Shown: positions 1 to 64,000 of the stretch, in pieces
How the letters are laid out: each line of letters begins with the position of its first letter
How positions within the stretch are numbered: the first letter of the stretch is position 1
Made by a program: the position numbers and the translations under genes
Notes under the pieces: generated by a model
Told to the model about the DNA's origin: nothing
Seen by the model: the letters and a program-made list of their open reading frames with translations, nothing else
Databases searched by the model: none
Origin: Clostridia bacterium
GTDB lineage: Bacteria > Bacillota > Clostridia > Christensenellales > Aristaeellaceae
Direction of reading: 5' to 3'
DNA length: 64,000 nt
Assembly: GCA_017431005.1 (NCBI GenBank)
Contig: JAFRLY010000016.1
Span: 1-64,000, forward strand

Positions 1-53
1 CAATTGAACTTTACCCACGCTATTCACATTTGCCGTTTCTTCCTTTCCATACG

Positions 54-193
54 AAAAGGAGCCCCTCCTGATGTGGAATCCCTCATCAGTCGGGTGCTCC
101 TCCCTGTCAGACCTGGACGAACAGACCCTCGCAAAGTCAAATCCCAGGCTGCAGTAAGCTTCCTCTACAGAGTAGCCTAACAACTGTATTATA
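54..193 (-). ncRNA. Possible small structured RNA or leader with terminator-like hairpin
   Basis: On the minus strand a TATAAT box (188-193) is followed by about 130 nt that ends in a long hairpin. GGAGC (58-62) pairs with GCTCC (96-100), CCC (63-65) with GGG (92-94), and CTGATG (68-73) with CATCAG (84-89). A short T run follows on the minus strand (57-54). No convincing -35 is visible. I checked it against SRP RNA, 6S RNA, tmRNA, RNase P and the common riboswitches and found no convincing match. It is either a free small RNA or the leader/attenuator of a gene beyond the left edge. No protein gene is supported in positions 1-373. Confidence 0.3.
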
Positions 194-257
194 CACGGTT
201 TTTTAGCAGATGAAAGCATCTGTTTGTTTAGTATGCCCACATTGCTGTCTGTCCCCT

Positions 258-296
258 GGAAAAAGAAGAACTGACCATCATTTTCTGATAGTCAGT
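258..296 (-). terminator. Rho-independent terminator of the HtrA gene
   Basis: An 11-bp stem (270-280 with 286-296, one G-U pair on the minus strand) with a 5-nt loop is followed on the minus strand by a T-rich tract (269-258). It lies about 80 bp beyond the HtrA stop codon. Confidence 0.75.
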
Positions 297-373
297 CCCC
301 TTTGCCCTTCGCGCAATGTATTTATCTTAATGACATTGAGCCTGCGCTCCGGTGATTTTTTATTGCTGCTGCG

Positions 374-1699
374 TTACTGGGCAACCGCGTCCACGACCGC
401 CAGCACGCATTCCAGGTCCACATAGTCTCCGTCCGTGGAGATTTCAGCCTTCTCGGCATCTCCGACGGTCTCGGGCCGGAATACCTTCACCTGCAGCTTG
501 TCGCCTTCGTTCAGCTGCGCGATCAGGCCCGTCATATCGCTCACGGCGCTGATGACCTGTCCGTTCAGCTCAACGATGATGTCTCCGGGCAGGATTCCCG
601 CCTGCTCCGCAGGGCTGCCGGCTTCAACGCTGATCACATAAGCCCCGTTCGGTACCGCGCCGTTGGTGTTGACCAGGCCGGTCACCGTCACGCCCATCCG
701 GGGCTTGCCCTTCAGGTCCGTTCCGGCGGACTTGTCGTCCTTCTGCCCGTCTTTTCCGGCGTTGGCAGTCACATCTTTCACGTCAGCCTTCAGGGCTTCT
801 TCAATAACGTCCTTGGCTTCGTTGATCGGGATGCACATGCCGATGTTTTCAACCGCCGCGGAATTGGAATACCGGGATCCGCTGTATTTCAGGGTCGGAA
901 TGCCCACCAGTTCGCCGGCCACGTTGAACATGCCGCCGCCGCTGTTGCCGCTGTTGATGGCCGCGTCCGTCTGGATCATCTTGTTGACCACGGCGGTCGC
1001 TCTGCCGTACTTGTCGGTGGAAGTCTTGTCGTTGCTCTCAATTTCACGGTCCAGGGCGGAAACGATACCCGCGGTCACGGATCCGGTGAATCCCAGCGGA
1101 TTGCCGATCAGGATCGCCCAGTCGCCGATCACCAGCTTGTCGCTGTCGCCCAGCACTACCGGCTTCAGCTTCAGCTCCGGCGCGTACAGCACCGCAACAT
1201 CCTTGTCCGCATCGTAAGCCACCACGGTCGCGTCGAACAGATCCGGTTCATCCGTGTCGTTCGCCACGGAGATCTTCAGGCTGTGGGCGTCCTCCACCAC
1301 ATGGTAGTTGGTCAGCACATAGCCTTCACTGACCACCACGCCGGAACCGCTGGCCGCGTGAACCTCCTTCGAGGAGTCCGTGCCGTTGTTACCGTTGCCG
1401 TAGCCGTAGCCGCCGAAGCCGTTGCCGAAATCACCGAATCCGAAATATCCCCAGGGGAAATATCCGTATCCGTTGCCGTAGCCGTTTCCGTAATTGCTGC
1501 CGGAAGTGTTTACCAGCTGATAATTGTTGATACCGACCACGCTGTCCCGAACCTGGGCAATCGCCTCGGTGAAGGGAGAGGTCACCACGGTGGTTTCAGC
1601 CTGAGCCTGCGGCAGCTGGCTGCCCAGCACTGTACCCGCCATCACACAAACCAATGCAAGGGCCATAACGCCCATCAATTTCTTACTCATCATACGCAT
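374..1699 (-). CDS. HtrA/DegP-like trypsin-type serine protease with PDZ domain
   Basis: Membrane-anchored or secreted quality-control protease of 441 aa. An N-terminal hydrophobic segment (about residues 8-27) is followed by a Gly/Tyr/Phe-rich linker (about 68-106) that is unusual in composition. The trypsin-like domain then shows the triad His133 (in TNYHVVEDA), Asp167 (in DADKDVAVL) and Ser253 (in SGNSGG). One PDZ domain occupies about 345-430 and contains GSPAEQAGILPGDIIVELNG. I chose the ATG at 1699 because AAAGGAGG sits 8 nt upstream; an ATG-like extension to 1732 has no such site. A TATAAT box lies near 1735 without a good -35, so it may need an activator. It follows the response regulator, kinase and GerMN lipoprotein genes on the same strand, as HtrA does in WalRK loci, which suggests an envelope-stress role (inference). 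Confidence 0.93.
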   Translation of the reverse strand: MRMMSKKLMGVMALALVCVMAGTVLGSQLPQAQAETTVVTSPFTEAIAQVRDSVVGINNYQLVNTSGSNYGNGYGNGYGYFPWGYFGFGDFGNGFGGYGYGNGNNGTDSSKEVHAASGSGVVVSEGYVLTNYHVVEDAHSLKISVANDTDEPDLFDATVVAYDADKDVAVLYAPELKLKPVVLGDSDKLVIGDWAILIGNPLGFTGSVTAGIVSALDREIESNDKTSTDKYGRATAVVNKMIQTDAAINSGNSGGGMFNVAGELVGIPTLKYSGSRYSNSAAVENIGMCIPINEAKDVIEEALKADVKDVTANAGKDGQKDDKSAGTDLKGKPRMGVTVTGLVNTNGAVPNGAYVISVEAGSPAEQAGILPGDIIVELNGQVISAVSDMTGLIAQLNEGDKLQVKVFRPETVGDAEKAEISTDGDYVDLECVLAVVDAVAQ

Positions 1700-1787
1700 C
1701 TGAAAAACCTCCTTTCTGGTTTTCGGTGTCATTATAACCGCGTTTTTTGACAGAAATATGAACGCAAAATGAATAATCCCGGCCGGC

Positions 1788-3320
1788 TTATTCAGCCATG
1801 CCGGGATTGTTCATGAAGGTGCCTGCCCAGTAAATGCTTCCGGCAATCTGCTCCACCTGTTCCCCTTCAAAGAAGAAGCAGATCCGCCGGCTGCCTGTTC
1901 CGGTGCAGAGCGTGTTGACCATGCTGTAGCAGAGCAGGCGTTCCCTCTCCGCTCCGAAGGCCTGTATCTCAGCACGGAAGCTTTCGCTGAGGTTCACCAG
2001 CAGTGTGTCCCCTTCCCGGGCAATGCCCAGGATATCATCCTCGAACACGCCCTCCGGCAGCGCGGCCTCCAACCCTGCCTCTGCTTCCTTTCCGGTCGGT
2101 CCTGCCATCAGCGCGCTCAGCAGGGTCCTCGGGTTTTCCTCCATGTTCCGGTCCACCGGATGCTCGCAGGCCTTCAGCCGGCCGTTCTTCGCCAGGAAGA
2201 CCGTGGCGCTTCCCCGGAGGAAGCGGGAGAAAAACTCCCGCCGCAGCAGCCCGCCCAGCACGGAGATCGTGCCGAAGGATGCGCTCCTCAGCTCCGTCAG
2301 CACCTTGTCCCCGATCCGGACGCATACCGCCGCGATCCCGGGGATAAAGGTGGTCATGGTGTAGGTCAGTGAGGCCAGTGTGCAGGCCATGTCCAGGCCC
2401 ATATCCGCCAGCTTCTCCTCCGCGTCCTCCCTGAAGCTCAGGGTAATCAGCCTGCCCCCGTCCTCCAGCTCGCTGGTCAGCGGTTCATGCAGCATCAGCT
2501 CCCGCAGGCTCAGGCCTTCGCTGTCCGCCGTGTTTTCACGGATGACCTCCTCCAGCTCCGCCATCAGACCGCTGGCCAGCTGCTGCGGTGTCTGGCCGTC
2601 ATAGTTCAGGATCCGGTTCTCGCATCCGATGCCCCGGCCCTCCTCCAGCGGATAGTAGAGGGTCGCCAGCGCGTTCAGCGGCGTCCGGCTCAGGTCGTCC
2701 CCCACCGGCGTCCTCTTGGCCTCCATCTGTTCCCAGAGCACCGGCAGGTTTTCATTCGGATGTCCGGTCAGGCTGCCCATTGCCAGGCTTCCGGTGATGT
2801 CCATGCCCACGCTCTGGTCAGCGATCAGGATATTGACAAAGGATATTTCATCCAGGTCGCACAGGGTTGTCGCCAGCGCGATGCACACCTTGTACAGCTC
2901 GCTGGAGCTCAGCTGCAGCGCTGCGGTGCTGAGATTGACCGTGCAAATCCCGCCGCTGCATTCCACCGGATTGCCGCCGTACAGGGACAGCTTCCGGTTT
3001 TCCCCCAGCCTGCCCTCCAGCAGCTCGCTCTGAGCCTCCAGCTGTCTGCGGGTCAGCTGTTCCGCTGTATCCGCCAGGCTGTCGGATTCAATCCAGATCT
3101 GATAGGCGGTCAGATGCAGCTCGTTCTCCGTCGGCAGGTACAGCGTCCGTTCCGCGCCTCTCACGAAGGGCTCGTCCCCGTCCGGAGCGGTATAGGAAAC
3201 GCCTGCCGGGGGCAGGGTGGCGGACACGTCGCTGCTCTCCGCCGTCTCGGGCTTTACACAGCCGGAAAGCAGTGCCAGGCAGCACAGGCAGGCCAGTCCT
3301 CTGATCCATCTTTCTCTCAT
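1788..3320 (-). CDS. GerMN-domain lipoprotein partner of the two-component system
   Basis: Secreted lipoprotein of 510 aa. The signal peptide ends in the lipobox LLSGC (Cys about residue 21). The C-terminal part contains a GerMN-like stretch, from NPRTLLSALMAGPTGKEAEAGLEAALPEG through DTLLVNLSESF, at about residues 385-460. An earlier region (about 50-190) looks like a second, more diverged copy. GerMN domains occur in spore-germination protein GerM and in LpqB, the lipoprotein that works with the MtrAB two-component system. Here the start codon overlaps the kinase stop by 4 nt (ATGA) and has GGAGGAGG 7 nt upstream, so it is translationally coupled to the kinase. I infer that it senses or modulates envelope state for the kinase; its ligand is not evident. 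Confidence 0.85.
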   Translation of the reverse strand: MRERWIRGLACLCCLALLSGCVKPETAESSDVSATLPPAGVSYTAPDGDEPFVRGAERTLYLPTENELHLTAYQIWIESDSLADTAEQLTRRQLEAQSELLEGRLGENRKLSLYGGNPVECSGGICTVNLSTAALQLSSSELYKVCIALATTLCDLDEISFVNILIADQSVGMDITGSLAMGSLTGHPNENLPVLWEQMEAKRTPVGDDLSRTPLNALATLYYPLEEGRGIGCENRILNYDGQTPQQLASGLMAELEEVIRENTADSEGLSLRELMLHEPLTSELEDGGRLITLSFREDAEEKLADMGLDMACTLASLTYTMTTFIPGIAAVCVRIGDKVLTELRSASFGTISVLGGLLRREFFSRFLRGSATVFLAKNGRLKACEHPVDRNMEENPRTLLSALMAGPTGKEAEAGLEAALPEGVFEDDILGIAREGDTLLVNLSESFRAEIQAFGAERERLLCYSMVNTLCTGTGSRRICFFFEGEQVEQIAGSIYWAGTFMNNPGMAE

Positions 3321-4792
3321 GCTTCGGCCTCCTCCGCGAACCGGACGATGAATACGGATCCCTTTCCGGGTTCGCTTTCCACGCTCACGGTGCCGCCCTC
3401 CAGCTTGACCAGCTGTCTCACAATGCTCAGTCCCAGGCCGGTGCCGCCGGTATCCCGGCTGCGGGCCTTGTCCACCCGATAAAAGCGCTCGAAGATATGG
3501 CTCTGGTCCTCCGGGGGAATACCGATGCCGTTGTCCTGAACCCGCCAGACCAGTTCTCCGTCCTCCCGGTTCAGGGAAACCCGGATGGTTCCGCCGTCCT
3601 GCGTGTATTTCAGGGCGTTGTCCGTCAGGTTGTACAGAATCTGATTCAGCTTGATCCGGTCCCCCGTCATTTCCAGGCCGGGCTCGATGGCTTCCTCAAG
3701 CCGCTGTCCCCGCTTCTCCGCCGCGGGCCGCAGCAGGCGCACGGTTTCCTCCGTCAGCTCTGAAAGCTGCACGCGTTCCTTTTTGCTGCTTTCAGCCCCC
3801 TGATCCATCTGGCTCAGGGCCAGCAGGTCCGTGATGATCCCGGTCAGCCGGTCAATCTCGTGGTTCATGTCCTGCATGAACTCCTGCCGCAGGTCGGCCG
3901 GCATATCCGGCTGATAAATCAGCGTTTCCAGCATGACCTTCATGGTCGTCAGCGGCGTTTTCAGCTCATGGCTGGCGTTGGACACGAACTGGCTCCTTGT
4001 TTTATCCAGGCTCTCCAGCTGCGAAGCCATGGTATTGTAGTTCTCCGCCAGTTCCCGCAGCTCGCCGCTGCCCTGCACCGGCACGCGGACGCTCAGGTCG
4101 CCCTTACCCATCTTGCGCATGGTTTTGCTCAGGGAGGTAATCGGCTTGGTCAGCACCTGGCTCAGAAAGAGCGCCAGAATCAGGGCCGCCACCGCGATCA
4201 GGATAAACACGCGCACCAGCCGCCACCGCACGCCGGACATGGCGTCCATCAGCCGCTGAATCCGGCTCACGAACACCAGTGCGCCGCGGCTGTTGTCCGG
4301 GCCGGTGATCTCATGCACGCAGTAGGCGACGGAGGCCGCTCCGCCTTCGCCGCTCATCCTCTCCGCCGCTTCCCTGCCCGGGGAGTACATGCCGTAAGCT
4401 TCAGTCTCACCGCTGAGCAGTACGGCGATCACCTCATGCAGGAGCAGCCGTTCTCCGCACAGCTCCTGAAAGGTGTCCGCCTGCACCTTGCCGTCCCCGT
4501 CCACGACGAGCAGACGCCCGTCCATGGTTCCGGCATTGTCCGTCAGTGACTGATTCAGTTCTTCCAGAGACAGGCTCCGATACAGGGGCGAAACCTGGTC
4601 CGCCACCTTTTCCGTCAGCAGCATGTCCTCCCTGGTGCGCTGGTCAAACAGGAACTCGCTTACCAGATCTGTCAGGCTGGTGGCCGCCACCGCGAAGGAT
4701 ACGCCCACAATGACAAAAAAAGCCAGCAGGATTTTGCCCCTGATGCTGGCTAAAAAAGCTGTCTTAGTCCTGATCCGTGAAATAGTAACCAA
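3317..4792 (-). CDS. Sensor histidine kinase (HAMP, HisKA, HATPase_c)
   Basis: Membrane kinase of about 491 aa. TM1 lies at about 20-40, an extracytoplasmic sensor domain at about 41-188, and TM2 at about 192-212. A HAMP domain follows (about 213-265), then HisKA with phospho-acceptor His275 in SNASHELKTPL. The ATPase domain shows NLTDNALKYT, DNGIGIPPED and GGTGLGLSIV. The architecture is that of WalK/PhoR/MtrB. The reading frame overlaps the end of the response regulator. The only in-frame start at the beginning is TTG at 4792, with no separate ribosome binding site at a normal distance, so the exact start is uncertain and translational coupling is likely. It probably phosphorylates the regulator encoded just upstream. 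Confidence 0.93.
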   Translation of the reverse strand: MVTISRIRTKTAFLASIRGKILLAFFVIVGVSFAVAATSLTDLVSEFLFDQRTREDMLLTEKVADQVSPLYRSLSLEELNQSLTDNAGTMDGRLLVVDGDGKVQADTFQELCGERLLLHEVIAVLLSGETEAYGMYSPGREAAERMSGEGGAASVAYCVHEITGPDNSRGALVFVSRIQRLMDAMSGVRWRLVRVFILIAVAALILALFLSQVLTKPITSLSKTMRKMGKGDLSVRVPVQGSGELRELAENYNTMASQLESLDKTRSQFVSNASHELKTPLTTMKVMLETLIYQPDMPADLRQEFMQDMNHEIDRLTGIITDLLALSQMDQGAESSKKERVQLSELTEETVRLLRPAAEKRGQRLEEAIEPGLEMTGDRIKLNQILYNLTDNALKYTQDGGTIRVSLNREDGELVWRVQDNGIGIPPEDQSHIFERFYRVDKARSRDTGGTGLGLSIVRQLVKLEGGTVSVESEPGKGSVFIVRFAEEAEA

Positions 4793-5456
4793 CTCCCCAT
4801 TTGGTGAAGATGAATTCCGGCTTCGTTGTATCCCGTTCGATCTTTTCCCTCAGGCGGCGGATGTGAACGTCCACTGTCCGGGCATCGCCGGCGTAGTCAT
4901 ATTTCCACACGGTTTCCAGCATCTGCTCCCGGCTGAACACCGTTCCGCGGTTGGTCACAAACATCTGCAGCAGGTCAAACTCCTTCGCGGTGAGCTTGAT
5001 ATCCCGGCCCGCCAGGGTTACGCTGCGCTTCACCAGGTTCACTTCCATGTCGTGCACCCGGATCGTCCTGGGCTCCTGGGGCGCCGCGTTGCCGTTGACC
5101 CGGCGCAGAATCGTCTTGATCCGGGCTTTTACCTCCAGGATGTTGAAGGGCTTGGTCATGTAATCGTCCGCGCCGTATTCCAGGCCCAGGATCTTATCCA
5201 TATCCTCGCCCTTGGCGGTCAGCATGATAATCGGGACGTTGCTTTTCTCCCGGATGCGCTGGCACACGGCGATTCCGTCCAGCTTCGGAAGCATCACGTC
5301 CAGCAGGATCAGGTCAAAATGGCCTCCCTGAAACTTGGCCAGAGCTTCCTCCCCGTCCATCGCTGCGTCCGTTTCGTAGCCTTCCTGCTCCAATGTATAT
5401 TTTAATCCTTTCAGAATCAGGGGCTCGTCGTCAACAAGCAGGATTCTCTTGGCCAT
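4764..5456 (-). CDS. OmpR/PhoB-family response regulator (WalR/MtrA-like)
   Basis: DNA-binding response regulator of about 230 aa. The receiver domain has the acidic pocket LLVDDEP, phospho-acceptor Asp53 (DLILLDVMLP) and Lys102 (MTKPF). The C-terminal winged helix (about 130-228) ends in RTVDVHIRRLREKIE...YFTDQD. I prefer the second ATG (5456) because the first ATG (5468) directly abuts the AAAGG sequence. It is the first gene of the operon regulator, kinase, GerMN lipoprotein (then HtrA) and has a good promoter at 5494-5522. The neighbouring DUF3048 promoter carries tandem TGT(C/A)AA-like sites at about 11-bp period, the layout recognised by WalR-type regulators, so it is a candidate target (inference). 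Confidence 0.95.
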   Translation of the reverse strand: MAKRILLVDDEPLILKGLKYTLEQEGYETDAAMDGEEALAKFQGGHFDLILLDVMLPKLDGIAVCQRIREKSNVPIIMLTAKGEDMDKILGLEYGADDYMTKPFNILEVKARIKTILRRVNGNAAPQEPRTIRVHDMEVNLVKRSVTLAGRDIKLTAKEFDLLQMFVTNRGTVFSREQMLETVWKYDYAGDARTVDVHIRRLREKIERDTTKPEFIFTKWGVGYYFTDQD

Positions 5457-5493
5457 TTCCGTATACATCCTTTCTCAGATCGCATATATATAA

Positions 5494-5522
5494 ATTCTAT
5501 ATGATTATCGGCAAAAAATCAA
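5494..5522 (-). promoter_or_regulatory. Sigma-A promoter of the two-component operon
   Basis: TTGATT (5522-5517), a 17-bp spacer and TAGAAT (5499-5494) on the minus strand, about 40 bp upstream of the response regulator start. Confidence 0.7.
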
Positions 5523-5576
5523 GAGTTTGTTACGAAAGTTATACAAAACTTCTCCGTTTTTTTGCCGCTGCCCGGG

Positions 5577-5613
5577 TAAAGGAAAAGACAGGCGGGCTCT
5601 GTCCGCCTGTCTT
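5577..5613 (-). terminator. Terminator of the leftward DUF3048 gene
   Basis: A perfect 11-bp stem (5585-5595 with 5603-5613) is followed on the minus strand by TTTTCCTTT. It lies just after the DUF3048 stop codon. Confidence 0.85.
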
Positions 5614-5630
5614 CTGAAAATCTGTCCGTA

Positions 5631-6791
5631 TTATTCGTAGCTGAGGCTGCGTCCCTTGATGGTGTAGTCCATCATGATGATCAGGGTGCGGCCGCGCTGC
5701 AGCTGGATCTCGTTGCCGTTCATGTCGTAGAAAACGGTCCTGTCCTGCAGGGTCTCCCGGTTCCATACGCCCTTGATATGCTTGCCGCCCATGAAGTATT
5801 CGGCGTTGTTGGTGCCGGTGACGGTGGGCAGCGGCGCGTCGCTCCTGGGATATTTCATTTCCATGAACTGCACGATGACGTTGCTGAAGGTGATCGGATC
5901 TCCGGGAATGATCTTGTCTCCCTTGAAGGGCACCGGCGCGATTTCAACGTACAACTGGGGCTGCTGGGGATCCCCCATCATGTAGCGGTAGTACACGTTT
6001 TCATCCTCGTCGTACTCCAGCATGCTGTTGTAATCCTTGCTGCCCCAGTTCACATAAATAACTTCCGCTTCATCCCCGTCCTCCGGCAGCACGTCCGTGA
6101 ACTGATAGGCATGGTTCGGCGCCTGGTAATCCGCGGGAATGATCTGGGTGGCCAGCGCCGCGGTCATGAAATAGGCGTTGTGCGGCGTCTTCATCACCGG
6201 CGTGTGCTTGCAGTAGGGATTCCAGGCCTTTGCTCCGGTCGTTCCGTCAAAAAGCAGGCTGGCCGGATCCTTCAGGTCGTAACCCAGGGCCCGCATTGCT
6301 TCTGTAATGCTGGTTTTTGTGTACTTCTGGCCGCCCCAGAAGCACAGAGCCGCCTTCCACTCTTCCTTGATCCAAACGTGATTGACGCGGGCGCTGCGGG
6401 CCGGTCCCACGTATTCCGGAATCAGGTCGGAGAACAGCATGCTCAGACGGGTGGTTCCCGCGTAGTACAGCGGTGTTTCGTATATGATGTCGGCATAGGT
6501 CGCGTTCCACGGCGCCCGGTTGCCGATGCCGCCTTCGGAATTGTCGATCTGCACAATGACCGGCGTATAGCGTCCGGTTGCCGCCAGGCCTGCGAAGCCG
6601 TCCGGAATCTCGTAGTCCGCCAGGTCGAGTCCTGTCGTGGGACTGACCCCTTCAAAAATCGGGTTCTCCTTCGCCGGGGATTTCAGCACGCTGCGAACCT
6701 CCGCCGCGTCCACCAGGGTTTCTCCCAGCGCGGAGCTCATGCCCGCCAGCAGAATCACAGTCAGGATAAGGGAAACAATTTTTTTCACCAT
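5631..6791 (-). CDS. Secreted DUF3048 (YerB-like) protein
   Basis: Exported protein of 386 aa with a signal peptide (MVKKIVSLILTVILLAGMSSALGE). DUF3048 features run through the rest: GRYTPVIVQIDNSEGGIGNRAPWNATYADIIYE, then FSDLIPEYVGPARSAR. Family members such as YerB are cell-envelope proteins of unknown biochemical function. It is a paralogue of the gene at 12804-14006; both end in KGR(S/G)xSYE. AGGGAG lies 6 nt before the ATG. The promoter (6837-6865) has tandem regulator-like repeats across and upstream of the -35. There is no lipobox Cys, so it is probably released or wall-associated rather than lipid-anchored. Confidence 0.85.
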   Translation of the reverse strand: MVKKIVSLILTVILLAGMSSALGETLVDAAEVRSVLKSPAKENPIFEGVSPTTGLDLADYEIPDGFAGLAATGRYTPVIVQIDNSEGGIGNRAPWNATYADIIYETPLYYAGTTRLSMLFSDLIPEYVGPARSARVNHVWIKEEWKAALCFWGGQKYTKTSITEAMRALGYDLKDPASLLFDGTTGAKAWNPYCKHTPVMKTPHNAYFMTAALATQIIPADYQAPNHAYQFTDVLPEDGDEAEVIYVNWGSKDYNSMLEYDEDENVYYRYMMGDPQQPQLYVEIAPVPFKGDKIIPGDPITFSNVIVQFMEMKYPRSDAPLPTVTGTNNAEYFMGGKHIKGVWNRETLQDRTVFYDMNGNEIQLQRGRTLIIMMDYTIKGRSLSYE

Positions 6792-6836
6792 ACTCAGCTC
6801 CCTGTTCAGTCAAATCTTTCCGGGTGTCACCGGGGA

Positions 6837-6865
6837 AGAATATCACAGGTAACCATGTTTGTCAA
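6837..6865 (-). promoter_or_regulatory. Promoter of the leftward DUF3048 gene
   Basis: TTGACA (6865-6860), a 17-bp spacer and TATTCT (6842-6837) on the minus strand. The 11-mer TGTGATATTCT at its -10 is also present at the promoter of the DUF3048 paralogue (12746-12756). Confidence 0.75.
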
Positions 6866-6899
6866 ACTTTTGTAACTTTTTGTCAAACTTTTGTCAAAC
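6860..6899. promoter_or_regulatory. Four tandem TGT(C/A)AA-type operator repeats
   Basis: On the plus strand TGTCAA (6860), TGTAAC (6871), TGTCAA (6881) and TGTCAA (6892) recur at 11, 10 and 11 bp, so all four face the same side of the helix and the first overlaps the -35. The layout TGTxAx-N5-TGTxAx is that of WalR-type OmpR-family boxes. Confidence 0.55.
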
Positions 6900-6960
6900 T
6901 TGAATTTCTCAGCGGATTCCTGTAAAATGATCCGGAATTCTGACATGGGGAGGAAGTTCC

Positions 6961-7836
6961 TTGTTTAAGCGTCTGCTGTCTTTTGTTCTGGCTGTTCTGT
7001 GCTGCCTGCTGCCGCTGTCGCCCGCTCTGTGTGAGGAGGCTGCCGAGCAGGATCCCGCGCAGGTTACATATCTGGATCTCGGCCCGAAATACAAAAAGCT
7101 GTCCGAGGTGGAAAAGCTTCTGGACGGTTATCCCAATCTGGAAAAGGTGGATATGTTCGGCACGCCCGTCGGCTGGAAGTCCGTCGCGGAGCTGGAAAAG
7201 CGGTATCCCGGCGTGGAGTTCGGCTGGACGCTGAAGATCGGGGATCATGAGGTCAGGACGGACGCCACCGCGTTCTCCACCTTGCATCTGTCAGGCTCCT
7301 CCACCCACGGGCAGAATGATATCGCCCTGCTGCGCTACTGTAAGCAGCTGCGTGCGCTGGACTTCGGCCACAACGGCTGCAACGATCTTTCCTTCCTTGC
7401 GGATCTGAAGGAGCTTCGGGTTCTGATTATCGCCATCAACCGGATCACGGATATTTCCCCGCTGGCCGGGCTGACGAAGCTGGAATATCTGGAGATGTTC
7501 TCCAATCATGTGACGGACATTTCTCCCCTGAAGAATCTGACCCACCTGATGGATCTGAATATTTCCTACAATGATATTCAGGATTATTCTCCCCTGTATG
7601 AGATGCCCTGGCTGAAGCGGCTCTGGCTCTATAATTCCACGGACCGGAACAAAAAAACGCCGGTGCCGCAGGACGTGATTGACACCCTGCTGGAAAAGCT
7701 GCCGGACACGGAGATTGATTACAAGCACAACCCCACCGCCGGCACCTGGCGGGAGCATCCGCATTTTGAAGTGATCCATGCGATGTTCCGTGCGGACGGC
7801 TATGTGCCCTTTGCCGATTCCTTCCCCGATGAATGA
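6961..7836 (+). CDS. Secreted leucine-rich-repeat protein
   Basis: Exported protein of 291 aa. A signal peptide ends near PALCEE (about residue 26). From about residue 115 to 225 come internalin-type leucine-rich repeats: ALDFGHNGCNDLSFLADLKELRVLIIAINRITDISPLAGLTKLEYLEMFSNHVTDISPLKNLTHLMDLNIS and so on. Such repeats usually bind proteins or glycans. There is no sorting signal or membrane anchor, so it is probably secreted free. The start is TTG at 6961, supported by GGGGAGG 8-9 nt upstream; the ATG at 6944 is in another frame and stops at once. It is transcribed away from the DUF3048 gene and ends at a strong bidirectional terminator. Confidence 0.85.
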   Translation: MFKRLLSFVLAVLCCLLPLSPALCEEAAEQDPAQVTYLDLGPKYKKLSEVEKLLDGYPNLEKVDMFGTPVGWKSVAELEKRYPGVEFGWTLKIGDHEVRTDATAFSTLHLSGSSTHGQNDIALLRYCKQLRALDFGHNGCNDLSFLADLKELRVLIIAINRITDISPLAGLTKLEYLEMFSNHVTDISPLKNLTHLMDLNISYNDIQDYSPLYEMPWLKRLWLYNSTDRNKKTPVPQDVIDTLLEKLPDTEIDYKHNPTAGTWREHPHFEVIHAMFRADGYVPFADSFPDE

Positions 7837-7843
7837 TCCTGAT

Positions 7844-7885
7844 AAAAAACGCTTCCGGAGCGTCCTGCTCCGGAAGCGTTTTTTT
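7844..7885. terminator. Bidirectional rho-independent terminator
   Basis: A long GC-rich stem (about 7848-7861 with 7867-7880) is flanked by an A run on the left and T7 (7879-7885) on the right. It serves the LRR gene and the converging membrane-protein gene, whose stop codon lies within it. Confidence 0.9.
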
Positions 7886-8783
7886 AGGTCTGCCGTTCTT
7901 TGCGGATCGCGCCGGCATACAGCCAGCCCATCACCGCCAGAATCAGAACCATCAGCACGTAGCTGAAGTCGGCGAGTATTTCACTGGATCCCTTCTGCCG
8001 GGCGAATTCCTCGCCCACGATGCCACCCATGCACAGCAGCAGCCACAAAGCCGGCAGGAAGCGTTTCCAGCCTCCCTGTTTTCTGCCGCAGGCCAGCAGC
8101 ATCAGCGCCATCAGGATGATTGCGCAGAGGATCTGCTCCACGTAAACAAAGCCCCATTTCATGGCCTGGTTCCGCAGATTCTCCAGCATAATCTGGCAGA
8201 GGGCCAGGGCGAATACCGTTTTTTCAAACCGGATGCCGTCCCGTTCCTCCTTCATCCTCCAGGCACATACAGCGATCACCAGGGCCGCCAGCGCTTCCAG
8301 CACGAACACTGCCAGATACTTGTCGCCCCAGGAGTCCGTAACCGCGAACGGTGCCCGGGCCAGGATGCCGCCCTCCAGCAGCGATCCGGCGCCCAGCTTG
8401 CCCAGATGCGCTTCGCCAAGCCTGATTCCGGCGATCAGCAGCGCACCCGGAGCCGCGAAGGCGTCCAGCGCCTTCCGCGGGGGCTGCTTCATCAGCGCGG
8501 CCGCCGCCCGGATTCCCAGCCACACGCCGGCCGCTCCGCCCACGAAGCACAGGCGCTTCGGTTCGAATTCCAGAAAGACCTCCCATTCGCCCCACTCCAG
8601 AATGTAATCCAGCTGAAGCAGCAGCACATAGAAAACCTTGGCCAGAATCAGCGCCAGCGCTGTGCAGACCGGCAGGGCCGCTGCCGCGAGCGCGGGCTTC
8701 TGCCCGTTCCGCTTCAGCATTGCCGCGAATAATCCAAAGACGGCGGCGATCGTCGCCGCCGTCTGAATCAGATAACCTGTCAT
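7884..8783 (-). CDS. Multi-pass membrane protein, remotely Lgt-like
   Basis: Integral membrane protein of 299 aa with about eight hydrophobic helices. The segment GGAAGVWLGIRAAAALMKQPPRKALDAFAAPGALLIAGIRLGE (about 82-124) resembles the glycine-rich GG(L/M)xGG...D...P...GRxGC region of prolipoprotein diacylglyceryl transferase. The catalytic His-Gly and other Lgt signature residues are not evident, so it may be a non-catalytic relative. AAAGGA lies 8 nt upstream of the ATG. It is 12 bp downstream of the phosphodiester-glycosidase gene and probably in the same operon. The Lgt relation is tentative. Confidence 0.6.
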   Translation of the reverse strand: MTGYLIQTAATIAAVFGLFAAMLKRNGQKPALAAAALPVCTALALILAKVFYVLLLQLDYILEWGEWEVFLEFEPKRLCFVGGAAGVWLGIRAAAALMKQPPRKALDAFAAPGALLIAGIRLGEAHLGKLGAGSLLEGGILARAPFAVTDSWGDKYLAVFVLEALAALVIAVCAWRMKEERDGIRFEKTVFALALCQIMLENLRNQAMKWGFVYVEQILCAIILMALMLLACGRKQGGWKRFLPALWLLLCMGGIVGEEFARQKGSSEILADFSYVLMVLILAVMGWLYAGAIRKERQT

Positions 8784-8795
8784 CTCAACCGTCCT

Positions 8796-9695
8796 TTACT
8801 GACCGGGGCCCGGATAGGCCGTGGCGAAGTAAATAATGTCCGCCAGGTCCCGGGTGTTGGGATTCTCCACGTCGTTGATCTTCTGTCCGTTGATGATCAG
8901 CACCGTGCTGTCGCCGCCGTCCAGATTGTAGGCGATCTGAATATCCTTCATCTCCGCCACAAAGTTCCGGAACTTTTCCAGCGTCATGCCCTTGCTGCCG
9001 CGCCGCGGAGCCGCGCAGCAGATTACCCGGTACTGCAGGGGGCCGGTCTGGGCGAGGGCCATCCGCTGGCATCCCACGTCCTCCGACATGGCGATGCTGT
9101 ATCCGCCCTGCCGGATCTTTCCGTCCAGCACCAGCAGCGGTCCGAAGGAGAAGGCGTTGATGATCTTTTTGCCGTCAATCTGATCCGGAATATCCCCGCG
9201 GTCCGGCGCCATATAGCCGTGGAAATCCCCGTCCTCGTCAATGACCAGGATATCCCGGTTGCCCCGCAGGTGGTTCAGGTAGGTCACTCCCTGCCGGACA
9301 ACGTAATCATGTCCCTTGTAGCTGAAGTAGTCGCCGTTGATCGCCAGCACGGCGTTCATGCGCTGCGCCATCCGGGTTCCCGGGGCGACGCCGCTGCTGT
9401 CCCATCCGTCGGCGGAAGCGGTGCGCAGCTGGCTGGGATCCTTGATTTCAATGTTCACGATCCAGTAGTCGCATTCCTCCCGGCGGCCCGTTTCGATGGT
9501 GAACCGCAGGGTCGGATCCTCGTATTCCGTGTCGGTAAGGAAAAATTTGCTGTCCACCGGCAGTCCGGGGGAATCGTTGATCGGCAGGGAATAATGGGAG
9601 GTGTCATCCTCGTCCACCGCCAGGGTTCCGTGCGCCAGCACAGGCAGCAGGCTCAGGCAGCAGATCAGCAGCACGGCAATTCCTCTTTTTTTCAT
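8796..9695 (-). CDS. Secreted phosphodiester glycosidase (NAGPA-like) protein, copy 2
   Basis: Exported protein of 299 aa. The signal peptide is MKKRGIAVLLICCLSLLPVLAHG. The NAGPA-type domain includes NAVLAINGDYFSY, GPLLVLDGK and the family hallmark YNLDGGDSTVLIING. Related enzymes remove GlcNAc from phosphodiester-linked glycans or modify wall and exopolysaccharide phosphodiesters; the substrate here is unknown. The ATG at 9695 overlaps the stop of the upstream paralogue (ATGA) and is preceded by GAGGAAA. A longer in-frame extension to 9959 is shadow translation of that paralogue and was discarded. The two copies are clearly homologous but diverged. Confidence 0.85.
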   Translation of the reverse strand: MKKRGIAVLLICCLSLLPVLAHGTLAVDEDDTSHYSLPINDSPGLPVDSKFFLTDTEYEDPTLRFTIETGRREECDYWIVNIEIKDPSQLRTASADGWDSSGVAPGTRMAQRMNAVLAINGDYFSYKGHDYVVRQGVTYLNHLRGNRDILVIDEDGDFHGYMAPDRGDIPDQIDGKKIINAFSFGPLLVLDGKIRQGGYSIAMSEDVGCQRMALAQTGPLQYRVICCAAPRRGSKGMTLEKFRNFVAEMKDIQIAYNLDGGDSTVLIINGQKINDVENPNTRDLADIIYFATAYPGPGQ

Positions 9696-10627
9696 TCTTG
9701 CGTTTCCTCCTCTGTATGCCAGGCGCTGACGAAGTAGATGCAGCCTCCGGCCACCCGTTCCTTGGGATTGTTTCTGGCATTGATTTTGGCGAAGAAGGTC
9801 TCCTCGCCGCGTCTGGTGCGTCCCTTGAAGGACATGGTCGAGGATGATCCGCCGTCCAGGTTGTAAAACAGCTTCACGTCTCCGAAGGAGGCCACCATTT
9901 CTCCGAACTGCTGAATTGTCAGCCCCTTGGAGCCCGGGTCCTCCGGTCCCTCGCAGCAAACGCAGATGTATTCCAGCGGGCCGATCTGCCCGATCCCCAT
10001 CCGCTGGGCATTCGCGAACGCGCCCATGTCCAGGTTGACGGTCACCTCCTGCGGTTCGCCGTCGATAACGATGCCCGGGCCGAAGGTGAAGGTGTTCACC
10101 AGCGTTCCCGGAAAGTTCGCGATATCCTCGTTGGTGGCCTTGGGGAAGAGATGAAAATCTCCCTGATCGTCAATCCCGAGCACGTCGTAGTTGCCCTTGC
10201 ACCGTTCCCGGTAGCTGACGCCCTGCCGGACCACGCTGCCCACATTGGGCCGCTGGTTGAACCAGTCGTCGTTGATCGCGAAAACCGCGTTGACCCGCTT
10301 GGCGTAAACCCGCACATACTCGGTCTGAGCCTTGCCGTACCGGCCGCCGGCCATGTAGGTGCGCAGCTGGGTCGGATAGGCCACCTTGATCCGGGCGGCC
10401 ATCCAGTTGGTGTCCATCCAGCGCCCCTCAGTGATATGGATTTCCAGCGTGGGATCCTGATAGCCCACCGCGAAATCCTTGCCTTCCTCCTCCAGGTAGA
10501 ACTCAGCCCTGGGCTCGATGGAAGCCGCTTCCTCCACGGTTGGCGCTATCGCCTGGTCTGCGAACGCGTTCCCGGCAAGCAGGAACGCTGCCAGCATGCA
10601 AAGCAGAGCCGACCGGATTTTTCTCAT
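9692..10627 (-). CDS. Secreted phosphodiester glycosidase (NAGPA-like) protein, copy 1
   Basis: Exported protein of 311 aa and first gene of a leftward operon. The signal peptide is MRKIRSALLCMLAAFLLAGNAFADQ. Conserved segments are NAVFAINDDWFNQ, FTFGPGIVIDG and the NAGPA hallmark FYNLDGGSSSTMSFKG. It is predicted to act outside the cell on glycan phosphodiesters (family knowledge; the substrate is not visible). GGAGGG lies 7 nt upstream of the ATG, and a perfect consensus promoter lies at 10676-10704. It is translationally coupled to the second copy. Confidence 0.85.
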   Translation of the reverse strand: MRKIRSALLCMLAAFLLAGNAFADQAIAPTVEEAASIEPRAEFYLEEEGKDFAVGYQDPTLEIHITEGRWMDTNWMAARIKVAYPTQLRTYMAGGRYGKAQTEYVRVYAKRVNAVFAINDDWFNQRPNVGSVVRQGVSYRERCKGNYDVLGIDDQGDFHLFPKATNEDIANFPGTLVNTFTFGPGIVIDGEPQEVTVNLDMGAFANAQRMGIGQIGPLEYICVCCEGPEDPGSKGLTIQQFGEMVASFGDVKLFYNLDGGSSSTMSFKGRTRRGEETFFAKINARNNPKERVAGGCIYFVSAWHTEEETQE

Positions 10628-10675
10628 TTCGTACCCTCCGTCAACGGCCTTCTGAAATCAAACATACAAATAGTT

Positions 10676-10704
10676 ATTATATTCGCCGTGAAAAGCCCTG
10701 TCAA
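10676..10704 (-). promoter_or_regulatory. Consensus sigma-A promoter of the NAGPA operon
   Basis: TTGACA (10704-10699), a 17-bp spacer and TATAAT (10681-10676), both hexamers perfect, about 50 bp upstream of the first gene. Confidence 0.88.
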
Positions 10705-10719
10705 ATGCTTTGCCCCGGC

Positions 10720-11766
10720 TCAGCGCCTGATGCGCACGCCGTATCCGGCGCTGGTGTACTGACCTCCGTCCTCCGCGATCCAGCAGGCTTCTCCGCCCAG
10801 CTTCTGCAGCAGGGCCTCCCCTTCTTCCCTGTTCATCAGGAACAGCGCGGTGGACAGTCCGTCCGCCAGCCCGGAGTCCTCATGCAGGATCGTGACCGAC
10901 CGCCATTTCCGTCCGGGCATCCGGGTTTCCGGATCGATCAGGTGATGGTACCGTACGCCGTCCACCTCGTACCACCGCTGGTAGTCCCCGCTTGTCACCA
11001 CGGCGCCCTGCTCCAGGCGCACCGCGTGCACATAGTCGCTGCCGTTTCCGTCCGGATTCTGAATGCCGACAATCCAGGGGCTTCCGTCCGTCGGCTTCGG
11101 GCCCGTTGCGCATACGTTCCCGCCGAGGTTCACCAGCCAGCCCGCTTCAAAGTGCCCGCAGACCTGCTGGGCCGCGTAGCCCTTGGCCAGTGCGCCGAGA
11201 TCCAGGCTGGCCTCGGGGTCTGTCAGCCGCACCGTGCCTGCCTCCGGATCAATCTCCAGCAGGTCGAACCCGGTGTGCGCCATGGCCTGCTCCAGCGCCT
11301 CCGCGTCAGGCAGCGCCGCTTCCTCCGGGCGCTGAATGCCGGTCTCCCGGGCCTCGTGCCATTCCCGCAGCATGGCCCCCAGCGTCACGTCCACCTTGCC
11401 GCCCGTCGCCTCGCTCAGCTCCCGGGCAAAAAGCAGCAGCTCCGTCAGCCGGCTGTCAACCTGAACAGGTTCGCCGCCGGCGTTGAGATTCACGGTTCTG
11501 GCATTGTTGATACCGTCGTAGGTATGGTAGATATCGCACAGCTGATGCCATTCCAGCAGTTCCTTCAGCAGCTGATCCGCCTTGCTCCGGAACTGCTGTT
11601 CGTCCTCCGCGAATCCGGTGATCACCGTCACGGTATCAAAAAGATCGGTGGAGCTCAGCTGGTAGCGATTCAGCTGTCCGGACCCGGCGGAGCAGCCCCC
11701 GAGCCATGCGCACATCAGCAGGATCGTCAGGATCAGCCCGGCAGTCCTGGAAAACCTTTTTTTCAT
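10720..11766 (-). CDS. apbE: FAD:protein FMN transferase (ApbE family lipoprotein)
   Basis: Extracytoplasmic lipoprotein of 348 aa that covalently attaches FMN from FAD to threonines of target proteins. It starts with a lipoprotein signal (LLMCAWLGGC). The ApbE motifs are SLDLGALAKGYAAQQV, GGNVCATGPK...PWIVGIQNP, and the Mg/FAD-binding TSGDYQRWYEVDGVRYHHLIDPETRMPG. I chose the ATG at 11766, preceded by GAGAGGA; the upstream in-frame extension has no signal peptide and crosses the divergent promoter. No flavinylated partner (Rnf, Nqr or a FMN-bind protein) is in the window. Confidence 0.93.
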   Translation of the reverse strand: MKKRFSRTAGLILTILLMCAWLGGCSAGSGQLNRYQLSSTDLFDTVTVITGFAEDEQQFRSKADQLLKELLEWHQLCDIYHTYDGINNARTVNLNAGGEPVQVDSRLTELLLFARELSEATGGKVDVTLGAMLREWHEARETGIQRPEEAALPDAEALEQAMAHTGFDLLEIDPEAGTVRLTDPEASLDLGALAKGYAAQQVCGHFEAGWLVNLGGNVCATGPKPTDGSPWIVGIQNPDGNGSDYVHAVRLEQGAVVTSGDYQRWYEVDGVRYHHLIDPETRMPGRKWRSVTILHEDSGLADGLSTALFLMNREEGEALLQKLGGEACWIAEDGGQYTSAGYGVRIRR

Positions 11767-11880
11767 ATCCCTGTCCTCTCCGGGCCGCCGGCGGTATGCT
11801 TCTGTCTGCCGGCAGCGCCTCATTCTATCATTTTTCGGTATCTGTTTCAAGAAACCGGTTTGCTCCGCCTTCTTTGCGCA

Positions 11881-11909
11881 TTGACAGCAGCATGCGGCGT
11901 GACTATAAT
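11881..11909 (+). promoter_or_regulatory. Consensus promoter of the thiT riboswitch transcript
   Basis: TTGACA (11881-11886), a 17-bp spacer and TATAAT (11904-11909). Transcription should start about 20 nt before the TPP aptamer. Confidence 0.9.
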
Positions 11910-11936
11910 ATCCGTGTTCTGCCGGGAGCAGAAGGA

Positions 11937-12023
11937 CGCTGGGGGAGCCGCGGCTGCGGCTGAGAAAACCGGAAACGGTTTGACCCTTGGAACCTGTGTA
12001 GGTAATCCTACCGAAGGGAAGCG
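11937..12023 (+). ncRNA. TPP riboswitch (THI element)
   Basis: It shows the conserved core CTGAGA (11960-11965) and ACCCTTGGAACCTG, followed by GGTAATCCTACC-GAAGGGAA, as in TPP aptamers. P1 can form between CGCT (11937-11940) and AGCG (12020-12023). TPP binding is expected to free the downstream terminator (12047-12079) and switch off thiT. Confidence 0.93.
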
Positions 12024-12048
12024 GCATCACGATTTACATACCGCTTCC
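12017..12048 (+). promoter_or_regulatory. Putative antiterminator stem of the TPP riboswitch
   Basis: GGAAGCGG (12017-12024), which contains the 3' strand of P1, is perfectly complementary to CCGCTTCC (12041-12048). CCGCTTCC overlaps the first bases of the terminator stem, so aptamer closure and antitermination are mutually exclusive. Confidence 0.6.
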
Positions 12049-12079
12049 ACATGCGTCTCCGCATGTGGGTTTTCTTTTT
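12047..12079 (+). terminator. Riboswitch-controlled transcription terminator
   Basis: A 9-bp stem CCACATGCG (12047-12055) with CGCATGTGG (12060-12068) is followed by a T-rich tract (12070-12079), before the thiT ribosome binding site. Confidence 0.88.
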
Positions 12080-12113
12080 CCGGCAAAAAGAAAATGAAAG
12101 GACGGAATCCCAA

Positions 12114-12698
12114 ATGAAACAGAACCTGACCCGTAAACTGGCTGAAAGCGCGCTGCTGATCGCAATCGCGACGGTCCTGAGCCTGATCAAATTCGACCTG
12201 CCCTTCGGCGGCGGCGTTACCCTCGTCAGCATGTTACCCCTGATCCTGATCAGTCATCGCTGGGGTTGGAAATGGGGCGTGCTGGCAGCTTTTGTTTACA
12301 GCCTGATCCAGCTGATGCTCGGCCTGGACAATGTGGGCTATGCCACCTCCTTCGTCATGGCACTGGGCGTCATCTTCCTGGATTATGTCATCGCCTATAC
12401 GGTGATCGGTCTCTCCGGCATCTTTGATCTTTCCCTCGGCAAAACCTGGAAGTCCGTGGCTGCCGGCATCGCCGTCACCTTCGTCCTGCGCTTCTGCTGC
12501 CATCTGATCACCGGCGCCTGGATCTGGGGCGGATGGATGCCGGAAACCTTTATGAATATGACCATGACCAGCCCCTGGCTGTATTCCTTCCTCTATAACG
12601 GCTGGTATATGCTGGCGGAGCTGGTGCTTACAGAAATCGTCGCCATGCTGCTCTACAAGCCTCTCGGACGCTTCTTCCGCCTGGAGGATCTCCGCTGA
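12114..12698 (+). CDS. thiT: Energy-coupled thiamine transporter substrate-binding subunit ThiT
   Basis: S-component of an ECF transporter, 194 aa with about six membrane helices, binding thiamine from outside. Family features are the N-terminal helix followed by GGGVTLVSMLPLILISHRWGWKWG and the aromatic-rich segment GAWIWGGWMPETF...YSFLYNGWYM. The start is the ATG at 12114 with AAAGGA about 10 nt upstream; an in-frame extension back to 12051 would overlap the terminator. Control by the upstream TPP riboswitch strongly supports the function. The shared ECF module (EcfA/A'/T) is not in the window. Confidence 0.93.
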   Translation: MKQNLTRKLAESALLIAIATVLSLIKFDLPFGGGVTLVSMLPLILISHRWGWKWGVLAAFVYSLIQLMLGLDNVGYATSFVMALGVIFLDYVIAYTVIGLSGIFDLSLGKTWKSVAAGIAVTFVLRFCCHLITGAWIWGGWMPETFMNMTMTSPWLYSFLYNGWYMLAELVLTEIVAMLLYKPLGRFFRLEDLR

Positions 12699-12727
12699 GT
12701 TTTCCGTCATGAAAAGGGTTGATTTTC

Positions 12728-12756
12728 TTGACACTTTCGCACTTTTGTGATATTCT
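12728..12756 (+). promoter_or_regulatory. Promoter of the rightward DUF3048 gene
   Basis: TTGACA (12728-12733), a 17-bp spacer and TATTCT (12751-12756). Spacing, -35 and TGTGATATTCT are identical to the promoter of the paralogue at 5631-6791. A TGTAAC site follows near 12768. Confidence 0.8.
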
Positions 12757-12803
12757 CATAAAGGTTTTGTAACTTTTATGCCGAATAGAAGGAGTGAGCA
12801 CGG

Positions 12804-14006
12804 ATGAAAAAGCTTTTAGGTATTCTTCTTGCCCTGATGGTGGTCCTTTCCGCGGTTTCCGCCCTGGCGGATCCGATCGCTCTGGATCCCGCGACTCCCT
12901 ATGATGTGAAGATCAATCCCGCCGGGGAGAATGAGGTTCCCGAAGGCGTCAGCCCCACCACGGGCCTGACCCTCAGCGAGATCGATTATCCGGAAGACGC
13001 AGGCTATGTGGGTCTGGCCGTCACCGGGCGTTATAGCCCCGCCATGGTGCAGATCGATAACACCGACGGCGGCTTCGGCAACCGCGCTCCCTGGAACGCC
13101 AGCTATGCGGATGTCATGTATGAAACGCCCCTGTATAAAAAGGGAAACACCCGTATCAGCCTCATCTTCTCCGATATTATTCCCGATTATGTTGGCCCGG
13201 TCCGCAGCGCCCGTGTCGAGCATATCTGGCTCCGCGAGGAGTGGGATGCGGCCTTCGTGTTCTGGGGCGGCCAGCAGTATTCCAGGACCAATATCTACAA
13301 TGCGATCAGGGAGCTCGGCCACAAGGTTGACCAGAACAACAACTTCTATGACGGTACCAACGGCAGAGGCGCTTCCCATCCCTGGATCGATTTCATGGGC
13401 AAGAGCGTGGTCCTCTCGAATCCGCACAATGCCTACGCCAAACTGGCCGCTCTGATGACCCAGGTTTATCCGGCTGATTACGTGCCTGCCCGGGTGCATG
13501 CCTTCCGCTTCACGGATGAGCTGCCCACCGGCGGCGATGAGGCCTCCAACATCTATGTTTCCTGGGGTGAAAAGCAGTACGGCAGCACAATCGAGTATGA
13601 TGAGGATGAAAACCTCTACTACCGTTACATGACCTCCGATCCCAAGAACCCGCAGCTGTATGACGAAATCGCTCCTGTCGTCGTCAAGGGCGATAAGATC
13701 GTTCACGGCAATCCTGTCACCTTCAGCAACGTCATCGTCCAGTGGATGCAGATCGAGTATCCGACCTCCGACGGCCCCAAGCCCATCGTCACCGGTAGCG
13801 GCAATGCGGATTACTTCATCGGCGGCCGTCATCTGACCGGCGTCTGGAACCGGAATGAGCTGACCGACCGCACCGTTTTCTACGGCATGGACGGCAATGA
13901 GATCGAGCTGCAGCGCGGCCACACCCTGATCATCACCATGGATTATCTGGATGTCACCGGCAAGAAGCACGAGCCCGTCAAGGGACGCGGCATCAGCTAC
14001 GAATAA
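12804..14006 (+). CDS. Secreted DUF3048 (YerB-like) protein, paralogue
   Basis: Exported protein of 400 aa with a signal peptide (MKKLLGILLALMVVLSAVSALADP). It carries the same DUF3048 landmarks as its leftward paralogue: EGVSPTTGL, GRYSPAMVQIDNTDGGFGNRAPWNASYADVMYETPLY, FSDIIPDYVGPVRSAR, and the C-terminal TDRTVFYGMDGNEIELQRGHTLIITMDY. AGAAGGAG precedes the ATG. It is flanked by its own promoter and a strong terminator, so it is monocistronic. The function of the family is unknown; envelope association is inferred from the export signal and the shared regulation with a gene beside the two-component system. Confidence 0.85.
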   Translation: MKKLLGILLALMVVLSAVSALADPIALDPATPYDVKINPAGENEVPEGVSPTTGLTLSEIDYPEDAGYVGLAVTGRYSPAMVQIDNTDGGFGNRAPWNASYADVMYETPLYKKGNTRISLIFSDIIPDYVGPVRSARVEHIWLREEWDAAFVFWGGQQYSRTNIYNAIRELGHKVDQNNNFYDGTNGRGASHPWIDFMGKSVVLSNPHNAYAKLAALMTQVYPADYVPARVHAFRFTDELPTGGDEASNIYVSWGEKQYGSTIEYDEDENLYYRYMTSDPKNPQLYDEIAPVVVKGDKIVHGNPVTFSNVIVQWMQIEYPTSDGPKPIVTGSGNADYFIGGRHLTGVWNRNELTDRTVFYGMDGNEIELQRGHTLIITMDYLDVTGKKHEPVKGRGISYE

Positions 14007-14020
14007 GCAGGAAAAATATA

Positions 14021-14051
14021 CGGTCCGGCCTTCTGGCCGGACCATTTTTTT
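14021..14051 (+). terminator. Terminator of the rightward DUF3048 gene
   Basis: A 9-bp stem GGTCCGGCC (14022-14030) with GGCCGGACC (14035-14043) is followed by T7 (14045-14051). Confidence 0.92.
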
Positions 14052-14148
14052 ATCTCGCTTTTTTACCCTTTTCTGTGTTATACTGGTGCCGGAAAATCAG
14101 GACAATCCTTTTACATTCATCCATCACAGATTAACAGGAGGTTTTGAT

Positions 14149-15648
14149 ATGTCTCAGAACACGGCAGCCGCATTGTGCAATGATCCCGTTACCCCCTGCA
14201 GAAAGGTCGCCTTCGTAGGCTCCGAATGCTATCCCTTCGTCAAGACCGGCGGTCTGGGCGATGTGATGTACGCCCTGCCCCGCGCCCTTCTCAAAGAGGA
14301 CTGCGAGGTCCGGGTCATCCTCCCCCTGTATAACTGCATGGCGGATAAATACAAGAAAATGCTGGAGTACAAAGGCTCCTTCATGATGGATCTGACGCTG
14401 GAAGGTCGCACCTTCTATGTCGGCATCATGGAAGCCGAAATGGACGGCGTCACCTATGACTTTATTGACAACAAGGAATTCTTTGACTGGGGCAATCCCT
14501 ATACCGGCCTCTGGGAGGATATCCCGAAGTACTGCTTCTTCTCGAAGGCCTCCCTGGCGGTGCTGAACTATCTGGGCTGGATTCCGGATATCATCCACTG
14601 CCACGACTGGCAGGCGGCGCTCGTCCCGATGTATCTCCGCACCCATTTCGCCATCACGCCGGTCGGCGAGGCGAAGTCCGTCCTCACCATTCACAACCTG
14701 CGCTTTCAGGGCATCTGCAGCATTCCCCACCTCAAGTACTGGTCCGGCCTGCCGGATCACCTCTTCCATTATCCCTGGCTGAAGATCAATGACGATGAAG
14801 CCAACATGTTCAAGGGCGGCCTGGCCTTCGCGGACTGGATCACCACCGTCAGCGCCACCTACGCGCAGGAAATCCAGACGTCTGATTTCGGCGAGGGCCT
14901 GGATAATCATCTGCGGTATCACAGCCCGAAGCTCAGCGGCATCGTCAACGGCATTGACGTGGATATCTGGAACAGCGCCACCGACAAGCTGCTGGAGGCT
15001 CCCTATGACGAATCCGATTTCCTGGAGAAGAAGATTCTGAACAAGCGGGCCCTGCAGCAGAAGATGGGCTTGGAGCAGGATGACGGAAAGATGGTCCTGG
15101 GCCTGGTTTCCCGTCTGACGGACCAGAAGGGTCTGGATCTGATCGACACGATCTTCACCCGGATCATGGACGGCAACACCCAGGTGGTCGTCCTGGGCAC
15201 CGGCGATTCCCGCTATGAGAACGCCTTCCGCTATTATGAAAGCAAGTATAAGGGTCTGGTCAGCGCCAAGATTACGTATAACGAAAGCATCGCCCATGCG
15301 ATCTATGCCGGCGCGGACGCCTTCCTGGTGCCCAGCCTGTTCGAGCCCTGCGGCCTGACCCAGCTCATCGCCATGCGCTACGGCACCATCCCGATCGTCC
15401 GGGAGACCGGCGGTCTGAAGGACACCGTCCTGCCCTATAATCCGGAGGAGAACACCGGCAACGGCTTCACCTTCTGCCTCTACCGGCCGGATGACCTGCT
15501 GGACGCCGTCAACCGCGCCAAGACCGTCTTCTTCACGGATCGCTGGCGCTGGGATGAAATGGTCCGCCGCGACATGCAGAAGGACGTCTCCTGGGAAAAA
15601 TCAGCCGCCCAGTACGCGGATCTTTACGACCGCCTGAGCGGCGAATGA
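14149..15648 (+). CDS. glgA: Glycogen synthase (GT5, ADP-glucose dependent)
   Basis: Cytoplasmic enzyme of 499 aa that extends alpha-1,4-glucan from ADP-glucose. The N-terminal GT5 domain has the ADP-glucose motif KTGGLGDV (about residues 35-42), HCHDWQAAL and TIHNLRFQG. The C-terminal Rossmann domain has VSRLTDQKGLDLI, FEPCGLTQLIAMRYGTIPIVRETGGLKDTV and a final helix. I chose the ATG at 14149 because AGGAGG lies 7 nt upstream; the longer open frame reads through the previous terminator. The length fits the family (about 480-500 aa). No other glg gene is adjacent, so it stands alone. Confidence 0.96.
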   Translation: MSQNTAAALCNDPVTPCRKVAFVGSECYPFVKTGGLGDVMYALPRALLKEDCEVRVILPLYNCMADKYKKMLEYKGSFMMDLTLEGRTFYVGIMEAEMDGVTYDFIDNKEFFDWGNPYTGLWEDIPKYCFFSKASLAVLNYLGWIPDIIHCHDWQAALVPMYLRTHFAITPVGEAKSVLTIHNLRFQGICSIPHLKYWSGLPDHLFHYPWLKINDDEANMFKGGLAFADWITTVSATYAQEIQTSDFGEGLDNHLRYHSPKLSGIVNGIDVDIWNSATDKLLEAPYDESDFLEKKILNKRALQQKMGLEQDDGKMVLGLVSRLTDQKGLDLIDTIFTRIMDGNTQVVVLGTGDSRYENAFRYYESKYKGLVSAKITYNESIAHAIYAGADAFLVPSLFEPCGLTQLIAMRYGTIPIVRETGGLKDTVLPYNPEENTGNGFTFCLYRPDDLLDAVNRAKTVFFTDRWRWDEMVRRDMQKDVSWEKSAAQYADLYDRLSGE

Positions 15649-15663
15649 CTCCCTGAATCACCG

Positions 15664-15692
15664 ATAAAAGCTCCCCCGCGGAGCGGGGGAGC
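15664..15692 (-). terminator. Terminator of the GH106-like gene (convergent with glgA)
   Basis: A 10-bp perfect GC stem (15670-15679 with 15683-15692) is followed by TTTT on the minus strand and preceded by a T run. It lies between two convergent genes and may stop both transcripts. Confidence 0.7.
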
Positions 15693-15746
15693 GAAAAAAA
15701 TCTTTTATACCAACGATGTAAACGGAGCGCTTTCACGCTGATTTGA

Positions 15747-17861
15747 TTAAATCAGCGTTTCCGTATCTTCCCGGATCAGTCCGTAGGGCACGGCCCTGCC
15801 GTACTGATTCGCCTTGCTTCCCGTAACGGTCAGCTGCAGCTTTGCGGTGCCGCCTGCGGGAAGCGTATTTTTTTGGATCAGCTCCTCCGGCACGCGGATC
15901 TTCTGCGGCCGCCAGAATCCGGCGTCCGCAAATGTGTCGCCGATGAACAGCTCTGCCGTTTCCTCCGCTTCAACCTGCACCAGCACGTCTCCGCCGCAGG
16001 GAGCAACCTCTGCGGTATAGGTTTTCCGGAACTTCTCCGGCTCCTCCGCCGCCAGGGTGAAGTCCTTTCCGGTCAGCACCCTTGCCGCCGGCCGTTCCTC
16101 TTCCAGCGCCTGCCATTCCGCCTCGCTTCCGCAGGTGAACAGCAGCGTGCTCTCATTCCGGTCCAGCCGCAGGGTAAACACACGTCCCCCGTTCCGGAGT
16201 ACGCTCTTCACCTTCAGTTTCCGGTTCCCCCAAAGGTCGTACCGGCCGATCTCCGCCTCCGCCGGCAGGGTGATCTCCGTTTCCAGATCCTGCAGTCCCT
16301 CGTTCACGCAGAACCAGAGCTCCCGCTCCCCGTCCCGCAGCCGCGCAACCCGCAGCTCCGGCTGCTCCGGCGCGCACAGGACGTCAGGCGTGACAGTATG
16401 GAAGTCATGCGAAACCGACGGGAACTGAGCCTCCCGGCCGAGCACAGCCCGGAACCGCATTCCGCGGCAGACGAGCTCCCCGTTCTCCTCCCGGCATTCC
16501 TGCCATACGCTTTCCGGCAGGTACCGGAACCCCCGCTGGCTTTCAAACAGCGGCCGCACGTCCTCCGCCCGCAGCTCCCGGTTCCGGCACAGCACCGCTG
16601 TGCCTGTCACCGTTTCCGTTTCCGCCATCAGCTGGGAAAGCCGGGTCATGTAATCCGCCCATTTCCGGTACCGGGGCCACCAGTTGCTCCCGGGCCCGAC
16701 GTCCGGCGGCCGCTCCCCGCTGCGCTTTCCCTTCAGGCTGTAGTAGAACGCGTGGGGAATAAACAGGTTCACGCCCCGCACGCCCAACCAGTCCGTGTAC
16801 CATTTCATATCCGCCCCGGTGAAGTACCAGGGATTGTTTTCCCGGTTGCAGGCTCCGAAGCATTCGTTGGCGTTCCGCTTCCGGCCCATCAGCCGGGCCA
16901 TGTCCGCGCTGCACTTGCCCATCGTGCTGTCCATGCCGGCGGTGCCGCCCTTTTCCGGCGCCACCCAGCGCAGCACCAGGTCCTGCCCCGGAATGTGGAA
17001 ATATTTTTCGACCTCGATGTCGTCGCTCTGGTGCGGATGGCCCATCAGGGCGATCCCGTGCTCCCCGCACCACCTGGAAAGGCTGCCGTAGTAAACCTTT
17101 TCCTCCCTCTCCAGGATCATCCGGTGATACAGCTCAGTATCCGCGTTCTCCTCCCCGGTGAACAGCCCGGCCAGTCCCTCCGGCCTGCCGCCCGCCGCGG
17201 TGAAATCCTCCGCGAACCCGGCGGTCCAGGGCATCATGCCGCTCACGTTCCGGCCCAGGATGCTGGGCTCATCCGTGAAGAAGCCGATCACCGTTTTTCC
17301 GAAATGCTCGCTGAACTCCCGCCAATATGCCTCGTGGGTCAGCTGAATGAAGCACTGCACGGCCTCCGGGTTCAGGATGTCCGCGCTCTTCGGCGTGTCC
17401 CGTTCTCCGTCGTCCTGCCCGAAATGGATTCCCCGCAGCGTGCCGCCGCTGAAGGCTTCCACGAGAATCCCCTTCTCTGTCCGGCAGAGCTCCCGGTCTT
17501 GGGGCTGCAGCTTTTCCCGCAGGGCGATACCCCGGCTGGCCCATGCCGGATTCTGCTTCACCACCAGCCCGCAGGCGGATCCGGAGGGATACATCCCCTC
17601 GTCGTACAGCACGGCCTTCATCCCCAGCTCCGCGGCCGTCTCAATCGTTGTGCGGATGTAGCTGAAGAAGGTCTTCGACAGGTACGGAATCCGCCTCGGC
17701 AGCCCGATCCGCGGGTGCAGCACCACCCCGTATATCCCGTGCTCCTGGAAGTCCCGCAGCTGCCGCCGGATCTCCTCGTGCCGCAGATCCCCGTTCAGAA
17801 ACCAGAACGGTATCGGCGTATATTCCCTGGAAGGCTGCTTCAGCTTCTCGATGATATCCAT
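15747..17861 (-). CDS. Putative glycoside hydrolase, GH106-like
   Basis: Large enzyme of 704 aa without a signal peptide, so probably cytoplasmic. The N-terminus PFWFLNGDLRHEEIRRQLRDFQEHGIYGVVLHPRIGLPRRIPYLSKTFF matches the start of TIM-barrel glycosidases of the GH106 alpha-rhamnosidase type and related uncharacterised families. Other conserved pieces are AVLYDEGMYPSGSACG and VIGFFTDEPSILG, whose Glu is a catalytic candidate. The C-terminal 250 residues look beta-rich, as in GH2/GH106 accessory domains. I prefer the ATG at 17861 (AGGAG 9 nt upstream) to the TTG at 17885. No transporter or second glycosidase is adjacent, so the substrate is not inferable beyond plant- or host-glycan breakdown. 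Confidence 0.65.
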   Translation of the reverse strand: MDIIEKLKQPSREYTPIPFWFLNGDLRHEEIRRQLRDFQEHGIYGVVLHPRIGLPRRIPYLSKTFFSYIRTTIETAAELGMKAVLYDEGMYPSGSACGLVVKQNPAWASRGIALREKLQPQDRELCRTEKGILVEAFSGGTLRGIHFGQDDGERDTPKSADILNPEAVQCFIQLTHEAYWREFSEHFGKTVIGFFTDEPSILGRNVSGMMPWTAGFAEDFTAAGGRPEGLAGLFTGEENADTELYHRMILEREEKVYYGSLSRWCGEHGIALMGHPHQSDDIEVEKYFHIPGQDLVLRWVAPEKGGTAGMDSTMGKCSADMARLMGRKRNANECFGACNRENNPWYFTGADMKWYTDWLGVRGVNLFIPHAFYYSLKGKRSGERPPDVGPGSNWWPRYRKWADYMTRLSQLMAETETVTGTAVLCRNRELRAEDVRPLFESQRGFRYLPESVWQECREENGELVCRGMRFRAVLGREAQFPSVSHDFHTVTPDVLCAPEQPELRVARLRDGERELWFCVNEGLQDLETEITLPAEAEIGRYDLWGNRKLKVKSVLRNGGRVFTLRLDRNESTLLFTCGSEAEWQALEEERPAARVLTGKDFTLAAEEPEKFRKTYTAEVAPCGGDVLVQVEAEETAELFIGDTFADAGFWRPQKIRVPEELIQKNTLPAGGTAKLQLTVTGSKANQYGRAVPYGLIREDTETLI

Positions 17862-17900
17862 CCTGTGCTTCTCCTCATCTGCCAATCAATAACCTGATTT

Positions 17901-17922
17901 CAAAAAATCCCCCGAAGGGGAT
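17901..17922 (-). terminator. Terminator of the DUF2442 gene
   Basis: ATCCCC (17907-17912) pairs with GGGGAT (17917-17922) around a UUCG-type loop on the minus strand, followed by T6. Confidence 0.85.
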
Positions 17923-17942
17923 AAAAAACAAAAGGAAAATTT

Positions 17943-18197
17943 TCAGACAGGCACGCTGTCCTCATACAGACAGTCCGGGCATATATCCTGCTCATGTGGC
18001 CATTCAACAGAAAGACCGCCTATACGCACCATTTTGAAATAGCTTTCATTCAGCAGTTCGCCGAACCACTTTCCCTCCGCGTTAACCAGTAACGGTTTCA
18101 CATCAAAAATTCTCTTTTCGCCATTGTCAAACTCAATCAGCAGGCGATAGTCATCAAGAGGCATTACGGTCTTTGCAAAAGGAGGATTAGGCTTCAA
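17943..18197 (-). CDS. DUF2442 domain protein
   Basis: Small protein of 84 aa matching DUF2442: MPLDDYRLLIEFDNGEKRIFDVKPLL...KWFGELLNESYFKMVRIGGLSVEWPHEQDICPDCLYEDS. The start is TTG at 18197 with GAGG 7 nt upstream, 9 nt after the DUF4160 stop. DUF2442 genes are very often found next to DUF4160 genes, and a toxin-antitoxin-like relation has been suggested for such pairs; the biochemical role is not established. Here the partner is interrupted, so this gene may be a leftover half of a pair. Base composition is AT-richer than in the genes to the left. Confidence 0.85.
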   Translation of the reverse strand: MKPNPPFAKTVMPLDDYRLLIEFDNGEKRIFDVKPLLVNAEGKWFGELLNESYFKMVRIGGLSVEWPHEQDICPDCLYEDSVPV

Positions 18198-18206
18198 AGG
18201 ATCACC

Positions 18207-18473
18207 TCATTTCAGCGGATCAATCCGAAATACATGCTCATTATCAATTGCCAGCTTCCAGTCAGCCAGAAGGTCTTCCTGATGGATATCCATCCATACC
18301 TGAACCATCTTCAGCTTCTTTTGCGGAAAAGAGCCCTCTATCACTTCTCCGTTAAAAGTGACAACTGCATGCTCATCTCCATATTAAACATGAACATGCG
18401 GCTCGTGGTATTTCGTCTGACCTTCATTGTACATTCTGACAATAATACCATAAAACACACTTATAACCGGCAT
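18207..18473 (-). pseudogene. DUF4160 gene interrupted by an in-frame TAA
   Basis: Translating from the ATG at 18473 (GGAGG 8 nt upstream) gives MPVISVFYGIIVRMYNEG, then QTKYHEPHVHV, a TAA stop (18386-18384), then YGDEHAVVTFNGEVIEG and so on to TGA at 18207. This is a full-length DUF4160 protein (89 codons) with the conserved H-x-P-H-x-H-x-x-YGD core. The stop falls between HVHV and YGD, where family members normally have one ordinary residue. The rest of the frame is undamaged, so the mutation is recent or the codon is suppressed or a sequencing error. It was too fragmented to appear as one open frame. DUF2442 follows 9 nt later. Confidence 0.8.
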
Positions 18474-18531
18474 TTCTCCTGCCTCCATAATTTTATCTGA
18501 GCTTTATTTTTCTGTCAATGCAGCTAATGAC

Positions 18532-18570
18532 ATGCTTAGCCTCCTGTATTTTTTTCAGGAGGCTAAGCAT
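18532..18570. repeat. Perfect 15-bp stem-loop at the 3' end of giant adhesin 1
   Basis: 18532-18546 pairs with 18556-18570 around a 9-nt loop. It lies 25 bp beyond the adhesin stop. On the minus strand no U tract follows, so it is a non-canonical terminator or an mRNA 3'-end stabiliser. Confidence 0.7.
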
Positions 18571-18595
18571 AGGTTTACTTATTCAGTTTGAATCA

Positions 18596-21500
18596 TCATG
18601 CCCTTCTCTTTTTCTGGCCCAGCAGCATCAGCGCCGCGCCGCAGAGGAGCATCAGGATATAAGGAGCATAAGTGAAGCTGATTCCGGTCGGGCTCACAGC
18701 ATCCAGATTGTTCAGCACCTGCACCGTGTAATCATCTGACTCGTTCACCGTGATGGAATTTGTTTTATTATCGGCGACAGCCTTCTGCTCATCTGTAATG
18801 GCCGTATCCTGCTTCACCATCCAGGTATCATATCCCGTCGCTGCGCTCTCTTCCAATGTCAAATCGGTTCCCGACGGCAGTGTCAGTTCAATCTTCTGCC
18901 AGTTCTTCAGCGTGAAAGTAATCTTACCCTCGCTGTTGGCAGTTTCAGTGCCTTCTCCGCCCGTTGTCAGCTGAGTATACACACCTTCCTCCGCCGTTTT
19001 TCCCAGTTTTTTCCAGGCAGTCTGAGTACCATTAGTCAGGCCGGACACTGTGAAGCTGAATTCACGGGTTGTATCACCCATTGCGCCGGACACCGTTTTG
19101 ACAACCGTCATTGTCACTTCCGGCTTATCCCAGTACATTCTTTTATCTGTTGCGTCTTCTTTGTTGTTAACACCGCGGACATTCAGAATATCATTTTTAA
19201 AATATCCAGGATCATTGTTAGCCGCATATTCGCCAAAGGGCTTTCCATAATTACCATATTTGCCAAAGTTACTGGTTGTGTCGTTCTGATCCCCGGAAAC
19301 AAATACACCGATCTCAGCTCCATCACTTAAAGCAAATGCAGTTCCTCCCTGCGAATAACCTGCTTGGATGATCCTGGCACTCGGCTGGTTCAGGTAGATA
19401 TTACTCTCTTCATTTACACGGTTTGTATTTCCGGTAATCTGTATACTACCGGCAATAAAAAGTCTTTCTCTAACATCTGTTACCTCAATTGCACCGCCTT
19501 CGATGCCAGTACTTCTGTTTCCGGTTATGTTACCGCCGTTCATATAGATCTGGGCACTGGTCCCACCAAGATATATAGCACTTCCGGACTCTGCAGAGCC
19601 ATCTTCAATTGTACATCCAGTCATGATCATTGTCCCGCTGCCGGCTCCAGTCCCGGAATTAATAGGATCCAGTACTTGTATGGTGCCGCCTTTTGCCGCA
19701 GCTCTGCACTGACTGAATGTGCTGTTGTTGATTTCAATATCTATGCTTCCCGCTCTGGAACACAATGCTCCTCCGTTGGCTGCTGCGCATCCTGTGAAAG
19801 AGGTATTGCTTATTGTTAATTTCTCTTTACCTTTATAGTACACTCCGCCGCCATTGGAATTACCTGCACTGCAGTTTGAAAATATGCTGTTTGATACAGT
19901 CATCGTCCCCGTCTGATCAAAGTCAAAGAAGTTAATAGCACCTCCGTCTCCTTCTGTTGAGAAGTTCCGGATTTCAGTGCCATTCCCAATCGTAAGAGAG
20001 CCACTGTATGCATATATCGCCCGTCCTGTGTGCTGCGTATCTCCCTCTTTACCGTTCAGGATAATATTTAACGTTGTAAAGCTGGCTTCCTTATGGGTTA
20101 GGTGGAACATAGATTTAGCTCTCTCATTGCTCCCATTCCAGGCGCGGATGATTGTCGCCTTCCCGGTACCTGTATATGGATAACCATCTGTCGCTGATGG
20201 ATCCGCAGTAGTCAGGGTGATAGCTTTATTTTTATTCATAAGAATACAATTGGTTAGTTTGTATTCCGGCACCAGCATCTCGATCCTGTCACCGTTTACT
20301 TTATTCTTATTGATATCATCAAAAGCAGCTTCCAGCGTTGAATAAGCCTTAACAAAAGTGCCGTTATCCATAACTTTACACACGGCCCGGGTGTTGGTAA
20401 TGGTCACAGTCTTGCCGCCTGCAGCATCGGTAAAGGCACCTTCGCTGCGGATATATCCCGGCACATCGGTTTCCTCGATGCTGGCAGCGTTGTCCGGCAC
20501 TGTAACCGTCCAGCTGACAGGCCATACCTGGATAGTATTACCCTCACCGTCATCCTCGCTTATCTTGCTAAGTGTAACCGTGCCGTCTGCGTTTACTGTA
20601 ACGCCCGCATGTCCGGCATTCGCCGCTGTATCCACCGTTAATGCTAGACCGTCAGAGTCCTTGAATGTCAGAGTAATGGATTCATTGGGATTCGTTACTT
20701 CTCCATATTCAACCCAATTTTTGGTGACAGTCAAATCAATAATTTCCTGCCACTGAGCATACAAAGTGATAAAGGTATCGCTGCTGCCGCGATAAATATT
20801 TTCAATTATGTCTCCCGCCGCATAAGCGGTTCCAGAACCATCCGTCTCTGTATTCCAGCCCGTAAACATCCAACCGCCATCTCTTGTAGGCACTATACTG
20901 TCGGCCACTGTATACGTGGTAGATATTTCGGTATTCGCAAAGTCTATTGTATCAGTTTGTGTCGTAGCAGAACCAGCAAACATACCTCCGTTAGCATTAT
21001 ATATCACTGCAGGTTCGGTATCATTATACACCTCAAGCTTACCGTCCTTAGCTTCAAGGCCTTTTGTACGGTTTGTGTTTGTGGGAGATGCGGTCGTTGT
21101 TGCTGTGATCGAGTAGTCTTCGTTCACAGTCAGCGTCCAACTGCCACCTGGTCTGACAGTCCCGTCACTCGTCGAATCTTCTGTCAGGGTATACACATCT
21201 CCCGCTTTGAACGCAGCGGCGGTCGCGGAATCCTCTGCTGCCCAGGGAATGCTCACAGCACCGTTCACATCAGATGTGAGATCCGTCCACGTATTGCTTC
21301 CTCGTGCAAGCGTAAACTTTGCGCTGCTGATAACAATACCGTTCGTATCCGACGTCTTTTTCAGAAGAGTCAGCGGCTTTTTCAGAAGAGGAGAGTTTGC
21401 AGCGGAAATTGAATTGATCTCCGTCCCATCGCCATCAGCGACAGAGCACTTTCCGTTAGTTGGCATAGAACCAGAATAAACGCTGTTACCCCATCCACTT

Positions 21501-24500
21501 GCCACCAAAGGAATCGTTATTTCTTTAGTATATACCCGCGCCGAGCGCAATCTGCTATTGCCATTAGCAAGTTGCCAATTCAGTGTGCCTGATGACAAAG
21601 TCACTGAATCAGAAGTATCCGAAACATCGTTGCTGCTAAAGCCAATACCTGCCATAGTAACAAGCGATCCGTACAATTCGTCAGAAATCTTTTTATCCCT
21701 ATCTACATAACCAATCGCATCATCTATAATTAACGGGAACGGAGTAAATAAGGTCGTAGGATTATCGGAATTTGTGTCATGATATACGTGACCTCCTTGA
21801 GACAGCCTATTCATTCTTGTCTGGCGTGCTGTGGTCCACGTATCAAACATGAGAATGCCATAGACTTCTGCTGCATCGTTCAACGCATCGAGCTCATTAT
21901 CTGTCACAGAGTCAAATGTGGAGTGAAAGTCTGAAAGGTAGATCACAAAGGGAGTATAACCCGCAGCCGTCGCAGCCTCCGCCCCTTGAGTAAGCGTCGT
22001 TATTGCAATTCTATGGTTGGTTCCCCCTCCTACGTTTGTATCAGCATTAACATCAGCAAGGGCAGAATCGAAATCCGTAAAGGTACCAATTTTTCTTGTG
22101 CCGCCACTCATGGAATAGAGGCTGACACGAATATCGTACCCCATGCTCCGCGCGTTCAAAAGCGTTTGAGTTGCTTTCAAAGCTGCACCTCTGGCCCAGT
22201 GATACTGTCTGGCCCGAGGACGAATCATGCCTTTCTCATTATTGGGATCAACTACCACAGGGCCGTATAGCCACGTATCCATTGTGCCAGTTACATCCAT
22301 TAGAATCAAAAACTCTATCGAGGCAGTTTGGCGCTGAAAAAAGCTGAGACTGATTTTCAAAGAATCATTTACTTCATCATAGCTCGTGTTTTTCCATAGC
22401 ATGACATCGGACGATGTGTTCTCGTTCTGAGCGCCAGGGATATTGTTAGCATCAAGAGCAGCCTTTTCAGCATCGCTTGGCCAAACAATCGGCTCATCCA
22501 TCGCGAATGCTTCCGGGAACATAACAAGAAGATCGTCTGTTGATAACGTACTATCCACAGAATAAGTTTCAACTTTGCTGAAGATACCCGCCTGTTCATT
22601 ATATGTATAATTGTTATGTAAAACGATCACGATATCAGTATCGGGTGTTTTATTCCTTGTGTTCCCATCCCGTGGTGTCGGATAATAATCTGTAGTATTG
22701 ACCGTCACCACACCACTATTATTCCATGCCCAATATATTCTTGTTCCCGTGGAACTATGATCTGACGTCGGTCTTTCGAAGGCTCTATAATATGCCTGAC
22801 TATATGCACCATTCAGGATTTGTGAGACAACTGTCTGAATATGTCCTGATGCAATCTGAGCTGCTACTTCATTGCCCCATTCGTCACGAAAATAAACATC
22901 AACAAGCTGATCATCTGTCACTTTTATTGTGATATCCTGCCTGTCTGCCAAATGGATAATCAGGCTTTCTTTGGTATCAAATGCACTGAGACTCGTCAGC
23001 CTCCAATCGGCTCCCTCTTTTGTGATTCCCATTAACCTATTATCGCTAAAAGAAATATCCGACACATCTTCAGGCGCAACGTTAATGTGAAGCCGATCAA
23101 ATAGAGTTGACACTAAAATGCTGCTTTCTCCGTTAATCGAATACCTATATCCGTTATAATAGAAATCCACCGTATAACTCACCATAAACGGCGAGAAGCT
23201 CCCTGTCCGGAAAGCATAGGCATAGTCATCACCGCTGCGGGTGACATCCACATCCAATACTTCAGCGGTATCTCCCAGGTGAACCACATGCGCTTCAGTG
23301 CCCGCGCGGTAGTTGTTGTTCAGCAGCTCAATCAGAACATCCACGAGCGTGCCTTCCGCCGGCTGACAGATCTTACCCGTTTCCTCATCCTCAATATGGA
23401 TCTCGAACAGCCGTCCTTCCTCCATACCATTCAGGGCTTCGCTGGCGCTGGTATAGTAAGTATCGTAGGTTTCACTTTCGCGGTCGATCTCTTCAACCAC
23501 CAGCTTTGTTCCCTTCATGGGAATGCCGGTCATGCTGTCATATTGAACGGTAACCCGGTAGGTTCCGTTCGTGTCCTCAACGCTCAGGACGGTGGAATCC
23601 AATGCTTTCCCGACCAGCGCGAAACCGTATACATCGCTGTCGCACGGAACGTCGATCACATCGCCGGTTTTCACATCTTCCTGAATCGCTTCTTCAGACA
23701 GATTCCCCTGCTCGTCAATAATGCTGTAAAGGCTGTAGCTGCCTTCCTCCGGCAGATCCGTAATCAGGATATGCGCCACAATACGCTGATCGCGGTTCTG
23801 CATTGCCAGGGCTTCCAGTGCGCTCTGCCCTTCCGGACAGATTGCGCTCGTATACCACATCCGCTGCAATTCGATAAGCGCCCCAGCGTCAAGCCAGTCT
23901 GCAAGGCCCAGTCCGTCAGCCGCTGTGAAATGAATTGCCATATGGTTGGAGACATGGTACCACTGAAGCAGAAGGGCAACGCCGGACAGAACCTTTGTGG
24001 TATAAGTCAGGGTGCTTCCGCTGCTCTGGGTCTTCATCGGGGACTTTGTATTCACGCTGCCGTCGCCGGACAGGGGGACAACCTCCACTTTGTCCGTTTC
24101 CTGCTGATTCCCCTTTGATGCCCTGGATGCCAGCTTCAGATTCACCGTCACCGGAGTCTCTGTGCTTTCGATCTTCGTGCCGTCAGCATTGTAAAGCTCC
24201 AGCTGGTAGGCGCCAAGGACTTCTGCCTTGCGGACAAGTCCGCCGTCTGTCTCTTCCGTGATCTCATCGCCGATGTCCACGGGCCAGCCTACTGCGTATG
24301 CGCCTTCCGGCAGTTCACCGCTGATGGAAATCGACGTTTCCCCGTCGGCATCCTTTGCTCCTGCCGTCTGCGGTGCGGCCAGCGTGTTCTTCGCACTCTT
24401 CAGCAGGTTCCTCTGCGGGGCGGCCTGACCGTTGATGAGCTGCGTCATGCTGCGGTCCGTATACAGTAGTACATTGATCGTCTGCTCCGTCAGCTCAGGC

Positions 24501-24757
24501 TCTTCTGCGCCTTCAATCGTATCCACGACAGCCACGCCGAAAAGTGCGGCACTGCCGTGATCCTTCGGCTCCTCAGTTCCTCCTGTCTTTTCACCGGGCT
24601 GTGCGCTGCCCTGATCTGTTCCTTCAGCCTGCAGCTCTGCCGCCTCATTGACATTATTCACTGCAGCCTGCTCCTCTTCTGCCAAAACAGGGAAAGAGGA
24701 GAGGATCACGCTGACAGTCAGCATTACAGACAGGATTCTTTTCATGGTACCTTTCAT
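18596..24757 (-). CDS. Giant sortase-anchored adhesin 1 with VWA domain
   Basis: Surface protein of 2053 aa. A signal peptide (about 1-28) is followed by N-terminal modules shared with adhesins 2 and 3: ISISGELPEGAYAVGWPVDIGDE, then the NGTYRVTVQYDSMTGIP domain. A VWA-type domain (about 815-1030) starts at IEFLILMDVTGTM, whose MIDAS D-x-T-x-T is kept, as in tip adhesins of Gram-positive pili. A SpaA/Cna-B-like domain and a Listeria-Bacteroides repeat (NANGGMF...MFTGWNTETDGSGTAY) come near 1140-1330. A beta-helix-like region follows (about 1520-1790), then the common C-terminal module (VVKTVSGAMGDTTREFSFTV). It ends in VSPTG, a hydrophobic stretch and KKRRA, a non-LPXTG sorting signal. The start is the ATG at 24757 with AAAGGAG upstream. 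I infer that it is attached by the sortase at 53043-54449. Confidence 0.88.
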   Translation of the reverse strand: MKGTMKRILSVMLTVSVILSSFPVLAEEEQAAVNNVNEAAELQAEGTDQGSAQPGEKTGGTEEPKDHGSAALFGVAVVDTIEGAEEPELTEQTINVLLYTDRSMTQLINGQAAPQRNLLKSAKNTLAAPQTAGAKDADGETSISISGELPEGAYAVGWPVDIGDEITEETDGGLVRKAEVLGAYQLELYNADGTKIESTETPVTVNLKLASRASKGNQQETDKVEVVPLSGDGSVNTKSPMKTQSSGSTLTYTTKVLSGVALLLQWYHVSNHMAIHFTAADGLGLADWLDAGALIELQRMWYTSAICPEGQSALEALAMQNRDQRIVAHILITDLPEEGSYSLYSIIDEQGNLSEEAIQEDVKTGDVIDVPCDSDVYGFALVGKALDSTVLSVEDTNGTYRVTVQYDSMTGIPMKGTKLVVEEIDRESETYDTYYTSASEALNGMEEGRLFEIHIEDEETGKICQPAEGTLVDVLIELLNNNYRAGTEAHVVHLGDTAEVLDVDVTRSGDDYAYAFRTGSFSPFMVSYTVDFYYNGYRYSINGESSILVSTLFDRLHINVAPEDVSDISFSDNRLMGITKEGADWRLTSLSAFDTKESLIIHLADRQDITIKVTDDQLVDVYFRDEWGNEVAAQIASGHIQTVVSQILNGAYSQAYYRAFERPTSDHSSTGTRIYWAWNNSGVVTVNTTDYYPTPRDGNTRNKTPDTDIVIVLHNNYTYNEQAGIFSKVETYSVDSTLSTDDLLVMFPEAFAMDEPIVWPSDAEKAALDANNIPGAQNENTSSDVMLWKNTSYDEVNDSLKISLSFFQRQTASIEFLILMDVTGTMDTWLYGPVVVDPNNEKGMIRPRARQYHWARGAALKATQTLLNARSMGYDIRVSLYSMSGGTRKIGTFTDFDSALADVNADTNVGGGTNHRIAITTLTQGAEAATAAGYTPFVIYLSDFHSTFDSVTDNELDALNDAAEVYGILMFDTWTTARQTRMNRLSQGGHVYHDTNSDNPTTLFTPFPLIIDDAIGYVDRDKKISDELYGSLVTMAGIGFSSNDVSDTSDSVTLSSGTLNWQLANGNSRLRSARVYTKEITIPLVASGWGNSVYSGSMPTNGKCSVADGDGTEINSISAANSPLLKKPLTLLKKTSDTNGIVISSAKFTLARGSNTWTDLTSDVNGAVSIPWAAEDSATAAAFKAGDVYTLTEDSTSDGTVRPGGSWTLTVNEDYSITATTTASPTNTNRTKGLEAKDGKLEVYNDTEPAVIYNANGGMFAGSATTQTDTIDFANTEISTTYTVADSIVPTRDGGWMFTGWNTETDGSGTAYAAGDIIENIYRGSSDTFITLYAQWQEIIDLTVTKNWVEYGEVTNPNESITLTFKDSDGLALTVDTAANAGHAGVTVNADGTVTLSKISEDDGEGNTIQVWPVSWTVTVPDNAASIEETDVPGYIRSEGAFTDAAGGKTVTITNTRAVCKVMDNGTFVKAYSTLEAAFDDINKNKVNGDRIEMLVPEYKLTNCILMNKNKAITLTTADPSATDGYPYTGTGKATIIRAWNGSNERAKSMFHLTHKEASFTTLNIILNGKEGDTQHTGRAIYAYSGSLTIGNGTEIRNFSTEGDGGAINFFDFDQTGTMTVSNSIFSNCSAGNSNGGGVYYKGKEKLTISNTSFTGCAAANGGALCSRAGSIDIEINNSTFSQCRAAAKGGTIQVLDPINSGTGAGSGTMIMTGCTIEDGSAESGSAIYLGGTSAQIYMNGGNITGNRSTGIEGGAIEVTDVRERLFIAGSIQITGNTNRVNEESNIYLNQPSARIIQAGYSQGGTAFALSDGAEIGVFVSGDQNDTTSNFGKYGNYGKPFGEYAANNDPGYFKNDILNVRGVNNKEDATDKRMYWDKPEVTMTVVKTVSGAMGDTTREFSFTVSGLTNGTQTAWKKLGKTAEEGVYTQLTTGGEGTETANSEGKITFTLKNWQKIELTLPSGTDLTLEESAATGYDTWMVKQDTAITDEQKAVADNKTNSITVNESDDYTVQVLNNLDAVSPTGISFTYAPYILMLLCGAALMLLGQKKRRA

Positions 24758-24923
24758 CTGGGGAACCGCTCCTTTCACACAAAAAAACATCATCCGTTCC
24801 GTCCCTGTTTCTCACAGGCAGACGAAACGAACCGATTCATCGAAACATCCCTTTTTGATTGTCAGCGGGACTGATTATTCGCAATCGGCAGAAATGCGCT
24901 TTGCAGACACATTTCCATACTTG

Positions 24924-24984
24924 ATTTTATCCCGCAACAGAGAGGTGTCAACAGCTGGCTGATTGTATGCATCCGCATGTAACC
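24924..24984 (-). promoter_or_regulatory. Adhesin-1 promoter with upstream GGTTACAT element
   Basis: GGTTACAT (24984-24977), 25 bp, TTGACA (24951-24946), 16 bp, TAAAAT (24929-24924). The same arrangement precedes adhesins 2 and 3. The leader is about 160 nt long. Confidence 0.78.
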
Positions 24985-25603
24985 GCCGACTGTTTTTTGT
25001 TGGCTTTGGAAAAAAGAACAGAAAGAAAAAAGAGCTGTAAATAACTTGTGATATCATTGAATAAAAAACGTTTTCCCTGATTTGCCTTATGCTCTCCAGG
25101 ATGGTTACTCTGTGTTACATTCCGAATTAACAGTTTTGTTAACAGATATGTTTGTAACTATGTTTCCAGCATTCTGACATATTGCACTGACCTTACCTGA
25201 CAGTTACAGCAAATGCCGCACTTAGCTGGTGTATCCTGCCGGAGAACAGGACTTTGATTTAAGCGATGTAACTGAAATAATCAGATCCCGGATCTCACAT
25301 AGCCGTATCGGGATGATCTGCGATTACACACAGATATGTTGGTTGTTCACTGTAAGCTGTATTTCCTCTTTAGCGATAAGAACTCTTCTTTCACGATAAA
25401 GTATCAGTTTTGAGAGCACTGCCTTTATATCTTGAGGAAAGCGGCGACTCTTCCTGTATAATAGCACCCGATCGTGATGATTTTGATTCCCTGTATGGAT
25501 ATACCGTTGAGTGATCGTCGTGGTAGCTGTCGATGCCGCTGTTTATTTCCGTTGCCGTACCCACAGCTGCTCACAGCATATACCATGCATCTGCAGATCA
25601 AAC
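24985..25603. other. AT-rich intergenic region without supported gene
   Basis: Both strands carry only short, compositionally poor open frames without ribosome binding sites. A TATAAT box near 25458 on the plus strand has no well-spaced -35 and no gene behind it. I see nothing functional that I can support. Confidence 0.5.
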
Positions 25604-25635
25604 AAAAAGGTCTTCCGGAGTCAAACCGGAAGACC
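25604..25635 (-). terminator. Terminator of the toxin-antitoxin operon
   Basis: A 10-bp perfect stem (25609-25618 with 25626-25635) with a 7-nt loop, followed by T5 on the minus strand, 15 bp after the PIN-domain stop. Confidence 0.88.
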
Positions 25636-25649
25636 ATAGTGAAAGTCTT

Positions 25650-26024
25650 TTACGTATCTGCCATGTCCTTCGAAAGTACTTTCTGAAGTTTTATGTCAAA
25701 AGTCATTATATCCTGTCCTTCAGCGAAATGGTAACCGGCAAGTACGCAATCAACAAAGTCGATTTTTCTCTTGCTGTACAATTGAAAGGCATATCGGAGG
25801 GCCGCCCTGTGGGGCACATCAATTTCCGGTAAAAATGCTTCCAGGGTTGTTGCAATTGTTTCTCTGTTCACTTTATAGACACTTGAAAGCACATATACAA
25901 CCTCTGCAAGCACTTCGACAGTTGTGGATGCCCCGCTCATAATGGTTTCCTTTGCTGTTTCTGCCATATCAGGTATATCCCTCAGCAGATAGCGCAGAAT
26001 AACATTCGCGTCAAGTATCGGCAT
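25650..26024 (-). CDS. PIN-domain (VapC-like) toxin RNase
   Basis: Protein of 124 aa with PIN-domain acidic residues: Asp in MPILDANVILRYLLRD, Glu in TTVEVLAEVVYVL, Asp in KIDFVDCVLAGY, and the distal TFDIKL. PIN toxins are Mg-dependent RNases that often cut tRNA or rRNA. The frame overlaps the antitoxin by 14 nt, the usual coupling. The antitoxin is RelB/DinJ-like rather than VapB-like, a mixed pairing seen in many Firmicutes. It lies between two giant adhesin genes, where it could stabilise the variable surface locus (inference). Confidence 0.88.
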   Translation of the reverse strand: MPILDANVILRYLLRDIPDMAETAKETIMSGASTTVEVLAEVVYVLSSVYKVNRETIATTLEAFLPEIDVPHRAALRYAFQLYSKRKIDFVDCVLAGYHFAEGQDIMTFDIKLQKVLSKDMADT

Positions 26025-26280
26025 GCTTTCTTACCATCGCTTTCTCAAACGCGTTTTCTTCCTGCTGAATCAGCTTTGGATTCGCATAAGCTGATAGTGC
26101 TCCATATGACTTTCCTCGTGCATCCGATGGCGTGAAGGGCATTCCCTGCTCACGAATGCTCTGAACAGCAAAAATACGCACAGCTTCCGCAAATGATGTT
26201 CCAAGATTACGGTATAGCTCCTCGACCTGGTTCTTAATTTCTTCATCCATACGCACTTGATACACAGCCTGTTTTGCCAT
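26011..26280 (-). CDS. RelB/DinJ-family antitoxin
   Basis: Protein of 89 aa. The N-terminal ribbon-helix-helix segment MAKQAVYQVRMDEEIKNQVEELYRNLGTSFAEAVRIFAVQSIREQGMPF is typical of RelB/DinJ antitoxins. The C-terminus should wrap the toxin. The start is the ATG at 26280 with AAGGAGG 9 nt upstream; the longer open frame would begin inside the promoter. It very likely autoregulates through the palindrome at 26295-26316, which overlaps the -10. Confidence 0.88.
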   Translation of the reverse strand: MAKQAVYQVRMDEEIKNQVEELYRNLGTSFAEAVRIFAVQSIREQGMPFTPSDARGKSYGALSAYANPKLIQQEENAFEKAMVRKHADT

Positions 26281-26294
26281 CCTCAGCCGCCTCC

Positions 26295-26333
26295 TTGCAC
26301 TACGATTGTAGTGCAACTTGATAAACATGTCAA
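26295..26333 (-). promoter_or_regulatory. Toxin-antitoxin promoter with operator palindrome
   Basis: TTGACA (26333-26328), a 17-bp spacer and TACAAT (26310-26305). A perfect palindrome, TTGCACTAC (26295-26303) with GTAGTGCAA (26308-26316), encloses the -10, as expected for RHH-type autorepression. Confidence 0.85.
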
Positions 26334-26355
26334 GCGCTGTTTCTTCCCGAATGAA

Positions 26356-29300
26356 TCAATGATAACTGTTATATTCTTCACGTTTGTATCGGAAATATCT
26401 CAGTATTGCAAGCAACAGGCAACCCGCGAGAAGCATCATCAGGTACGGAGCGAACCGGAACGTTACGCCGGTCGGGCTCACGGCAGCCAGCTCGTTCGTG
26501 AAGTTCACCTCATCATCGCCGGCGAGCGTGAACTTTTTACCGTCCGTCACATCTGCAACATCCGTTGTGGTTGCCGCCTCCAGCCCGCTGATTGTCTGCG
26601 TGTAATTCCCATGTTCCTCCGTCAGGGTCAGTTCGATCCCTGCCGGTACCGTCAGTTTTATCTTCTGCCAGTGCTTCAGCGTAAAGCTGATCCGGCCGTT
26701 CCCGTCAGCCGTTTCCGTGCCGGATGCTCCTGCAGCCAGGTCGGCATAAGCTCCGTTCTCAGCTGCCTTTTCCTGTTTTGTCCAGGAAATCTGCGTGTCC
26801 TCATCCATTCCTGCCAGCGTAAAGGTGAAATCCTTCGTGGTATCCCCCATGGCTCCACCCACGGCTTTGATGACGGTCAGCGTCTTCATGGCCTCTTTTG
26901 TATTTGGCACCAGCAGTGTGTATTGAAGAACGCCGCCGATCTCCGCTGTTTCAACCCGGCCAATGTATCCGCTCCCCTGCTCCGCTGACACAGCGCCGGT
27001 ATCGCTGATATGGAACAGCACCGGTTCCTCCGCCTGCTGGTATTCCGCTACTGTCTGGGTCTCCGTCAGATAATATCCCCCGGGAGCAAGGCTTTCATTA
27101 ATTTCCGCGATCACACCCTGCTCTCCGGATACAATGTCCTCGTATCCGCTCAGGGGATAATAATCCATCCGCATACTTCCGTCAGCGCCCTTCACCTCAC
27201 GGTAGAGGGCAAAATGCGCGCCTTCCAGTGTTATTGTCGTATCGCTGCTGTCTGTCTTCACCGCGCGAAGGGTAAATAGCTTATTATGGATCGTCAGCAT
27301 GCCGGTTTCAGAATAATAGGTGTACGCATCGCTCTCTCCGCCCGAGATAGTAAAGCTTCCCCCGCTTACTGTAATGCTGATCGGCTCCTGCATGCCGCGG
27401 TATCCCTGCGGCGCTCTGGTTTGCGTCAGCGTATAGCTGCCGTCCTCCAGGTACGCGTCCGTCACCAGTCCGGCTCCATCGGACGTATAGCTGCCGACTG
27501 TATCCTCGTCCTTTTTGAGTATAAACACGGCGCCAGAAAGCGGACTCCCCTGTGCTTCAGCCTGAATCTTCAGGCCGCCAACACGGGTGTTTGTCACGAT
27601 GTTCGTGCGTGTCCGGGCGCCGTCCTGACTTTCACCGGGAGTATAGGAGACGATATAGGTTAAGTCTGTCACAGGATTCTGGCTGGAATCCACGCCTCCC
27701 AGACTGATTGTTTCCCCGGTGTTCTTTTTTGTAATGCCGCTGTACCCGATAACAGTGCCGTCGGAGGCAATCACCAGATCAGTTACCTCCGCCTCCCGCA
27801 CTGTATAATCTTCAAACGATGTCCCTTCTTCCAGCTTCGGGAAGAAATATGTCGTGTAGTTATAGGCGTCGACTCTGTGCACCGATCCCGGAAGGAAGCT
27901 GTCGTTCACATAGACTGCGAAGAAAACATCGTCATGGGACAGCATAAAGTCCTTATCGGACCATTCCTTCTCCGCCCGGATTCCCCAGCCATGCTGGAAG
28001 TGCACCTCAATCTGCGGATGATCGCGGTCACGGATGAGCCCGGAGTTCTCTTCCCCTTCTGTGATAAAGCTGCCTATAACTCTCTTGTAGCCGGTATACG
28101 TGATTGCCCCTTCCGTCCAGGTTCTCTTGCCGTATCCAACCGGGTTGTCATAATCTTCAGCTGTAACTTTGAACTTTGTGTCTGCCAGCAAGCCGCGTAC
28201 TTCAACACTGTACCCCGCCGGAATCTTGGAAACTGCACCGCTGGGGGATGTTTTGAATGTGGTCGTCTGCAATTCCGCTGCCGTAAGTTCGCTGTAGTTG
28301 CGCTTGCCTGTGGAAGTAAATGCCTGGGCAGCAGAATCGTAATAACAGTATTCACCGGCCGGGTTTCTGACAAGGTAGTCACCGTTCTTGTAATAATCCA
28401 GTGCGTCTCCCAGGTACAGGCGCAGTGTGAACCCGGGTGATCTCTGTGTTAGTTCCTGATCGTTTTCATCAAACAGCCTGATCTTTACCGTCAGGGTGCG
28501 TAAAGCCTCCGGATCCACTTCATTTCTGAACACGATGCTGGCCCGCTTCATGACAGAGGCTTCCGTTGTCTGGAAATCCTTTCTGTTCTCTCTGCCTGTC
28601 GCTGTGCCCGTCAGTTCGTCCGCGTTGGCGTAGACATGGTTATAGATTGATGTGTCCACCCCGCATTCTTTGATGTAGTAATGCAGTGTGTTACCCGGAA
28701 GCTTGATCGTTGCCGTCTGTCCCGGCATCAGGTAGAAGACATTGCGGTATTGAATTCCGTCAATTTCAGCTTCTTCCTGATGTTCCACATCCCGCGATGT
28801 GTTCCGGTATACCACCTGCCAGCGGCCTGTATCCATGATCTGCTGCGTCAGGAGAGTAAAATCCGTTTCTTCTTCCTCCCTGTACCAGATCTGGAACGGG
28901 AACTTCGCTCCGGCATAATCATTTTTATCTGTCCCGGTGATCTCCTTGCTCAGCAGCACCTGTCCGGGTGTGATGGCCGCCAGGTTGAAGCGCATGCGCA
29001 GGTTGGATGCGCCTTCACCGCGCTCCATGTAGAAGATGCGTACCGTATGGGTGGAATAGTCTGTAAATACCTTGTGTGTTGTACCGTTGACCGTCTTATC
29101 CTGGAAATAGCTGTTCAGAAATGCCTGAAGCTCCGGATCGTTGTCATCTGTGATATTCTTACGCTCCTTAAAGTTGGCCTTGAACAGATTATAAAGGGTG
29201 GTGGGCGTCCCGTTTACGTTAACCGCGCCGGTGCTGTAGTTGACCGATCCGCCGACCGCCTTGTGAATGCCGCCCAGATCCAGCACCAGTTCCCCGTCCA

Positions 29301-32300
29301 CATACAGCCAGAAATCGTCGTCTCCGACGAAATCGAAGATAATATCGTGGCCCCAGGCATCGTGTCCGCTGGGCGGCATCAGGAAATGCCCTTCGATTTC
29401 CATGGCGAAATTATGGTTTTCAGGTTCATTGAAACCATAGAGTGTCTCATATTTGCGCGGATCGCTTTCGGGAAGCTCATTGCCGTAGATATCATACAGA
29501 TTGCTGGGATTTGTAGGATGAGCCTGATCGGTTCTCAGCGTATTGTACGGCATAAACTGCCCGTGCTTGCGGGTTGTGCCGCTCCCGTTTACCGCGCCGA
29601 GCTCCTGGTATACCGAAAAGTCCCCTGTTGATTTGTTCAGCTGTGCAAAGTTCTGGGAGCTGTCAAACTGGTAGTATCCGCTTCCCTCATAGATACTCTG
29701 GATAAACAGATGGTTGACCGTCATTGCCTGTGCATAGAGATTTCCCAGAGAATTTCCGCCCATGGTTATGGGATATTTGGCGCCTTCCTCAATGTGCTTG
29801 CTCAGCAGATTGGGTGTCGTTCTGGCTTCATTTCCGTGATCTTCCGAACTGCCAAGCACGCTGTTCTGAGCGGCTCTGTTGACGCAGTCCACCATTTTCA
29901 TGGTCAGGCCCAGTTCGGAATGATCCACCGTCGCCACCGGCTGTAGTTCGTGCTCTGTCCGCTTCATGACGGCAAAATAGAAGGTTGTCGTTTCAGATTC
30001 CGGGCAGGTAACGAGCTTGCCGTTTTCCGCCTTCAGTCCGGCGTAATCGTAGTGCGCGTCATCCCAGGCCAGGATCGGGGTATAATACTCCCCGTAGCTT
30101 CTGCCGGTCAGATTCACGCCGAACGGCGTACCTGAAAATATATTCTCTCCGTTTTCAATCTGCGGTGCCAGATACAGTCCGGAATAGCTGTTCTGAAAGT
30201 CATAATAATCATTTGACACGTTCGTCCCCGGCCGGTAGTATTCTGTGAAGTTCCAGAGCACTGTGTTGATCTGCGCGCCGATCCACACAATTGTATCGCC
30301 GGATTCATAGCAGGGAATCAGGTTGCCGTTATGATCGATCGCGTAGAAAACATATTTGTCCTCATTCCACAGCCGGATATACAGCACCACCTGATTGCCG
30401 TTGGCCACATTCACGGTATCCGACGCGCCGACCTTGTACGCGGTATACTCGATGAAGTCGGATTCATCGTAAACCGAAAGTGCGGCAAAATTATGCCACT
30501 GATTGTTATTGTTGCTGACACCCGCGGGTGCGAAGCCGTTGTTGTTATCTCCCATCTGCAGGGCTTTGTTCGCGCTAACTCCGATGATCTGTATCTTCCC
30601 TGCTCTGTTTCCCGTTCCCGGTACAATGCGCAGCTTGCAGTATGCGTCTGCGGTTTCTGTCAGCGTAACTGCGGTTCCGTCCATGCGCAGATACTGACCG
30701 TTGTATGTCAGTGTATAGGCATCATCGCTGACATGGTGAATCTCCCACAGGGGCATACTGCTGTTCTTGGCGACATAAAGCGTTCGGTTTGGATCCATCG
30801 GGTCGGAGCGGATCAGCATGGACTGACGCTTCAGTCCCTTGTTATTCTTGGCCATCTCCGCCATCATGGCATAAGCGGAGGTGGTACCGGTATAGTTCAT
30901 GATACCGTATGCCTTGCCGTCGAAGCCGTAGGGGTCTTCAGAAGATTCCTGGGGCTTGATAAAGGTAAACTTTATTCGGGAATTGCCGGTGTTATCCTTG
31001 CTTTTGTAGAGTCGGATGCCTTTGCCGCTTCCTGAATGCTGCAGCCACATGTCTTCTCCCGCGTGTTTGATATAAAACAGTCCCGAAACTGCTACGGAAG
31101 CAGCAAACACAGTTCCGGAATCCGAGAGCTTTATTTCCGCACTGCCGGCAGACTTTTGCTGAATGTACTTTTTCTCATTGTTCACCAATGTGTAGATATA
31201 GAACTCATTGGCGGACTCCCCGGCCTTTTCAAAGTACCAGGTCGCTGCGGCGTTTATATCTGTCGTTTCTGTGAGCGCGCCGTTTCCGTTAACAGTCGCG
31301 GTGAAATAATTGTCGTAAGCCTGTCCCTGAGTCACCGACAGATAGAATCCGTATTGGCCGTGTGCGCCTGTCAGCTCTGCTGTTGAGACAGCCGTATCTC
31401 CGAAGGATACGGGTTCCGGCGCTTCCACAACCACATATACCGAAAAGCTTTCGGTCCGGAAGCTGAGAACGTCGTTATTAACCTCCGGGATGATCGGTTC
31501 AGGCTCAGTCCCTTCTCCGTCCGGAATGTGGACAATGCGCGGGGTGGTCAGGGAAGGCGTGTCCAGCAGTTCAATCGTCACCAGCACGTCTTCTGTTGGC
31601 TCCCAATGTGTGCCCTCCCCGTCTTTTATGGAAATATCAAAAGCTTTAATTACACTGATATCTTCAGCATTCAGGGCATTCTGAGAAACCTCCAGGTAGG
31701 CTTCAGGATTCTCCTTGACGGCAACCTCCAGCTCCGCATCCGGCGGCAGTCCGGCGTTGTCATCATAGGTAACAGTAATTTTATAGGTATTTCCGTCTCC
31801 GGCCTCGATGATCTTCTCCAGTGAATGCCGTGTCACGGCGTATACGGGGCTGCCGTCCGCGGTGAAGCTGACCGTGTCCTCCGTCAGGCTCCCGTCCAGC
31901 GCTTCCTTTCTCCCGCCGTCTGCGGCGTATACATTGATTTCTTCCTTCTCCCCGACTTCAAGGTCCGGAAAGCGCATCTGCACGGACAGGCCTGTCAGGT
32001 CGACCTTCCCGCCTTCCGCGTCCAGCACCGTCAGGGCATACGCGCCGATCAGCTCGTGGTCCGCTTCCGGCTTAAAGGCAGCCGGCCAGCCCGCGGCCCG
32101 CGCGCCCTCCGGCAGATCTCCCGTCACGGTGATCTCCGCCGCGACAGCGTCTTTCTCCTGGTCTCCCGTTTTAGCCGCCTGTGCCTTCTTAGGGCTTTTC
32201 GCCGCCTTTATCTGATGCGTTTCACCCGCGGTTCCGGCTGCTTCCGTCTCATCGGCATACAGCTCCACCGTCAGCGTCTGACGGGTCACCGGGACAGGCG

Positions 32301-32559
32301 TTTCTTTTTCATTGTCCTTTACGTAGACAATACCGAAAACTGCCGGCTCACCCTCCGTCTTTTCCGCCGTACCGCCTTCAACACTTTCACCTTGCGGTTC
32401 TGCGCTGTTGCTCAGCGGTTCAGTATTCTCGCTCTGCTGATCCGTTGTCTCGCTCAGCGGGGCTGCCGGTTCCGCTGTGCCGGGCATGCCTTCTCCGTAT
32501 ACCGAAACGGAAGAAATCAGCATGCTCAGTACCAGCAGCTTTGCCAGGTTTTTTTTCAT
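26356..32559 (-). CDS. Giant sortase-anchored adhesin 2 with fibro-slime domain
   Basis: Surface protein of 2067 aa. The signal peptide is MKKNLAKLLVLSMLISSVSVYGE. The shared N-terminal modules follow (VTGDLPEGARAAGWPA; NTYKITVTYDDNAGLPPDAELEV, about 270-370). A beta-rich region with lectin-like repeats occupies about 400-900. The fibro-slime domain is near 1030-1190 (HDIIFDFVGDDDFWLYVDGELVLDLGGIHKAVGG). SpaA/Cna-B-like domains occur at about 1660-1860 (GSPLSGAVFILKKDEDT...YTLTQTRAPQGY; LEGAHFALYREV...GGYYLTET). The common module (VIKAVGGAMGDTTKDFTFTL) is at about 1893-2020. It ends with VSPTG, a hydrophobic helix and RYFRYKREE. The start is the ATG at 32559 with AAAGGTGG upstream. No terminator separates its 3' end from the toxin-antitoxin promoter. 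Confidence 0.88.
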   Translation of the reverse strand: MKKNLAKLLVLSMLISSVSVYGEGMPGTAEPAAPLSETTDQQSENTEPLSNSAEPQGESVEGGTAEKTEGEPAVFGIVYVKDNEKETPVPVTRQTLTVELYADETEAAGTAGETHQIKAAKSPKKAQAAKTGDQEKDAVAAEITVTGDLPEGARAAGWPAAFKPEADHELIGAYALTVLDAEGGKVDLTGLSVQMRFPDLEVGEKEEINVYAADGGRKEALDGSLTEDTVSFTADGSPVYAVTRHSLEKIIEAGDGNTYKITVTYDDNAGLPPDAELEVAVKENPEAYLEVSQNALNAEDISVIKAFDISIKDGEGTHWEPTEDVLVTIELLDTPSLTTPRIVHIPDGEGTEPEPIIPEVNNDVLSFRTESFSVYVVVEAPEPVSFGDTAVSTAELTGAHGQYGFYLSVTQGQAYDNYFTATVNGNGALTETTDINAAATWYFEKAGESANEFYIYTLVNNEKKYIQQKSAGSAEIKLSDSGTVFAASVAVSGLFYIKHAGEDMWLQHSGSGKGIRLYKSKDNTGNSRIKFTFIKPQESSEDPYGFDGKAYGIMNYTGTTSAYAMMAEMAKNNKGLKRQSMLIRSDPMDPNRTLYVAKNSSMPLWEIHHVSDDAYTLTYNGQYLRMDGTAVTLTETADAYCKLRIVPGTGNRAGKIQIIGVSANKALQMGDNNNGFAPAGVSNNNNQWHNFAALSVYDESDFIEYTAYKVGASDTVNVANGNQVVLYIRLWNEDKYVFYAIDHNGNLIPCYESGDTIVWIGAQINTVLWNFTEYYRPGTNVSNDYYDFQNSYSGLYLAPQIENGENIFSGTPFGVNLTGRSYGEYYTPILAWDDAHYDYAGLKAENGKLVTCPESETTTFYFAVMKRTEHELQPVATVDHSELGLTMKMVDCVNRAAQNSVLGSSEDHGNEARTTPNLLSKHIEEGAKYPITMGGNSLGNLYAQAMTVNHLFIQSIYEGSGYYQFDSSQNFAQLNKSTGDFSVYQELGAVNGSGTTRKHGQFMPYNTLRTDQAHPTNPSNLYDIYGNELPESDPRKYETLYGFNEPENHNFAMEIEGHFLMPPSGHDAWGHDIIFDFVGDDDFWLYVDGELVLDLGGIHKAVGGSVNYSTGAVNVNGTPTTLYNLFKANFKERKNITDDNDPELQAFLNSYFQDKTVNGTTHKVFTDYSTHTVRIFYMERGEGASNLRMRFNLAAITPGQVLLSKEITGTDKNDYAGAKFPFQIWYREEEETDFTLLTQQIMDTGRWQVVYRNTSRDVEHQEEAEIDGIQYRNVFYLMPGQTATIKLPGNTLHYYIKECGVDTSIYNHVYANADELTGTATGRENRKDFQTTEASVMKRASIVFRNEVDPEALRTLTVKIRLFDENDQELTQRSPGFTLRLYLGDALDYYKNGDYLVRNPAGEYCYYDSAAQAFTSTGKRNYSELTAAELQTTTFKTSPSGAVSKIPAGYSVEVRGLLADTKFKVTAEDYDNPVGYGKRTWTEGAITYTGYKRVIGSFITEGEENSGLIRDRDHPQIEVHFQHGWGIRAEKEWSDKDFMLSHDDVFFAVYVNDSFLPGSVHRVDAYNYTTYFFPKLEEGTSFEDYTVREAEVTDLVIASDGTVIGYSGITKKNTGETISLGGVDSSQNPVTDLTYIVSYTPGESQDGARTRTNIVTNTRVGGLKIQAEAQGSPLSGAVFILKKDEDTVGSYTSDGAGLVTDAYLEDGSYTLTQTRAPQGYRGMQEPISITVSGGSFTISGGESDAYTYYSETGMLTIHNKLFTLRAVKTDSSDTTITLEGAHFALYREVKGADGSMRMDYYPLSGYEDIVSGEQGVIAEINESLAPGGYYLTETQTVAEYQQAEEPVLFHISDTGAVSAEQGSGYIGRVETAEIGGVLQYTLLVPNTKEAMKTLTVIKAVGGAMGDTTKDFTFTLAGMDEDTQISWTKQEKAAENGAYADLAAGASGTETADGNGRISFTLKHWQKIKLTVPAGIELTLTEEHGNYTQTISGLEAATTTDVADVTDGKKFTLAGDDEVNFTNELAAVSPTGVTFRFAPYLMMLLAGCLLLAILRYFRYKREEYNSYH

Positions 32560-32796
32560 CAATGACCACCTTTTTAAAAGTCCGCGTATTCTCATATGTT
32601 TCCGAAAAAGGCCCTTCCCCCGCTGTTCAGGGTTCGGACCCTGCGTCTGGTTTTTTACTGACTGTATGCCTGTCTTCTCCCGGGAAGCCGGTGTTACTCA
32701 TTCCGGCATTGCTCCGGGAAACATTTCATTCCGGAAAATGGCGGTTCATACAGTTTCCGTGGATGTATTCAAAATACAATACATTCCTTCATCCTT

Positions 32797-32856
32797 ATTT
32801 TATTTACCTCCGGAAGAGTGTCAACAAAAAACGCAATCCTTGATTTGTATGTAACC
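32797..32856 (-). promoter_or_regulatory. Adhesin-2 promoter with upstream GGTTACAT element
   Basis: GGTTACAT (32856-32849), 24 bp, TTGACA (32824-32819), 16 bp, TAAAAT (32802-32797). The transcript leader is about 230 nt. I see no gene in 32560-32990. Confidence 0.78.
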
Positions 32857-33000
32857 ATTTCAACCACAGACAGCTGATCTGCGCCTCGTTTCGCCAAGTC
32901 CTTTTATATAACAGGAAGGGCTTCCTGAAGGCCTCTCGGCCCAAAGGTTTCATGCGGTTGCGCCATGTAAACTGCGTCCTGCTGCTGTTCCGATATGTAA

Positions 33001-33324
33001 CACATCCCTTATTATCATCCCAGCCTGTCGCTTCGCAGCCTGCAGATGCTGGAAGATCTTGAAAAGTATCACGGAACAGTGCTGGTCTGGGCCGGTCTGG
33101 GCGGCGGAAGCATCAGTCTGCCGTACCTGGCGCACGAGGCTTTCGATCGCGTAGAGCCGATCGAGGAGCTGGAACTGACGCTCCGGGACGTCGCCGGGAA
33201 TACACCGGAGATCCTGGTACCCGGAAGCGATCCGGTTCCGTCGTATGAGATTTGTACGGAAGGCGGACTCACAAAGCTAGTGCTCCGGAACGTCGGACTG
33301 TATACCGTCGTCGCTTTCGGATGA
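33001..33324 (+). pseudogene. Orphan C-terminal gene fragment
   Basis: An open frame after a stop at 32998 reads HIPYYHPSLSLRSLQ, then MLEDLEKYHGTVLVWAGLGGGSISLPYLAHEAFDRVEPIEELELTLRDVAG and on to TGA at 33324. Codon use is GC3-rich as in real genes, but no ribosome binding site precedes the ATG (33046), and the frame is cut off just upstream by AT-rich intergenic sequence. I do not recognise the family. It is most simply the 3' remnant of a displaced, probably enzymatic, gene. It is the only plus-strand coding signal between 18.5 and 48 kb. Confidence 0.4.
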
Positions 33325-33354
33325 GGCATAACTATCTGCCGGACATATTCACTG

Positions 33355-33397
33355 AATAAAAAGCGGGCCCGTCTCCTGTTGCCAGGATCCGGGCCCG
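33355..33397 (-). terminator. Terminator of giant adhesin 3
   Basis: CGGGCCCG (33390-33397) pairs with CGGGCCCG (33364-33371) around an 18-nt loop. A T5-rich tract follows on the minus strand (33362-33358). Confidence 0.8.
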
Positions 33398-33411
33398 TAG
33401 GGGATTGGTTC

Positions 33412-36400
33412 TTACTTGTTGTACCGTTTTCTTCTGCGGAGAGCCAGCAGCAGACCACCGAAGAGCATCATCAGCAGATACGGCGCATAGGTCAGGTTCA
33501 CGCCGGTGGGGCTGACGGAGTCGAGCCGGTTACGAACGTTCAGCGTTTCTTCGCCGGTCAGCGTGACAGCCTTGGTTCTGTCTGTACTCTCAGCCGTCTC
33601 CTCGATCGTGTCAGGTGTCTTCCCTGCAGTAGCCAGTTCCGAATCGGTCACCATCCAGGTCTTATATCCTGCCACTTCAGCTTCTGTGATGGAGAATTCA
33701 GCATTGTAGGGCAGGTAGAGATCAATGCTCTCATCATGCTTCAGCGTGAATGTACGCGCATCGGTTGTCAAAGTGCCCTCTGTCGTATTCTTCACAGTCT
33801 TGAAGGTGTCGCCTGAATAGTCTGCCGGGGATGTCGGAGCCGTCAGCGTAAATGTGAAGTCTCTGGTTGTATCGCCCATCGCGCCGCTTACGGTCTTTTC
33901 GACCGTCAATACCGCGGTTTCCCACATCACGCTGCCCACGCTCGGTCCGGGCATGCCGGTCAGCGGCGATCCTGTTTGAGGATTGTTCACCCGGTCGTTG
34001 GTGAAATGCGCCAGACTTTCTGCTGAGCTTCCTCCTGTTACATCATCAACTGCAAACACTTTGCCGGACAGGCTGCGGTCAGTATCAGCATACACGCCGA
34101 TCTCACCGCCTGTCAGTGTGTCGGTCACATGAATGGTGGAGGCATTGACAATCTTAATGTTATGCTGCGAGTCTCCAACCTTGTTGTCGTGGATCGTGGG
34201 ATTTCCGCTCACGTTCAGGGTGGTCATGCCGCTGACCGCCGCACCGCTTTCGCCGGGAATATTCCCGGTAATCAATCCTCCTGTAAGTTCTACGATACCG
34301 CCATTCGAGAAAATAGCACTTCCGTCACCAGCCGTGTTGCCGGTAATTGAGCCGCCGGAGACAGTTATGTTTTCGCTCGCGGAATAGATCGCGCCGCCCT
34401 TACCATTCGTTCCGGTCGCGCTGTTATTGCTGATCGTTCCGTCGGTGATTGTTAAGCTGCCGCTTGCCACATAGATTGCTCCTCCGCCAAGCGTGCCGCT
34501 GCTTCTATTCCCGGTGATCGTGCCGCCGGAGACAGTCACTGAGCCGGCGTTGGAAAGAATCGCTCCGCCGCTGCCGCTGGTTGAAGAGTTCTGTAATGTC
34601 GCGCCGGTGTCTACAGTCAGTGTCCCGCTGTTGTTGATGATACCACCGCCGGCGCTTACATCCGGATGATTATCCTTATCACCGTCCAGCGTGATATTCG
34701 TCAGCGTCAGCGTGCCGCCATTGGTGATCATGGAAGCGGTGTCTGCTACGGAACCGCGTTTGATCTTCGCGTTTCCGCTTCCGGAATACGTGTATCCGCC
34801 GAGATCATTATCGCTGGTTGTCAGGGTGACGGTTTTGTCAGCACGTACGCTTACGTTCTGATTCAGCGCAGTTTCAGGTACCAGCATTTCGATCTGAATG
34901 CCTTCCGCGTCGTTAAGTCCCTGTGATGTCACTGCCGCAAAAGCTTCCTCCAACGTACCGTAGACATCATAGAATTCCCTTCCGTCGCTGCCCTGCACGG
35001 TAATCTTGGCCACGGCACGTTTGTTGTTAATGATAATCGTATGTGCCGGTACTGAGGTTTCGTCAATGGTTACAGCAGCAGAACTGAAGTTCGGTTTGAT
35101 GTTCTGGATATAGCCTTCGCAGGTTTCTGTTACGTTGGCCGCGTCCGCGGGAACCATCAGCGTCCAGGTCCAGGTGTTGGTCGTGGCGCCTGTAGGCTTG
35201 CTCAGTGTCACCTTGCTGGTATCAGTACTGTCTACAGTCACATTCGAATCCGTCTGCGATGCCTGAATCAGCGCCGCGCCTGTCGTACCATCACTCTTCA
35301 GCACAGTCAGCACGATGCTGCCGCTTTCCTTGATAGCGGTTGTGGGATTTTCCACCCAGGTCTTTTCCACTGTAATCGGGATCAGTCCCCAGACCGCCAC
35401 GCCGGGGCCGCCGTACGCGCCTGTCAGATATGTGGTGGTTCCGGGAATGGTCTCACGGTCATTCACAAAGCGTTCCAGGCTCGTTCCGATTGCGTCTCCG
35501 GTCACAGCCGTCGTGTCAAAGGTGGCGAACTGTTCACCGATGTCCTTAAAGTCGTCCTCGCCGTACACGCCGATGGTGCCGCCTGTGATCGGTCCGCTTA
35601 CATTGATAGCGTCATTGCGGTCAACGTATACATTGCGCTGCTTCGTATTGTCCGTTTTTCCGGTATTCCCGGTCACGCTGAGAGTGCCGCTGAAATTGAT
35701 CGCTGCTCCGGAAGCTGCGCTTACCGCACCGCCATCAGACTTGTTGCCGGTAATGCTGCCGGCAGTCATGTTCATTGTTCCGCCGGATACATTCACAGCA
35801 GCCGGTCCGCTGCTGCTCACAGCGTTCGTCAAGGTCGTTCCTTCACTGATGTTCAGCGTGCCGCTGGAATTCACCAGTGCGCCGGCAGCTTCAGCATTAT
35901 TGCCATCGAGCGTCACATTGGTCAGGGTCATGGTGCCGTTGTTGGTGATAAGATCACCGGTGGCGCCTGTCCCGCGCTTGATCGTTGCGGTTCCGGCAGT
36001 GCCGTTGTTGTAGGGATAGCCGTCACCCGCATTGGGATTCGCCGTGGTAATGGTCACGGTCTTGTTCTCATTCAGTGTTACGCCGCTGCTGAGCTCTGTC
36101 GTGGACACCAGCATCTGAATCTGAATGCCATCCTTACTGTTCAGCGGGTTGTCACTGGTGTTGTCATTTACGTCCGCGATTGCCGCCTCCAGAGAGGGAT
36201 ATGCCTTGAAGAATCCGTCATCTGTCACGATCTTGCAAATAGCACGCGTGTTAGTGACACCAAAGGCCTTGCCGTCGGTGACATCCGTAAATGCGCCGCC
36301 AGTGGTCGCATAGGTGGCGATATAGCCGGGCACCACAGTCTCCGCCGCGCTGGCTGCGGTGGCGGGCAGGATGACCGTCCAGGTCGCCGTCGTGCCCCAA

Positions 36401-39400
36401 CTCGTGTCAGGCTTCTTCAGCTTGACCATTCCGTTGGAAGTTATCTCAACGTTGGTGGTATCCTCCTGCGTGATGCCCGCGAAATCATTCGTGGTGAGTG
36501 CAGTCCCTGAGGCATTTTTGATCGTCAGTTCAATCTCCGGCGTGTTGTTCGTTGTGCCGGTAGCCTCCGCCCATGTCTTGGTCACGGTCAACCGGATGCT
36601 GGGACTCTTCTCATATATCACGTAGATGGCAAAGTTGCCGACATACGGCGCAGACGTAGCCAGGTCCGCCTCAGCGTTTGCGTTCTGCGTGCCGTCCACC
36701 GTATTCTTCAGATACAGGGGACTGGTAATCGGGGTCGGAATAAGGCCGGTATCGTTAGTGGCCAGTGTGTTGCTGCCAATGGCGAAGCCCTTGAGATCCC
36801 ACTTGGTGTTGTCCTCCGTCTTGGTGATCTGCTCGACCGCGCCTTTCACGCCAGCAGTGGTATCGGCGCTGTTCCAGGCCGTGTTGTAAGTGATGGTCAC
36901 CCAGGTGGTCTTCGTCTCGGTGGTGCTCCAGCCTGTGAAATTCTCTTCGACAATCTGCGTCAGATTTCCATCTTCATCCCTGGTGACCCAGAAAACGTCG
37001 GAGGAGTTGATCTCCTGCGGATAGTAGTACAGCCTGAGCTTACCAGGATTGCTTGTGTCGGTGCTGAAACTCGTCCAGGCGCTGTCGGCGGTAGGAGCGG
37101 TCTCACCGGTTGTGGCATACTGCCAGATATTGGTTGTGTCGTTGAAGCGGATCCACTTGATCACCGTTGTGTTACTGCCGTCCAGCACTGCCTTGCCGTA
37201 GGTATCCGTGGTGGGCACGGCGTTACGGGTGTAAGCATTGTAGCTCGTGGCAACCGCGCTGTCCGCCGTGGCGGCAAAGCCGGTGGTGCCGTCCGGTCTT
37301 ACGATATAGTCGTTCTGCCCGGTCACGATGGGCTTTTCCACAGCATGCGCGTAGTCGCCTTTAGTCACCTCATACACAGTCACGGGCAGCTCGATGGGCT
37401 TCCAGATGGCATACAGGGTATGGGTCTCGGTATACGTTAAGTTATCCTTGTTGTATGGCGTCACACGGATGGTGTCACCGTTCTGGTAGGCCGGAGTTTC
37501 GGTTTCGTAATTCAGGTCCTTGTTCTCATCCCAGCCAAGGAAGGTGTATCCGGGATGCATATACTCTACAGATTTGCCGTTGTACTTCAAATCCTCCAGG
37601 GTGACGCTGGTCGTGCCCTGATACATCATGCCCACGGTATAAGGATCGTTGACCTTCAGGAAACCTTGCGGCTTTGTCTGATCGCGGTAATCCCAGAACT
37701 TAACCGAAACCTTGGGTGTGGGCTGAGAATCGAAGTTCAGGTCGTACACCAGCGTGGTCTCCATCTTAGGCGTATAGATGGCATACAGGGTCACGTCCAC
37801 ACCGCTGGGAATTGCGATGGCGTCGTTGGGATAGTAGCTGTCGCCGCTGCCGTTCGCCTGAGTGTTCCAGTAGGCAAAGTCAACCTTTCCATCGGGGAAA
37901 ATCAGCTTCGTCGCCGCGACGTTCTTCACGGGCACGGAAGCTCCCACCATGTACTGGTCGTTGTCCTTGTATTTGCCTGTGCTGACCAGGGTCGTTCCAT
38001 CAATAGGATCACTCTGGCCACCCTGCAGCGTACCGCCATTCAGATCATAGTAAAGCGCCTTGGAGCGCAGATCGCGGTAATCACCCTTAACCCTGATATT
38101 ATCCTTGATTTCCGTGGTCAAAGCGATGGGTTTATTGGTATCGGCGTTGAGCCAGCCCATGAACTTGTAGTTCTCCAACTCCTGATTCACAAGGCCGAAC
38201 TCACTGAGCTTGGAACCGTAAACCAACGGACCGTAGGGCACGGTATTGCCAGTCACCGCTTCGTCCATTTCCACGACGTTCCCGCTCTCATCCAGCTCGC
38301 TCTTGATCAGCGTCACTATCACCTGCGTGTCTTTCCAGTGCAGATAGTAGTGGATGTCGTAGAGCGGCATGGTGGCAGTTGTATCGCTGGCATAGACGTC
38401 CACCAGGGCATCCGCCGAACGGGACCAACCCGCAAATTCCTTGCCATCAGGCGTGGAAATGCCATAGGTAGAAGGATCATCGATCTTGCCCGCCAGGCTC
38501 TCACCCACCAAGAGGGTGATGGGGCTACCGCTAACCTCTGCGCCGTTAGCGTCATGAAGGTGGAGCTTGTAGCTTTGCCTTATATAATAGAAGTTAAAAG
38601 TCCTCGGCGTGCTGCCCGAAGCGGCCACGGGATTCGTGGTGAGAACACCATCACTATTATATTTATCATATCCCAGGATATCCTTCGCGCCGTAATTGCC
38701 GTTCGACTGCATTGTCTGGTCGAAGCTGCGGTTGTCGTATGTCCGACTTTCATAGTTCGACGCTACAGTGTTGTCCTTCGTCGTATCATTCAGGAAGTGA
38801 TATAGAATCCTGGTTTGAGTGTTGACACCATCGCCTAGCAAATTGAAAGTGATGGTAGTGTTATTGTTTCCAATGTAGGTTAACCAATCCTTCTCTACTG
38901 TATCCGGAACAGTTGACTGTTTGGAGACTGTATTGGCATCACCATCATTTGTGTAATCCCAGCCGTTATACTTAAAATTTCCAAGCATCGTCAGCTTCGG
39001 TTCTGTGTTCCCATCGCCGGTATCCACCGGCCACTTTCCGGCCAGCGTCATCTGGTACCAGACGGTCTCAGACCAATTGGTATCGTAGTCGTTGTTGCCG
39101 AACCTTATTCTGCCTCGGTTCTGGTTACCCACCCTCACATTGAACCGCAGCATATACCGCTTGCGCTGCACATAGATGTTTAGCTTGGCGCTGCCGTCAT
39201 CGACAACCGTGGTAGAGCTGTCGCTCAGGCTGTTGTTCACCTGGAAAAATCCGCTGTTATTTGTTCCATTCTCGTACACCAGGTCCGCGTGAGTGACCGT
39301 GTTCGCAGCGGCAGTCCCGTGCGATGTCGTCACGCTCTGCGTATTGAGGATCTCGGTGCCCAGCTTGATATCATCCACGGTGACGGAGTTGGAGTACACG

Positions 39401-42400
39401 TAGTTGGATGTATCACTGAGCGTGCCGTTCGAATCGGCCTTCTCCACCCACCAGACCACAGTGTATTTGTTCGTCACGGTTTCATCCGGTTCCCACCCCG
39501 CGTAGATCGTCGTATCTTCAGTCAGGGTTTGATTCCAGTTGAATTCCTGAGTTCGGGCAGAATCAGTATACCATTTGCCGGTGAAAATATAGTTCTTCCG
39601 CGTCACCTCGTCAGGATCAGGCCAGGTGAAGTTCAGATTCTGGCTGCGTGCATAGTATTTATTAGGAATGGTGACCATATTTTCATCCTGATGGAAGGTC
39701 AGCCAGAAGCCGTCCTCCAGTACAGGATACAATGTCATATCACTGGTAACCTTTTTATCGGTATAACCGCTCCAGTAGGATGAAGGTATAGTTCCCGGAG
39801 ACCTCTTTGTGGTATCCCACCCGATCAGCGCATAGGTCTTCGAACCGCTCTTATAGGTATATTCCGCACCTACGCCCATGGTGTTTAGGTTTTCAGAGCC
39901 GTCGTGGAGATAAGTCTGCACGGTGATCAGCTCTCCAGCGCCATCAGCATCGTATCCCCTGTAGGTCACGCGCCATGGCCGGTTGAAACTGGCGTATAGC
40001 GTAGTATTCACGGGACTGCTCAACACATCACCAAAGCCGTTGAAGCGCTGAGTCAGTTGCTCATCCAGATACCAGCCCTCAAACACATCGCTGGAATTAT
40101 TACCAGCAGGCGTCTCCGGCGGCGGGGACAGTCGTTCTCCGCGGTAGACGATTTCCTCGTAGTAGGTTTCCCATTCATCAGAGGCATTCTTCACCTTGAA
40201 GGTATAAGTAGCTTTCTCGCTTCCTGTTGTGATGCCGCCCGGAGCAAACTTAGCTCTTAGGGTGATATCCGATGTACCCATGATGATTGTATCACCGGCA
40301 TGGTAGCGCTTCTCTGGATCATTGTCTTCCTCGCCCATATACCAATACTGGAAGACCTCGGTGTAAGCCTCCTCTGTTTCCGTGGCTTTGTGGTAGATTT
40401 CGGTATCGGTGCCCTTCACCACTACCGTCTTGCCTTCCACGTAGGCTTCGGGATCCAGATAGACTTCCTTGCCATTCTCGATGTAGTGGACGGAATGGCG
40501 GGTCATCTCCTGCCAGTGGCCTTCAAGCTTGACATGCTTATCTACAGGTGTATTGATATCAACCAAAGGTTTCGGGTTACCCCAAACTATTTCATTGTTC
40601 TCTTTTACACCCTCGCAATAAGTCCAGCCGGTGAATACATGGTTCTCCCAAACAGGGTTGACCCAGTAAGTGGGTAAAAACTCAGCTATCGTATGCTCGT
40701 GAGCTACATAAGGAGTATCGGTAGTACCGTATTCATGCTGGTAATCCAAATAGCGTATGCTCTTGCCCATCTCTGAACCAGACAGGTTTAACTGAGGATC
40801 GGTAATCGTCTGATCTCCAATTTCAATGCCATTATCGACATGCACTGTAACGATTCTGGGTGTAAGCTTTGGATACAGGATAATATTGGATGCAGGCATA
40901 ACAGTTGCAGATTCTATTACATAATCGCTATTGCAATCCTCGTCGGTGTACCAATGACCATCCCACTCAAGATAGGCAGGAATCATATTTGAAGTATATG
41001 GATCATTATAGATGCCAGCAAGCTCGGAGGTTTTCATCTTCGAATCTATGTTATGCTTGTAACAAATCGAAGCAGTTTCTGTTGACAGTGCAGTAGCCCC
41101 GTGGTGGAGTGCTACGCTATATGGTGCAAGATCATAATAAACATTAGCAACGTATGGTCCATTACGCTTATATTCAATTGAAATCGTACCATTTGGGTTC
41201 TGCCGTACATCATATGCATTCGGATTTTCATCCAACGTTTTCTGTACATTCAGTACATATCCATTATAGACCTGTGTCGTATATGGTTCAGCATCGTTTT
41301 GAGACTGACCAATGCCATACTTATATGTTTTGGTTTCGGTCGTGTAGTTACCATTAGATTCCTGATAGTACTCGTTTAATGTAGCAGTCTCCAATCCACC
41401 CTTGAAATTGTTATTGTTATAACGACCCCATAGTTCAATTTTACCCGAATTGTCAGCACAATCCAGCAATTGTGAGTTCACAAATGAAAGAGGAGTATCA
41501 AAAAGCGCTGATACGGCATCAGGATAATTATTTCCCGACTGTCTCAGTCCCAAGGAGACAACACTAAATCCAAGACTCCCTATAGGAGAAAATTCATAGT
41601 TATCAACGTTTGGCCACTTGTTAGAGAGTGATTCACCCAATCGTATGGTATAATAGCCGTTTGCCGGCAGTTTTGTGTTTACTCTTGAAATACCGCTACT
41701 GTCTACATAAGCATTGGTACCTAAAGATCTCAATTTGAATGTATAGTTTATCTGATACGTTTTCCTGTTATACCACACATCAATGATCGTACTTCCATTA
41801 TCAGCAACAGGCCACACTGATGTATCACCTTTGGCGGTAGTATGGTAATTCCCGTCAGCGTCATAGGCTGAGATGGCGCCAGTCGCACCAGTACTGTTTG
41901 CAGCAGTACCAGCCTGAATATCCCGGAAATACTTTAAATCATTATCAGCTACAAAAGTACCACCATTAATTTTTGAGCCTCCGGTTGCGATATTGTTGCG
42001 AACTGTATTCACAGCAAAATTAATATCACCGCCTACCGCAGGAATTGTCATGGATGTTACGCTCAGACTAAGCTTCGTACCAGTAAGTACTTCGATCACT
42101 TCGGAGTCGATCAGTTCATAGGGAGTTTTGCTATTTGCGCTGTTATCTACAGGTTCCTTCCAGTACTTCACGGTCACTGTAGTCGTTGTGGCATCCCAGT
42201 GTAAATAATATGTTTTATCTTCGGACAATACTATGCTGCCAGAAAGTGTGACCGAATTTGCTGATGCATCCGCTCCATCAAACCAACCGTTATTCCTGCT
42301 ATAGCCGCCACGGGCTATAACAAGTACTCCAAGCACCTCTCCCCAGGTATCATCATTTGTTGCCTGGATTTTGTATACCGGAAGGTTATTAATTGTACCG

Positions 42401-43998
42401 CCGTTACCATCCAGGGAAACTGTGTACATCTTCTTGCACACAGGATAGAGTGTAACACTGCCTGTCAAATCTGTAATAGTTTCATTTGGCTTATAATACC
42501 GTCCCTCACCACTCTTCGGGATATTTTCACCATATCCCAACGTGTCAGTGGGCTGAGTCAGGCTCCAACCCAGGAACTTGTAGCCCACAGGCGCGCCGTA
42601 AGAAGGCACATTGGCAAGGTTCAGGGTATAGGTATCTCCGGATTTTGTCAGCGGCTCAACATGGAACACCGTGCGCTTCATGTCGATATACAGGGATTGG
42701 AACGTAGCGTATTGCTCCCCGCCGAATGTGGCATAGATATCCACATTCTGATTCGCAGCGCCTGTGACGGGGGTATTGGAGAAAGTAAAGTCTGTCTCTG
42801 ACCCGCTGATCATCGTTTTCCAACCTTTGAATGCACCGCGGCTCTCATCTGCAGGATCGGCAGGAGCCAACAGTGTTTCACCGTTTTTCAAAGCTATTTC
42901 GCGATAAGGTGTGGCACTGTTATTGGTCACGTCCGCTTTGCTCCACCAGAAGCGGTAATGGACACGAGGATCCGTATCCTCTTCACCGATAACGTAGATG
43001 GAGAATCCATCCGTCTTGAAGTTCAGCACAACGCCATCCGCTGAAGCCTCTGCTGCGGGCGTGATAACGTCTGTCGTTTTGCCGAAGTGAACGATCTGCG
43101 CGTCGGTAAGGGATTGCTTGTTCATCAGCTGAATAGAGACAGATACGTCCTTCGTCGGCTGATACTTCGTGCCGGCTGTGTCCTCAATGCTGATATCAAA
43201 CGCGCGGGCAAAGCTCAGCTCCGCCACGCCCATGGCCTTGGCGGTCTTATCCTTGTACAGTTCGAGAGTGGAGCCTGTCAGCTCAGAAACATCCAGACGC
43301 GCGCCTTCCTCTTCACTGGGCAGACCGGAGTCTGAATCGTACTCGACTGTAATCTTATAGGTATTGTTGTCGGACGCGACCAGTGTTTTTTCCAGGATGG
43401 TCCGGACCACCGCGTACACCGGGCTGCCGTCAGCGCGGAACCGCACGCTGCTGTCAATCGCGGCGGACAGCTTCCGTGCGCCCTGATCGGATACGCTGTA
43501 TACTTCCGCATCCGGATCTGCTGCGATGTTCAGCTGCACGTCAACATCCTGAAGAGGCTTCTGCTGCCCTTCAGTGTCGATCAGAACCAGCTCGTAGGCT
43601 TTAATCAGCTCCATGTCCTTCCCCATATCCGGGGATGCCGGCCAGCCGGCCGCTACCGTTCCTTCCGGCAGCTCGCCGCTGATGGAGATTGTCGTTTCCC
43701 CGTCCGAAGTATTCTGACCGGCTTTCGGAGCAGCCATCAGTTTCTTGCTTCTTTTCTGGACTCCGGTCTGGATTTCCGGGCCGCTGACAAGCTGCGTCAT
43801 GTTGCGGTCCGTAAACAGAGAAACTTCGATCGTTTGCTCTGTCAGTACCGGTTCAGCATCCTTTTTGTCCACCACAGCCACGCCGAAGAGGGCGGAGCCG
43901 CCGGTATCCTTCTGCTCTTCTGCCATGGACGGGCAGTAAGAGAGCAGCATGCTTGCTGACAGCAATGCAGACATCATTCTTCTCAGGGTACGATTCAT
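33412..43998 (-). CDS. Giant sortase-anchored adhesin 3 (3528 aa)
   Basis: The largest gene here. The signal peptide is MNRTLRRMMSALLSASMLLSYCPSMAEE. Shared N-terminal modules follow: ISISGELPEGTVAAGWPA and NNTYKITVEYDSDSGLPSEEEGARLDV, about 210-315. From about 370 to 2460 comes a long array of Listeria-Bacteroides/InlB-B-type repeats (for example YTVSLDGNGGTINNLP, YYDLNGGTL...FAYWNTQANGSGDSYYPNDAI, TLYAIYTP). Two beta-helix-like stretches follow (NNGTMTLTNVTLDGN...; NGGTLTLTNITLDGDKDNH...VSGGTITGNRSSG), each after a VTxTWxE Cna-B-like domain. The common module LTVEKTVSGAMGDTTRDFTFTL precedes the VSPTG sorting signal, a hydrophobic helix and RRRKRYNK. AAAGGAG lies upstream of the ATG. Such length suggests a filamentous stalk reaching beyond the wall (inference). 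Confidence 0.88.
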   Translation of the reverse strand: MNRTLRRMMSALLSASMLLSYCPSMAEEQKDTGGSALFGVAVVDKKDAEPVLTEQTIEVSLFTDRNMTQLVSGPEIQTGVQKRSKKLMAAPKAGQNTSDGETTISISGELPEGTVAAGWPASPDMGKDMELIKAYELVLIDTEGQQKPLQDVDVQLNIAADPDAEVYSVSDQGARKLSAAIDSSVRFRADGSPVYAVVRTILEKTLVASDNNTYKITVEYDSDSGLPSEEEGARLDVSELTGSTLELYKDKTAKAMGVAELSFARAFDISIEDTAGTKYQPTKDVSVSIQLMNKQSLTDAQIVHFGKTTDVITPAAEASADGVVLNFKTDGFSIYVIGEEDTDPRVHYRFWWSKADVTNNSATPYREIALKNGETLLAPADPADESRGAFKGWKTMISGSETDFTFSNTPVTGAANQNVDIYATFGGEQYATFQSLYIDMKRTVFHVEPLTKSGDTYTLNLANVPSYGAPVGYKFLGWSLTQPTDTLGYGENIPKSGEGRYYKPNETITDLTGSVTLYPVCKKMYTVSLDGNGGTINNLPVYKIQATNDDTWGEVLGVLVIARGGYSRNNGWFDGADASANSVTLSGSIVLSEDKTYYLHWDATTTTVTVKYWKEPVDNSANSKTPYELIDSEVIEVLTGTKLSLSVTSMTIPAVGGDINFAVNTVRNNIATGGSKINGGTFVADNDLKYFRDIQAGTAANSTGATGAISAYDADGNYHTTAKGDTSVWPVADNGSTIIDVWYNRKTYQINYTFKLRSLGTNAYVDSSGISRVNTKLPANGYYTIRLGESLSNKWPNVDNYEFSPIGSLGFSVVSLGLRQSGNNYPDAVSALFDTPLSFVNSQLLDCADNSGKIELWGRYNNNNFKGGLETATLNEYYQESNGNYTTETKTYKYGIGQSQNDAEPYTTQVYNGYVLNVQKTLDENPNAYDVRQNPNGTISIEYKRNGPYVANVYYDLAPYSVALHHGATALSTETASICYKHNIDSKMKTSELAGIYNDPYTSNMIPAYLEWDGHWYTDEDCNSDYVIESATVMPASNIILYPKLTPRIVTVHVDNGIEIGDQTITDPQLNLSGSEMGKSIRYLDYQHEYGTTDTPYVAHEHTIAEFLPTYWVNPVWENHVFTGWTYCEGVKENNEIVWGNPKPLVDINTPVDKHVKLEGHWQEMTRHSVHYIENGKEVYLDPEAYVEGKTVVVKGTDTEIYHKATETEEAYTEVFQYWYMGEEDNDPEKRYHAGDTIIMGTSDITLRAKFAPGGITTGSEKATYTFKVKNASDEWETYYEEIVYRGERLSPPPETPAGNNSSDVFEGWYLDEQLTQRFNGFGDVLSSPVNTTLYASFNRPWRVTYRGYDADGAGELITVQTYLHDGSENLNTMGVGAEYTYKSGSKTYALIGWDTTKRSPGTIPSSYWSGYTDKKVTSDMTLYPVLEDGFWLTFHQDENMVTIPNKYYARSQNLNFTWPDPDEVTRKNYIFTGKWYTDSARTQEFNWNQTLTEDTTIYAGWEPDETVTNKYTVVWWVEKADSNGTLSDTSNYVYSNSVTVDDIKLGTEILNTQSVTTSHGTAAANTVTHADLVYENGTNNSGFFQVNNSLSDSSTTVVDDGSAKLNIYVQRKRYMLRFNVRVGNQNRGRIRFGNNDYDTNWSETVWYQMTLAGKWPVDTGDGNTEPKLTMLGNFKYNGWDYTNDGDANTVSKQSTVPDTVEKDWLTYIGNNNTTITFNLLGDGVNTQTRILYHFLNDTTKDNTVASNYESRTYDNRSFDQTMQSNGNYGAKDILGYDKYNSDGVLTTNPVAASGSTPRTFNFYYIRQSYKLHLHDANGAEVSGSPITLLVGESLAGKIDDPSTYGISTPDGKEFAGWSRSADALVDVYASDTTATMPLYDIHYYLHWKDTQVIVTLIKSELDESGNVVEMDEAVTGNTVPYGPLVYGSKLSEFGLVNQELENYKFMGWLNADTNKPIALTTEIKDNIRVKGDYRDLRSKALYYDLNGGTLQGGQSDPIDGTTLVSTGKYKDNDQYMVGASVPVKNVAATKLIFPDGKVDFAYWNTQANGSGDSYYPNDAIAIPSGVDVTLYAIYTPKMETTLVYDLNFDSQPTPKVSVKFWDYRDQTKPQGFLKVNDPYTVGMMYQGTTSVTLEDLKYNGKSVEYMHPGYTFLGWDENKDLNYETETPAYQNGDTIRVTPYNKDNLTYTETHTLYAIWKPIELPVTVYEVTKGDYAHAVEKPIVTGQNDYIVRPDGTTGFAATADSAVATSYNAYTRNAVPTTDTYGKAVLDGSNTTVIKWIRFNDTTNIWQYATTGETAPTADSAWTSFSTDTSNPGKLRLYYYPQEINSSDVFWVTRDEDGNLTQIVEENFTGWSTTETKTTWVTITYNTAWNSADTTAGVKGAVEQITKTEDNTKWDLKGFAIGSNTLATNDTGLIPTPITSPLYLKNTVDGTQNANAEADLATSAPYVGNFAIYVIYEKSPSIRLTVTKTWAEATGTTNNTPEIELTIKNASGTALTTNDFAGITQEDTTNVEITSNGMVKLKKPDTSWGTTATWTVILPATAASAAETVVPGYIATYATTGGAFTDVTDGKAFGVTNTRAICKIVTDDGFFKAYPSLEAAIADVNDNTSDNPLNSKDGIQIQMLVSTTELSSGVTLNENKTVTITTANPNAGDGYPYNNGTAGTATIKRGTGATGDLITNNGTMTLTNVTLDGNNAEAAGALVNSSGTLNISEGTTLTNAVSSSGPAAVNVSGGTMNMTAGSITGNKSDGGAVSAASGAAINFSGTLSVTGNTGKTDNTKQRNVYVDRNDAINVSGPITGGTIGVYGEDDFKDIGEQFATFDTTAVTGDAIGTSLERFVNDRETIPGTTTYLTGAYGGPGVAVWGLIPITVEKTWVENPTTAIKESGSIVLTVLKSDGTTGAALIQASQTDSNVTVDSTDTSKVTLSKPTGATTNTWTWTLMVPADAANVTETCEGYIQNIKPNFSSAAVTIDETSVPAHTIIINNKRAVAKITVQGSDGREFYDVYGTLEEAFAAVTSQGLNDAEGIQIEMLVPETALNQNVSVRADKTVTLTTSDNDLGGYTYSGSGNAKIKRGSVADTASMITNGGTLTLTNITLDGDKDNHPDVSAGGGIINNSGTLTVDTGATLQNSSTSGSGGAILSNAGSVTVSGGTITGNRSSGTLGGGAIYVASGSLTITDGTISNNSATGTNGKGGAIYSASENITVSGGSITGNTAGDGSAIFSNGGIVELTGGLITGNIPGESGAAVSGMTTLNVSGNPTIHDNKVGDSQHNIKIVNASTIHVTDTLTGGEIGVYADTDRSLSGKVFAVDDVTGGSSAESLAHFTNDRVNNPQTGSPLTGMPGPSVGSVMWETAVLTVEKTVSGAMGDTTRDFTFTLTAPTSPADYSGDTFKTVKNTTEGTLTTDARTFTLKHDESIDLYLPYNAEFSITEAEVAGYKTWMVTDSELATAGKTPDTIEETAESTDRTKAVTLTGEETLNVRNRLDSVSPTGVNLTYAPYLLMMLFGGLLLALRRRKRYNK

Positions 43999-44164
43999 CC
44001 AGGGAACTCTCCTTTCAAATGCGAACGCTGTCCGCAGCCTTCCGGTGATTCAGGATCTGTCCTGTCCGGCAGGGGTGGCGAATATTCCGCTCTGTCGGCC
44101 TGAGCAGCGTTATTAACATTACCGGGTAGAAATATGATTACAGCTATCCATATTTCCATTATCA

Positions 44165-44225
44165 ATTTTATGGATTCGACTTTCAGTGTCAATTATCCAA
44201 TGTTTAAAAGTGTTTTCATGTAACC
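44165..44225 (-). promoter_or_regulatory. Adhesin-3 promoter with upstream GGTTACAT element
   Basis: GGTTACAT (44225-44218), 25 bp, TTGACA (44192-44187), 16 bp, TAAAAT (44170-44165). The leader (about 160 nt, 43999-44158) holds no open frame with a ribosome binding site. The rest of the gap to 44406 is AT-rich with no supported feature. Confidence 0.78.
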
Positions 44226-44406
44226 GTGCATACAGGGAGACCCGGTTTTGTCAGCCGGCCGCTTTGCTCATTTTATATAAAAGCCGAATAAACGTGTGCC
44301 GGTCCGCATGCGTTACATCATGTTATTTTTTTAGTCGTTTTATTTTTTTTACGATTCCGAAGTAACCGTTTGCCTTTTTCTTTTATTCAGACATAATGCT
44401 TTCCTG

Positions 44407-47400
44407 TCAGCCGCCGGGACTCATGCCGCTTTCCACCTCGATGGTGAACGTTTTCGTGATCTGCCTGAACGCGTTGGATTTATCCGGTGTAAAGGTCAGC
44501 GAAACCGTGAAGCTGGTGCCTGCCGCGTCTGTTGTCAGCTGGCTGGTCTGCGAGTTGGTCGGAACGGTGTATGTGCCGGTAACCTCATCCCCGTTATATT
44601 CGGCAGGATAATCTCCGTAACCCACTGCGTTCTCAATGGCAGACTTTACCGTAACGCCCGCTTCCGGTATCACGTATATAGTCGTAAATATTATATCCGG
44701 CGTGAACTGGAAGGTGACTTCCTTCGTGCCCGTATACGTCTGTCCGTTCAGCGTGACCGCTGCCGAATAGACGGATTTTCCCGCTGTATTATTCTCAATA
44801 TCCGGATCGGTCCGGCTGCTAAGTGTGATTGTCGTCGTGGATACTTCCGTCTGATGGCTGCTGTCCCGTTTGCAGGTGAAAACTGCCTTGGCCTTCTCCA
44901 CACCTTCCCAGGTCCAGACCGGAGTCTGCCAGTCATGATTGTCCGGAGCGGAAGTGACCCAGCCATTTGTGCCGTATTCTTCTGCCGCCTGGGCATCTTT
45001 ATAGTATTTCCTGCACCGGCCGCAGTACCAGTACGCCGTGTTTCCGTTATTTGTGCAGGTCGCCGCAACGGCCTCGTACGGGGTCAGATCGTGCCCCAGG
45101 GCTTCCGTTGCCTGCGTTTCCGTTACGCCGCAGCCTTCACGCTGACACGTCCGGGTTTCCGTTCCGCCTTCAGTGCAGGTCGCGGTGTTGCCGCTCCATG
45201 CACCGAAGTCATGGCCCAGCTTGCTGATCACCCAGCTGTTTTCCGGAACCGTCGTCTTCCCTTCAGCGTCGCTGAAGTACTGCTTACACCTCTCGCAATA
45301 CCAGTATGCGCTGTTTCCGTTTGTTGTGCAGGTTGCCGCAGCAGCCGCGTGCGGAGTCATGTTGTGCCCCAGCGCTTCCGTTGCCCGTGTTTCCGTTTCG
45401 GCGCAGCCTTCCCGCTGACAGGTACGGGTTTCCGTTCCGCCTTCGGTGCAGGTGGCTGTGTTGCCGCCCCATGCGCCGAAGTCATGGCCCAGCATGCCGA
45501 TCACCCAGCTGTTTTCCGGAATCGTCGTCTTCCCTTCAGCGTCGCTGAAGTACTGCTTACACCTCTCGCAATACCAGTATGCGCTGTTTCCGTTTGTTGT
45601 GCAGGTTGCCGCAGCAGCCGCGTGCGGATTCATGTTGTGCCCCAGCGCTTCCGTTGGCCGCGTTTCCGTTGCACTGCAGCCTTCACGCTGGCAGATACGG
45701 GTTTCTGTTCCGCCTTCGGTGCAGGTGGCGGTGTTGCCGCCCCATGCGCCGAAGTCATGGCCCAGCATGCCGATCACCCGGCTGCTTTCCGGAATCGTTG
45801 TCTTCCCTTCCGCGTCACCGAAGTATTGTTTACACTGGTCACAGTACCAGTATTCGTTGTTTCCGTCCATGGTGCAGGTCGCCGCAGCGGCCGCGTGCGG
45901 GGTCATGTTGTGGCCCAGCGCTTCTGTTGCCTGCGTTTCTGTTTTGCCGCAGCCTTCACGCTGGCAGGTACGGGTTTCCGTTCCGCCTTCGGTGCAGGTG
46001 GCTGTGTTGCCGCTCCATTCACCGTAGTCGTGGCCGATGGCCGGTATTTCAGCGCTCTTTTTCTGTGCGGTGAAAGCGCCGTTTGTGAAGGCTGCCTGCC
46101 AGGTGATCTTTCCCGGAGCCTCGCAGGAGGCGGGGACATTTTCTGTCTCAGCAGCTTTCACCTTTTCCCTGAGCGTATGGGCCGCGTCGTTGGCGCAGAC
46201 CTGCCGGGCCTCGCACAGCATGCAGCCGTCCTTGTCCTCGCTCCAGGTGTAGGAAGCCTCCAGCCACTTGTGACCGGTCGGCGGAATCTCCTTCCGCATC
46301 TGCAGGGAACAGGTGCGGCACTGGATCAGCTCCAGTCCTTTTTTCGTGCAGGAGGGTTTCGTCAGGGTTGTATACCGGAACGAATGAACCAGGTTTTCCC
46401 GCGGGAAGGTATCCTGATCCGCCTCTGCGGGCAGCCCGTTCGGATAATCTGCATCCGCGAACTCCTTCCCGATGCCGGTCCGGTTCGGGTCCACCTCATC
46501 CAGGGTCCCGAGAAGGGAGTATGCGCCGGTTTCGTCAAACCAGTAGACTTTGCCGTCAATCACGATCTGACGGCTGACAAGCATTTCCCCGGGGAAGAGG
46601 CCCAGCTTTTCGCTGCCTATGGTGCTGAAGAAGCACTGTGTTCCCTGGCCGTCCATGGTGACAAATCCGAACTGCTGTGTCGGATCGCTGTGATCCATGG
46701 GATTCCCCAGCTGAATCTGCGCGCCGTTGCTGAGGATCGCGGCTCCGCAGAACTGATAGGTGGTTCCGGACGCTGAGGTAAACTCAGCCGCGATACCGTA
46801 ATCCTTATCCACCAGATTCACAACAAAGGCGCCTGCGCCTTCATTGGTCAGCACACCGGCCTCGATGAAATCCTGAATGGAATAGCCTTCCGACGCCAGG
46901 GTATTGACCAGGTCCGCCAGGTCGGAGACCGTTATATTCCGGCTCCGGAAGAAGGAAATCAGTCCGTTGAGCGTAAAGCCCGAATTGGCCGCGAAGGTGA
47001 TGACATCCGTCAGGCTCAGGCCCATGGCGCCCATTACGTCTGTAATTTCCAGAGCGGGCAGCGCTTCGCCGGGCTCGGCCTTTTCAGCATTCAGCAGACT
47101 GTCTGCGAGGGTATAAAGGCTGCCGATGGCGGCAGCGATGGTGTTCTGATCGAAGGCAGCCAGTTCATCCTGCGTCAGGTTTTCGATGTTTCCCAGTTTT
47201 TCACGGGCTTCCCTGATCATTGCCTCCGCCTGTTCGATCGCGCCTTCCAGGATTGCTATGTTCGACGGATTGGTCAGTTTGCCCGCGGCTTCCCGAGCAT
47301 AGCCTGCGGCGGCGTCCGCCTGGTTCAGGAGACTCTGCGCCTCTTTCCGGAGTTTTTCAACTGTCTGCTCTTCCTGCGACTGGCCTGTTCCGTTCTTTTC

Positions 47401-48129
47401 CAGCTCATCCGCAGCGGAGCCGACGCTGCCGCTTACGCGGACCTGCTCCAGCATGGCAATATCGTCCTTATCAGCGATTAATTTACCGTCCGTTCCGCTT
47501 TCCTGGGGCATCGCGGCATCCAGCGCATTGACGGCAAGCACAACCCTGTTGATCTCGTCAATCAGCTTTGTCTTGTTTTCCGATTTCTCCGCCTGCCACA
47601 GAATCGCTTCCGCCTTTGTGACAGCCTGCCGCCCCGCGGCAAGCAGCGTTTCCGCTAAACTGACGGATAAGCTGACCCCGGAATTCACGGGCTCGGGAAG
47701 CATCTGAGACGAATCCTGTAAACTGACTGTTTGGCCGTGAGCCTCTCCCGTCATGTCCGGATCCCGGACTTCAACCCCCGGCATCGCCTGATCTTCGGGC
47801 ACAGTAACGCGAAGAGCTCCGGTCCGGCTGTCATATATGGCAATCCCGCCCACAATCCCTCTTTCCGCAGTGGCTTTTCTGGTCCTGTCGTGGATCCACA
47901 TGTTATCTATGGTAGCCGGCATGACTGCCTGGTTTTTTTGAATGGAGAACCGGCTGTCCTTGATTGCGCGTGATAAGGCCTGCGGCATCCTGTTCGCAAT
48001 GTAGATCTCTGGTTCTTGACGACCGACGGGGTCCGGTTTGACAGGTTCCGGGCCTGCCAGAGCCATAGTTCCTGTGAGCATGCAGACTGCGGTCAGTATC
48101 GCTGTCAGCCGTTTCCATTTTCCGTTCAT
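44407..48129 (-). CDS. Large secreted protein with 91-residue Cys-rich tandem repeats
   Basis: Exported protein of 1240 aa with a signal peptide (MNGKWKRLTAILTAVCMLTGTMALAG). The N-terminal half (about 150-400) is Ala/Glu-rich and probably helical. The C-terminal half holds tandem repeats of 91 residues. Each contains GHDFGAWxGNTATCTEGGTETRTCQREGCxxTETxATEALGHNMTPH, then AAAATCTTNGNSAYWYCERCKQYFSDAEGKTT, with paired Cys-x-x-Cys motifs that may bind metal or form disulfides. A final beta domain (about 1090-1235) ends in SGMSPGG. It has no SPTG or LPXTG anchor, so it is released or held non-covalently. The ATG at 48129 has AGGAGG 6 nt upstream. I see no intrinsic terminator after it. The function is unknown; similar Cys repeats occur in other secreted clostridial proteins. 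Confidence 0.8.
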   Translation of the reverse strand: MNGKWKRLTAILTAVCMLTGTMALAGPEPVKPDPVGRQEPEIYIANRMPQALSRAIKDSRFSIQKNQAVMPATIDNMWIHDRTRKATAERGIVGGIAIYDSRTGALRVTVPEDQAMPGVEVRDPDMTGEAHGQTVSLQDSSQMLPEPVNSGVSLSVSLAETLLAAGRQAVTKAEAILWQAEKSENKTKLIDEINRVVLAVNALDAAMPQESGTDGKLIADKDDIAMLEQVRVSGSVGSAADELEKNGTGQSQEEQTVEKLRKEAQSLLNQADAAAGYAREAAGKLTNPSNIAILEGAIEQAEAMIREAREKLGNIENLTQDELAAFDQNTIAAAIGSLYTLADSLLNAEKAEPGEALPALEITDVMGAMGLSLTDVITFAANSGFTLNGLISFFRSRNITVSDLADLVNTLASEGYSIQDFIEAGVLTNEGAGAFVVNLVDKDYGIAAEFTSASGTTYQFCGAAILSNGAQIQLGNPMDHSDPTQQFGFVTMDGQGTQCFFSTIGSEKLGLFPGEMLVSRQIVIDGKVYWFDETGAYSLLGTLDEVDPNRTGIGKEFADADYPNGLPAEADQDTFPRENLVHSFRYTTLTKPSCTKKGLELIQCRTCSLQMRKEIPPTGHKWLEASYTWSEDKDGCMLCEARQVCANDAAHTLREKVKAAETENVPASCEAPGKITWQAAFTNGAFTAQKKSAEIPAIGHDYGEWSGNTATCTEGGTETRTCQREGCGKTETQATEALGHNMTPHAAAAATCTMDGNNEYWYCDQCKQYFGDAEGKTTIPESSRVIGMLGHDFGAWGGNTATCTEGGTETRICQREGCSATETRPTEALGHNMNPHAAAAATCTTNGNSAYWYCERCKQYFSDAEGKTTIPENSWVIGMLGHDFGAWGGNTATCTEGGTETRTCQREGCAETETRATEALGHNMTPHAAAAATCTTNGNSAYWYCERCKQYFSDAEGKTTVPENSWVISKLGHDFGAWSGNTATCTEGGTETRTCQREGCGVTETQATEALGHDLTPYEAVAATCTNNGNTAYWYCGRCRKYYKDAQAAEEYGTNGWVTSAPDNHDWQTPVWTWEGVEKAKAVFTCKRDSSHQTEVSTTTITLSSRTDPDIENNTAGKSVYSAAVTLNGQTYTGTKEVTFQFTPDIIFTTIYVIPEAGVTVKSAIENAVGYGDYPAEYNGDEVTGTYTVPTNSQTSQLTTDAAGTSFTVSLTFTPDKSNAFRQITKTFTIEVESGMSPGG
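44980..46050 (-). repeat. Four nearly identical 273-bp coding repeats
   Basis: Corresponding positions recur at 45208, 45481, 45754 and 46027, exactly 273 bp (91 codons) apart. Long stretches are identical between units, including in third codon positions, which points to recent duplication and likely copy-number change. Confidence 0.88.
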
Positions 48130-48237
48130 GCATAGCCTCCTGAGTCTGTTGTGTCTTTCCATGGATTTGTGTATGTTTCTGAAAGTTTTTCACGTTTTTC
48201 CTGAGAGGTATAAAAGCCAAATAATAAAGGAACAGGC

Positions 48238-48266
48238 TTGCCTCCGTGAAAAAACACTGCTATGAT
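48238..48266 (+). promoter_or_regulatory. Promoter of the YwaF-like gene
   Basis: TTGCCT (48238-48243), a 17-bp spacer and TATGAT (48261-48266), about 90 bp upstream of the gene and divergent from the repeat protein. Confidence 0.65.
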
Positions 48267-48355
48267 ACTTCCTGCCGGTTCTGGATTTATAACCCGGATA
48301 CATCGTCAAATTTCCATATCCTGTACACCGGCCGTGAGCTTAGGAGGATCGAAAT

Positions 48356-49129
48356 ATGTTTACAGGTAATCATCTGATCTGGCTTGGGATCTGCGCGCTG
48401 CTGACGTGCATCGGGCTTGCCCCGCTGATCCGGAGAAAGATTCCGCTGAACAAGGTACTGAGCGTTGGCTGCGTGCTCGCTGTATGCTCAGAGCTCGTCA
48501 AGATCTTCAGCATGGTGGAAATGCTTCCGGTGGCCGGCGGCGTCGGGAATTATCCCTACCTGAAGCTGCCGCATCTGCCGTTCCATCTCTGCTCCGTCCA
48601 GCTGATCCTCATCTGGTGCGCCAGGTTCATGAAGCCTTCCGCCCGGCGGGATATGCTGCTGGCCTTCATGTATCCGGCCTGCGCGGCGGGCGCCTTTTCC
48701 GCCCTCCTGATGCCGAACATTTTTGAAGGCCCTGTCACCATATCGCAGGCGTTTACGCATCCGCTGCCCTTTCAGTATTTCACCTGGCACAGCTATCTGC
48801 TGGCGCTCGGAATATTTATCCCGCTCTCCGGCGAGGTCCGGCTGACATTCCGCCACTGCCTGGGCTCCATGGGCTGCATCGCCTTGCTGGGCTTTGTGTC
48901 GATTTATGTCAATGCCCTTTGCACAGTACCGGTCGTGGATGCCGCGACCGGCCAGCTGACCGCGGTGCAGCGCGAAACCGCCAATTTCTTTTTCACGATG
49001 CAGACGCCGGTCGGGATCCCGCTGTACAGCAAATGGCAATGGCTGCTGTATTATCTAATCCTGCAGCTGGCTGCGTGGCTGGCGATTCTTCTGCTGTATC
49101 TGCCGTTCCTGCGGAAGAAGAAAACTTGA
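48356..49129 (+). CDS. TMEM164/YwaF-family integral membrane protein
   Basis: Membrane protein of 257 aa with about seven helices. The family signature is the helix LPHLPFHLCSVQLILIW (about 74-90), comparable to LPLHLC in YwaF/TMEM164 (TIGR02206) proteins. A second hallmark is QYFTWHSYLLALGIFI with its conserved His. The biochemical role of bacterial members is unknown. AGGAGG lies 8 nt upstream of the ATG. It is the only rightward gene in the 18-64 kb interval apart from the fragment at 33 kb. Confidence 0.85.
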   Translation: MFTGNHLIWLGICALLTCIGLAPLIRRKIPLNKVLSVGCVLAVCSELVKIFSMVEMLPVAGGVGNYPYLKLPHLPFHLCSVQLILIWCARFMKPSARRDMLLAFMYPACAAGAFSALLMPNIFEGPVTISQAFTHPLPFQYFTWHSYLLALGIFIPLSGEVRLTFRHCLGSMGCIALLGFVSIYVNALCTVPVVDAATGQLTAVQRETANFFFTMQTPVGIPLYSKWQWLLYYLILQLAAWLAILLLYLPFLRKKKT

Positions 49130-49175
49130 GCCCCGTTTCCGGGGCTCAGGCGCAGCCCCTGCGGGCTGCTTTTTT
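49128..49175. terminator. Paired hairpins serving both converging genes
   Basis: The rightward terminator is GCAGCCC (49152-49158) with GGGCTGC (49163-49169), followed by T6. The leftward one is GAGCCCC (49128-49134) with GGGGCTC (49141-49147), followed on the minus strand by AAGTTTTCTTCTT. Confidence 0.85.
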
Positions 49176-50290
49176 CAGACAGCCGCTTCGGAGCTGTGCT
49201 TCTTTTTTGTCTTTTCCCTGCCGGTTTCCGGAATCAGCGGCCGGACCTTGGCGTAGAATCCGTAGTACTGGTCCGGGAAGGTCGCGTAGAACAGCTTCTG
49301 CACCCGGTTGACCACATCCATGCCGCTGTCATAGTTGCGCCGGCTCAGCAGCGCCGCCGTGATGTTGGCGGAAAACTGCGTCACGACGTCCCCGCTCAGC
49401 AGGTTGTTCCGCAGAATCGCGTTCAGGCTCGCCATGGCGCCTTCCCGGCTCACGGAGTTCGGGCCGCTGACCGTAAAAATGCCCAGGAACATATTGTTCT
49501 GCGGCTGCTGCTGCATCATAACGTACATCCGGCGGAAGGCTTCATAATCGCAGAAGCACGGGCCTGCCTTTTTCCGCATCATTTCATTGTGCACCGCGTC
49601 CAGGCTGAAGTTGAACGCCCGGTCCTCGCTGATCAGCCCCTGATAAATCCGGTTGACACCGTCCGTCTCCGGATCCTCCGCCGGCTTCACGAACTGAAAG
49701 GGCTTCCGTCCCGCCTCGGCTTCCTGCTGCAGAATCCGCAGTTTTTCATCCATCGGATAGAATCTCAGCGCCTTGGAGCTGACCTGATAGGCTCTGTTAT
49801 ATTCTCCGTGCTTGTTCAGCAGGGACACAAACTTCGCCGTATACCACAGATACTGCTGGTTCCATTCCGGCTTCTCCCGGATTTCCCCTTCGTACAGCTT
49901 CTGCAGCTGATCCAGCATTTCCACGCTGGGCTTGGCCGCGAGCTTCTCCAGCAGGTCCGCCAGCTCCAGCGCGTCTACTGTAACATTTTCTCCGCAGACC
50001 CACTTATATCCGTCGTTGTCTGTCTGCAGGCAGTCGCCCAGGTCCGGATGGATTTCCTTCAGCAGTCCCCTTGTCCGGCTGACCAGGGTTTTGACGGAGC
50101 CCTTCTGGCTTTTGCAGTTCCGGCTCTGATTCAGATATTCAGACAGTTCTTCATTGGTTACGGATTCCCCGCGATGCACGATCAGCCAGCGTACCATCCG
50201 TACGCCGTGGGGACTGCGCAGCTCCAGCTTGTCCCAGATTGTTCCGTCCGCGTCAACCCTGAAGCCCTTCATCATCTGTACCCTGATCAT
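49175..50290 (-). CDS. SARP-like transcriptional regulator (winged helix plus BTAD)
   Basis: Protein of 371 aa. The N-terminal OmpR-type winged helix (about 1-100) contains SPHGVRMVRWLIVHRGESVTNEELSEYLNQ and KTLVSRTRGLLKEIHPDLGDCLQTDNDGYKW. An alpha-helical BTAD-like region (about 108-200) follows, with KLYEGEIREKPEWNQQYLWYTAKFVSLLNKHGEYNRAYQVSSKALRFYPMDEKL. The C-terminal 150 residues are not recognised. It has no phospho-acceptor domain. AGGAGG lies 9 nt before the ATG. It sits between the adhesin genes and the pilus cluster and is a candidate regulator of either (inference from position only). Confidence 0.8.
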   Translation of the reverse strand: MIRVQMMKGFRVDADGTIWDKLELRSPHGVRMVRWLIVHRGESVTNEELSEYLNQSRNCKSQKGSVKTLVSRTRGLLKEIHPDLGDCLQTDNDGYKWVCGENVTVDALELADLLEKLAAKPSVEMLDQLQKLYEGEIREKPEWNQQYLWYTAKFVSLLNKHGEYNRAYQVSSKALRFYPMDEKLRILQQEAEAGRKPFQFVKPAEDPETDGVNRIYQGLISEDRAFNFSLDAVHNEMMRKKAGPCFCDYEAFRRMYVMMQQQPQNNMFLGIFTVSGPNSVSREGAMASLNAILRNNLLSGDVVTQFSANITAALLSRRNYDSGMDVVNRVQKLFYATFPDQYYGFYAKVRPLIPETGREKTKKKHSSEAAV

Positions 50291-50390
50291 GCTCTTCTGC
50301 CTCCTGTGATTTATGGTATTACATGCATTCCTGTCTCTTTGAAAATCCTGTAACGTCCGGAAACGGTTTAAATTTCTTTGTTCCTTACTT

Positions 50391-50412
50391 TTGGGTTACA
50401 TGATGTCGTTAC
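50391..50412. promoter_or_regulatory. Direct TGTAAC repeats upstream of the SARP-like gene
   Basis: On the minus strand ATGTAACG and ATGTAACC stand 13 bp apart. ATGTAACC is the complement of the GGTTACAT element found before the three adhesins. The rest of 50291-50431 is AT-rich with only a weak TAATAC-type -10 near the gene. Confidence 0.4.
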
Positions 50413-50431
50413 ATACTCCGCAGATCGTTGC

Positions 50432-50514
50432 AAAAAAGGACGTGACCGCTGCGGTGCCTTTCCCCGAAAGGAGGGGAGAGTGTACAAAGGAAAGGCACCG
50501 GGCAGCAGCCCGTC
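50432..50514 (-). terminator. Terminator of the substrate-binding-protein transcript
   Basis: A long stem with a perfect 12-bp core (50452-50463 with 50489-50500) is extended imperfectly outward by CAGC/GCTG and CGTC/GACG pairs. T6 follows on the minus strand (50437-50432). Confidence 0.55.
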
Positions 50515-50622
50515 TTGTAAGCTGGCAAACCGCGTTTGTCTGCGGAACATGTGCGGCATCCGCCGGCTTAAAGCAAGCATCCCGTGTTCGGCAGCAGCAT
50601 CGTTTTGCTGTTCTGCCGCCGA

Positions 50623-52917
50623 TCAGTCGTCAATGGTTTCCGCTTCACCTTCGGTCCCGGTTTCTTCTTCCAGCACTTCGTCCGACAGTTCTGCGCCCAG
50701 GATGCCCTCGCTCCAGGTGGAAGCCTGGTCGACGGTGTAATCGTGCAGAGCGGAGATGTAGAAATCGAAATAAACGTTGGAGTAGATCGGGATCATCGGG
50801 AGGGTTTCATTGAACCGCTCCTCGAAGGCGATCCATTTCTTCATGTAGGACAGCAGATCCGAGGGCTCCGTCCGGCGCATATCCAGCGCAATCTTATACA
50901 GCTCCTCGTCTGCGTATCCGGTGTGTGCCCAGCTGATGCTCTCATCGCCCTGCACAAAGCTCCAGGCCGGATCAAAGATCAGCTCAAAGTTGGAAGCCAG
51001 GTAGAACATATCCGGTTCCCGTTCCGTGCCGTCCACCAGCACAGGGGTATTATTCTGCCGGTAATACCGGGCCAGCAGCTCGGCCATTTCCACAGGCTGC
51101 AGCGTCAGCCTGACGCCGATCTGTTCCAGATTGTCGACCCAGTAGCTCTGCAGGCAGTCCGCGATCTTGTTGCCTTCCGGATACACCAGCAGCAGATCCA
51201 GCACCTGGCCGTCCTTTTCCCGCAGGCCTTCCTCGTTCAGCTTCCAGCCTTCCGCCTCCAGCATGGACGCGGCGCGTTCAGGCTCCGCCTGATACTTTGT
51301 CAGCTTAACGAGGCTCAGCTCTTCCCACTGTTTGATCGTTTCATCATAGGCATCCTGGTCAGCCTTTGCGGCGCCTGCTTCCGGCTCTTCAACCGGATAA
51401 GCCATCGTGCCGTCCACGATCCTGGACATCCACTGGCCGATTCCGTACCAGCTGTCAACCGTGAGGCCGAAGCCGCCGGTATAGTCCCGTGTGATGGCAT
51501 CCCGGTCCATGCACCAGGCCAGAGCCTGACGCACCGCCTGGCTGTCCATGCCGGGCCGCTCGCAGCGGAAGCTGACGAAGCTCAGGCCAGTCCGGGGATA
51601 GTTGCTCATCTGGAAGGTCTCGTTCGTCTTCCAGGTCTCGCCGTCGCGCTCAAACTCTCCGTTCTGCATCAGCTGAAGCAGCCTGGCGACTGTGTCCGCC
51701 CGGGTGACCTTGTTGACCAGCTGGATCTTGCCGGTGGCCAGGTCCTCCACAACGTGTTCGTTGTCGGTCAGGGTATAGGTGATTGACGGAATCTTCGGCA
51801 GCCTTCCCTGCTGGTCTCCCTTGTACAGGGGGTTGATCTCAAACTCCGCTGTTGTACCGTCAAAGCTCACCATGCGGTAGGCTCCGGAGGTTACGCTCGG
51901 ATGATACATATAGCCGGTTTCCGGATTGAAAACCGTTTCCATCAGCAGCTCCTTGCTGAATACAGGAGCGGCTGCCGCCATGTCAGCGTTGGCCAGGTAA
52001 ACGCCTTCTCCGTCGTCCTTCACCGTCACGCCGGGAGCGATGACGTGTATCGGATAGGGAGAGCAGTTCAGCAGACCGACCTCATAAATCATCGGGCGCC
52101 ATTCGTGATTGATCGTGATCATCAGCTGATTGTCGCTCATCACGCTGACGCCGGGCAGCGTCGCGTGGCTGCCGTCAGCAAAGGTCCGTACACCGCCTTC
52201 ATAGGTCCAGTCCTGGATCACGCCGTCAGCATCCAGATGAATGGCGTTCTGCGCGTTCCTCGCGGGGCAGAGCTCGCCGACCGCGTTCAGGGTGAAGGTG
52301 CGGCTGTTTTTCAGCAGCTCGGAAACCTCAGCCAGCTCAGCGCCGTCCGCGGGGCGTCCCATCAGGACCTTTTCCCGGACCTTGCCGTCCGCGCCTGTCA
52401 CGAATTCCGTGTACTGCACAGGCAGGGACCTCTGCTCATAATCCGCGTATCCCTGGAGATAGTCTCTCCGGTCCGTTTCAATACCCATTTCCATGTGCCG
52501 CATCTGAATCTGCAGCAGGATGGAGAAGGCATAGTCCCGGGCGGTAATGCGCGTACCGTCGGAATAAACCAGATCGTTATGCAGCGTCAGCAGGTAGCTC
52601 CGGTCTCCGGCCTCGTCCTCCTGCACGGTGACCCCGCTGACCACGGTGGGATCAATGTCGAACATCCCGATTCCGCCGTACCAGTCCACCAGATTATAGC
52701 CATGGATCAGGTAACGTACGTCGATATCGCTGGTGGCGTTACCGTACATCTCAGAGAAAATGTTGCCGGTCATCCGGGTCATGCTGGCCACCGTCAGATG
52801 CTCCAGGCTGTGAGCGGCCTCAACGGTGTTCTCCTGTTCCGGGGCCGTCTCGGCAGCGGCAAAGCTGAAGAGCATGATTGCTGCCAGGATCCAGGCGATT
52901 CCATTCCGAATTTTCAT
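50623..52917 (-). CDS. ABC-type oligopeptide-like substrate-binding protein (SBP_bac_5)
   Basis: Exported protein of 764 aa with a signal peptide (MKIRNGIAWILAAIMLFSFAAAE). Family-5 solute-binding features are DIDVRYLIHGYNLVDWYGG, the YSDGTRITARDYAFSILLQIQ loop (compare F-SDG-P-TA-DV), KTNETFQMSNYPRTGLSFVSFRCERPGMDSQAVRQALAWCMDRDAI, and a C-terminal ligand-domain segment. There is no lipobox Cys and no permease or ATPase gene nearby. It follows the sortase, separated by a long hairpin. The ATG at 52917 is preceded by GAGGGAAG; the longer frame to 53055 crosses that hairpin. It probably binds peptides or serves as a surface sensor; a pilus-related role would be guesswork. Confidence 0.85.
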   Translation of the reverse strand: MKIRNGIAWILAAIMLFSFAAAETAPEQENTVEAAHSLEHLTVASMTRMTGNIFSEMYGNATSDIDVRYLIHGYNLVDWYGGIGMFDIDPTVVSGVTVQEDEAGDRSYLLTLHNDLVYSDGTRITARDYAFSILLQIQMRHMEMGIETDRRDYLQGYADYEQRSLPVQYTEFVTGADGKVREKVLMGRPADGAELAEVSELLKNSRTFTLNAVGELCPARNAQNAIHLDADGVIQDWTYEGGVRTFADGSHATLPGVSVMSDNQLMITINHEWRPMIYEVGLLNCSPYPIHVIAPGVTVKDDGEGVYLANADMAAAAPVFSKELLMETVFNPETGYMYHPSVTSGAYRMVSFDGTTAEFEINPLYKGDQQGRLPKIPSITYTLTDNEHVVEDLATGKIQLVNKVTRADTVARLLQLMQNGEFERDGETWKTNETFQMSNYPRTGLSFVSFRCERPGMDSQAVRQALAWCMDRDAITRDYTGGFGLTVDSWYGIGQWMSRIVDGTMAYPVEEPEAGAAKADQDAYDETIKQWEELSLVKLTKYQAEPERAASMLEAEGWKLNEEGLREKDGQVLDLLLVYPEGNKIADCLQSYWVDNLEQIGVRLTLQPVEMAELLARYYRQNNTPVLVDGTEREPDMFYLASNFELIFDPAWSFVQGDESISWAHTGYADEELYKIALDMRRTEPSDLLSYMKKWIAFEERFNETLPMIPIYSNVYFDFYISALHDYTVDQASTWSEGILGAELSDEVLEEETGTEGEAETIDD

Positions 52918-52936
52918 CTTCGTTCTTCCCTCTTTC

Positions 52937-53027
52937 AAAAAACTCTGCTGCAGCTCCGCCGAATGTTTCTGAGCCTGCCGGTGCCCGGCGGGGCTGTGAA
53001 GGATATCGAGAGAGACTACAGCAGAGT
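52937..53027 (-). terminator. Long-armed terminator or attenuator after the sortase gene
   Basis: ACTCTGCTG (53027-53019 on the minus strand) pairs perfectly with CAGCAGAGT (52950-52942) across a 68-nt insert that holds its own GC hairpin. T5 follows (52941-52937). It lies between the sortase and the substrate-binding protein. Confidence 0.5.
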
Positions 53028-53042
53028 CCATCCGTTCAGTAA

Positions 53043-54449
53043 TTATTCGTAGCAATCGCCCAGCACGACGTAGGCGCCGTTCAGACCCAAAGGCGTGTTG
53101 TAATCGTCAATGATGTTCCAGTTGGTGCCTCTCGCTCCGGCCCTGCCCGTGTTGATAGTCAGCTTGCCGTTGACGAAGGTGACAATGTAATTGCCCTGGA
53201 GCGCGTCACCCATGACGTAGATCGTGTAGGTGCCGCGGGTTTCGCCGGCTTCACGTACCAGCTTGTAGTTCACGTAGTCGTTGCCGATCAGGCCGTTCAC
53301 GATCGCGGTAAGCTCAGGATCCTTAGCGCCGGTCATCTTCTGCAGGTCTCTGGCTGTCACGGTGACAGGCTTCGGATTTACCTTCAGGATGATTTCCTTT
53401 TCAACTGTACCGTTCGTTTCTGTCTCCGCCCGGACGATAACTTTGATCTCGCCGACATTCTTGATCGTGGGAATCTTATCCGTCCAGGTCTTTCCGCCGT
53501 CGATACTGTAGGTGATCTTTGCGTCCGGAATGCTGCACTCAATATGCGGCTCGTGATCTTTTCCGTCATAGACGCCTTCGTAACCGGTTGTGCCTTCCAG
53601 GGTAACCAGGCTGCGCTTGGTCATCTTACCGAAGACGACCAGACGGCCGTTGGTTTCAGCGCTGGCGCAGGTGGAAAGTGCCAGGATCTTATCTGCGGTA
53701 GCCGCCAGTTCAGGATCATAGTGCAGCACCACCGTGCCAACGCCAACACCATCCAGGCCGCCGCTGGCCAGGAAAGCTTTCACTTCTGCCGCGCGGTCTC
53801 CCACGTTATAAATGTTGTTTTCGTAAGCATCCGTTGTGGCCACAGCAAAGAATTTCACGTCATACGCGCCGGTCTTTGTGACCACAATGGCATCCCGGTG
53901 CGCGTTGTAGTAGGTCACATCCCGGAAGCTGTCCAGCCGGCCGAACATCGCGCCGTTATCCATATGATGGCCGTAGATCAGGTTATAGCTGTCAGAGAAG
54001 TCTCCGCTGTTCTCTGCCGCCAGATAGATTGCGCCGGTCAGGGAGCTTTGCTTATAGATGTCATGCCAGGCATAGTAGAGGTCATCCGGACCCTGCAGCA
54101 CCGGATAGTCGATGCTGGTATCATAGACCGTCAGCCAGGCTCTGTAGTCCTCATTGATGCCGCTCAGGCCGTCCGCATTCAGCGGTGTTTCGTAATCTTC
54201 AATGAGTTCCGGTTTGTACTGCAGCAGATCCCAGGCGCTGGTATAGGCCTTATACTCTGTATTGAAGGTATCCGCAATTACGTAGCCGGAATAGATCACC
54301 AGCACAGCCGCCAGCAGACCGGAAGCCAGGGAAACCACGCTGTTACCGGCTGCCAGTACTGTCTTCAGCACGGCTTCCACCACGGTTTTTTTCGCGGCCT
54401 CATGCGCCACCGGATTCATAAGCTCGTCCGGTAAAATTCTTTTTGCCAT
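53043..54449 (-). CDS. Class-B-like pilus sortase with C-terminal Ig/MBG-type extension
   Basis: Membrane transpeptidase of 468 aa. TM helix at about 36-58. The sortase domain (about 85-277) has DTSIDYPVLQGPDDLYY...LTGAIYLAAENSGDFSDSYNLIYGHHMDNGAMFG, with catalytic His161 or 162, Cys261 in LALSTC, and Arg269 in NGRLVVFGK. This is the SrtB arrangement, also used by the pilus polymerase SrtC1 of streptococcal FCT loci. After the catalytic domain come about 190 extra residues with two Ig-like modules: YEGVYDGKDHEPHI...YSIDGGKTWTD, and an MBG-like PVTVTARDLQKMTGAKDPELTAIVNGL...YIVTFVNGKLTI. Such an extension is unusual for a sortase. AAGGAG precedes the ATG, 12 bp after the SipA-like gene. I infer that it polymerises and anchors the SPTG proteins. 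Confidence 0.92.
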   Translation of the reverse strand: MAKRILPDELMNPVAHEAAKKTVVEAVLKTVLAAGNSVVSLASGLLAAVLVIYSGYVIADTFNTEYKAYTSAWDLLQYKPELIEDYETPLNADGLSGINEDYRAWLTVYDTSIDYPVLQGPDDLYYAWHDIYKQSSLTGAIYLAAENSGDFSDSYNLIYGHHMDNGAMFGRLDSFRDVTYYNAHRDAIVVTKTGAYDVKFFAVATTDAYENNIYNVGDRAAEVKAFLASGGLDGVGVGTVVLHYDPELAATADKILALSTCASAETNGRLVVFGKMTKRSLVTLEGTTGYEGVYDGKDHEPHIECSIPDAKITYSIDGGKTWTDKIPTIKNVGEIKVIVRAETETNGTVEKEIILKVNPKPVTVTARDLQKMTGAKDPELTAIVNGLIGNDYVNYKLVREAGETRGTYTIYVMGDALQGNYIVTFVNGKLTINTGRAGARGTNWNIIDDYNTPLGLNGAYVVLGDCYE

Positions 54450-54461
54450 CTGTCTTACTCC

Positions 54462-55475
54462 TTACAGATTGTTCCTTCGGGCAATTGTGATGACCGTGCC
54501 CAGAATTTCCTCCTGCTTCACCGGGCCGAAGAACCGGCTGTCAGCGCCGCCGTTTCTGTGATCCGCCAGTACGAAGCATTCTCCGGCCTTCAGCGTCAGA
54601 GGATATTCAGTAAAGCCTACGTACATCGTCGTTGGGGAGAAAATGTTGCTTTCAATCATCGAGTTTCCGTTAATGATGAGAGAACCGTTTTCTGTTATTT
54701 CAACGGTATCACCGGCCGTTGCAACAACCCGGCATACAAAGGTCTGAGTGCCGGCCTTGCCTCTCAGGCCAAGCTTTACAGATGCATTGTAGAGGAGGCG
54801 GAAAAACTTTTCCTTCAGCCCTTCTCCCTCAACCGCCTGAGCCGGTGGAATATCCGGAACCTTCTGCTCATTTGATACCGCAGAGACTGAAGTGTTTATT
54901 TCGCCGTCTTCATTCATCTGCGCTGCTTGTTCCTCTGCCTGTTCAGCGTCATATTCCTGTAACGAAATTGCCTCTCTTTGCAGCACGATGATGTCCTGAG
55001 CCCGGACGTCTTTATCCAGCCTGTAGAAAACCAACAGGTCGCCGCTGTCAATCCGGGGATACATATCGTCGTTCGGCATGTTCATGACACCGATGATCTG
55101 ATAGAACAGGATGTATACCACAGCGATCAGGAGCAGCGTACGGATCAGCAGGTTTCGGAACCCCCGAAGCAGTCTTTTTTTCTTCCTGGCTTTCAGTGCG
55201 GCTTCCTTCGCTGCTGCTTCCTTGCTTGCCTCCCGCCGCTGGCGTTCTTCCTCTGCAAGCTTCTGTTTTTCCGCTTCCCTGCGCCGATTCTCTTCCTCCT
55301 GTCGTTGGGCTTCTGTCAGCTGCGGCTGCAGCAGCTCCGCGATCTGTTTTGCGAACTGCTGCACCTGCTCCGGTGATTGGCCGGTCGAGGTGTTATTTAC
55401 GGATACTTCAGCATCAGGTATGCTTTGCTCTGTCTGTGCGGAGACCTTCTGCTGCATATTGTTGTCTTCTGTCAT
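54462..55475 (-). CDS. SipA-like inactive signal peptidase (pilus assembly factor)
   Basis: Membrane protein of 337 aa with the S26 signal peptidase I fold but without its catalytic pair. The N-terminal 105 residues are cytoplasmic and Glu/Lys/Arg/Ala-rich, probably coiled coil (EAQRQEEENRRREAEKQKLAEEE). TM helix at about 106-129. Box B reads PNDDMYPRIDSGD, so the Ser nucleophile position (before Met138) is Asp137. Box D reads FVCRVVATAGDTV, so the general-base Lys is Cys248. Box E (LADHRNGGADSRFFGPV) is intact. Streptococcal SipA from FCT pilus loci likewise lacks both residues and is needed for pilus polymerisation. Position between the pilins and the sortase fits that role. The ATG at 55475 with AAAGGA is preferred to 55514. 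Confidence 0.88.
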   Translation of the reverse strand: MTEDNNMQQKVSAQTEQSIPDAEVSVNNTSTGQSPEQVQQFAKQIAELLQPQLTEAQRQEEENRRREAEKQKLAEEERQRREASKEAAAKEAALKARKKKRLLRGFRNLLIRTLLLIAVVYILFYQIIGVMNMPNDDMYPRIDSGDLLVFYRLDKDVRAQDIIVLQREAISLQEYDAEQAEEQAAQMNEDGEINTSVSAVSNEQKVPDIPPAQAVEGEGLKEKFFRLLYNASVKLGLRGKAGTQTFVCRVVATAGDTVEITENGSLIINGNSMIESNIFSPTTMYVGFTEYPLTLKAGECFVLADHRNGGADSRFFGPVKQEEILGTVITIARRNNL

Positions 55476-55634
55476 ATCTTGTCCTTTCTTAGGGACTTCA
55501 GGATGGCTTTTCATTTATCTGCACACCTTCAGGCAAACTGCCTTCAGGTCGTTGATCACGATTTTGGTGGGTCCGTCTGACAGACCAGTATTTGTGAGAT
55601 ACAATAATATTAGTAGTTGTTTTTTCTGATGTTC

Positions 55635-55664
55635 CCCGGTTGCGGCTGTGACACCGCAACCGGG
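55635..55664. repeat. Perfect 11-bp stem-loop after pilin B
   Basis: 55635-55645 pairs with 55654-55664. On the minus strand no U tract follows. It lies about 60 bp downstream of the pilin B stop and before the SipA-like gene, so it may protect pilin mRNA or partially terminate it. The rest of 55476-55726 holds no supported gene. Confidence 0.7.
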
Positions 55665-55726
55665 AAAAGTATTTTATGAATCAGTCAGATTCATACAGGG
55701 ATTCGGGTTTTACACTTGAGTGTGAA

Positions 55727-57109
55727 TTATTCTTCTTCCTTCTTGCTGCGCTTGGTAGCCAGAATGATGAACAGGACGCAGCCGGCCGCGAACATCGCGA
55801 AGTAAGGAGCGAACCGCAGAACAACACCGGTGGGAGAAATCTGCTCTAGGTTGTTCGTCCACTTGAGGCCGACGTTCGTGTCTTTAGTAGTATAGGCAAT
55901 TGTTCCGCCAATACCGGTTTCATCGATCTTCTTATTGGCCGTGGCAGCCTGAGCGGTAGCAAGCGTTTGTCCCGCTGCTTCAGTTACTTCACTGCTTACT
56001 GTGTAGCCGAGGCTTTCTTCAACCATTTCCTTTACTTTGACATACACATTGTTCGGAACAGTGATCTTAACCTGACCGCCGTTCGGAATGGTGATAGCTC
56101 CAGTATAGGTTGTTGATGCAGCATCAGATGCAAAAATCTTCCAACCATCTGTAGGGGCAGTAACCACAGCGCCAGTAGTGCCGACTACTTCAACCTTAAA
56201 TGCAGTGCCTGCAAGTGTCGTAGCACTGTCATTTCCCTCTCCAGTCGGTTCCGTATAGAACACAGTTAGATCAAAGGGGAACTGATAAGTAACATCACCC
56301 ATGCTACCGGTGACTTCCTTGGTTACGATAATCACGTTGGTTGTATTATCATCTTTGTGAGGATCCTCAGGATCTTTTACATCTTCACCAAATGTATTGG
56401 TAAAGTTGTCTGTTTTGCCACTGTAGGAAATAAGATTATTGCTGTTAACAGTCAAAACAGAAGTCAGACTGTTGTTAACAACAGCGTTGGTTACCTTATA
56501 TACGGGAGTCTCGCCGGTGGCCGCTGTATTTGCAACATAAATATCGATGTACTTAATAACAGCATCTTTACCGTTTGTCGCTTCACTCTGGAAGCCAACA
56601 GTAGACTGTTCAGCAGTGAGAGCAGCCTGGGTCAGTGTATAACGGTAGATACCTGCATGAGGCCAGGTAACGGCACTCACATCAACTTTAATCTCTTTAG
56701 TTGTGTCCTCAGTTCCGGCATCAAATGCCACCGTCAGTTCTGAACCAAGCGCAACATTAGTCGTACCATAGATCAGCTTTGCTCCAGTAGGACCTTCAAA
56801 AACAGGAACTTTATTTCCGTCCGATGCATCACTTGCAGAAATAGCCGTACCAGCTGCAAGCGTATACTTGAAAGAAGTTGCAGCAAAACCGGCAAGATCT
56901 GCATTCATGTCAACGATGGTTTTCACAACAAACTGATCAAAGTATGTTTTTGTTGTTGCGTCAGCTGCATCAGTATAATGTTCATAAACGTTGGTCGTAT
57001 TATCTGCTGTACCTTCGTTATATCCACCGGTCGGAGGTTCAGTAGCAAAAGCACTTGTTATTGTCAGTAACATAACTGCAGCAAGTGCAATAGCAAGAAT
57101 TTTCTTCAT
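55727..57109 (-). CDS. Pilin B, SPTG-anchored
   Basis: Secreted pilin-like protein of 460 aa. The signal peptide is MKKILAIALAAVMLLTITSAFA. The N-terminal half holds an FctA/Spy0128-type module ending in PHAGIYRYTLTQAA, which normally carries an internal Lys-Asn isopeptide bond; the motif G-x-Y-x-Y-x-x-x-E here ends in Gln. The second half has VTKEVTGSMGDVTYQFPFDLTVFY, the module shared with the giant adhesins. It ends in ISPTG, a hydrophobic helix and KRSKKEEE. AAGGAG lies 8 nt before the ATG. Pilin A upstream has the same build, so one is probably the shaft and the other a base or minor subunit (inference). Confidence 0.9.
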   Translation of the reverse strand: MKKILAIALAAVMLLTITSAFATEPPTGGYNEGTADNTTNVYEHYTDAADATTKTYFDQFVVKTIVDMNADLAGFAATSFKYTLAAGTAISASDASDGNKVPVFEGPTGAKLIYGTTNVALGSELTVAFDAGTEDTTKEIKVDVSAVTWPHAGIYRYTLTQAALTAEQSTVGFQSEATNGKDAVIKYIDIYVANTAATGETPVYKVTNAVVNNSLTSVLTVNSNNLISYSGKTDNFTNTFGEDVKDPEDPHKDDNTTNVIIVTKEVTGSMGDVTYQFPFDLTVFYTEPTGEGNDSATTLAGTAFKVEVVGTTGAVVTAPTDGWKIFASDAASTTYTGAITIPNGGQVKITVPNNVYVKVKEMVEESLGYTVSSEVTEAAGQTLATAQAATANKKIDETGIGGTIAYTTKDTNVGLKWTNNLEQISPTGVVLRFAPYFAMFAAGCVLFIILATKRSKKEEE

Positions 57110-57169
57110 GTCACAGGCTCCTTTTTCTTAGCAAGATATTTATCTCAGCTAAATATTCATTTCTTTTTG

Positions 57170-57213
57170 ATCCGCATTCCCTGTATCCTTTTATAGATGC
57201 AGGGAATGCGGAT
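57170..57213. repeat. Perfect 14-bp stem-loop between pilin A and pilin B
   Basis: 57170-57183 pairs with 57200-57213. It starts 22 bp after the pilin A stop and has no U tract on the minus strand, so read-through to pilin B is expected. Confidence 0.75.
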
Positions 57214-57235
57214 TACATCTTCCTAATCTCCTGGA

Positions 57236-58663
57236 TTATTCTTCCTCTTCCTTGCGGCGGCGAGTGAAGAACACGATCAGCAGGGCAATACCGCCAACCA
57301 TCATTGCGAAGTACGGAGCAAACCGCAGAACAACACCCGTGGGAGAGATATTGTCCAGTTTGTTCGTAACAGTAAAGGTTGTATTCGCTGTATCATCCTT
57401 GAAGGAAGCAGCAGTCGTACCGGTAGTAGCAGTTTCCTTATTCACAGGCGTATCAGCAGCGATACCAAAGTTCGTGGCAGTAACCTTGTACTGGTTCTCA
57501 GTGTTGTTGAATTCGTTCGCGAGAATGCTTACATTATCAGTAGTGGAGATGACGGAAGGAACACCGATCAGGTTGATCTTGCCTTCGTGCTTGATGGCGA
57601 ATCCATCAGCAACAGTCGCGGTCGCAGAACCCAGGGTCTTCGTTCCAGCAGTAGCAATCAGCTGAGCTTTCGTTTCGGCCACATTCTTGCTTCCGTTATT
57701 CGTCACACTGTAGGTAAACGCAGCGCCGGGAATAGAGTTGGAAATATCCGTCTGGAAGGGGAAGTAGTTCGCCTTGTCACCCATATCACCGGTAACTTCC
57801 TTGGCAACGGTCACGTTGTATGTGGTATACAGATCATAGTAATTCGGCAATTCGCTGGGAGTCGTGAACTTTGTCTTCTGGGTGTCAGGATCATCCTCAT
57901 CCCCGGCGGGCTTGGTCGGATCATCAGGAGTTACGTCAGCAGGATCCTCTTCTTCGAAATCATCGTCACCTTCAGGATCTCCGAAACCGGTAGTCTTGCC
58001 TTCCTTATCGTCCTTGTTGTCCTCGCTGCCGTCACTATTCGGGTCGCCGCTGTTGTCTACATCAGGATTATCGTCAGTGTTAGGATCCAGAATTACAGCG
58101 CCAGGAACTTCGCCGGTATTCTTTACATAAACATCAAGCACCAGGGTCTTATCCTGAGTTCCTACTTCAGTCACACCAACATTGTTCTTCTGAGTAGTTG
58201 AGGTAGTCTGAGTGATGATATAACGATAGACACCGGCAACAACGATGTCATCAGCAGACAGAATCTTGCTGCCATCAAAGGACACGGTAACCTTCTTGGT
58301 CACAGCAGCTTTACCGTCAGCCGCAGCCTGAACCAGCTTGTGGTCAGAGCTGAAGTTAATACCGAAATCAACGGAACCAGTTGCAGTAGTCAGTCCGAAG
58401 CCGCGCATATCGCCGGCTTTTACGGTAACCTGGTTGCCGGCATGGTCCTTCACAGTAGCTCCGGCCTCTCCGGGCGTAATAGTATATGTGTAATACAGGT
58501 TGGGCTCATATACCTTGGAGGCCTCAACATTTTTGAAATACAGGGTCTGGGTAATCGGTACGTCAAATGTTGTGTCTACAGTTGCCGGATCAGCTAATGC
58601 AGATACGGTTCCCAGCACCATCATGGCAGCCAGGAGCAGGGCCAGAAGCTTTTTCACATTCAT
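57236..58663 (-). CDS. Pilin A, SPTG-anchored
   Basis: Secreted pilin-like protein of 475 aa. The signal peptide is MNVKKLLALLLAAMMVLGTVSALADP. The FctA/Spy0128-type N-terminal module (about 25-185) ends in VAGVYRYIITQTT. A central Asp/Glu/Pro-rich, low-complexity linker (about 190-265; DPNTDDNPDVDNSGDPNSDGSEDNKDD) follows. The second module is YNVTVAKEVTGDMGDKANYFPFQTDI. The sorting signal is ISPTG, then a hydrophobic helix and FTRRRKEEEE. The ATG at 58663 has AGGAGG 10 nt upstream; the longer frame upstream lacks a signal peptide at its start. As the first pilin gene, and followed by a stable stem-loop, it is the best candidate for the major subunit. Confidence 0.9.
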   Translation of the reverse strand: MNVKKLLALLLAAMMVLGTVSALADPATVDTTFDVPITQTLYFKNVEASKVYEPNLYYTYTITPGEAGATVKDHAGNQVTVKAGDMRGFGLTTATGSVDFGINFSSDHKLVQAAADGKAAVTKKVTVSFDGSKILSADDIVVAGVYRYIITQTTSTTQKNNVGVTEVGTQDKTLVLDVYVKNTGEVPGAVILDPNTDDNPDVDNSGDPNSDGSEDNKDDKEGKTTGFGDPEGDDDFEEEDPADVTPDDPTKPAGDEDDPDTQKTKFTTPSELPNYYDLYTTYNVTVAKEVTGDMGDKANYFPFQTDISNSIPGAAFTYSVTNNGSKNVAETKAQLIATAGTKTLGSATATVADGFAIKHEGKINLIGVPSVISTTDNVSILANEFNNTENQYKVTATNFGIAADTPVNKETATTGTTAASFKDDTANTTFTVTNKLDNISPTGVVLRFAPYFAMMVGGIALLIVFFTRRRKEEEE

Positions 58664-58861
58664 AGTTTTCTTTCCTCCTAAAAATTTTTGAGAATCTGAT
58701 TTTTGACTGCCAAACCATTCCATTCAGTTCAGCAAATGTATATGTTGTCGGCCGGGGGTCTGTCCCTCGCCGTTCCAACCTTCCGTCGCATTGACGATCT
58801 CTCCTTTCATTTGGTTCGCTCGTCTGGGTACCTATATATCGTTTAGTACTTTGCGACTGAT
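58664..58861 (-). promoter_or_regulatory. 198-nt structured leader before pilin A
   Basis: The minus strand begins with GTCGCAAAG, a GTACTA...TAGGTAC hairpin (about 58849-58828) and GACGA...TCGTC. GGC-rich stems and an AT-rich tail before AGGAGG follow. No strong terminator or consensus promoter is evident. GCAAAG followed by CTAAA and TAGG faintly recalls c-di-GMP-I aptamers, but the GGCAAACC half is missing. Confidence 0.3.
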
Positions 58862-59647
58862 TCAGGCCTGGTTCTTCTCTTCCAGCCTTTCCGGACTTCT
58901 GCTCCAGTTCGGAACCTCGACCATCAGTCTCCCGTTGGTCCTGGTCACCCGGAAGCGGAAGGGATGTTCCTTCGCCCATTGTTCGTTTCCTTCGGCCAGC
59001 TCCTGCCATCTGCTCCATTGGGAAATAAAGTTTTCATGCAGCAGCTCTTCGGCTTCAAGACGAACTTCCTTTGCCCGTTCAAAGTCCGTGTACTCGCCCA
59101 GGTAATAGCGCTGGCCCTGAAGGCCGATGCTTACCCGGTACTTGTTTCCGGAGCGGGAAATCCCGCGGAAGCCGCTGGTGTTGTCGGACCGGCTTTTCCG
59201 GTACTTCAGCCATTCCACGCACGTACCGTCCACAAAGTGGAGCAGATTGTTCACATGGGTGTTCAGCTCCTGCCTCCGGCAGCCACAGCTGGTGGTGTTT
59301 CCGGATACCAGGCTGTCCTGGGGAATCTCCACTGTGTTACCGCATTCGCAGCGGCACAGCCAGTATGCGGAGCCTTTCCTGTCCCGCCGTTCCGTTACCC
59401 GGACGGCTGTCAGGCGTCCGAATTGCTGTCCGGTCAGATCCTTCAGGGTGGTGTGTCCGTGGCGGGTTTTGCATCCGCAGCTCCAGATCCGGTCTCCCTT
59501 CAGATCCGAGGATCTGACGATCCGTTCATTTCCGCAGTCACACCGGCAGAGCCAGGCGCTGCGTCCGTGAACCTTCTCAGCGGGTTCCACCGCCGTCAGC
59601 ATACCGAAGCGCTGGCCGGCGATGACAGGATTCGTTTCTGTGCGCAT
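58862..59647 (-). CDS. AP2-domain DNA-binding protein with Cys-rich zinc-binding repeats
   Basis: Protein of 261 aa. Two N-terminal repeats, each GQxFGxLTAV...WLCRCxCGN...SCGC (about 10-60 and 70-125), have four Cys each and probably bind zinc. The AP2/ERF domain follows (about 150-205): TSGFRGISRSGNKYRVSIGLQGQRYYLGEYTDFERAKEVRLEAEELLHENF. In bacteria this combination is typical of phage and mobile-element proteins, some fused to HNH nucleases; no HNH motif is seen here. I prefer the ATG at 59647 (GGAG 10 nt upstream); a GTG at 59656 overlaps the upstream stop by 4 nt. Either way it is translationally coupled to the surface protein before it, and so would share its phase-variable expression. 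A pilus-regulator role is inference. Confidence 0.8.
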   Translation of the reverse strand: MRTETNPVIAGQRFGMLTAVEPAEKVHGRSAWLCRCDCGNERIVRSSDLKGDRIWSCGCKTRHGHTTLKDLTGQQFGRLTAVRVTERRDRKGSAYWLCRCECGNTVEIPQDSLVSGNTTSCGCRRQELNTHVNNLLHFVDGTCVEWLKYRKSRSDNTSGFRGISRSGNKYRVSIGLQGQRYYLGEYTDFERAKEVRLEAEELLHENFISQWSRWQELAEGNEQWAKEHPFRFRVTRTNGRLMVEVPNWSRSPERLEEKNQA

Positions 59648-59652
59648 CTGCG

Positions 59653-61503
59653 TCACACTCCAACGGACTTAAAGCTGATCTTCTCTTCCCCGTCGGTCGT
59701 TTCCGCGCGGCCTGTGGTTTCCATCGGCTTGGGCTCGTCGTTCACGTAGCGGAAGGTATGCACCTCATGATCCGCGTCGGTTTCCGGCTCGTCCACGAGG
59801 ATTTCCACTTCGTAGGCGCCGCTTCCGGCGTAATCCACGCCGTCAGCGATGATGGACAGCTGTACCATGTAGAAGCTGTGGATCTCCTGGTTTTCTTCCA
59901 GGTCCAGGCTCTCCACCGTGTTCTCCAGATACTGCTCGTAGGACGCACCGCCGGTGGTCAGGGAAGCGGTCACTTCAGCGTTGACCGGAATGCCGGCATC
60001 CGGTGCGAAGCGGACGATCAGCTTCAGACCCTGGGCAGCCAACGACACGGTCTTTTCAACCTTGCCGTTCACCAGCTCAACGGGCAGCTCTTCCGGCACT
60101 TCCTCAGCGAGTTCCTCTTCGGTTTCCTCACCGGGGATTTCTTCCTCGGAGGTTTCTTCCTCGTCCGTTCCCTCGTCGGAAACTTCTTCGTCAGTCACCT
60201 CTCCGTCCGGTCCCTCTTCGGTGGCTTCCCCGTCGGTCAGCTCTTCCTCCGCAGGTTCTCCATCGGTTTCTTCTTCAGCGTTTTCCCCTTCAGGCAGTTC
60301 AGCTTCGCCGTCCTGTCCTTCGGTCTCTTCCGCTTCGGTTTCTTCCCCGTCAGTTTCTCCTGCTTCGGCTTCTTCGGTCATAGCCTCTTCTTCGGCTGCG
60401 TCCCCATCGGTCTGCTCCGCGGATTCCTCATCGGTGTTTTCGTCCGCCGGAGTTTCTTCCCCGTCCGGGGTTTCGGTTTCTTCGCCCGTTGCGGGTTCTT
60501 CTTCGCTCAGGATTTCCTCATCCGCCGCGGGTTCGGTCGCTTCCGGTTCCTCTTCCTCAGCGGCAGGCGTTTCTTCCTCCGCTGCAGGAATCTCAGTTCC
60601 GGGTTCCGTCGTTACGGTTTCTTCTTCGGTAACCTCCGGCACGGGCGTTGCCGCCTCAACTTTGGTCAGCTTCAGGCTGAAGTTTCCGAGCGTGTTTGCT
60701 TCGGCGCTGTACACATACAGGAACCAGGTTCCCTCCAGGACCTTCCAGTTCAGATCCAGCGGCTGTTTCAGACCCTGGTTTGTTTCCGGCTCAAAATGCC
60801 TTGTCCGGCTGCCGTCCTGCAGCTCCGCGTCCATGCTGACCGCCAGGCCGTTGGTTTCCAGATGCAGCTCCATGTTCCACGGGACATCCACCCGGATAAT
60901 CCACTGATCTTTGGTCTCAGTGAAGTTTCCGCTCACCGTTCCGCCGATCTTCAGCACGGCGTCCGCCTGGATCTCCTTGGGAGCCTGTGTGGGCTGTTCC
61001 GTCGGAGCGGCGGTCGGGGCTGCCGTCGGAGCCTGTGTAGGTGCGGGAGTCGCTGTCGGTTCCGGAGTCGGAGCTGCTGTCGGCACTTCCGTCGGCGCTG
61101 CCGTAGGTTCCGGTGTCGTCGTAGGTTCCGGTGTCGGCGGCGCAGTCGGTTCCGGTGTGGCCGTGGGTTCCGGTGTGGCCGTGGGTTCCGGTGTCGGTGC
61201 CGGCGTGGGAGCCGGTGTTGCCGTCGGAGCCGGGGTGGGCGCCGGTGTCGCCGTAGGAGCCGGAGTCGGAGGTGTTGTCGGATCCGGCGCCTTGGGTTCC
61301 TCGACAGTCTGCACCGTCGCCACCACAATGACGTCCTCGGGCTGGCTTACCTCCTGTTGATTCTGAACTGCGATAATCTCCGCATATTCGTCAGAAGGTG
61401 GAGCCACTTCTTCTGCCATACCAACCGGGAACGGCGGCAGCAACGCGAAGCAAACCGCAAGGCCTGCCGACAGCGTCCTGACGCCATTCCATCCTTTTTT
61501 CAT
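59653..61503 (-). CDS. Secreted Pro-Thr-repeat, acidic surface protein; first gene behind the invertible promoter
   Basis: Exported protein of 616 aa. Signal peptide about 1-30. A Pro/Thr/Ala/Glu repeat (PTPAPTATPEPTA..., about 75-175) probably spans the wall. A PPC-like beta domain follows (about 180-285; DAVLKIGGTVSGNFTETKDQWIIRV...LEGTWFLYVYSAE). Next is a very acidic Glu/Thr-rich stretch (about 288-460). The C-terminal domain LKLIVRFAPDAGIPVNAEVTASL...SFYMVQLSIIADG matches the N-terminal domain shared by the three giant adhesins. There is no SPTG signal or membrane anchor. AAAGGAGG precedes the ATG. No promoter lies between it and the left inverted repeat 31 bp upstream, and a terminator stands just beyond, so it appears silent in this orientation. 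Confidence 0.85.
   Translation of the reverse strand: MKKGWNGVRTLSAGLAVCFALLPPFPVGMAEEVAPPSDEYAEIIAVQNQQEVSQPEDVIVVATVQTVEEPKAPDPTTPPTPAPTATPAPTPAPTATPAPTPAPTPEPTATPEPTATPEPTAPPTPEPTTTPEPTAAPTEVPTAAPTPEPTATPAPTQAPTAAPTAAPTEQPTQAPKEIQADAVLKIGGTVSGNFTETKDQWIIRVDVPWNMELHLETNGLAVSMDAELQDGSRTRHFEPETNQGLKQPLDLNWKVLEGTWFLYVYSAEANTLGNFSLKLTKVEAATPVPEVTEEETVTTEPGTEIPAAEEETPAAEEEEPEATEPAADEEILSEEEPATGEETETPDGEETPADENTDEESAEQTDGDAAEEEAMTEEAEAGETDGEETEAEETEGQDGEAELPEGENAEEETDGEPAEEELTDGEATEEGPDGEVTDEEVSDEGTDEEETSEEEIPGEETEEELAEEVPEELPVELVNGKVEKTVSLAAQGLKLIVRFAPDAGIPVNAEVTASLTTGGASYEQYLENTVESLDLEENQEIHSFYMVQLSIIADGVDYAGSGAYEVEILVDEPETDADHEVHTFRYVNDEPKPMETTGRAETTDGEEKISFKSVGV
60950..61290 (-). repeat. PT-rich coding repeat
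   Basis: Imperfect short-period repeats encoding PT-A/E-P-T runs. The DNA is a near-regular GG(T/A)GC/GTCGG array, prone to slippage length change. Confidence 0.8.
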
Positions 61504-61534
61504 CCCTAAGCTCCTCCTTTTTTCGTTTGTTTTG

Positions 61535-61558
61535 TCGCAGAATATCTACTTCTGCGAC
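61535..61558. repeat. Left inverted repeat of invertible element
   Basis: A 24-bp sequence whose exact reverse complement is at 63012-63035. It is itself a dyad: arms TCGCAGAA and TTCTGCGA (8 bp each) around an asymmetric 7-bp centre, TATCTAC. This is the size and shape of a tyrosine-recombinase core site. Confidence 0.92.
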
Positions 61559-61564
61559 AGTCAG

Positions 61565-61597
61565 AAAAAGGGCCTCTCCGCTGCATCGGAGAGGCCC
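61565..61597 (-). terminator. Terminator of the recombinase gene inside the invertible element
   Basis: A perfect 11-bp stem (61570-61580 with 61587-61597) is followed by T5 on the minus strand. In the present orientation it blocks recombinase transcription from entering the surface-protein gene. Confidence 0.93.
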
Positions 61598-61617
61598 TTT
61601 TGACGGCTTTTGACGGT

Positions 61618-62724
61618 TTATACGAATTGCTCTGCCAGAAGGTCTATCGCTTTCCGTTTTGTTTCCATCTGACTGTGGGCATAGATTTCAATTGTGGTTT
61701 TTACGGAACTGTGCCCGAGAATGGCGCTGACGGTTTTTACATCCGTGCCGAGCTCCAGCATCCGCGTCGTAAAGGTATGTCTGAGATTATGGAACCGGAT
61801 CGGCGGAAGCTCCGCCCGCTGCAGCAGACGCTGAAACCGACGCTGGATGGTCCTGGGATCCGCCGGCTTATCCTTTTTGCCGAAGATAAAATCCTCCGGC
61901 TTGAACAGATCGTTTCTGATCATCAGCAGCTTTTCGATCAGCTGGTCCGGAAGCGGAATCGTACGGAAGGAAGAAGCTGTTTTAGGCGCGTTAATTACCA
62001 AAGCAGTTTTATGATCCTCTTCCTTCACATTCAACCGCAATACGGTCCGCCTGATGGTCATTGTCTGATGATACTCATCAATATCCTGCCACTGCAGCCC
62101 GCAGACTTCCCCGATCCGCAGGCCTGTATAGAGGCAGAGCTGCACCGCCAGATCCTTTTCCTCAGCGCAGTGCATCAGCTTATTCTCTTCATTCTGGGAC
62201 AGCACCAAGATTTCATATTCCGGCGCAGGCGGAAGGAGGAATTTCATTTCCGGAACCTGGCGCAGCAAATCGTGATCTGCCGCCTTCCTCAGCAGCTCCC
62301 GCATCAGCTGAAGAATATTCTGAATGCTTTTATCTGCCAGCCCTTTCTCCTTCAGCCAGTCTACAAAATCCAGCAGCATCTGCCGGTCTATCCTGCCGAT
62401 TTCTATCATGCCGAAATACGGCAGGATATGCTGATTCAGCATCTGATCATATTTCTGCAGCGTGGATGGCTTCAGTTTGCGGGAGCATGTATCTCCCCGC
62501 CATTCCTTTGCCCAGACACGCATCCGCGGCGTCTGCGGAACAGGATCCCGGAGAAAATCCTGATATTGCATCCGCTTCTCTGTCAGCTGCTTCTTCACTT
62601 CTGCATATTTGGATCCGTAGATGTATCCGTAAATTGCCTTGCCATCGGGTTTTCGGCCGCGAATATAACGGCCTTCATATCTGCCATCCGCCCGTTTGTA
62701 GATGTTCTCTCCATGTTTACTCAC
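61618..62724 (-). CDS. Tyrosine recombinase (phage-integrase family), likely inverts its own segment
   Basis: Protein of 368 aa. A short N-terminal arm-binding-like segment (YKRADGRYEGRYIRGRKPDGKAIYGYIYGSKYAE) is followed by a SAM-like core-binding domain (about 70-155). The catalytic domain has Arg203 (TGLRIGE), Lys248, His312 and Arg315 (RFHNLRHTF), His338 (LGHSS) and nucleophile Tyr348 (TIEIYAH), a complete set. I prefer GTG at 62724 (AAAGGGG 8 nt upstream) over TTG at 62742. It lies wholly between two perfect 24-bp inverted core-like sites, so it most likely recombines them and flips the 1.45-kb segment that carries it. No excisionase, phage or conjugation gene accompanies it, which argues against an integrative element. 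Confidence 0.93.
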   Translation of the reverse strand: MSKHGENIYKRADGRYEGRYIRGRKPDGKAIYGYIYGSKYAEVKKQLTEKRMQYQDFLRDPVPQTPRMRVWAKEWRGDTCSRKLKPSTLQKYDQMLNQHILPYFGMIEIGRIDRQMLLDFVDWLKEKGLADKSIQNILQLMRELLRKAADHDLLRQVPEMKFLLPPAPEYEILVLSQNEENKLMHCAEEKDLAVQLCLYTGLRIGEVCGLQWQDIDEYHQTMTIRRTVLRLNVKEEDHKTALVINAPKTASSFRTIPLPDQLIEKLLMIRNDLFKPEDFIFGKKDKPADPRTIQRRFQRLLQRAELPPIRFHNLRHTFTTRMLELGTDVKTVSAILGHSSVKTTIEIYAHSQMETKRKAIDLLAEQFV

Positions 62725-62794
62725 AGTGCCTTCCCCTTTCAATGTTCGTTATCAGCCGTGTGACGGCGTAAGTGACGGTAACGTAAAAAGCGAA

Positions 62795-62823
62795 AATATA
62801 GCAAAAAACCGAACGTCAATCAA
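62795..62823 (-). promoter_or_regulatory. Promoter of the tyrosine recombinase
   Basis: TTGATT (62823-62818), a 17-bp spacer and TATATT (62800-62795) on the minus strand, about 70 bp upstream of the GTG start. Confidence 0.65.
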
Positions 62824-62827
62824 GATA

Positions 62828-62931
62828 GTTACAAATAAGTTCGGGATATCTGCCATGTCTGAAACGTGAAACCCGAAAAGTGTTACAAAGCCTTAAGTAA
62901 CCGCTATGTAAGAAATATCAAAAGTTACAAA
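62828..62931. promoter_or_regulatory. Three GTTACAAA repeats between the two switch promoters
   Basis: GTTACAAA occurs at 62828-62835, 62882-62889 and 62924-62931, 54 and 42 bp apart. They could be arm sites for the recombinase or regulator sites. The complement TTTGTAAC resembles TGTAAC sites elsewhere in the window. Confidence 0.45.
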
Positions 62932-62959
62932 AAAACCCTAAAAAACATGTTTTAATGTA

Positions 62960-62988
62960 TTGACAACAACTTTGAAAAACAATAAAAT
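62960..62988 (+). promoter_or_regulatory. Invertible outward promoter
   Basis: TTGACA (62960-62965), a 17-bp spacer and TAAAAT (62983-62988), 23 bp inside the right inverted repeat. It points rightward, away from the pilus cluster. After inversion it would point leftward into the gene starting at 61503. Confidence 0.85.
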
Positions 62989-63011
62989 CAGTTACGGTAG
63001 ACAGTGAACAC

Positions 63012-63035
63012 GTCGCAGAAGTAGATATTCTGCGA
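63012..63035. repeat. Right inverted repeat of invertible element
   Basis: An exact 24-bp reverse complement of 61535-61558. The 7-bp centre, GTAGATA, is in the opposite orientation, so recombination gives inversion, not excision. Confidence 0.92.
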
Positions 63036-63044
63036 TATTTTTTT
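63013..63044 (+). terminator. Repeat-borne terminator active only in the present orientation
   Basis: The 8-bp stem of the right repeat (63013-63020 with 63028-63035) is followed by TA and T7 (63038-63044) on the plus strand. The left repeat has no T run after it on the minus strand, so this terminator would not act after inversion. Confidence 0.5.
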
Positions 63045-63244
63045 CAATATTATTGTAAACCTTTGCGTGTAATCTGGCAATGTATTTTCTGGCTTTTTGA
63101 TAAAACATATTTACATGTTTATCTTCCTATTATATACATATCTTTATTACAGCACATTTTTTCCGGTAAATTGGTTTCGCTTTCTGACGGCATGCTGCAT
63201 TTCCGGGCGTATGTGCGATGAAATGAGTATGCTGCCATAAAACA

Positions 63245-63276
63245 CGCAGAGAGTCTCATTTCAGAGGCTCCCTGCG
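63245..63276 (-). terminator. Possible terminator of the small secreted protein gene
   Basis: An imperfect stem (CGCAG/CTGCG plus two inner trinucleotide pairs) is followed by TGTTTTATGG on the minus strand, about 95 bp after the stop. The rest of 63045-63372 shows no gene. Confidence 0.4.
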
Positions 63277-63372
63277 CTAACACTTTTCAGTTTATCCCGG
63301 TTTTCCGCCTGCGAAGCAGCAGGCTCGCCGCAGAACAGAAAAGCCATATAACAGGCTGATCCGTGCCGGAGA

Positions 63373-63885
63373 TTATTCCGCGGCCTGGATGGAAGCCAGG
63401 ATGATGCTGGCGCCGGTCTTGTCGCCGTCATCGTTCAGAGGTCCGACAGTAACCTCCAGGATATAACCCTGTTCGGTCGTGAAGGAGCAGCTCATGTTGC
63501 CTTCAGATTCATAGGAGATGCAGGGCAGGCCGTTCACCGTACCGGTTTCGATCTCCGTTGCGCCGGCTTCCGCAACCTGCGCAGCATACTCTTCAAGGGT
63601 CATTCCCTGCATGTTCACATACTGCACGGCAATGGCGTCGCCTTCTTCCGCGACATAATAGCCGATATAGCCGTTCTCACGGTCTTCATCCGACAGTTCC
63701 GCGGCGTTCATGCCTTCCGGAATAAAGATCTTCACGGCAATTTCATCAAAGGTGACAAACTCACCTTTAACGCCGGCTGCTTCCATCATGGGAGCGATCT
63801 GTTCCCAGGTGATGTCACTGTCCGCCAGGGCAGTGCATCCCAGCATCAGACACAGGGTCAGCAACAGAGCAACGATTTTCTTCAT
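63373..63885 (-). CDS. Small secreted protein of unknown function
   Basis: Exported protein of 170 aa with a signal peptide (MKKIVALLLTLCLMLGCTALADS). A Cys lies in the signal region (LGC-TALA), which could be a lipobox, though ALAD also fits signal peptidase I. The mature part alternates helix and strand (TWEQIAPMMEAAGVKG...FIPEGMNAAELSDEDRENGYIGYYVAEEGDAIAVQYVNMQG...GYILEVTVGPLNDDG). I do not recognise a family. AAAGAGG lies 8 nt upstream of the ATG, and a GC stem-loop (about 63902-63919) sits in the 5' leader. In the current orientation of the neighbouring switch, read-through from the invertible promoter would be antisense to it. Confidence 0.75.
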   Translation of the reverse strand: MKKIVALLLTLCLMLGCTALADSDITWEQIAPMMEAAGVKGEFVTFDEIAVKIFIPEGMNAAELSDEDRENGYIGYYVAEEGDAIAVQYVNMQGMTLEEYAAQVAEAGATEIETGTVNGLPCISYESEGNMSCSFTTEQGYILEVTVGPLNDDGDKTGASIILASIQAAE

Positions 63886-63966
63886 GGTACCAGCCTCTTT
63901 TCCCCGGGGTTCTTCCCCGGTTACTTTTTTTGGTTGCTGCGTTCAGGCAGCTAAGCCAAAGCGTTT

Positions 63967-63994
63967 ATTATATGGATCATTGAAAGAAATGCAA
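63967..63994 (-). promoter_or_regulatory. Promoter of the small secreted protein gene
   Basis: TTGCAT (63994-63989), a 16-bp spacer and a perfect TATAAT (63972-63967) on the minus strand. Confidence 0.75.
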
Positions 63995-64000
63995 GCGAAA

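Follow-up and report, generated by a model that had tools for sequence, protein, structure and literature searches.

In the Salmonella Hin switch an outward-facing promoter lies within the flipped segment, and Fim-type switches keep their recombinase genes outside the invertible segment, as with fimB and fimE, which lie outside fimS. Recombinases adjoin the switch and are occasionally found inside it, with Hin named as the example (PMC5903667). Clostridial invertons, among them the Cdi switches of C. difficile (PMC5903667) and inverton group 139 (PMC11892184), have short inverted repeats that enclose a segment beside surface or regulatory genes. Group 139 occurs mostly in Clostridia and is linked to nearby tyrosine-type invertases, and in the two examples printed with coordinates the repeats lie about 205 and 227 bp apart, with the invertase nearby (PMC11892184).

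The segment analysed here, in a 64,000-nt stretch of Clostridia bacterium contig JAFRLY010000016.1 (the window), likewise has short inverted repeats beside surface genes. As in the Hin switch, the recombinase gene lies inside the segment predicted to flip (PMC5903667), but Hin is a serine recombinase (PMC3798978) and the enzyme here is a tyrosine recombinase. The pairing of a tyrosine recombinase with a putative invertible promoter for a pilus operon recalls the E. coli Fim switch (PMC9993118). On the other hand, fimS is given as 314 bp (PMC9993118) against 1453 nt between the sites here, and the position of the recombinase between the sites departs from the Fim-type layout. In layout, length and the inside position also distinguish the segment from group 139 (PMC11892184). 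Compared with elements that carry Tn916/Tn1549 integrases, the stretch between the sites lacks transposon genes, and the sites are inverted with respect to each other. Because the 1.45 kb enclose a tyrosine recombinase for which an arm-type domain is predicted, we rate the segment a variant of the known invertible promoters. Among the papers listed in the literature searches we recognised no description of this family, though one may have been published. We put at about 0.8 the probability that this segment, with its own tyrosine recombinase and outward promoter, flips between identical inverted sites and so switches the adjoining surface/pilus operon.

Anatomy of the segment and the pilus operon

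The features of the segment and of the predicted target operon are listed in window coordinates.

53043..54449, minus strand: sortase, class B-like (Pfam Sortase above cut-off; TIGR03064 143.9 bits, below its cut-off of 153.75)
54462..55514, minus strand: signal peptidase, S26 (Pfam and NCBIfam)
55727..57109, minus strand: pilin-like protein with DUF7601 (Pfam PF24547)
57236..58723, minus strand: pilin-like protein (PTG-type hydrophobic tail only; no Pfam family)
58862..59656, minus strand: 264-aa gene, sharing 4 nt with the 616-aa gene (ORF; no Pfam match)
59653..61503, minus strand: 616-aa surface protein, encoded first in the predicted target operon (ORF; no Pfam family)
61535..61558, no strand: operon-side recombination site (8-7-8 dyad with one extra base; its perfect inverted copy is at 63012-63035)
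61566..61601, minus strand: terminator-like hairpin between recombinase and operon (18-nt arms, 94% complementary; -28.8 kcal/mol)
61602..61615, minus strand: tandem CGTC repeat directly after the recombinase stop (putative arm-type sites)
61618..62724, minus strand: tyrosine recombinase, 368 aa, likely GTG start (Pfam Phage_integrase, E 2.5e-32)
62762..62777, minus strand: tandem CGTC repeat upstream of the recombinase (putative arm-type sites)
62960..62988, plus strand: outward promoter, TTGACA-N17-TAAAAT (11/12 consensus positions)
63012..63035, no strand: far recombination site (perfect inverted repeat of 61535-61558)

The two 24-nt repeats are 100% complementary, and each consists of TCGCAGAA-N7-TTCTGCGA plus one base. 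Since the 7-bp centres read TATCTAC in one and GTAGATA in the other, the sites stand in inverted orientation. Their exact pattern occurs at only these two places in the whole assembly (3.0 Mb, 63 contigs). Together with a run of T outside it (to about 63045), the far site is terminator-like on the plus strand, with a hairpin of -12.6 kcal/mol.

The recombinase gene is intact, and the other four matches in the same genome are 22-44% identical to it. Its start is most likely the GTG at 62724, rather than the TTG at 62742, because the nearest database protein is 368 aa long and begins MSKHGENIY. R203, K239, H312, R315, H338 and Y348, which we take to be the catalytic six, are invariant across 14 sequences. 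The structure model is nearest to the Tn1549 integrase, a transposon enzyme and the nearest solved relative. The N-terminal domain is predicted to have three strands and one helix, as in the Tn916-type arm domain. Recombinases of that type carry a beta insertion between strands two and three of the catalytic domain, for which four strands at 220-256 of the model are candidates. Submitted alone to Foldseek, the N-terminal domain gave no match at E<=0.001, the fold match being weak, so the case that the enzyme may bind arm-type CGTC repeats near the core sites rests on predicted secondary structure and on the conservation of those repeats. The NCBIfam model for tyrosine-type DNA invertases, NF007370, scored 23.6 bits on the recombinase against a cut-off of 221.

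The -10 element of the outward promoter ends 23 bp from the right repeat, and the promoter score was equalled in 0 of 200 simple shuffles. Lying inside the segment and facing out through one site, it is called a promoter by consensus only, and the region overall holds no excess of promoter-like sites (4 vs 2.4 in shuffles, sd 1.5). A terminator pattern scan of the region did not list the hairpin at 61566-61601, because the T run of that hairpin sits in its stem.

A sequence-only reading of this DNA had described perfect 24-bp inverted repeats bounding 1.45 kb, built as 8-7-8 dyads with opposite centres, and inside them a complete tyrosine recombinase, its terminator beside the left repeat and a promoter facing outward beside the right one. 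All of these are borne out by the complementarity, centres, domain match, hairpin energy and shuffle scores given above. The same reading had also assigned the recombinase a promoter of its own, which finds no support: the candidate at 62823-62795 matches 9/12 consensus positions, and the best inward scores in 13 other family-level elements are 7-9.

FCT-like pilus loci group the genes for pilins, signal peptidase and sortase together on one strand, and the cluster here, with its pilin-like genes, S26 peptidase and sortase, fits such a locus. The sequence-only reading had set an operon of this kind behind the inverted promoter, with the 264-aa gene named as an AP2 protein. The genes, including the pilin-like, S26 and sortase genes, are present; that one transcript from the switch covers the whole operon we infer, and gaps of 126-212 bp separate some of the genes. 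Within the operon there is no clear excess over shuffles of promoter-like sites (8 vs 5.0, sd 2.2) or of terminator-like sites (12 vs 11.0, sd 3.7). Downstream of the cluster, 44407-48162 encodes a secreted-looking 1251-aa protein with repeated, cysteine-rich modules of GHD-GAW type.

Predicted state and consequence of inversion

As assembled, the outward promoter faces away from the pilus operon, and the switch is predicted to be OFF. In this state the promoter would read away into the terminator-like far site. The hairpin at 61566-61601 would separate the recombinase from the operon, a shielding that the sequence-only reading had also drawn. Inversion in silico regenerates both sites and brings the end of the -10 element to 78 nt upstream of the start codon (ATG) of the 616-aa gene; the sequence-only reading had estimated about 70 nt. 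The flipped leader carries the hairpin of the site without a T-run, plus an AAAGGAGG.

The recombinase, a Tn916/Tn1549-type enzyme, would likely bind both outer dyad sites, with its N-terminal domain likely contacting the CGTC repeats inside each end, and strand exchange would take place within the 7-bp centres. After inversion, a transcript would cross the site and reach the ribosome-binding site and ATG of the operon. The flipping segment would thereby let its promoter turn the surface/pilus operon on or off.

Bracketed recombinases in related genomes

Within the genus, the recombinase was found in 0 of 44 other genomes at E<=1e-60. Ten of these 44 carry a sortase homologue (E<=1e-30), in loci that are without the recombinase, and homologues of the pilin-like protein 57236..58723 lie beside the sortase in five of the ten genus loci fetched. 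At the level of the family, 14 of 308 genomes, the studied one included, have a match at E<=1e-70, which yields 14 other loci. The sequence-only reading had allowed that the repeats might not be conserved beside the recombinase in relatives; they bracket it in 13 of these 14 loci, and the fourteenth is truncated by the end of its contig. Measured from the matched stretch, the brackets lie 189-394 bp ahead of it and 62-97 bp behind it. Bracket scores of at least 13 were found in 14/14 family-level elements (the studied one included) vs 9/1571 control intervals, by which chance repeats were rejected, and scores of at least 20 in 10/14 vs 0/1571; these controls were drawn from family-level loci only, and wider search windows were used for loci of the order and class.

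That the repeats are paired terminators, or chance matches, with no part in recombination is exceedingly improbable. The right repeat with its T-run does score as a terminator, but a perfect 24-bp match across 1.45 kb, the recurrence of such repeats around homologous recombinases and the absence of any score of 20 or more among the 1571 control intervals speak against that reading.

Beyond the family, brackets surround the recombinase in all 12 further loci of the order. The search of the class gave 52 matches outside the studied genome, 29 of which were tested as loci: 22 are bracketed, 2 have weaker brackets and 5 are without one. Four more class-level loci, all from genome G994, are also bracketed. 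In plasmid and phage collections, repeats scoring at least 15 were found at 12 of 12 loci, taken as the top 9 of 43 plasmid and the top 3 of 134 phage records. The hosts are E. faecalis, E. gilvus, E. raffinosus (three near-identical records, L138-L140), Vescimonas fastidiosa, R. albus, whose bracket is the weakest at 15, and three gut scaffolds. Among relatives on viral contigs, 2 of 20 checked (L058 and L059) are bracketed, these 20 coming from the 80 listed of 110, and exact searches of the viral contigs with each of three sites gave 0 matches. A Faecalibacterium relative of 23% identity (L008) has no bracket; at the other match of the scan that found it (L009), a general repeat scan listed an inverted repeat of 39 nt.

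The internal parts of the element are conserved to differing degrees. The outward promoter scores at least 11/12 in 13 of the 14 family-level elements, with 0/200 shuffles equalling the score in each, and is weaker beyond the family: ten plasmid and phage-collection elements score 9-11, and up to 130/200 shuffles equal them. The CGTC motif upstream of the recombinase is present in 13/14 family-level elements vs 197/3439 control windows, in 8/12 order-level loci and in 7/29 class-level loci, and the motif after the stop (CGTC-N5..8-CGTC) in 8/14 family-level elements.

The neighbours of these elements are varied. Among them are giant SpaA/Cna_B proteins (L040, L043, L169, L171), an FctA/CHAP protein (L035), rhamnan and capsule genes (L044, L042, L046, L170), helicases (L036, L038) and, beside the element of E. 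gilvus, WxL genes. Chemotaxis genes (CheC-like; methyl-accepting protein) follow L166 and L172, a placement hinting at phase-variable motility. Together these loci point to a family of self-bracketed recombinases, spread through the class and also present in Enterococcus, with pilus-like proteins, capsule, chemotaxis and helicase genes as neighbours. The inside placement, presented as an occasional case in PMC5903667, is usual in this family of tyrosine recombinases, for which an arm domain is predicted. If the cassettes do flip, candidates for phase-variable pili, capsules, chemotaxis genes and helicases could be drawn from genome sequence alone by the signature of a dyad-bracketed recombinase. 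The arm domain of this integrase class is tied to mobility in PMC8138268, and how such an enzyme is restricted to inversion would, given flipping, become testable.

In the right flank of element L047, after the right site, lies a homologue of the 264-aa AP2-like gene (45% over 205 aa).

Possible traces of inversion and of movement

The centres differ between elements and agree within each element, as expected if exchange requires matched centres. Homologous neighbours also occur on either side of the recombinase. A capsule operon of four collinear homologous genes lies to the left of it in L042 and to the right in L046, and homologous helicases lie to the right in L036 and to the left in L048; L036 and L048 come from the same genome, and their DNA is 79% alike over 1220 nt. 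On our reading of the ORF and Pfam lists, the promoter faces away from the likely target (OFF) in 10 of the 14 family-level elements and towards it (ON) in three (L038, L042, L048), with L039 ambiguous.

Both junctions are present in the assembly of one relative, G397. One of its contigs (C3) runs from the left flank through the site, the element and the second site into about 120 bp of inverted left flank, where it ends. The first 123 bp of another (C44) match the end of the element and its site exactly, and this contig continues into a different flank. The end of the element thus adjoins, exactly at the site, a right flank in C44 and the inverted left flank in C3, and such a pair of junctions is expected in the assembly of a population that mixes both orientations. 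This fork, with the anatomy and its conservation, upholds the earlier claim of an invertible promoter seen in its OFF state; the parts of that claim concerning control of the whole operon and a separate recombinase promoter stay, respectively, conjectural and unsupported.

It is unlikely that the switch, genuine in the family, is fixed in the studied strain, with the operon permanently off or driven by another promoter. The studied assembly has one orientation, no fork and no third site, extra junction contigs are likewise absent from the assemblies of G875, G115 and G994/G813, and no flip separates the near-identical E. raffinosus records, which share one orientation. Against a fixed switch, however, the sites match perfectly, the recombinase gene is unbroken, and an assembly displays the commoner form only. 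Contigs of 1380-1560 bp, about the size of the element, make up 35/224 of those bearing a homologue vs 8/120 for another integrase (Fisher p 0.017), an excess that we count as weak because the own cluster (P0001) had been left out and the bin picked post hoc. In G994 the contig of L211 (C16, 4753-4782) stops 5 bp past the right site, and an identical contig of G813 (L216) continues; the stop is an assembly break at the site.

Quite improbable, too, is the reading as a minimal Tn916-type transposon, with terminal repeats that serve movement rather than inversion and a neighbouring operon that is incidental. In its favour, the closest relative of solved structure is an integrase from a transposon, and two elements, L185 and L186, show 89% similarity over a stretch that starts about 20 bp beyond one repeat and takes in the whole of the other, with unmatched flanks. 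Full dyads with inverted centres nevertheless favour inversion over excision, and the conserved outward promoter of the family-level elements, the G397 fork and the presence of the same operon types on either side of the recombinase all speak against a transposon.

An invertible switch might itself travel. The L185/L186 pair, the patchy distribution and the unrelated targets suggest a mobile cassette; a single clear pair is insufficient to establish mobility, and homologous exchange is an alternative. We consider it possible, if rather doubtful, that these are widespread plug-in phase switches, in which a Tn916-type integrase has become a self-contained cassette that moves as a unit between loci and puts whatever operon adjoins its new place under on/off control. 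Such a cassette would comprise two sites, a promoter, arm sites, the recombinase and often a terminator.

Several individual loci are unusual in other ways. Three different elements of G994 (L212, L213, L214), with different sites, have a common left flank of about 176 bp at 89-93% similarity, as though one cassette had replaced another. At L038 (G144, contig C48, 3287-4958), imperfect inverted repeats extend well past the sites (81 plus 46 nt) and the same gene is encoded at both ends of the contig, so that the element sits in an inverted duplication. At L175 (G410, contig C15; element at 2288-3834, recombinase on the plus strand), similar proteins with signal-like starts diverge from both ends of the element, and a flip might select between the two paralogues. 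On R. albus plasmid pRUMAL02 (L050, 3912-7205), two further tyrosine recombinase genes diverge from the left repeat of the element.
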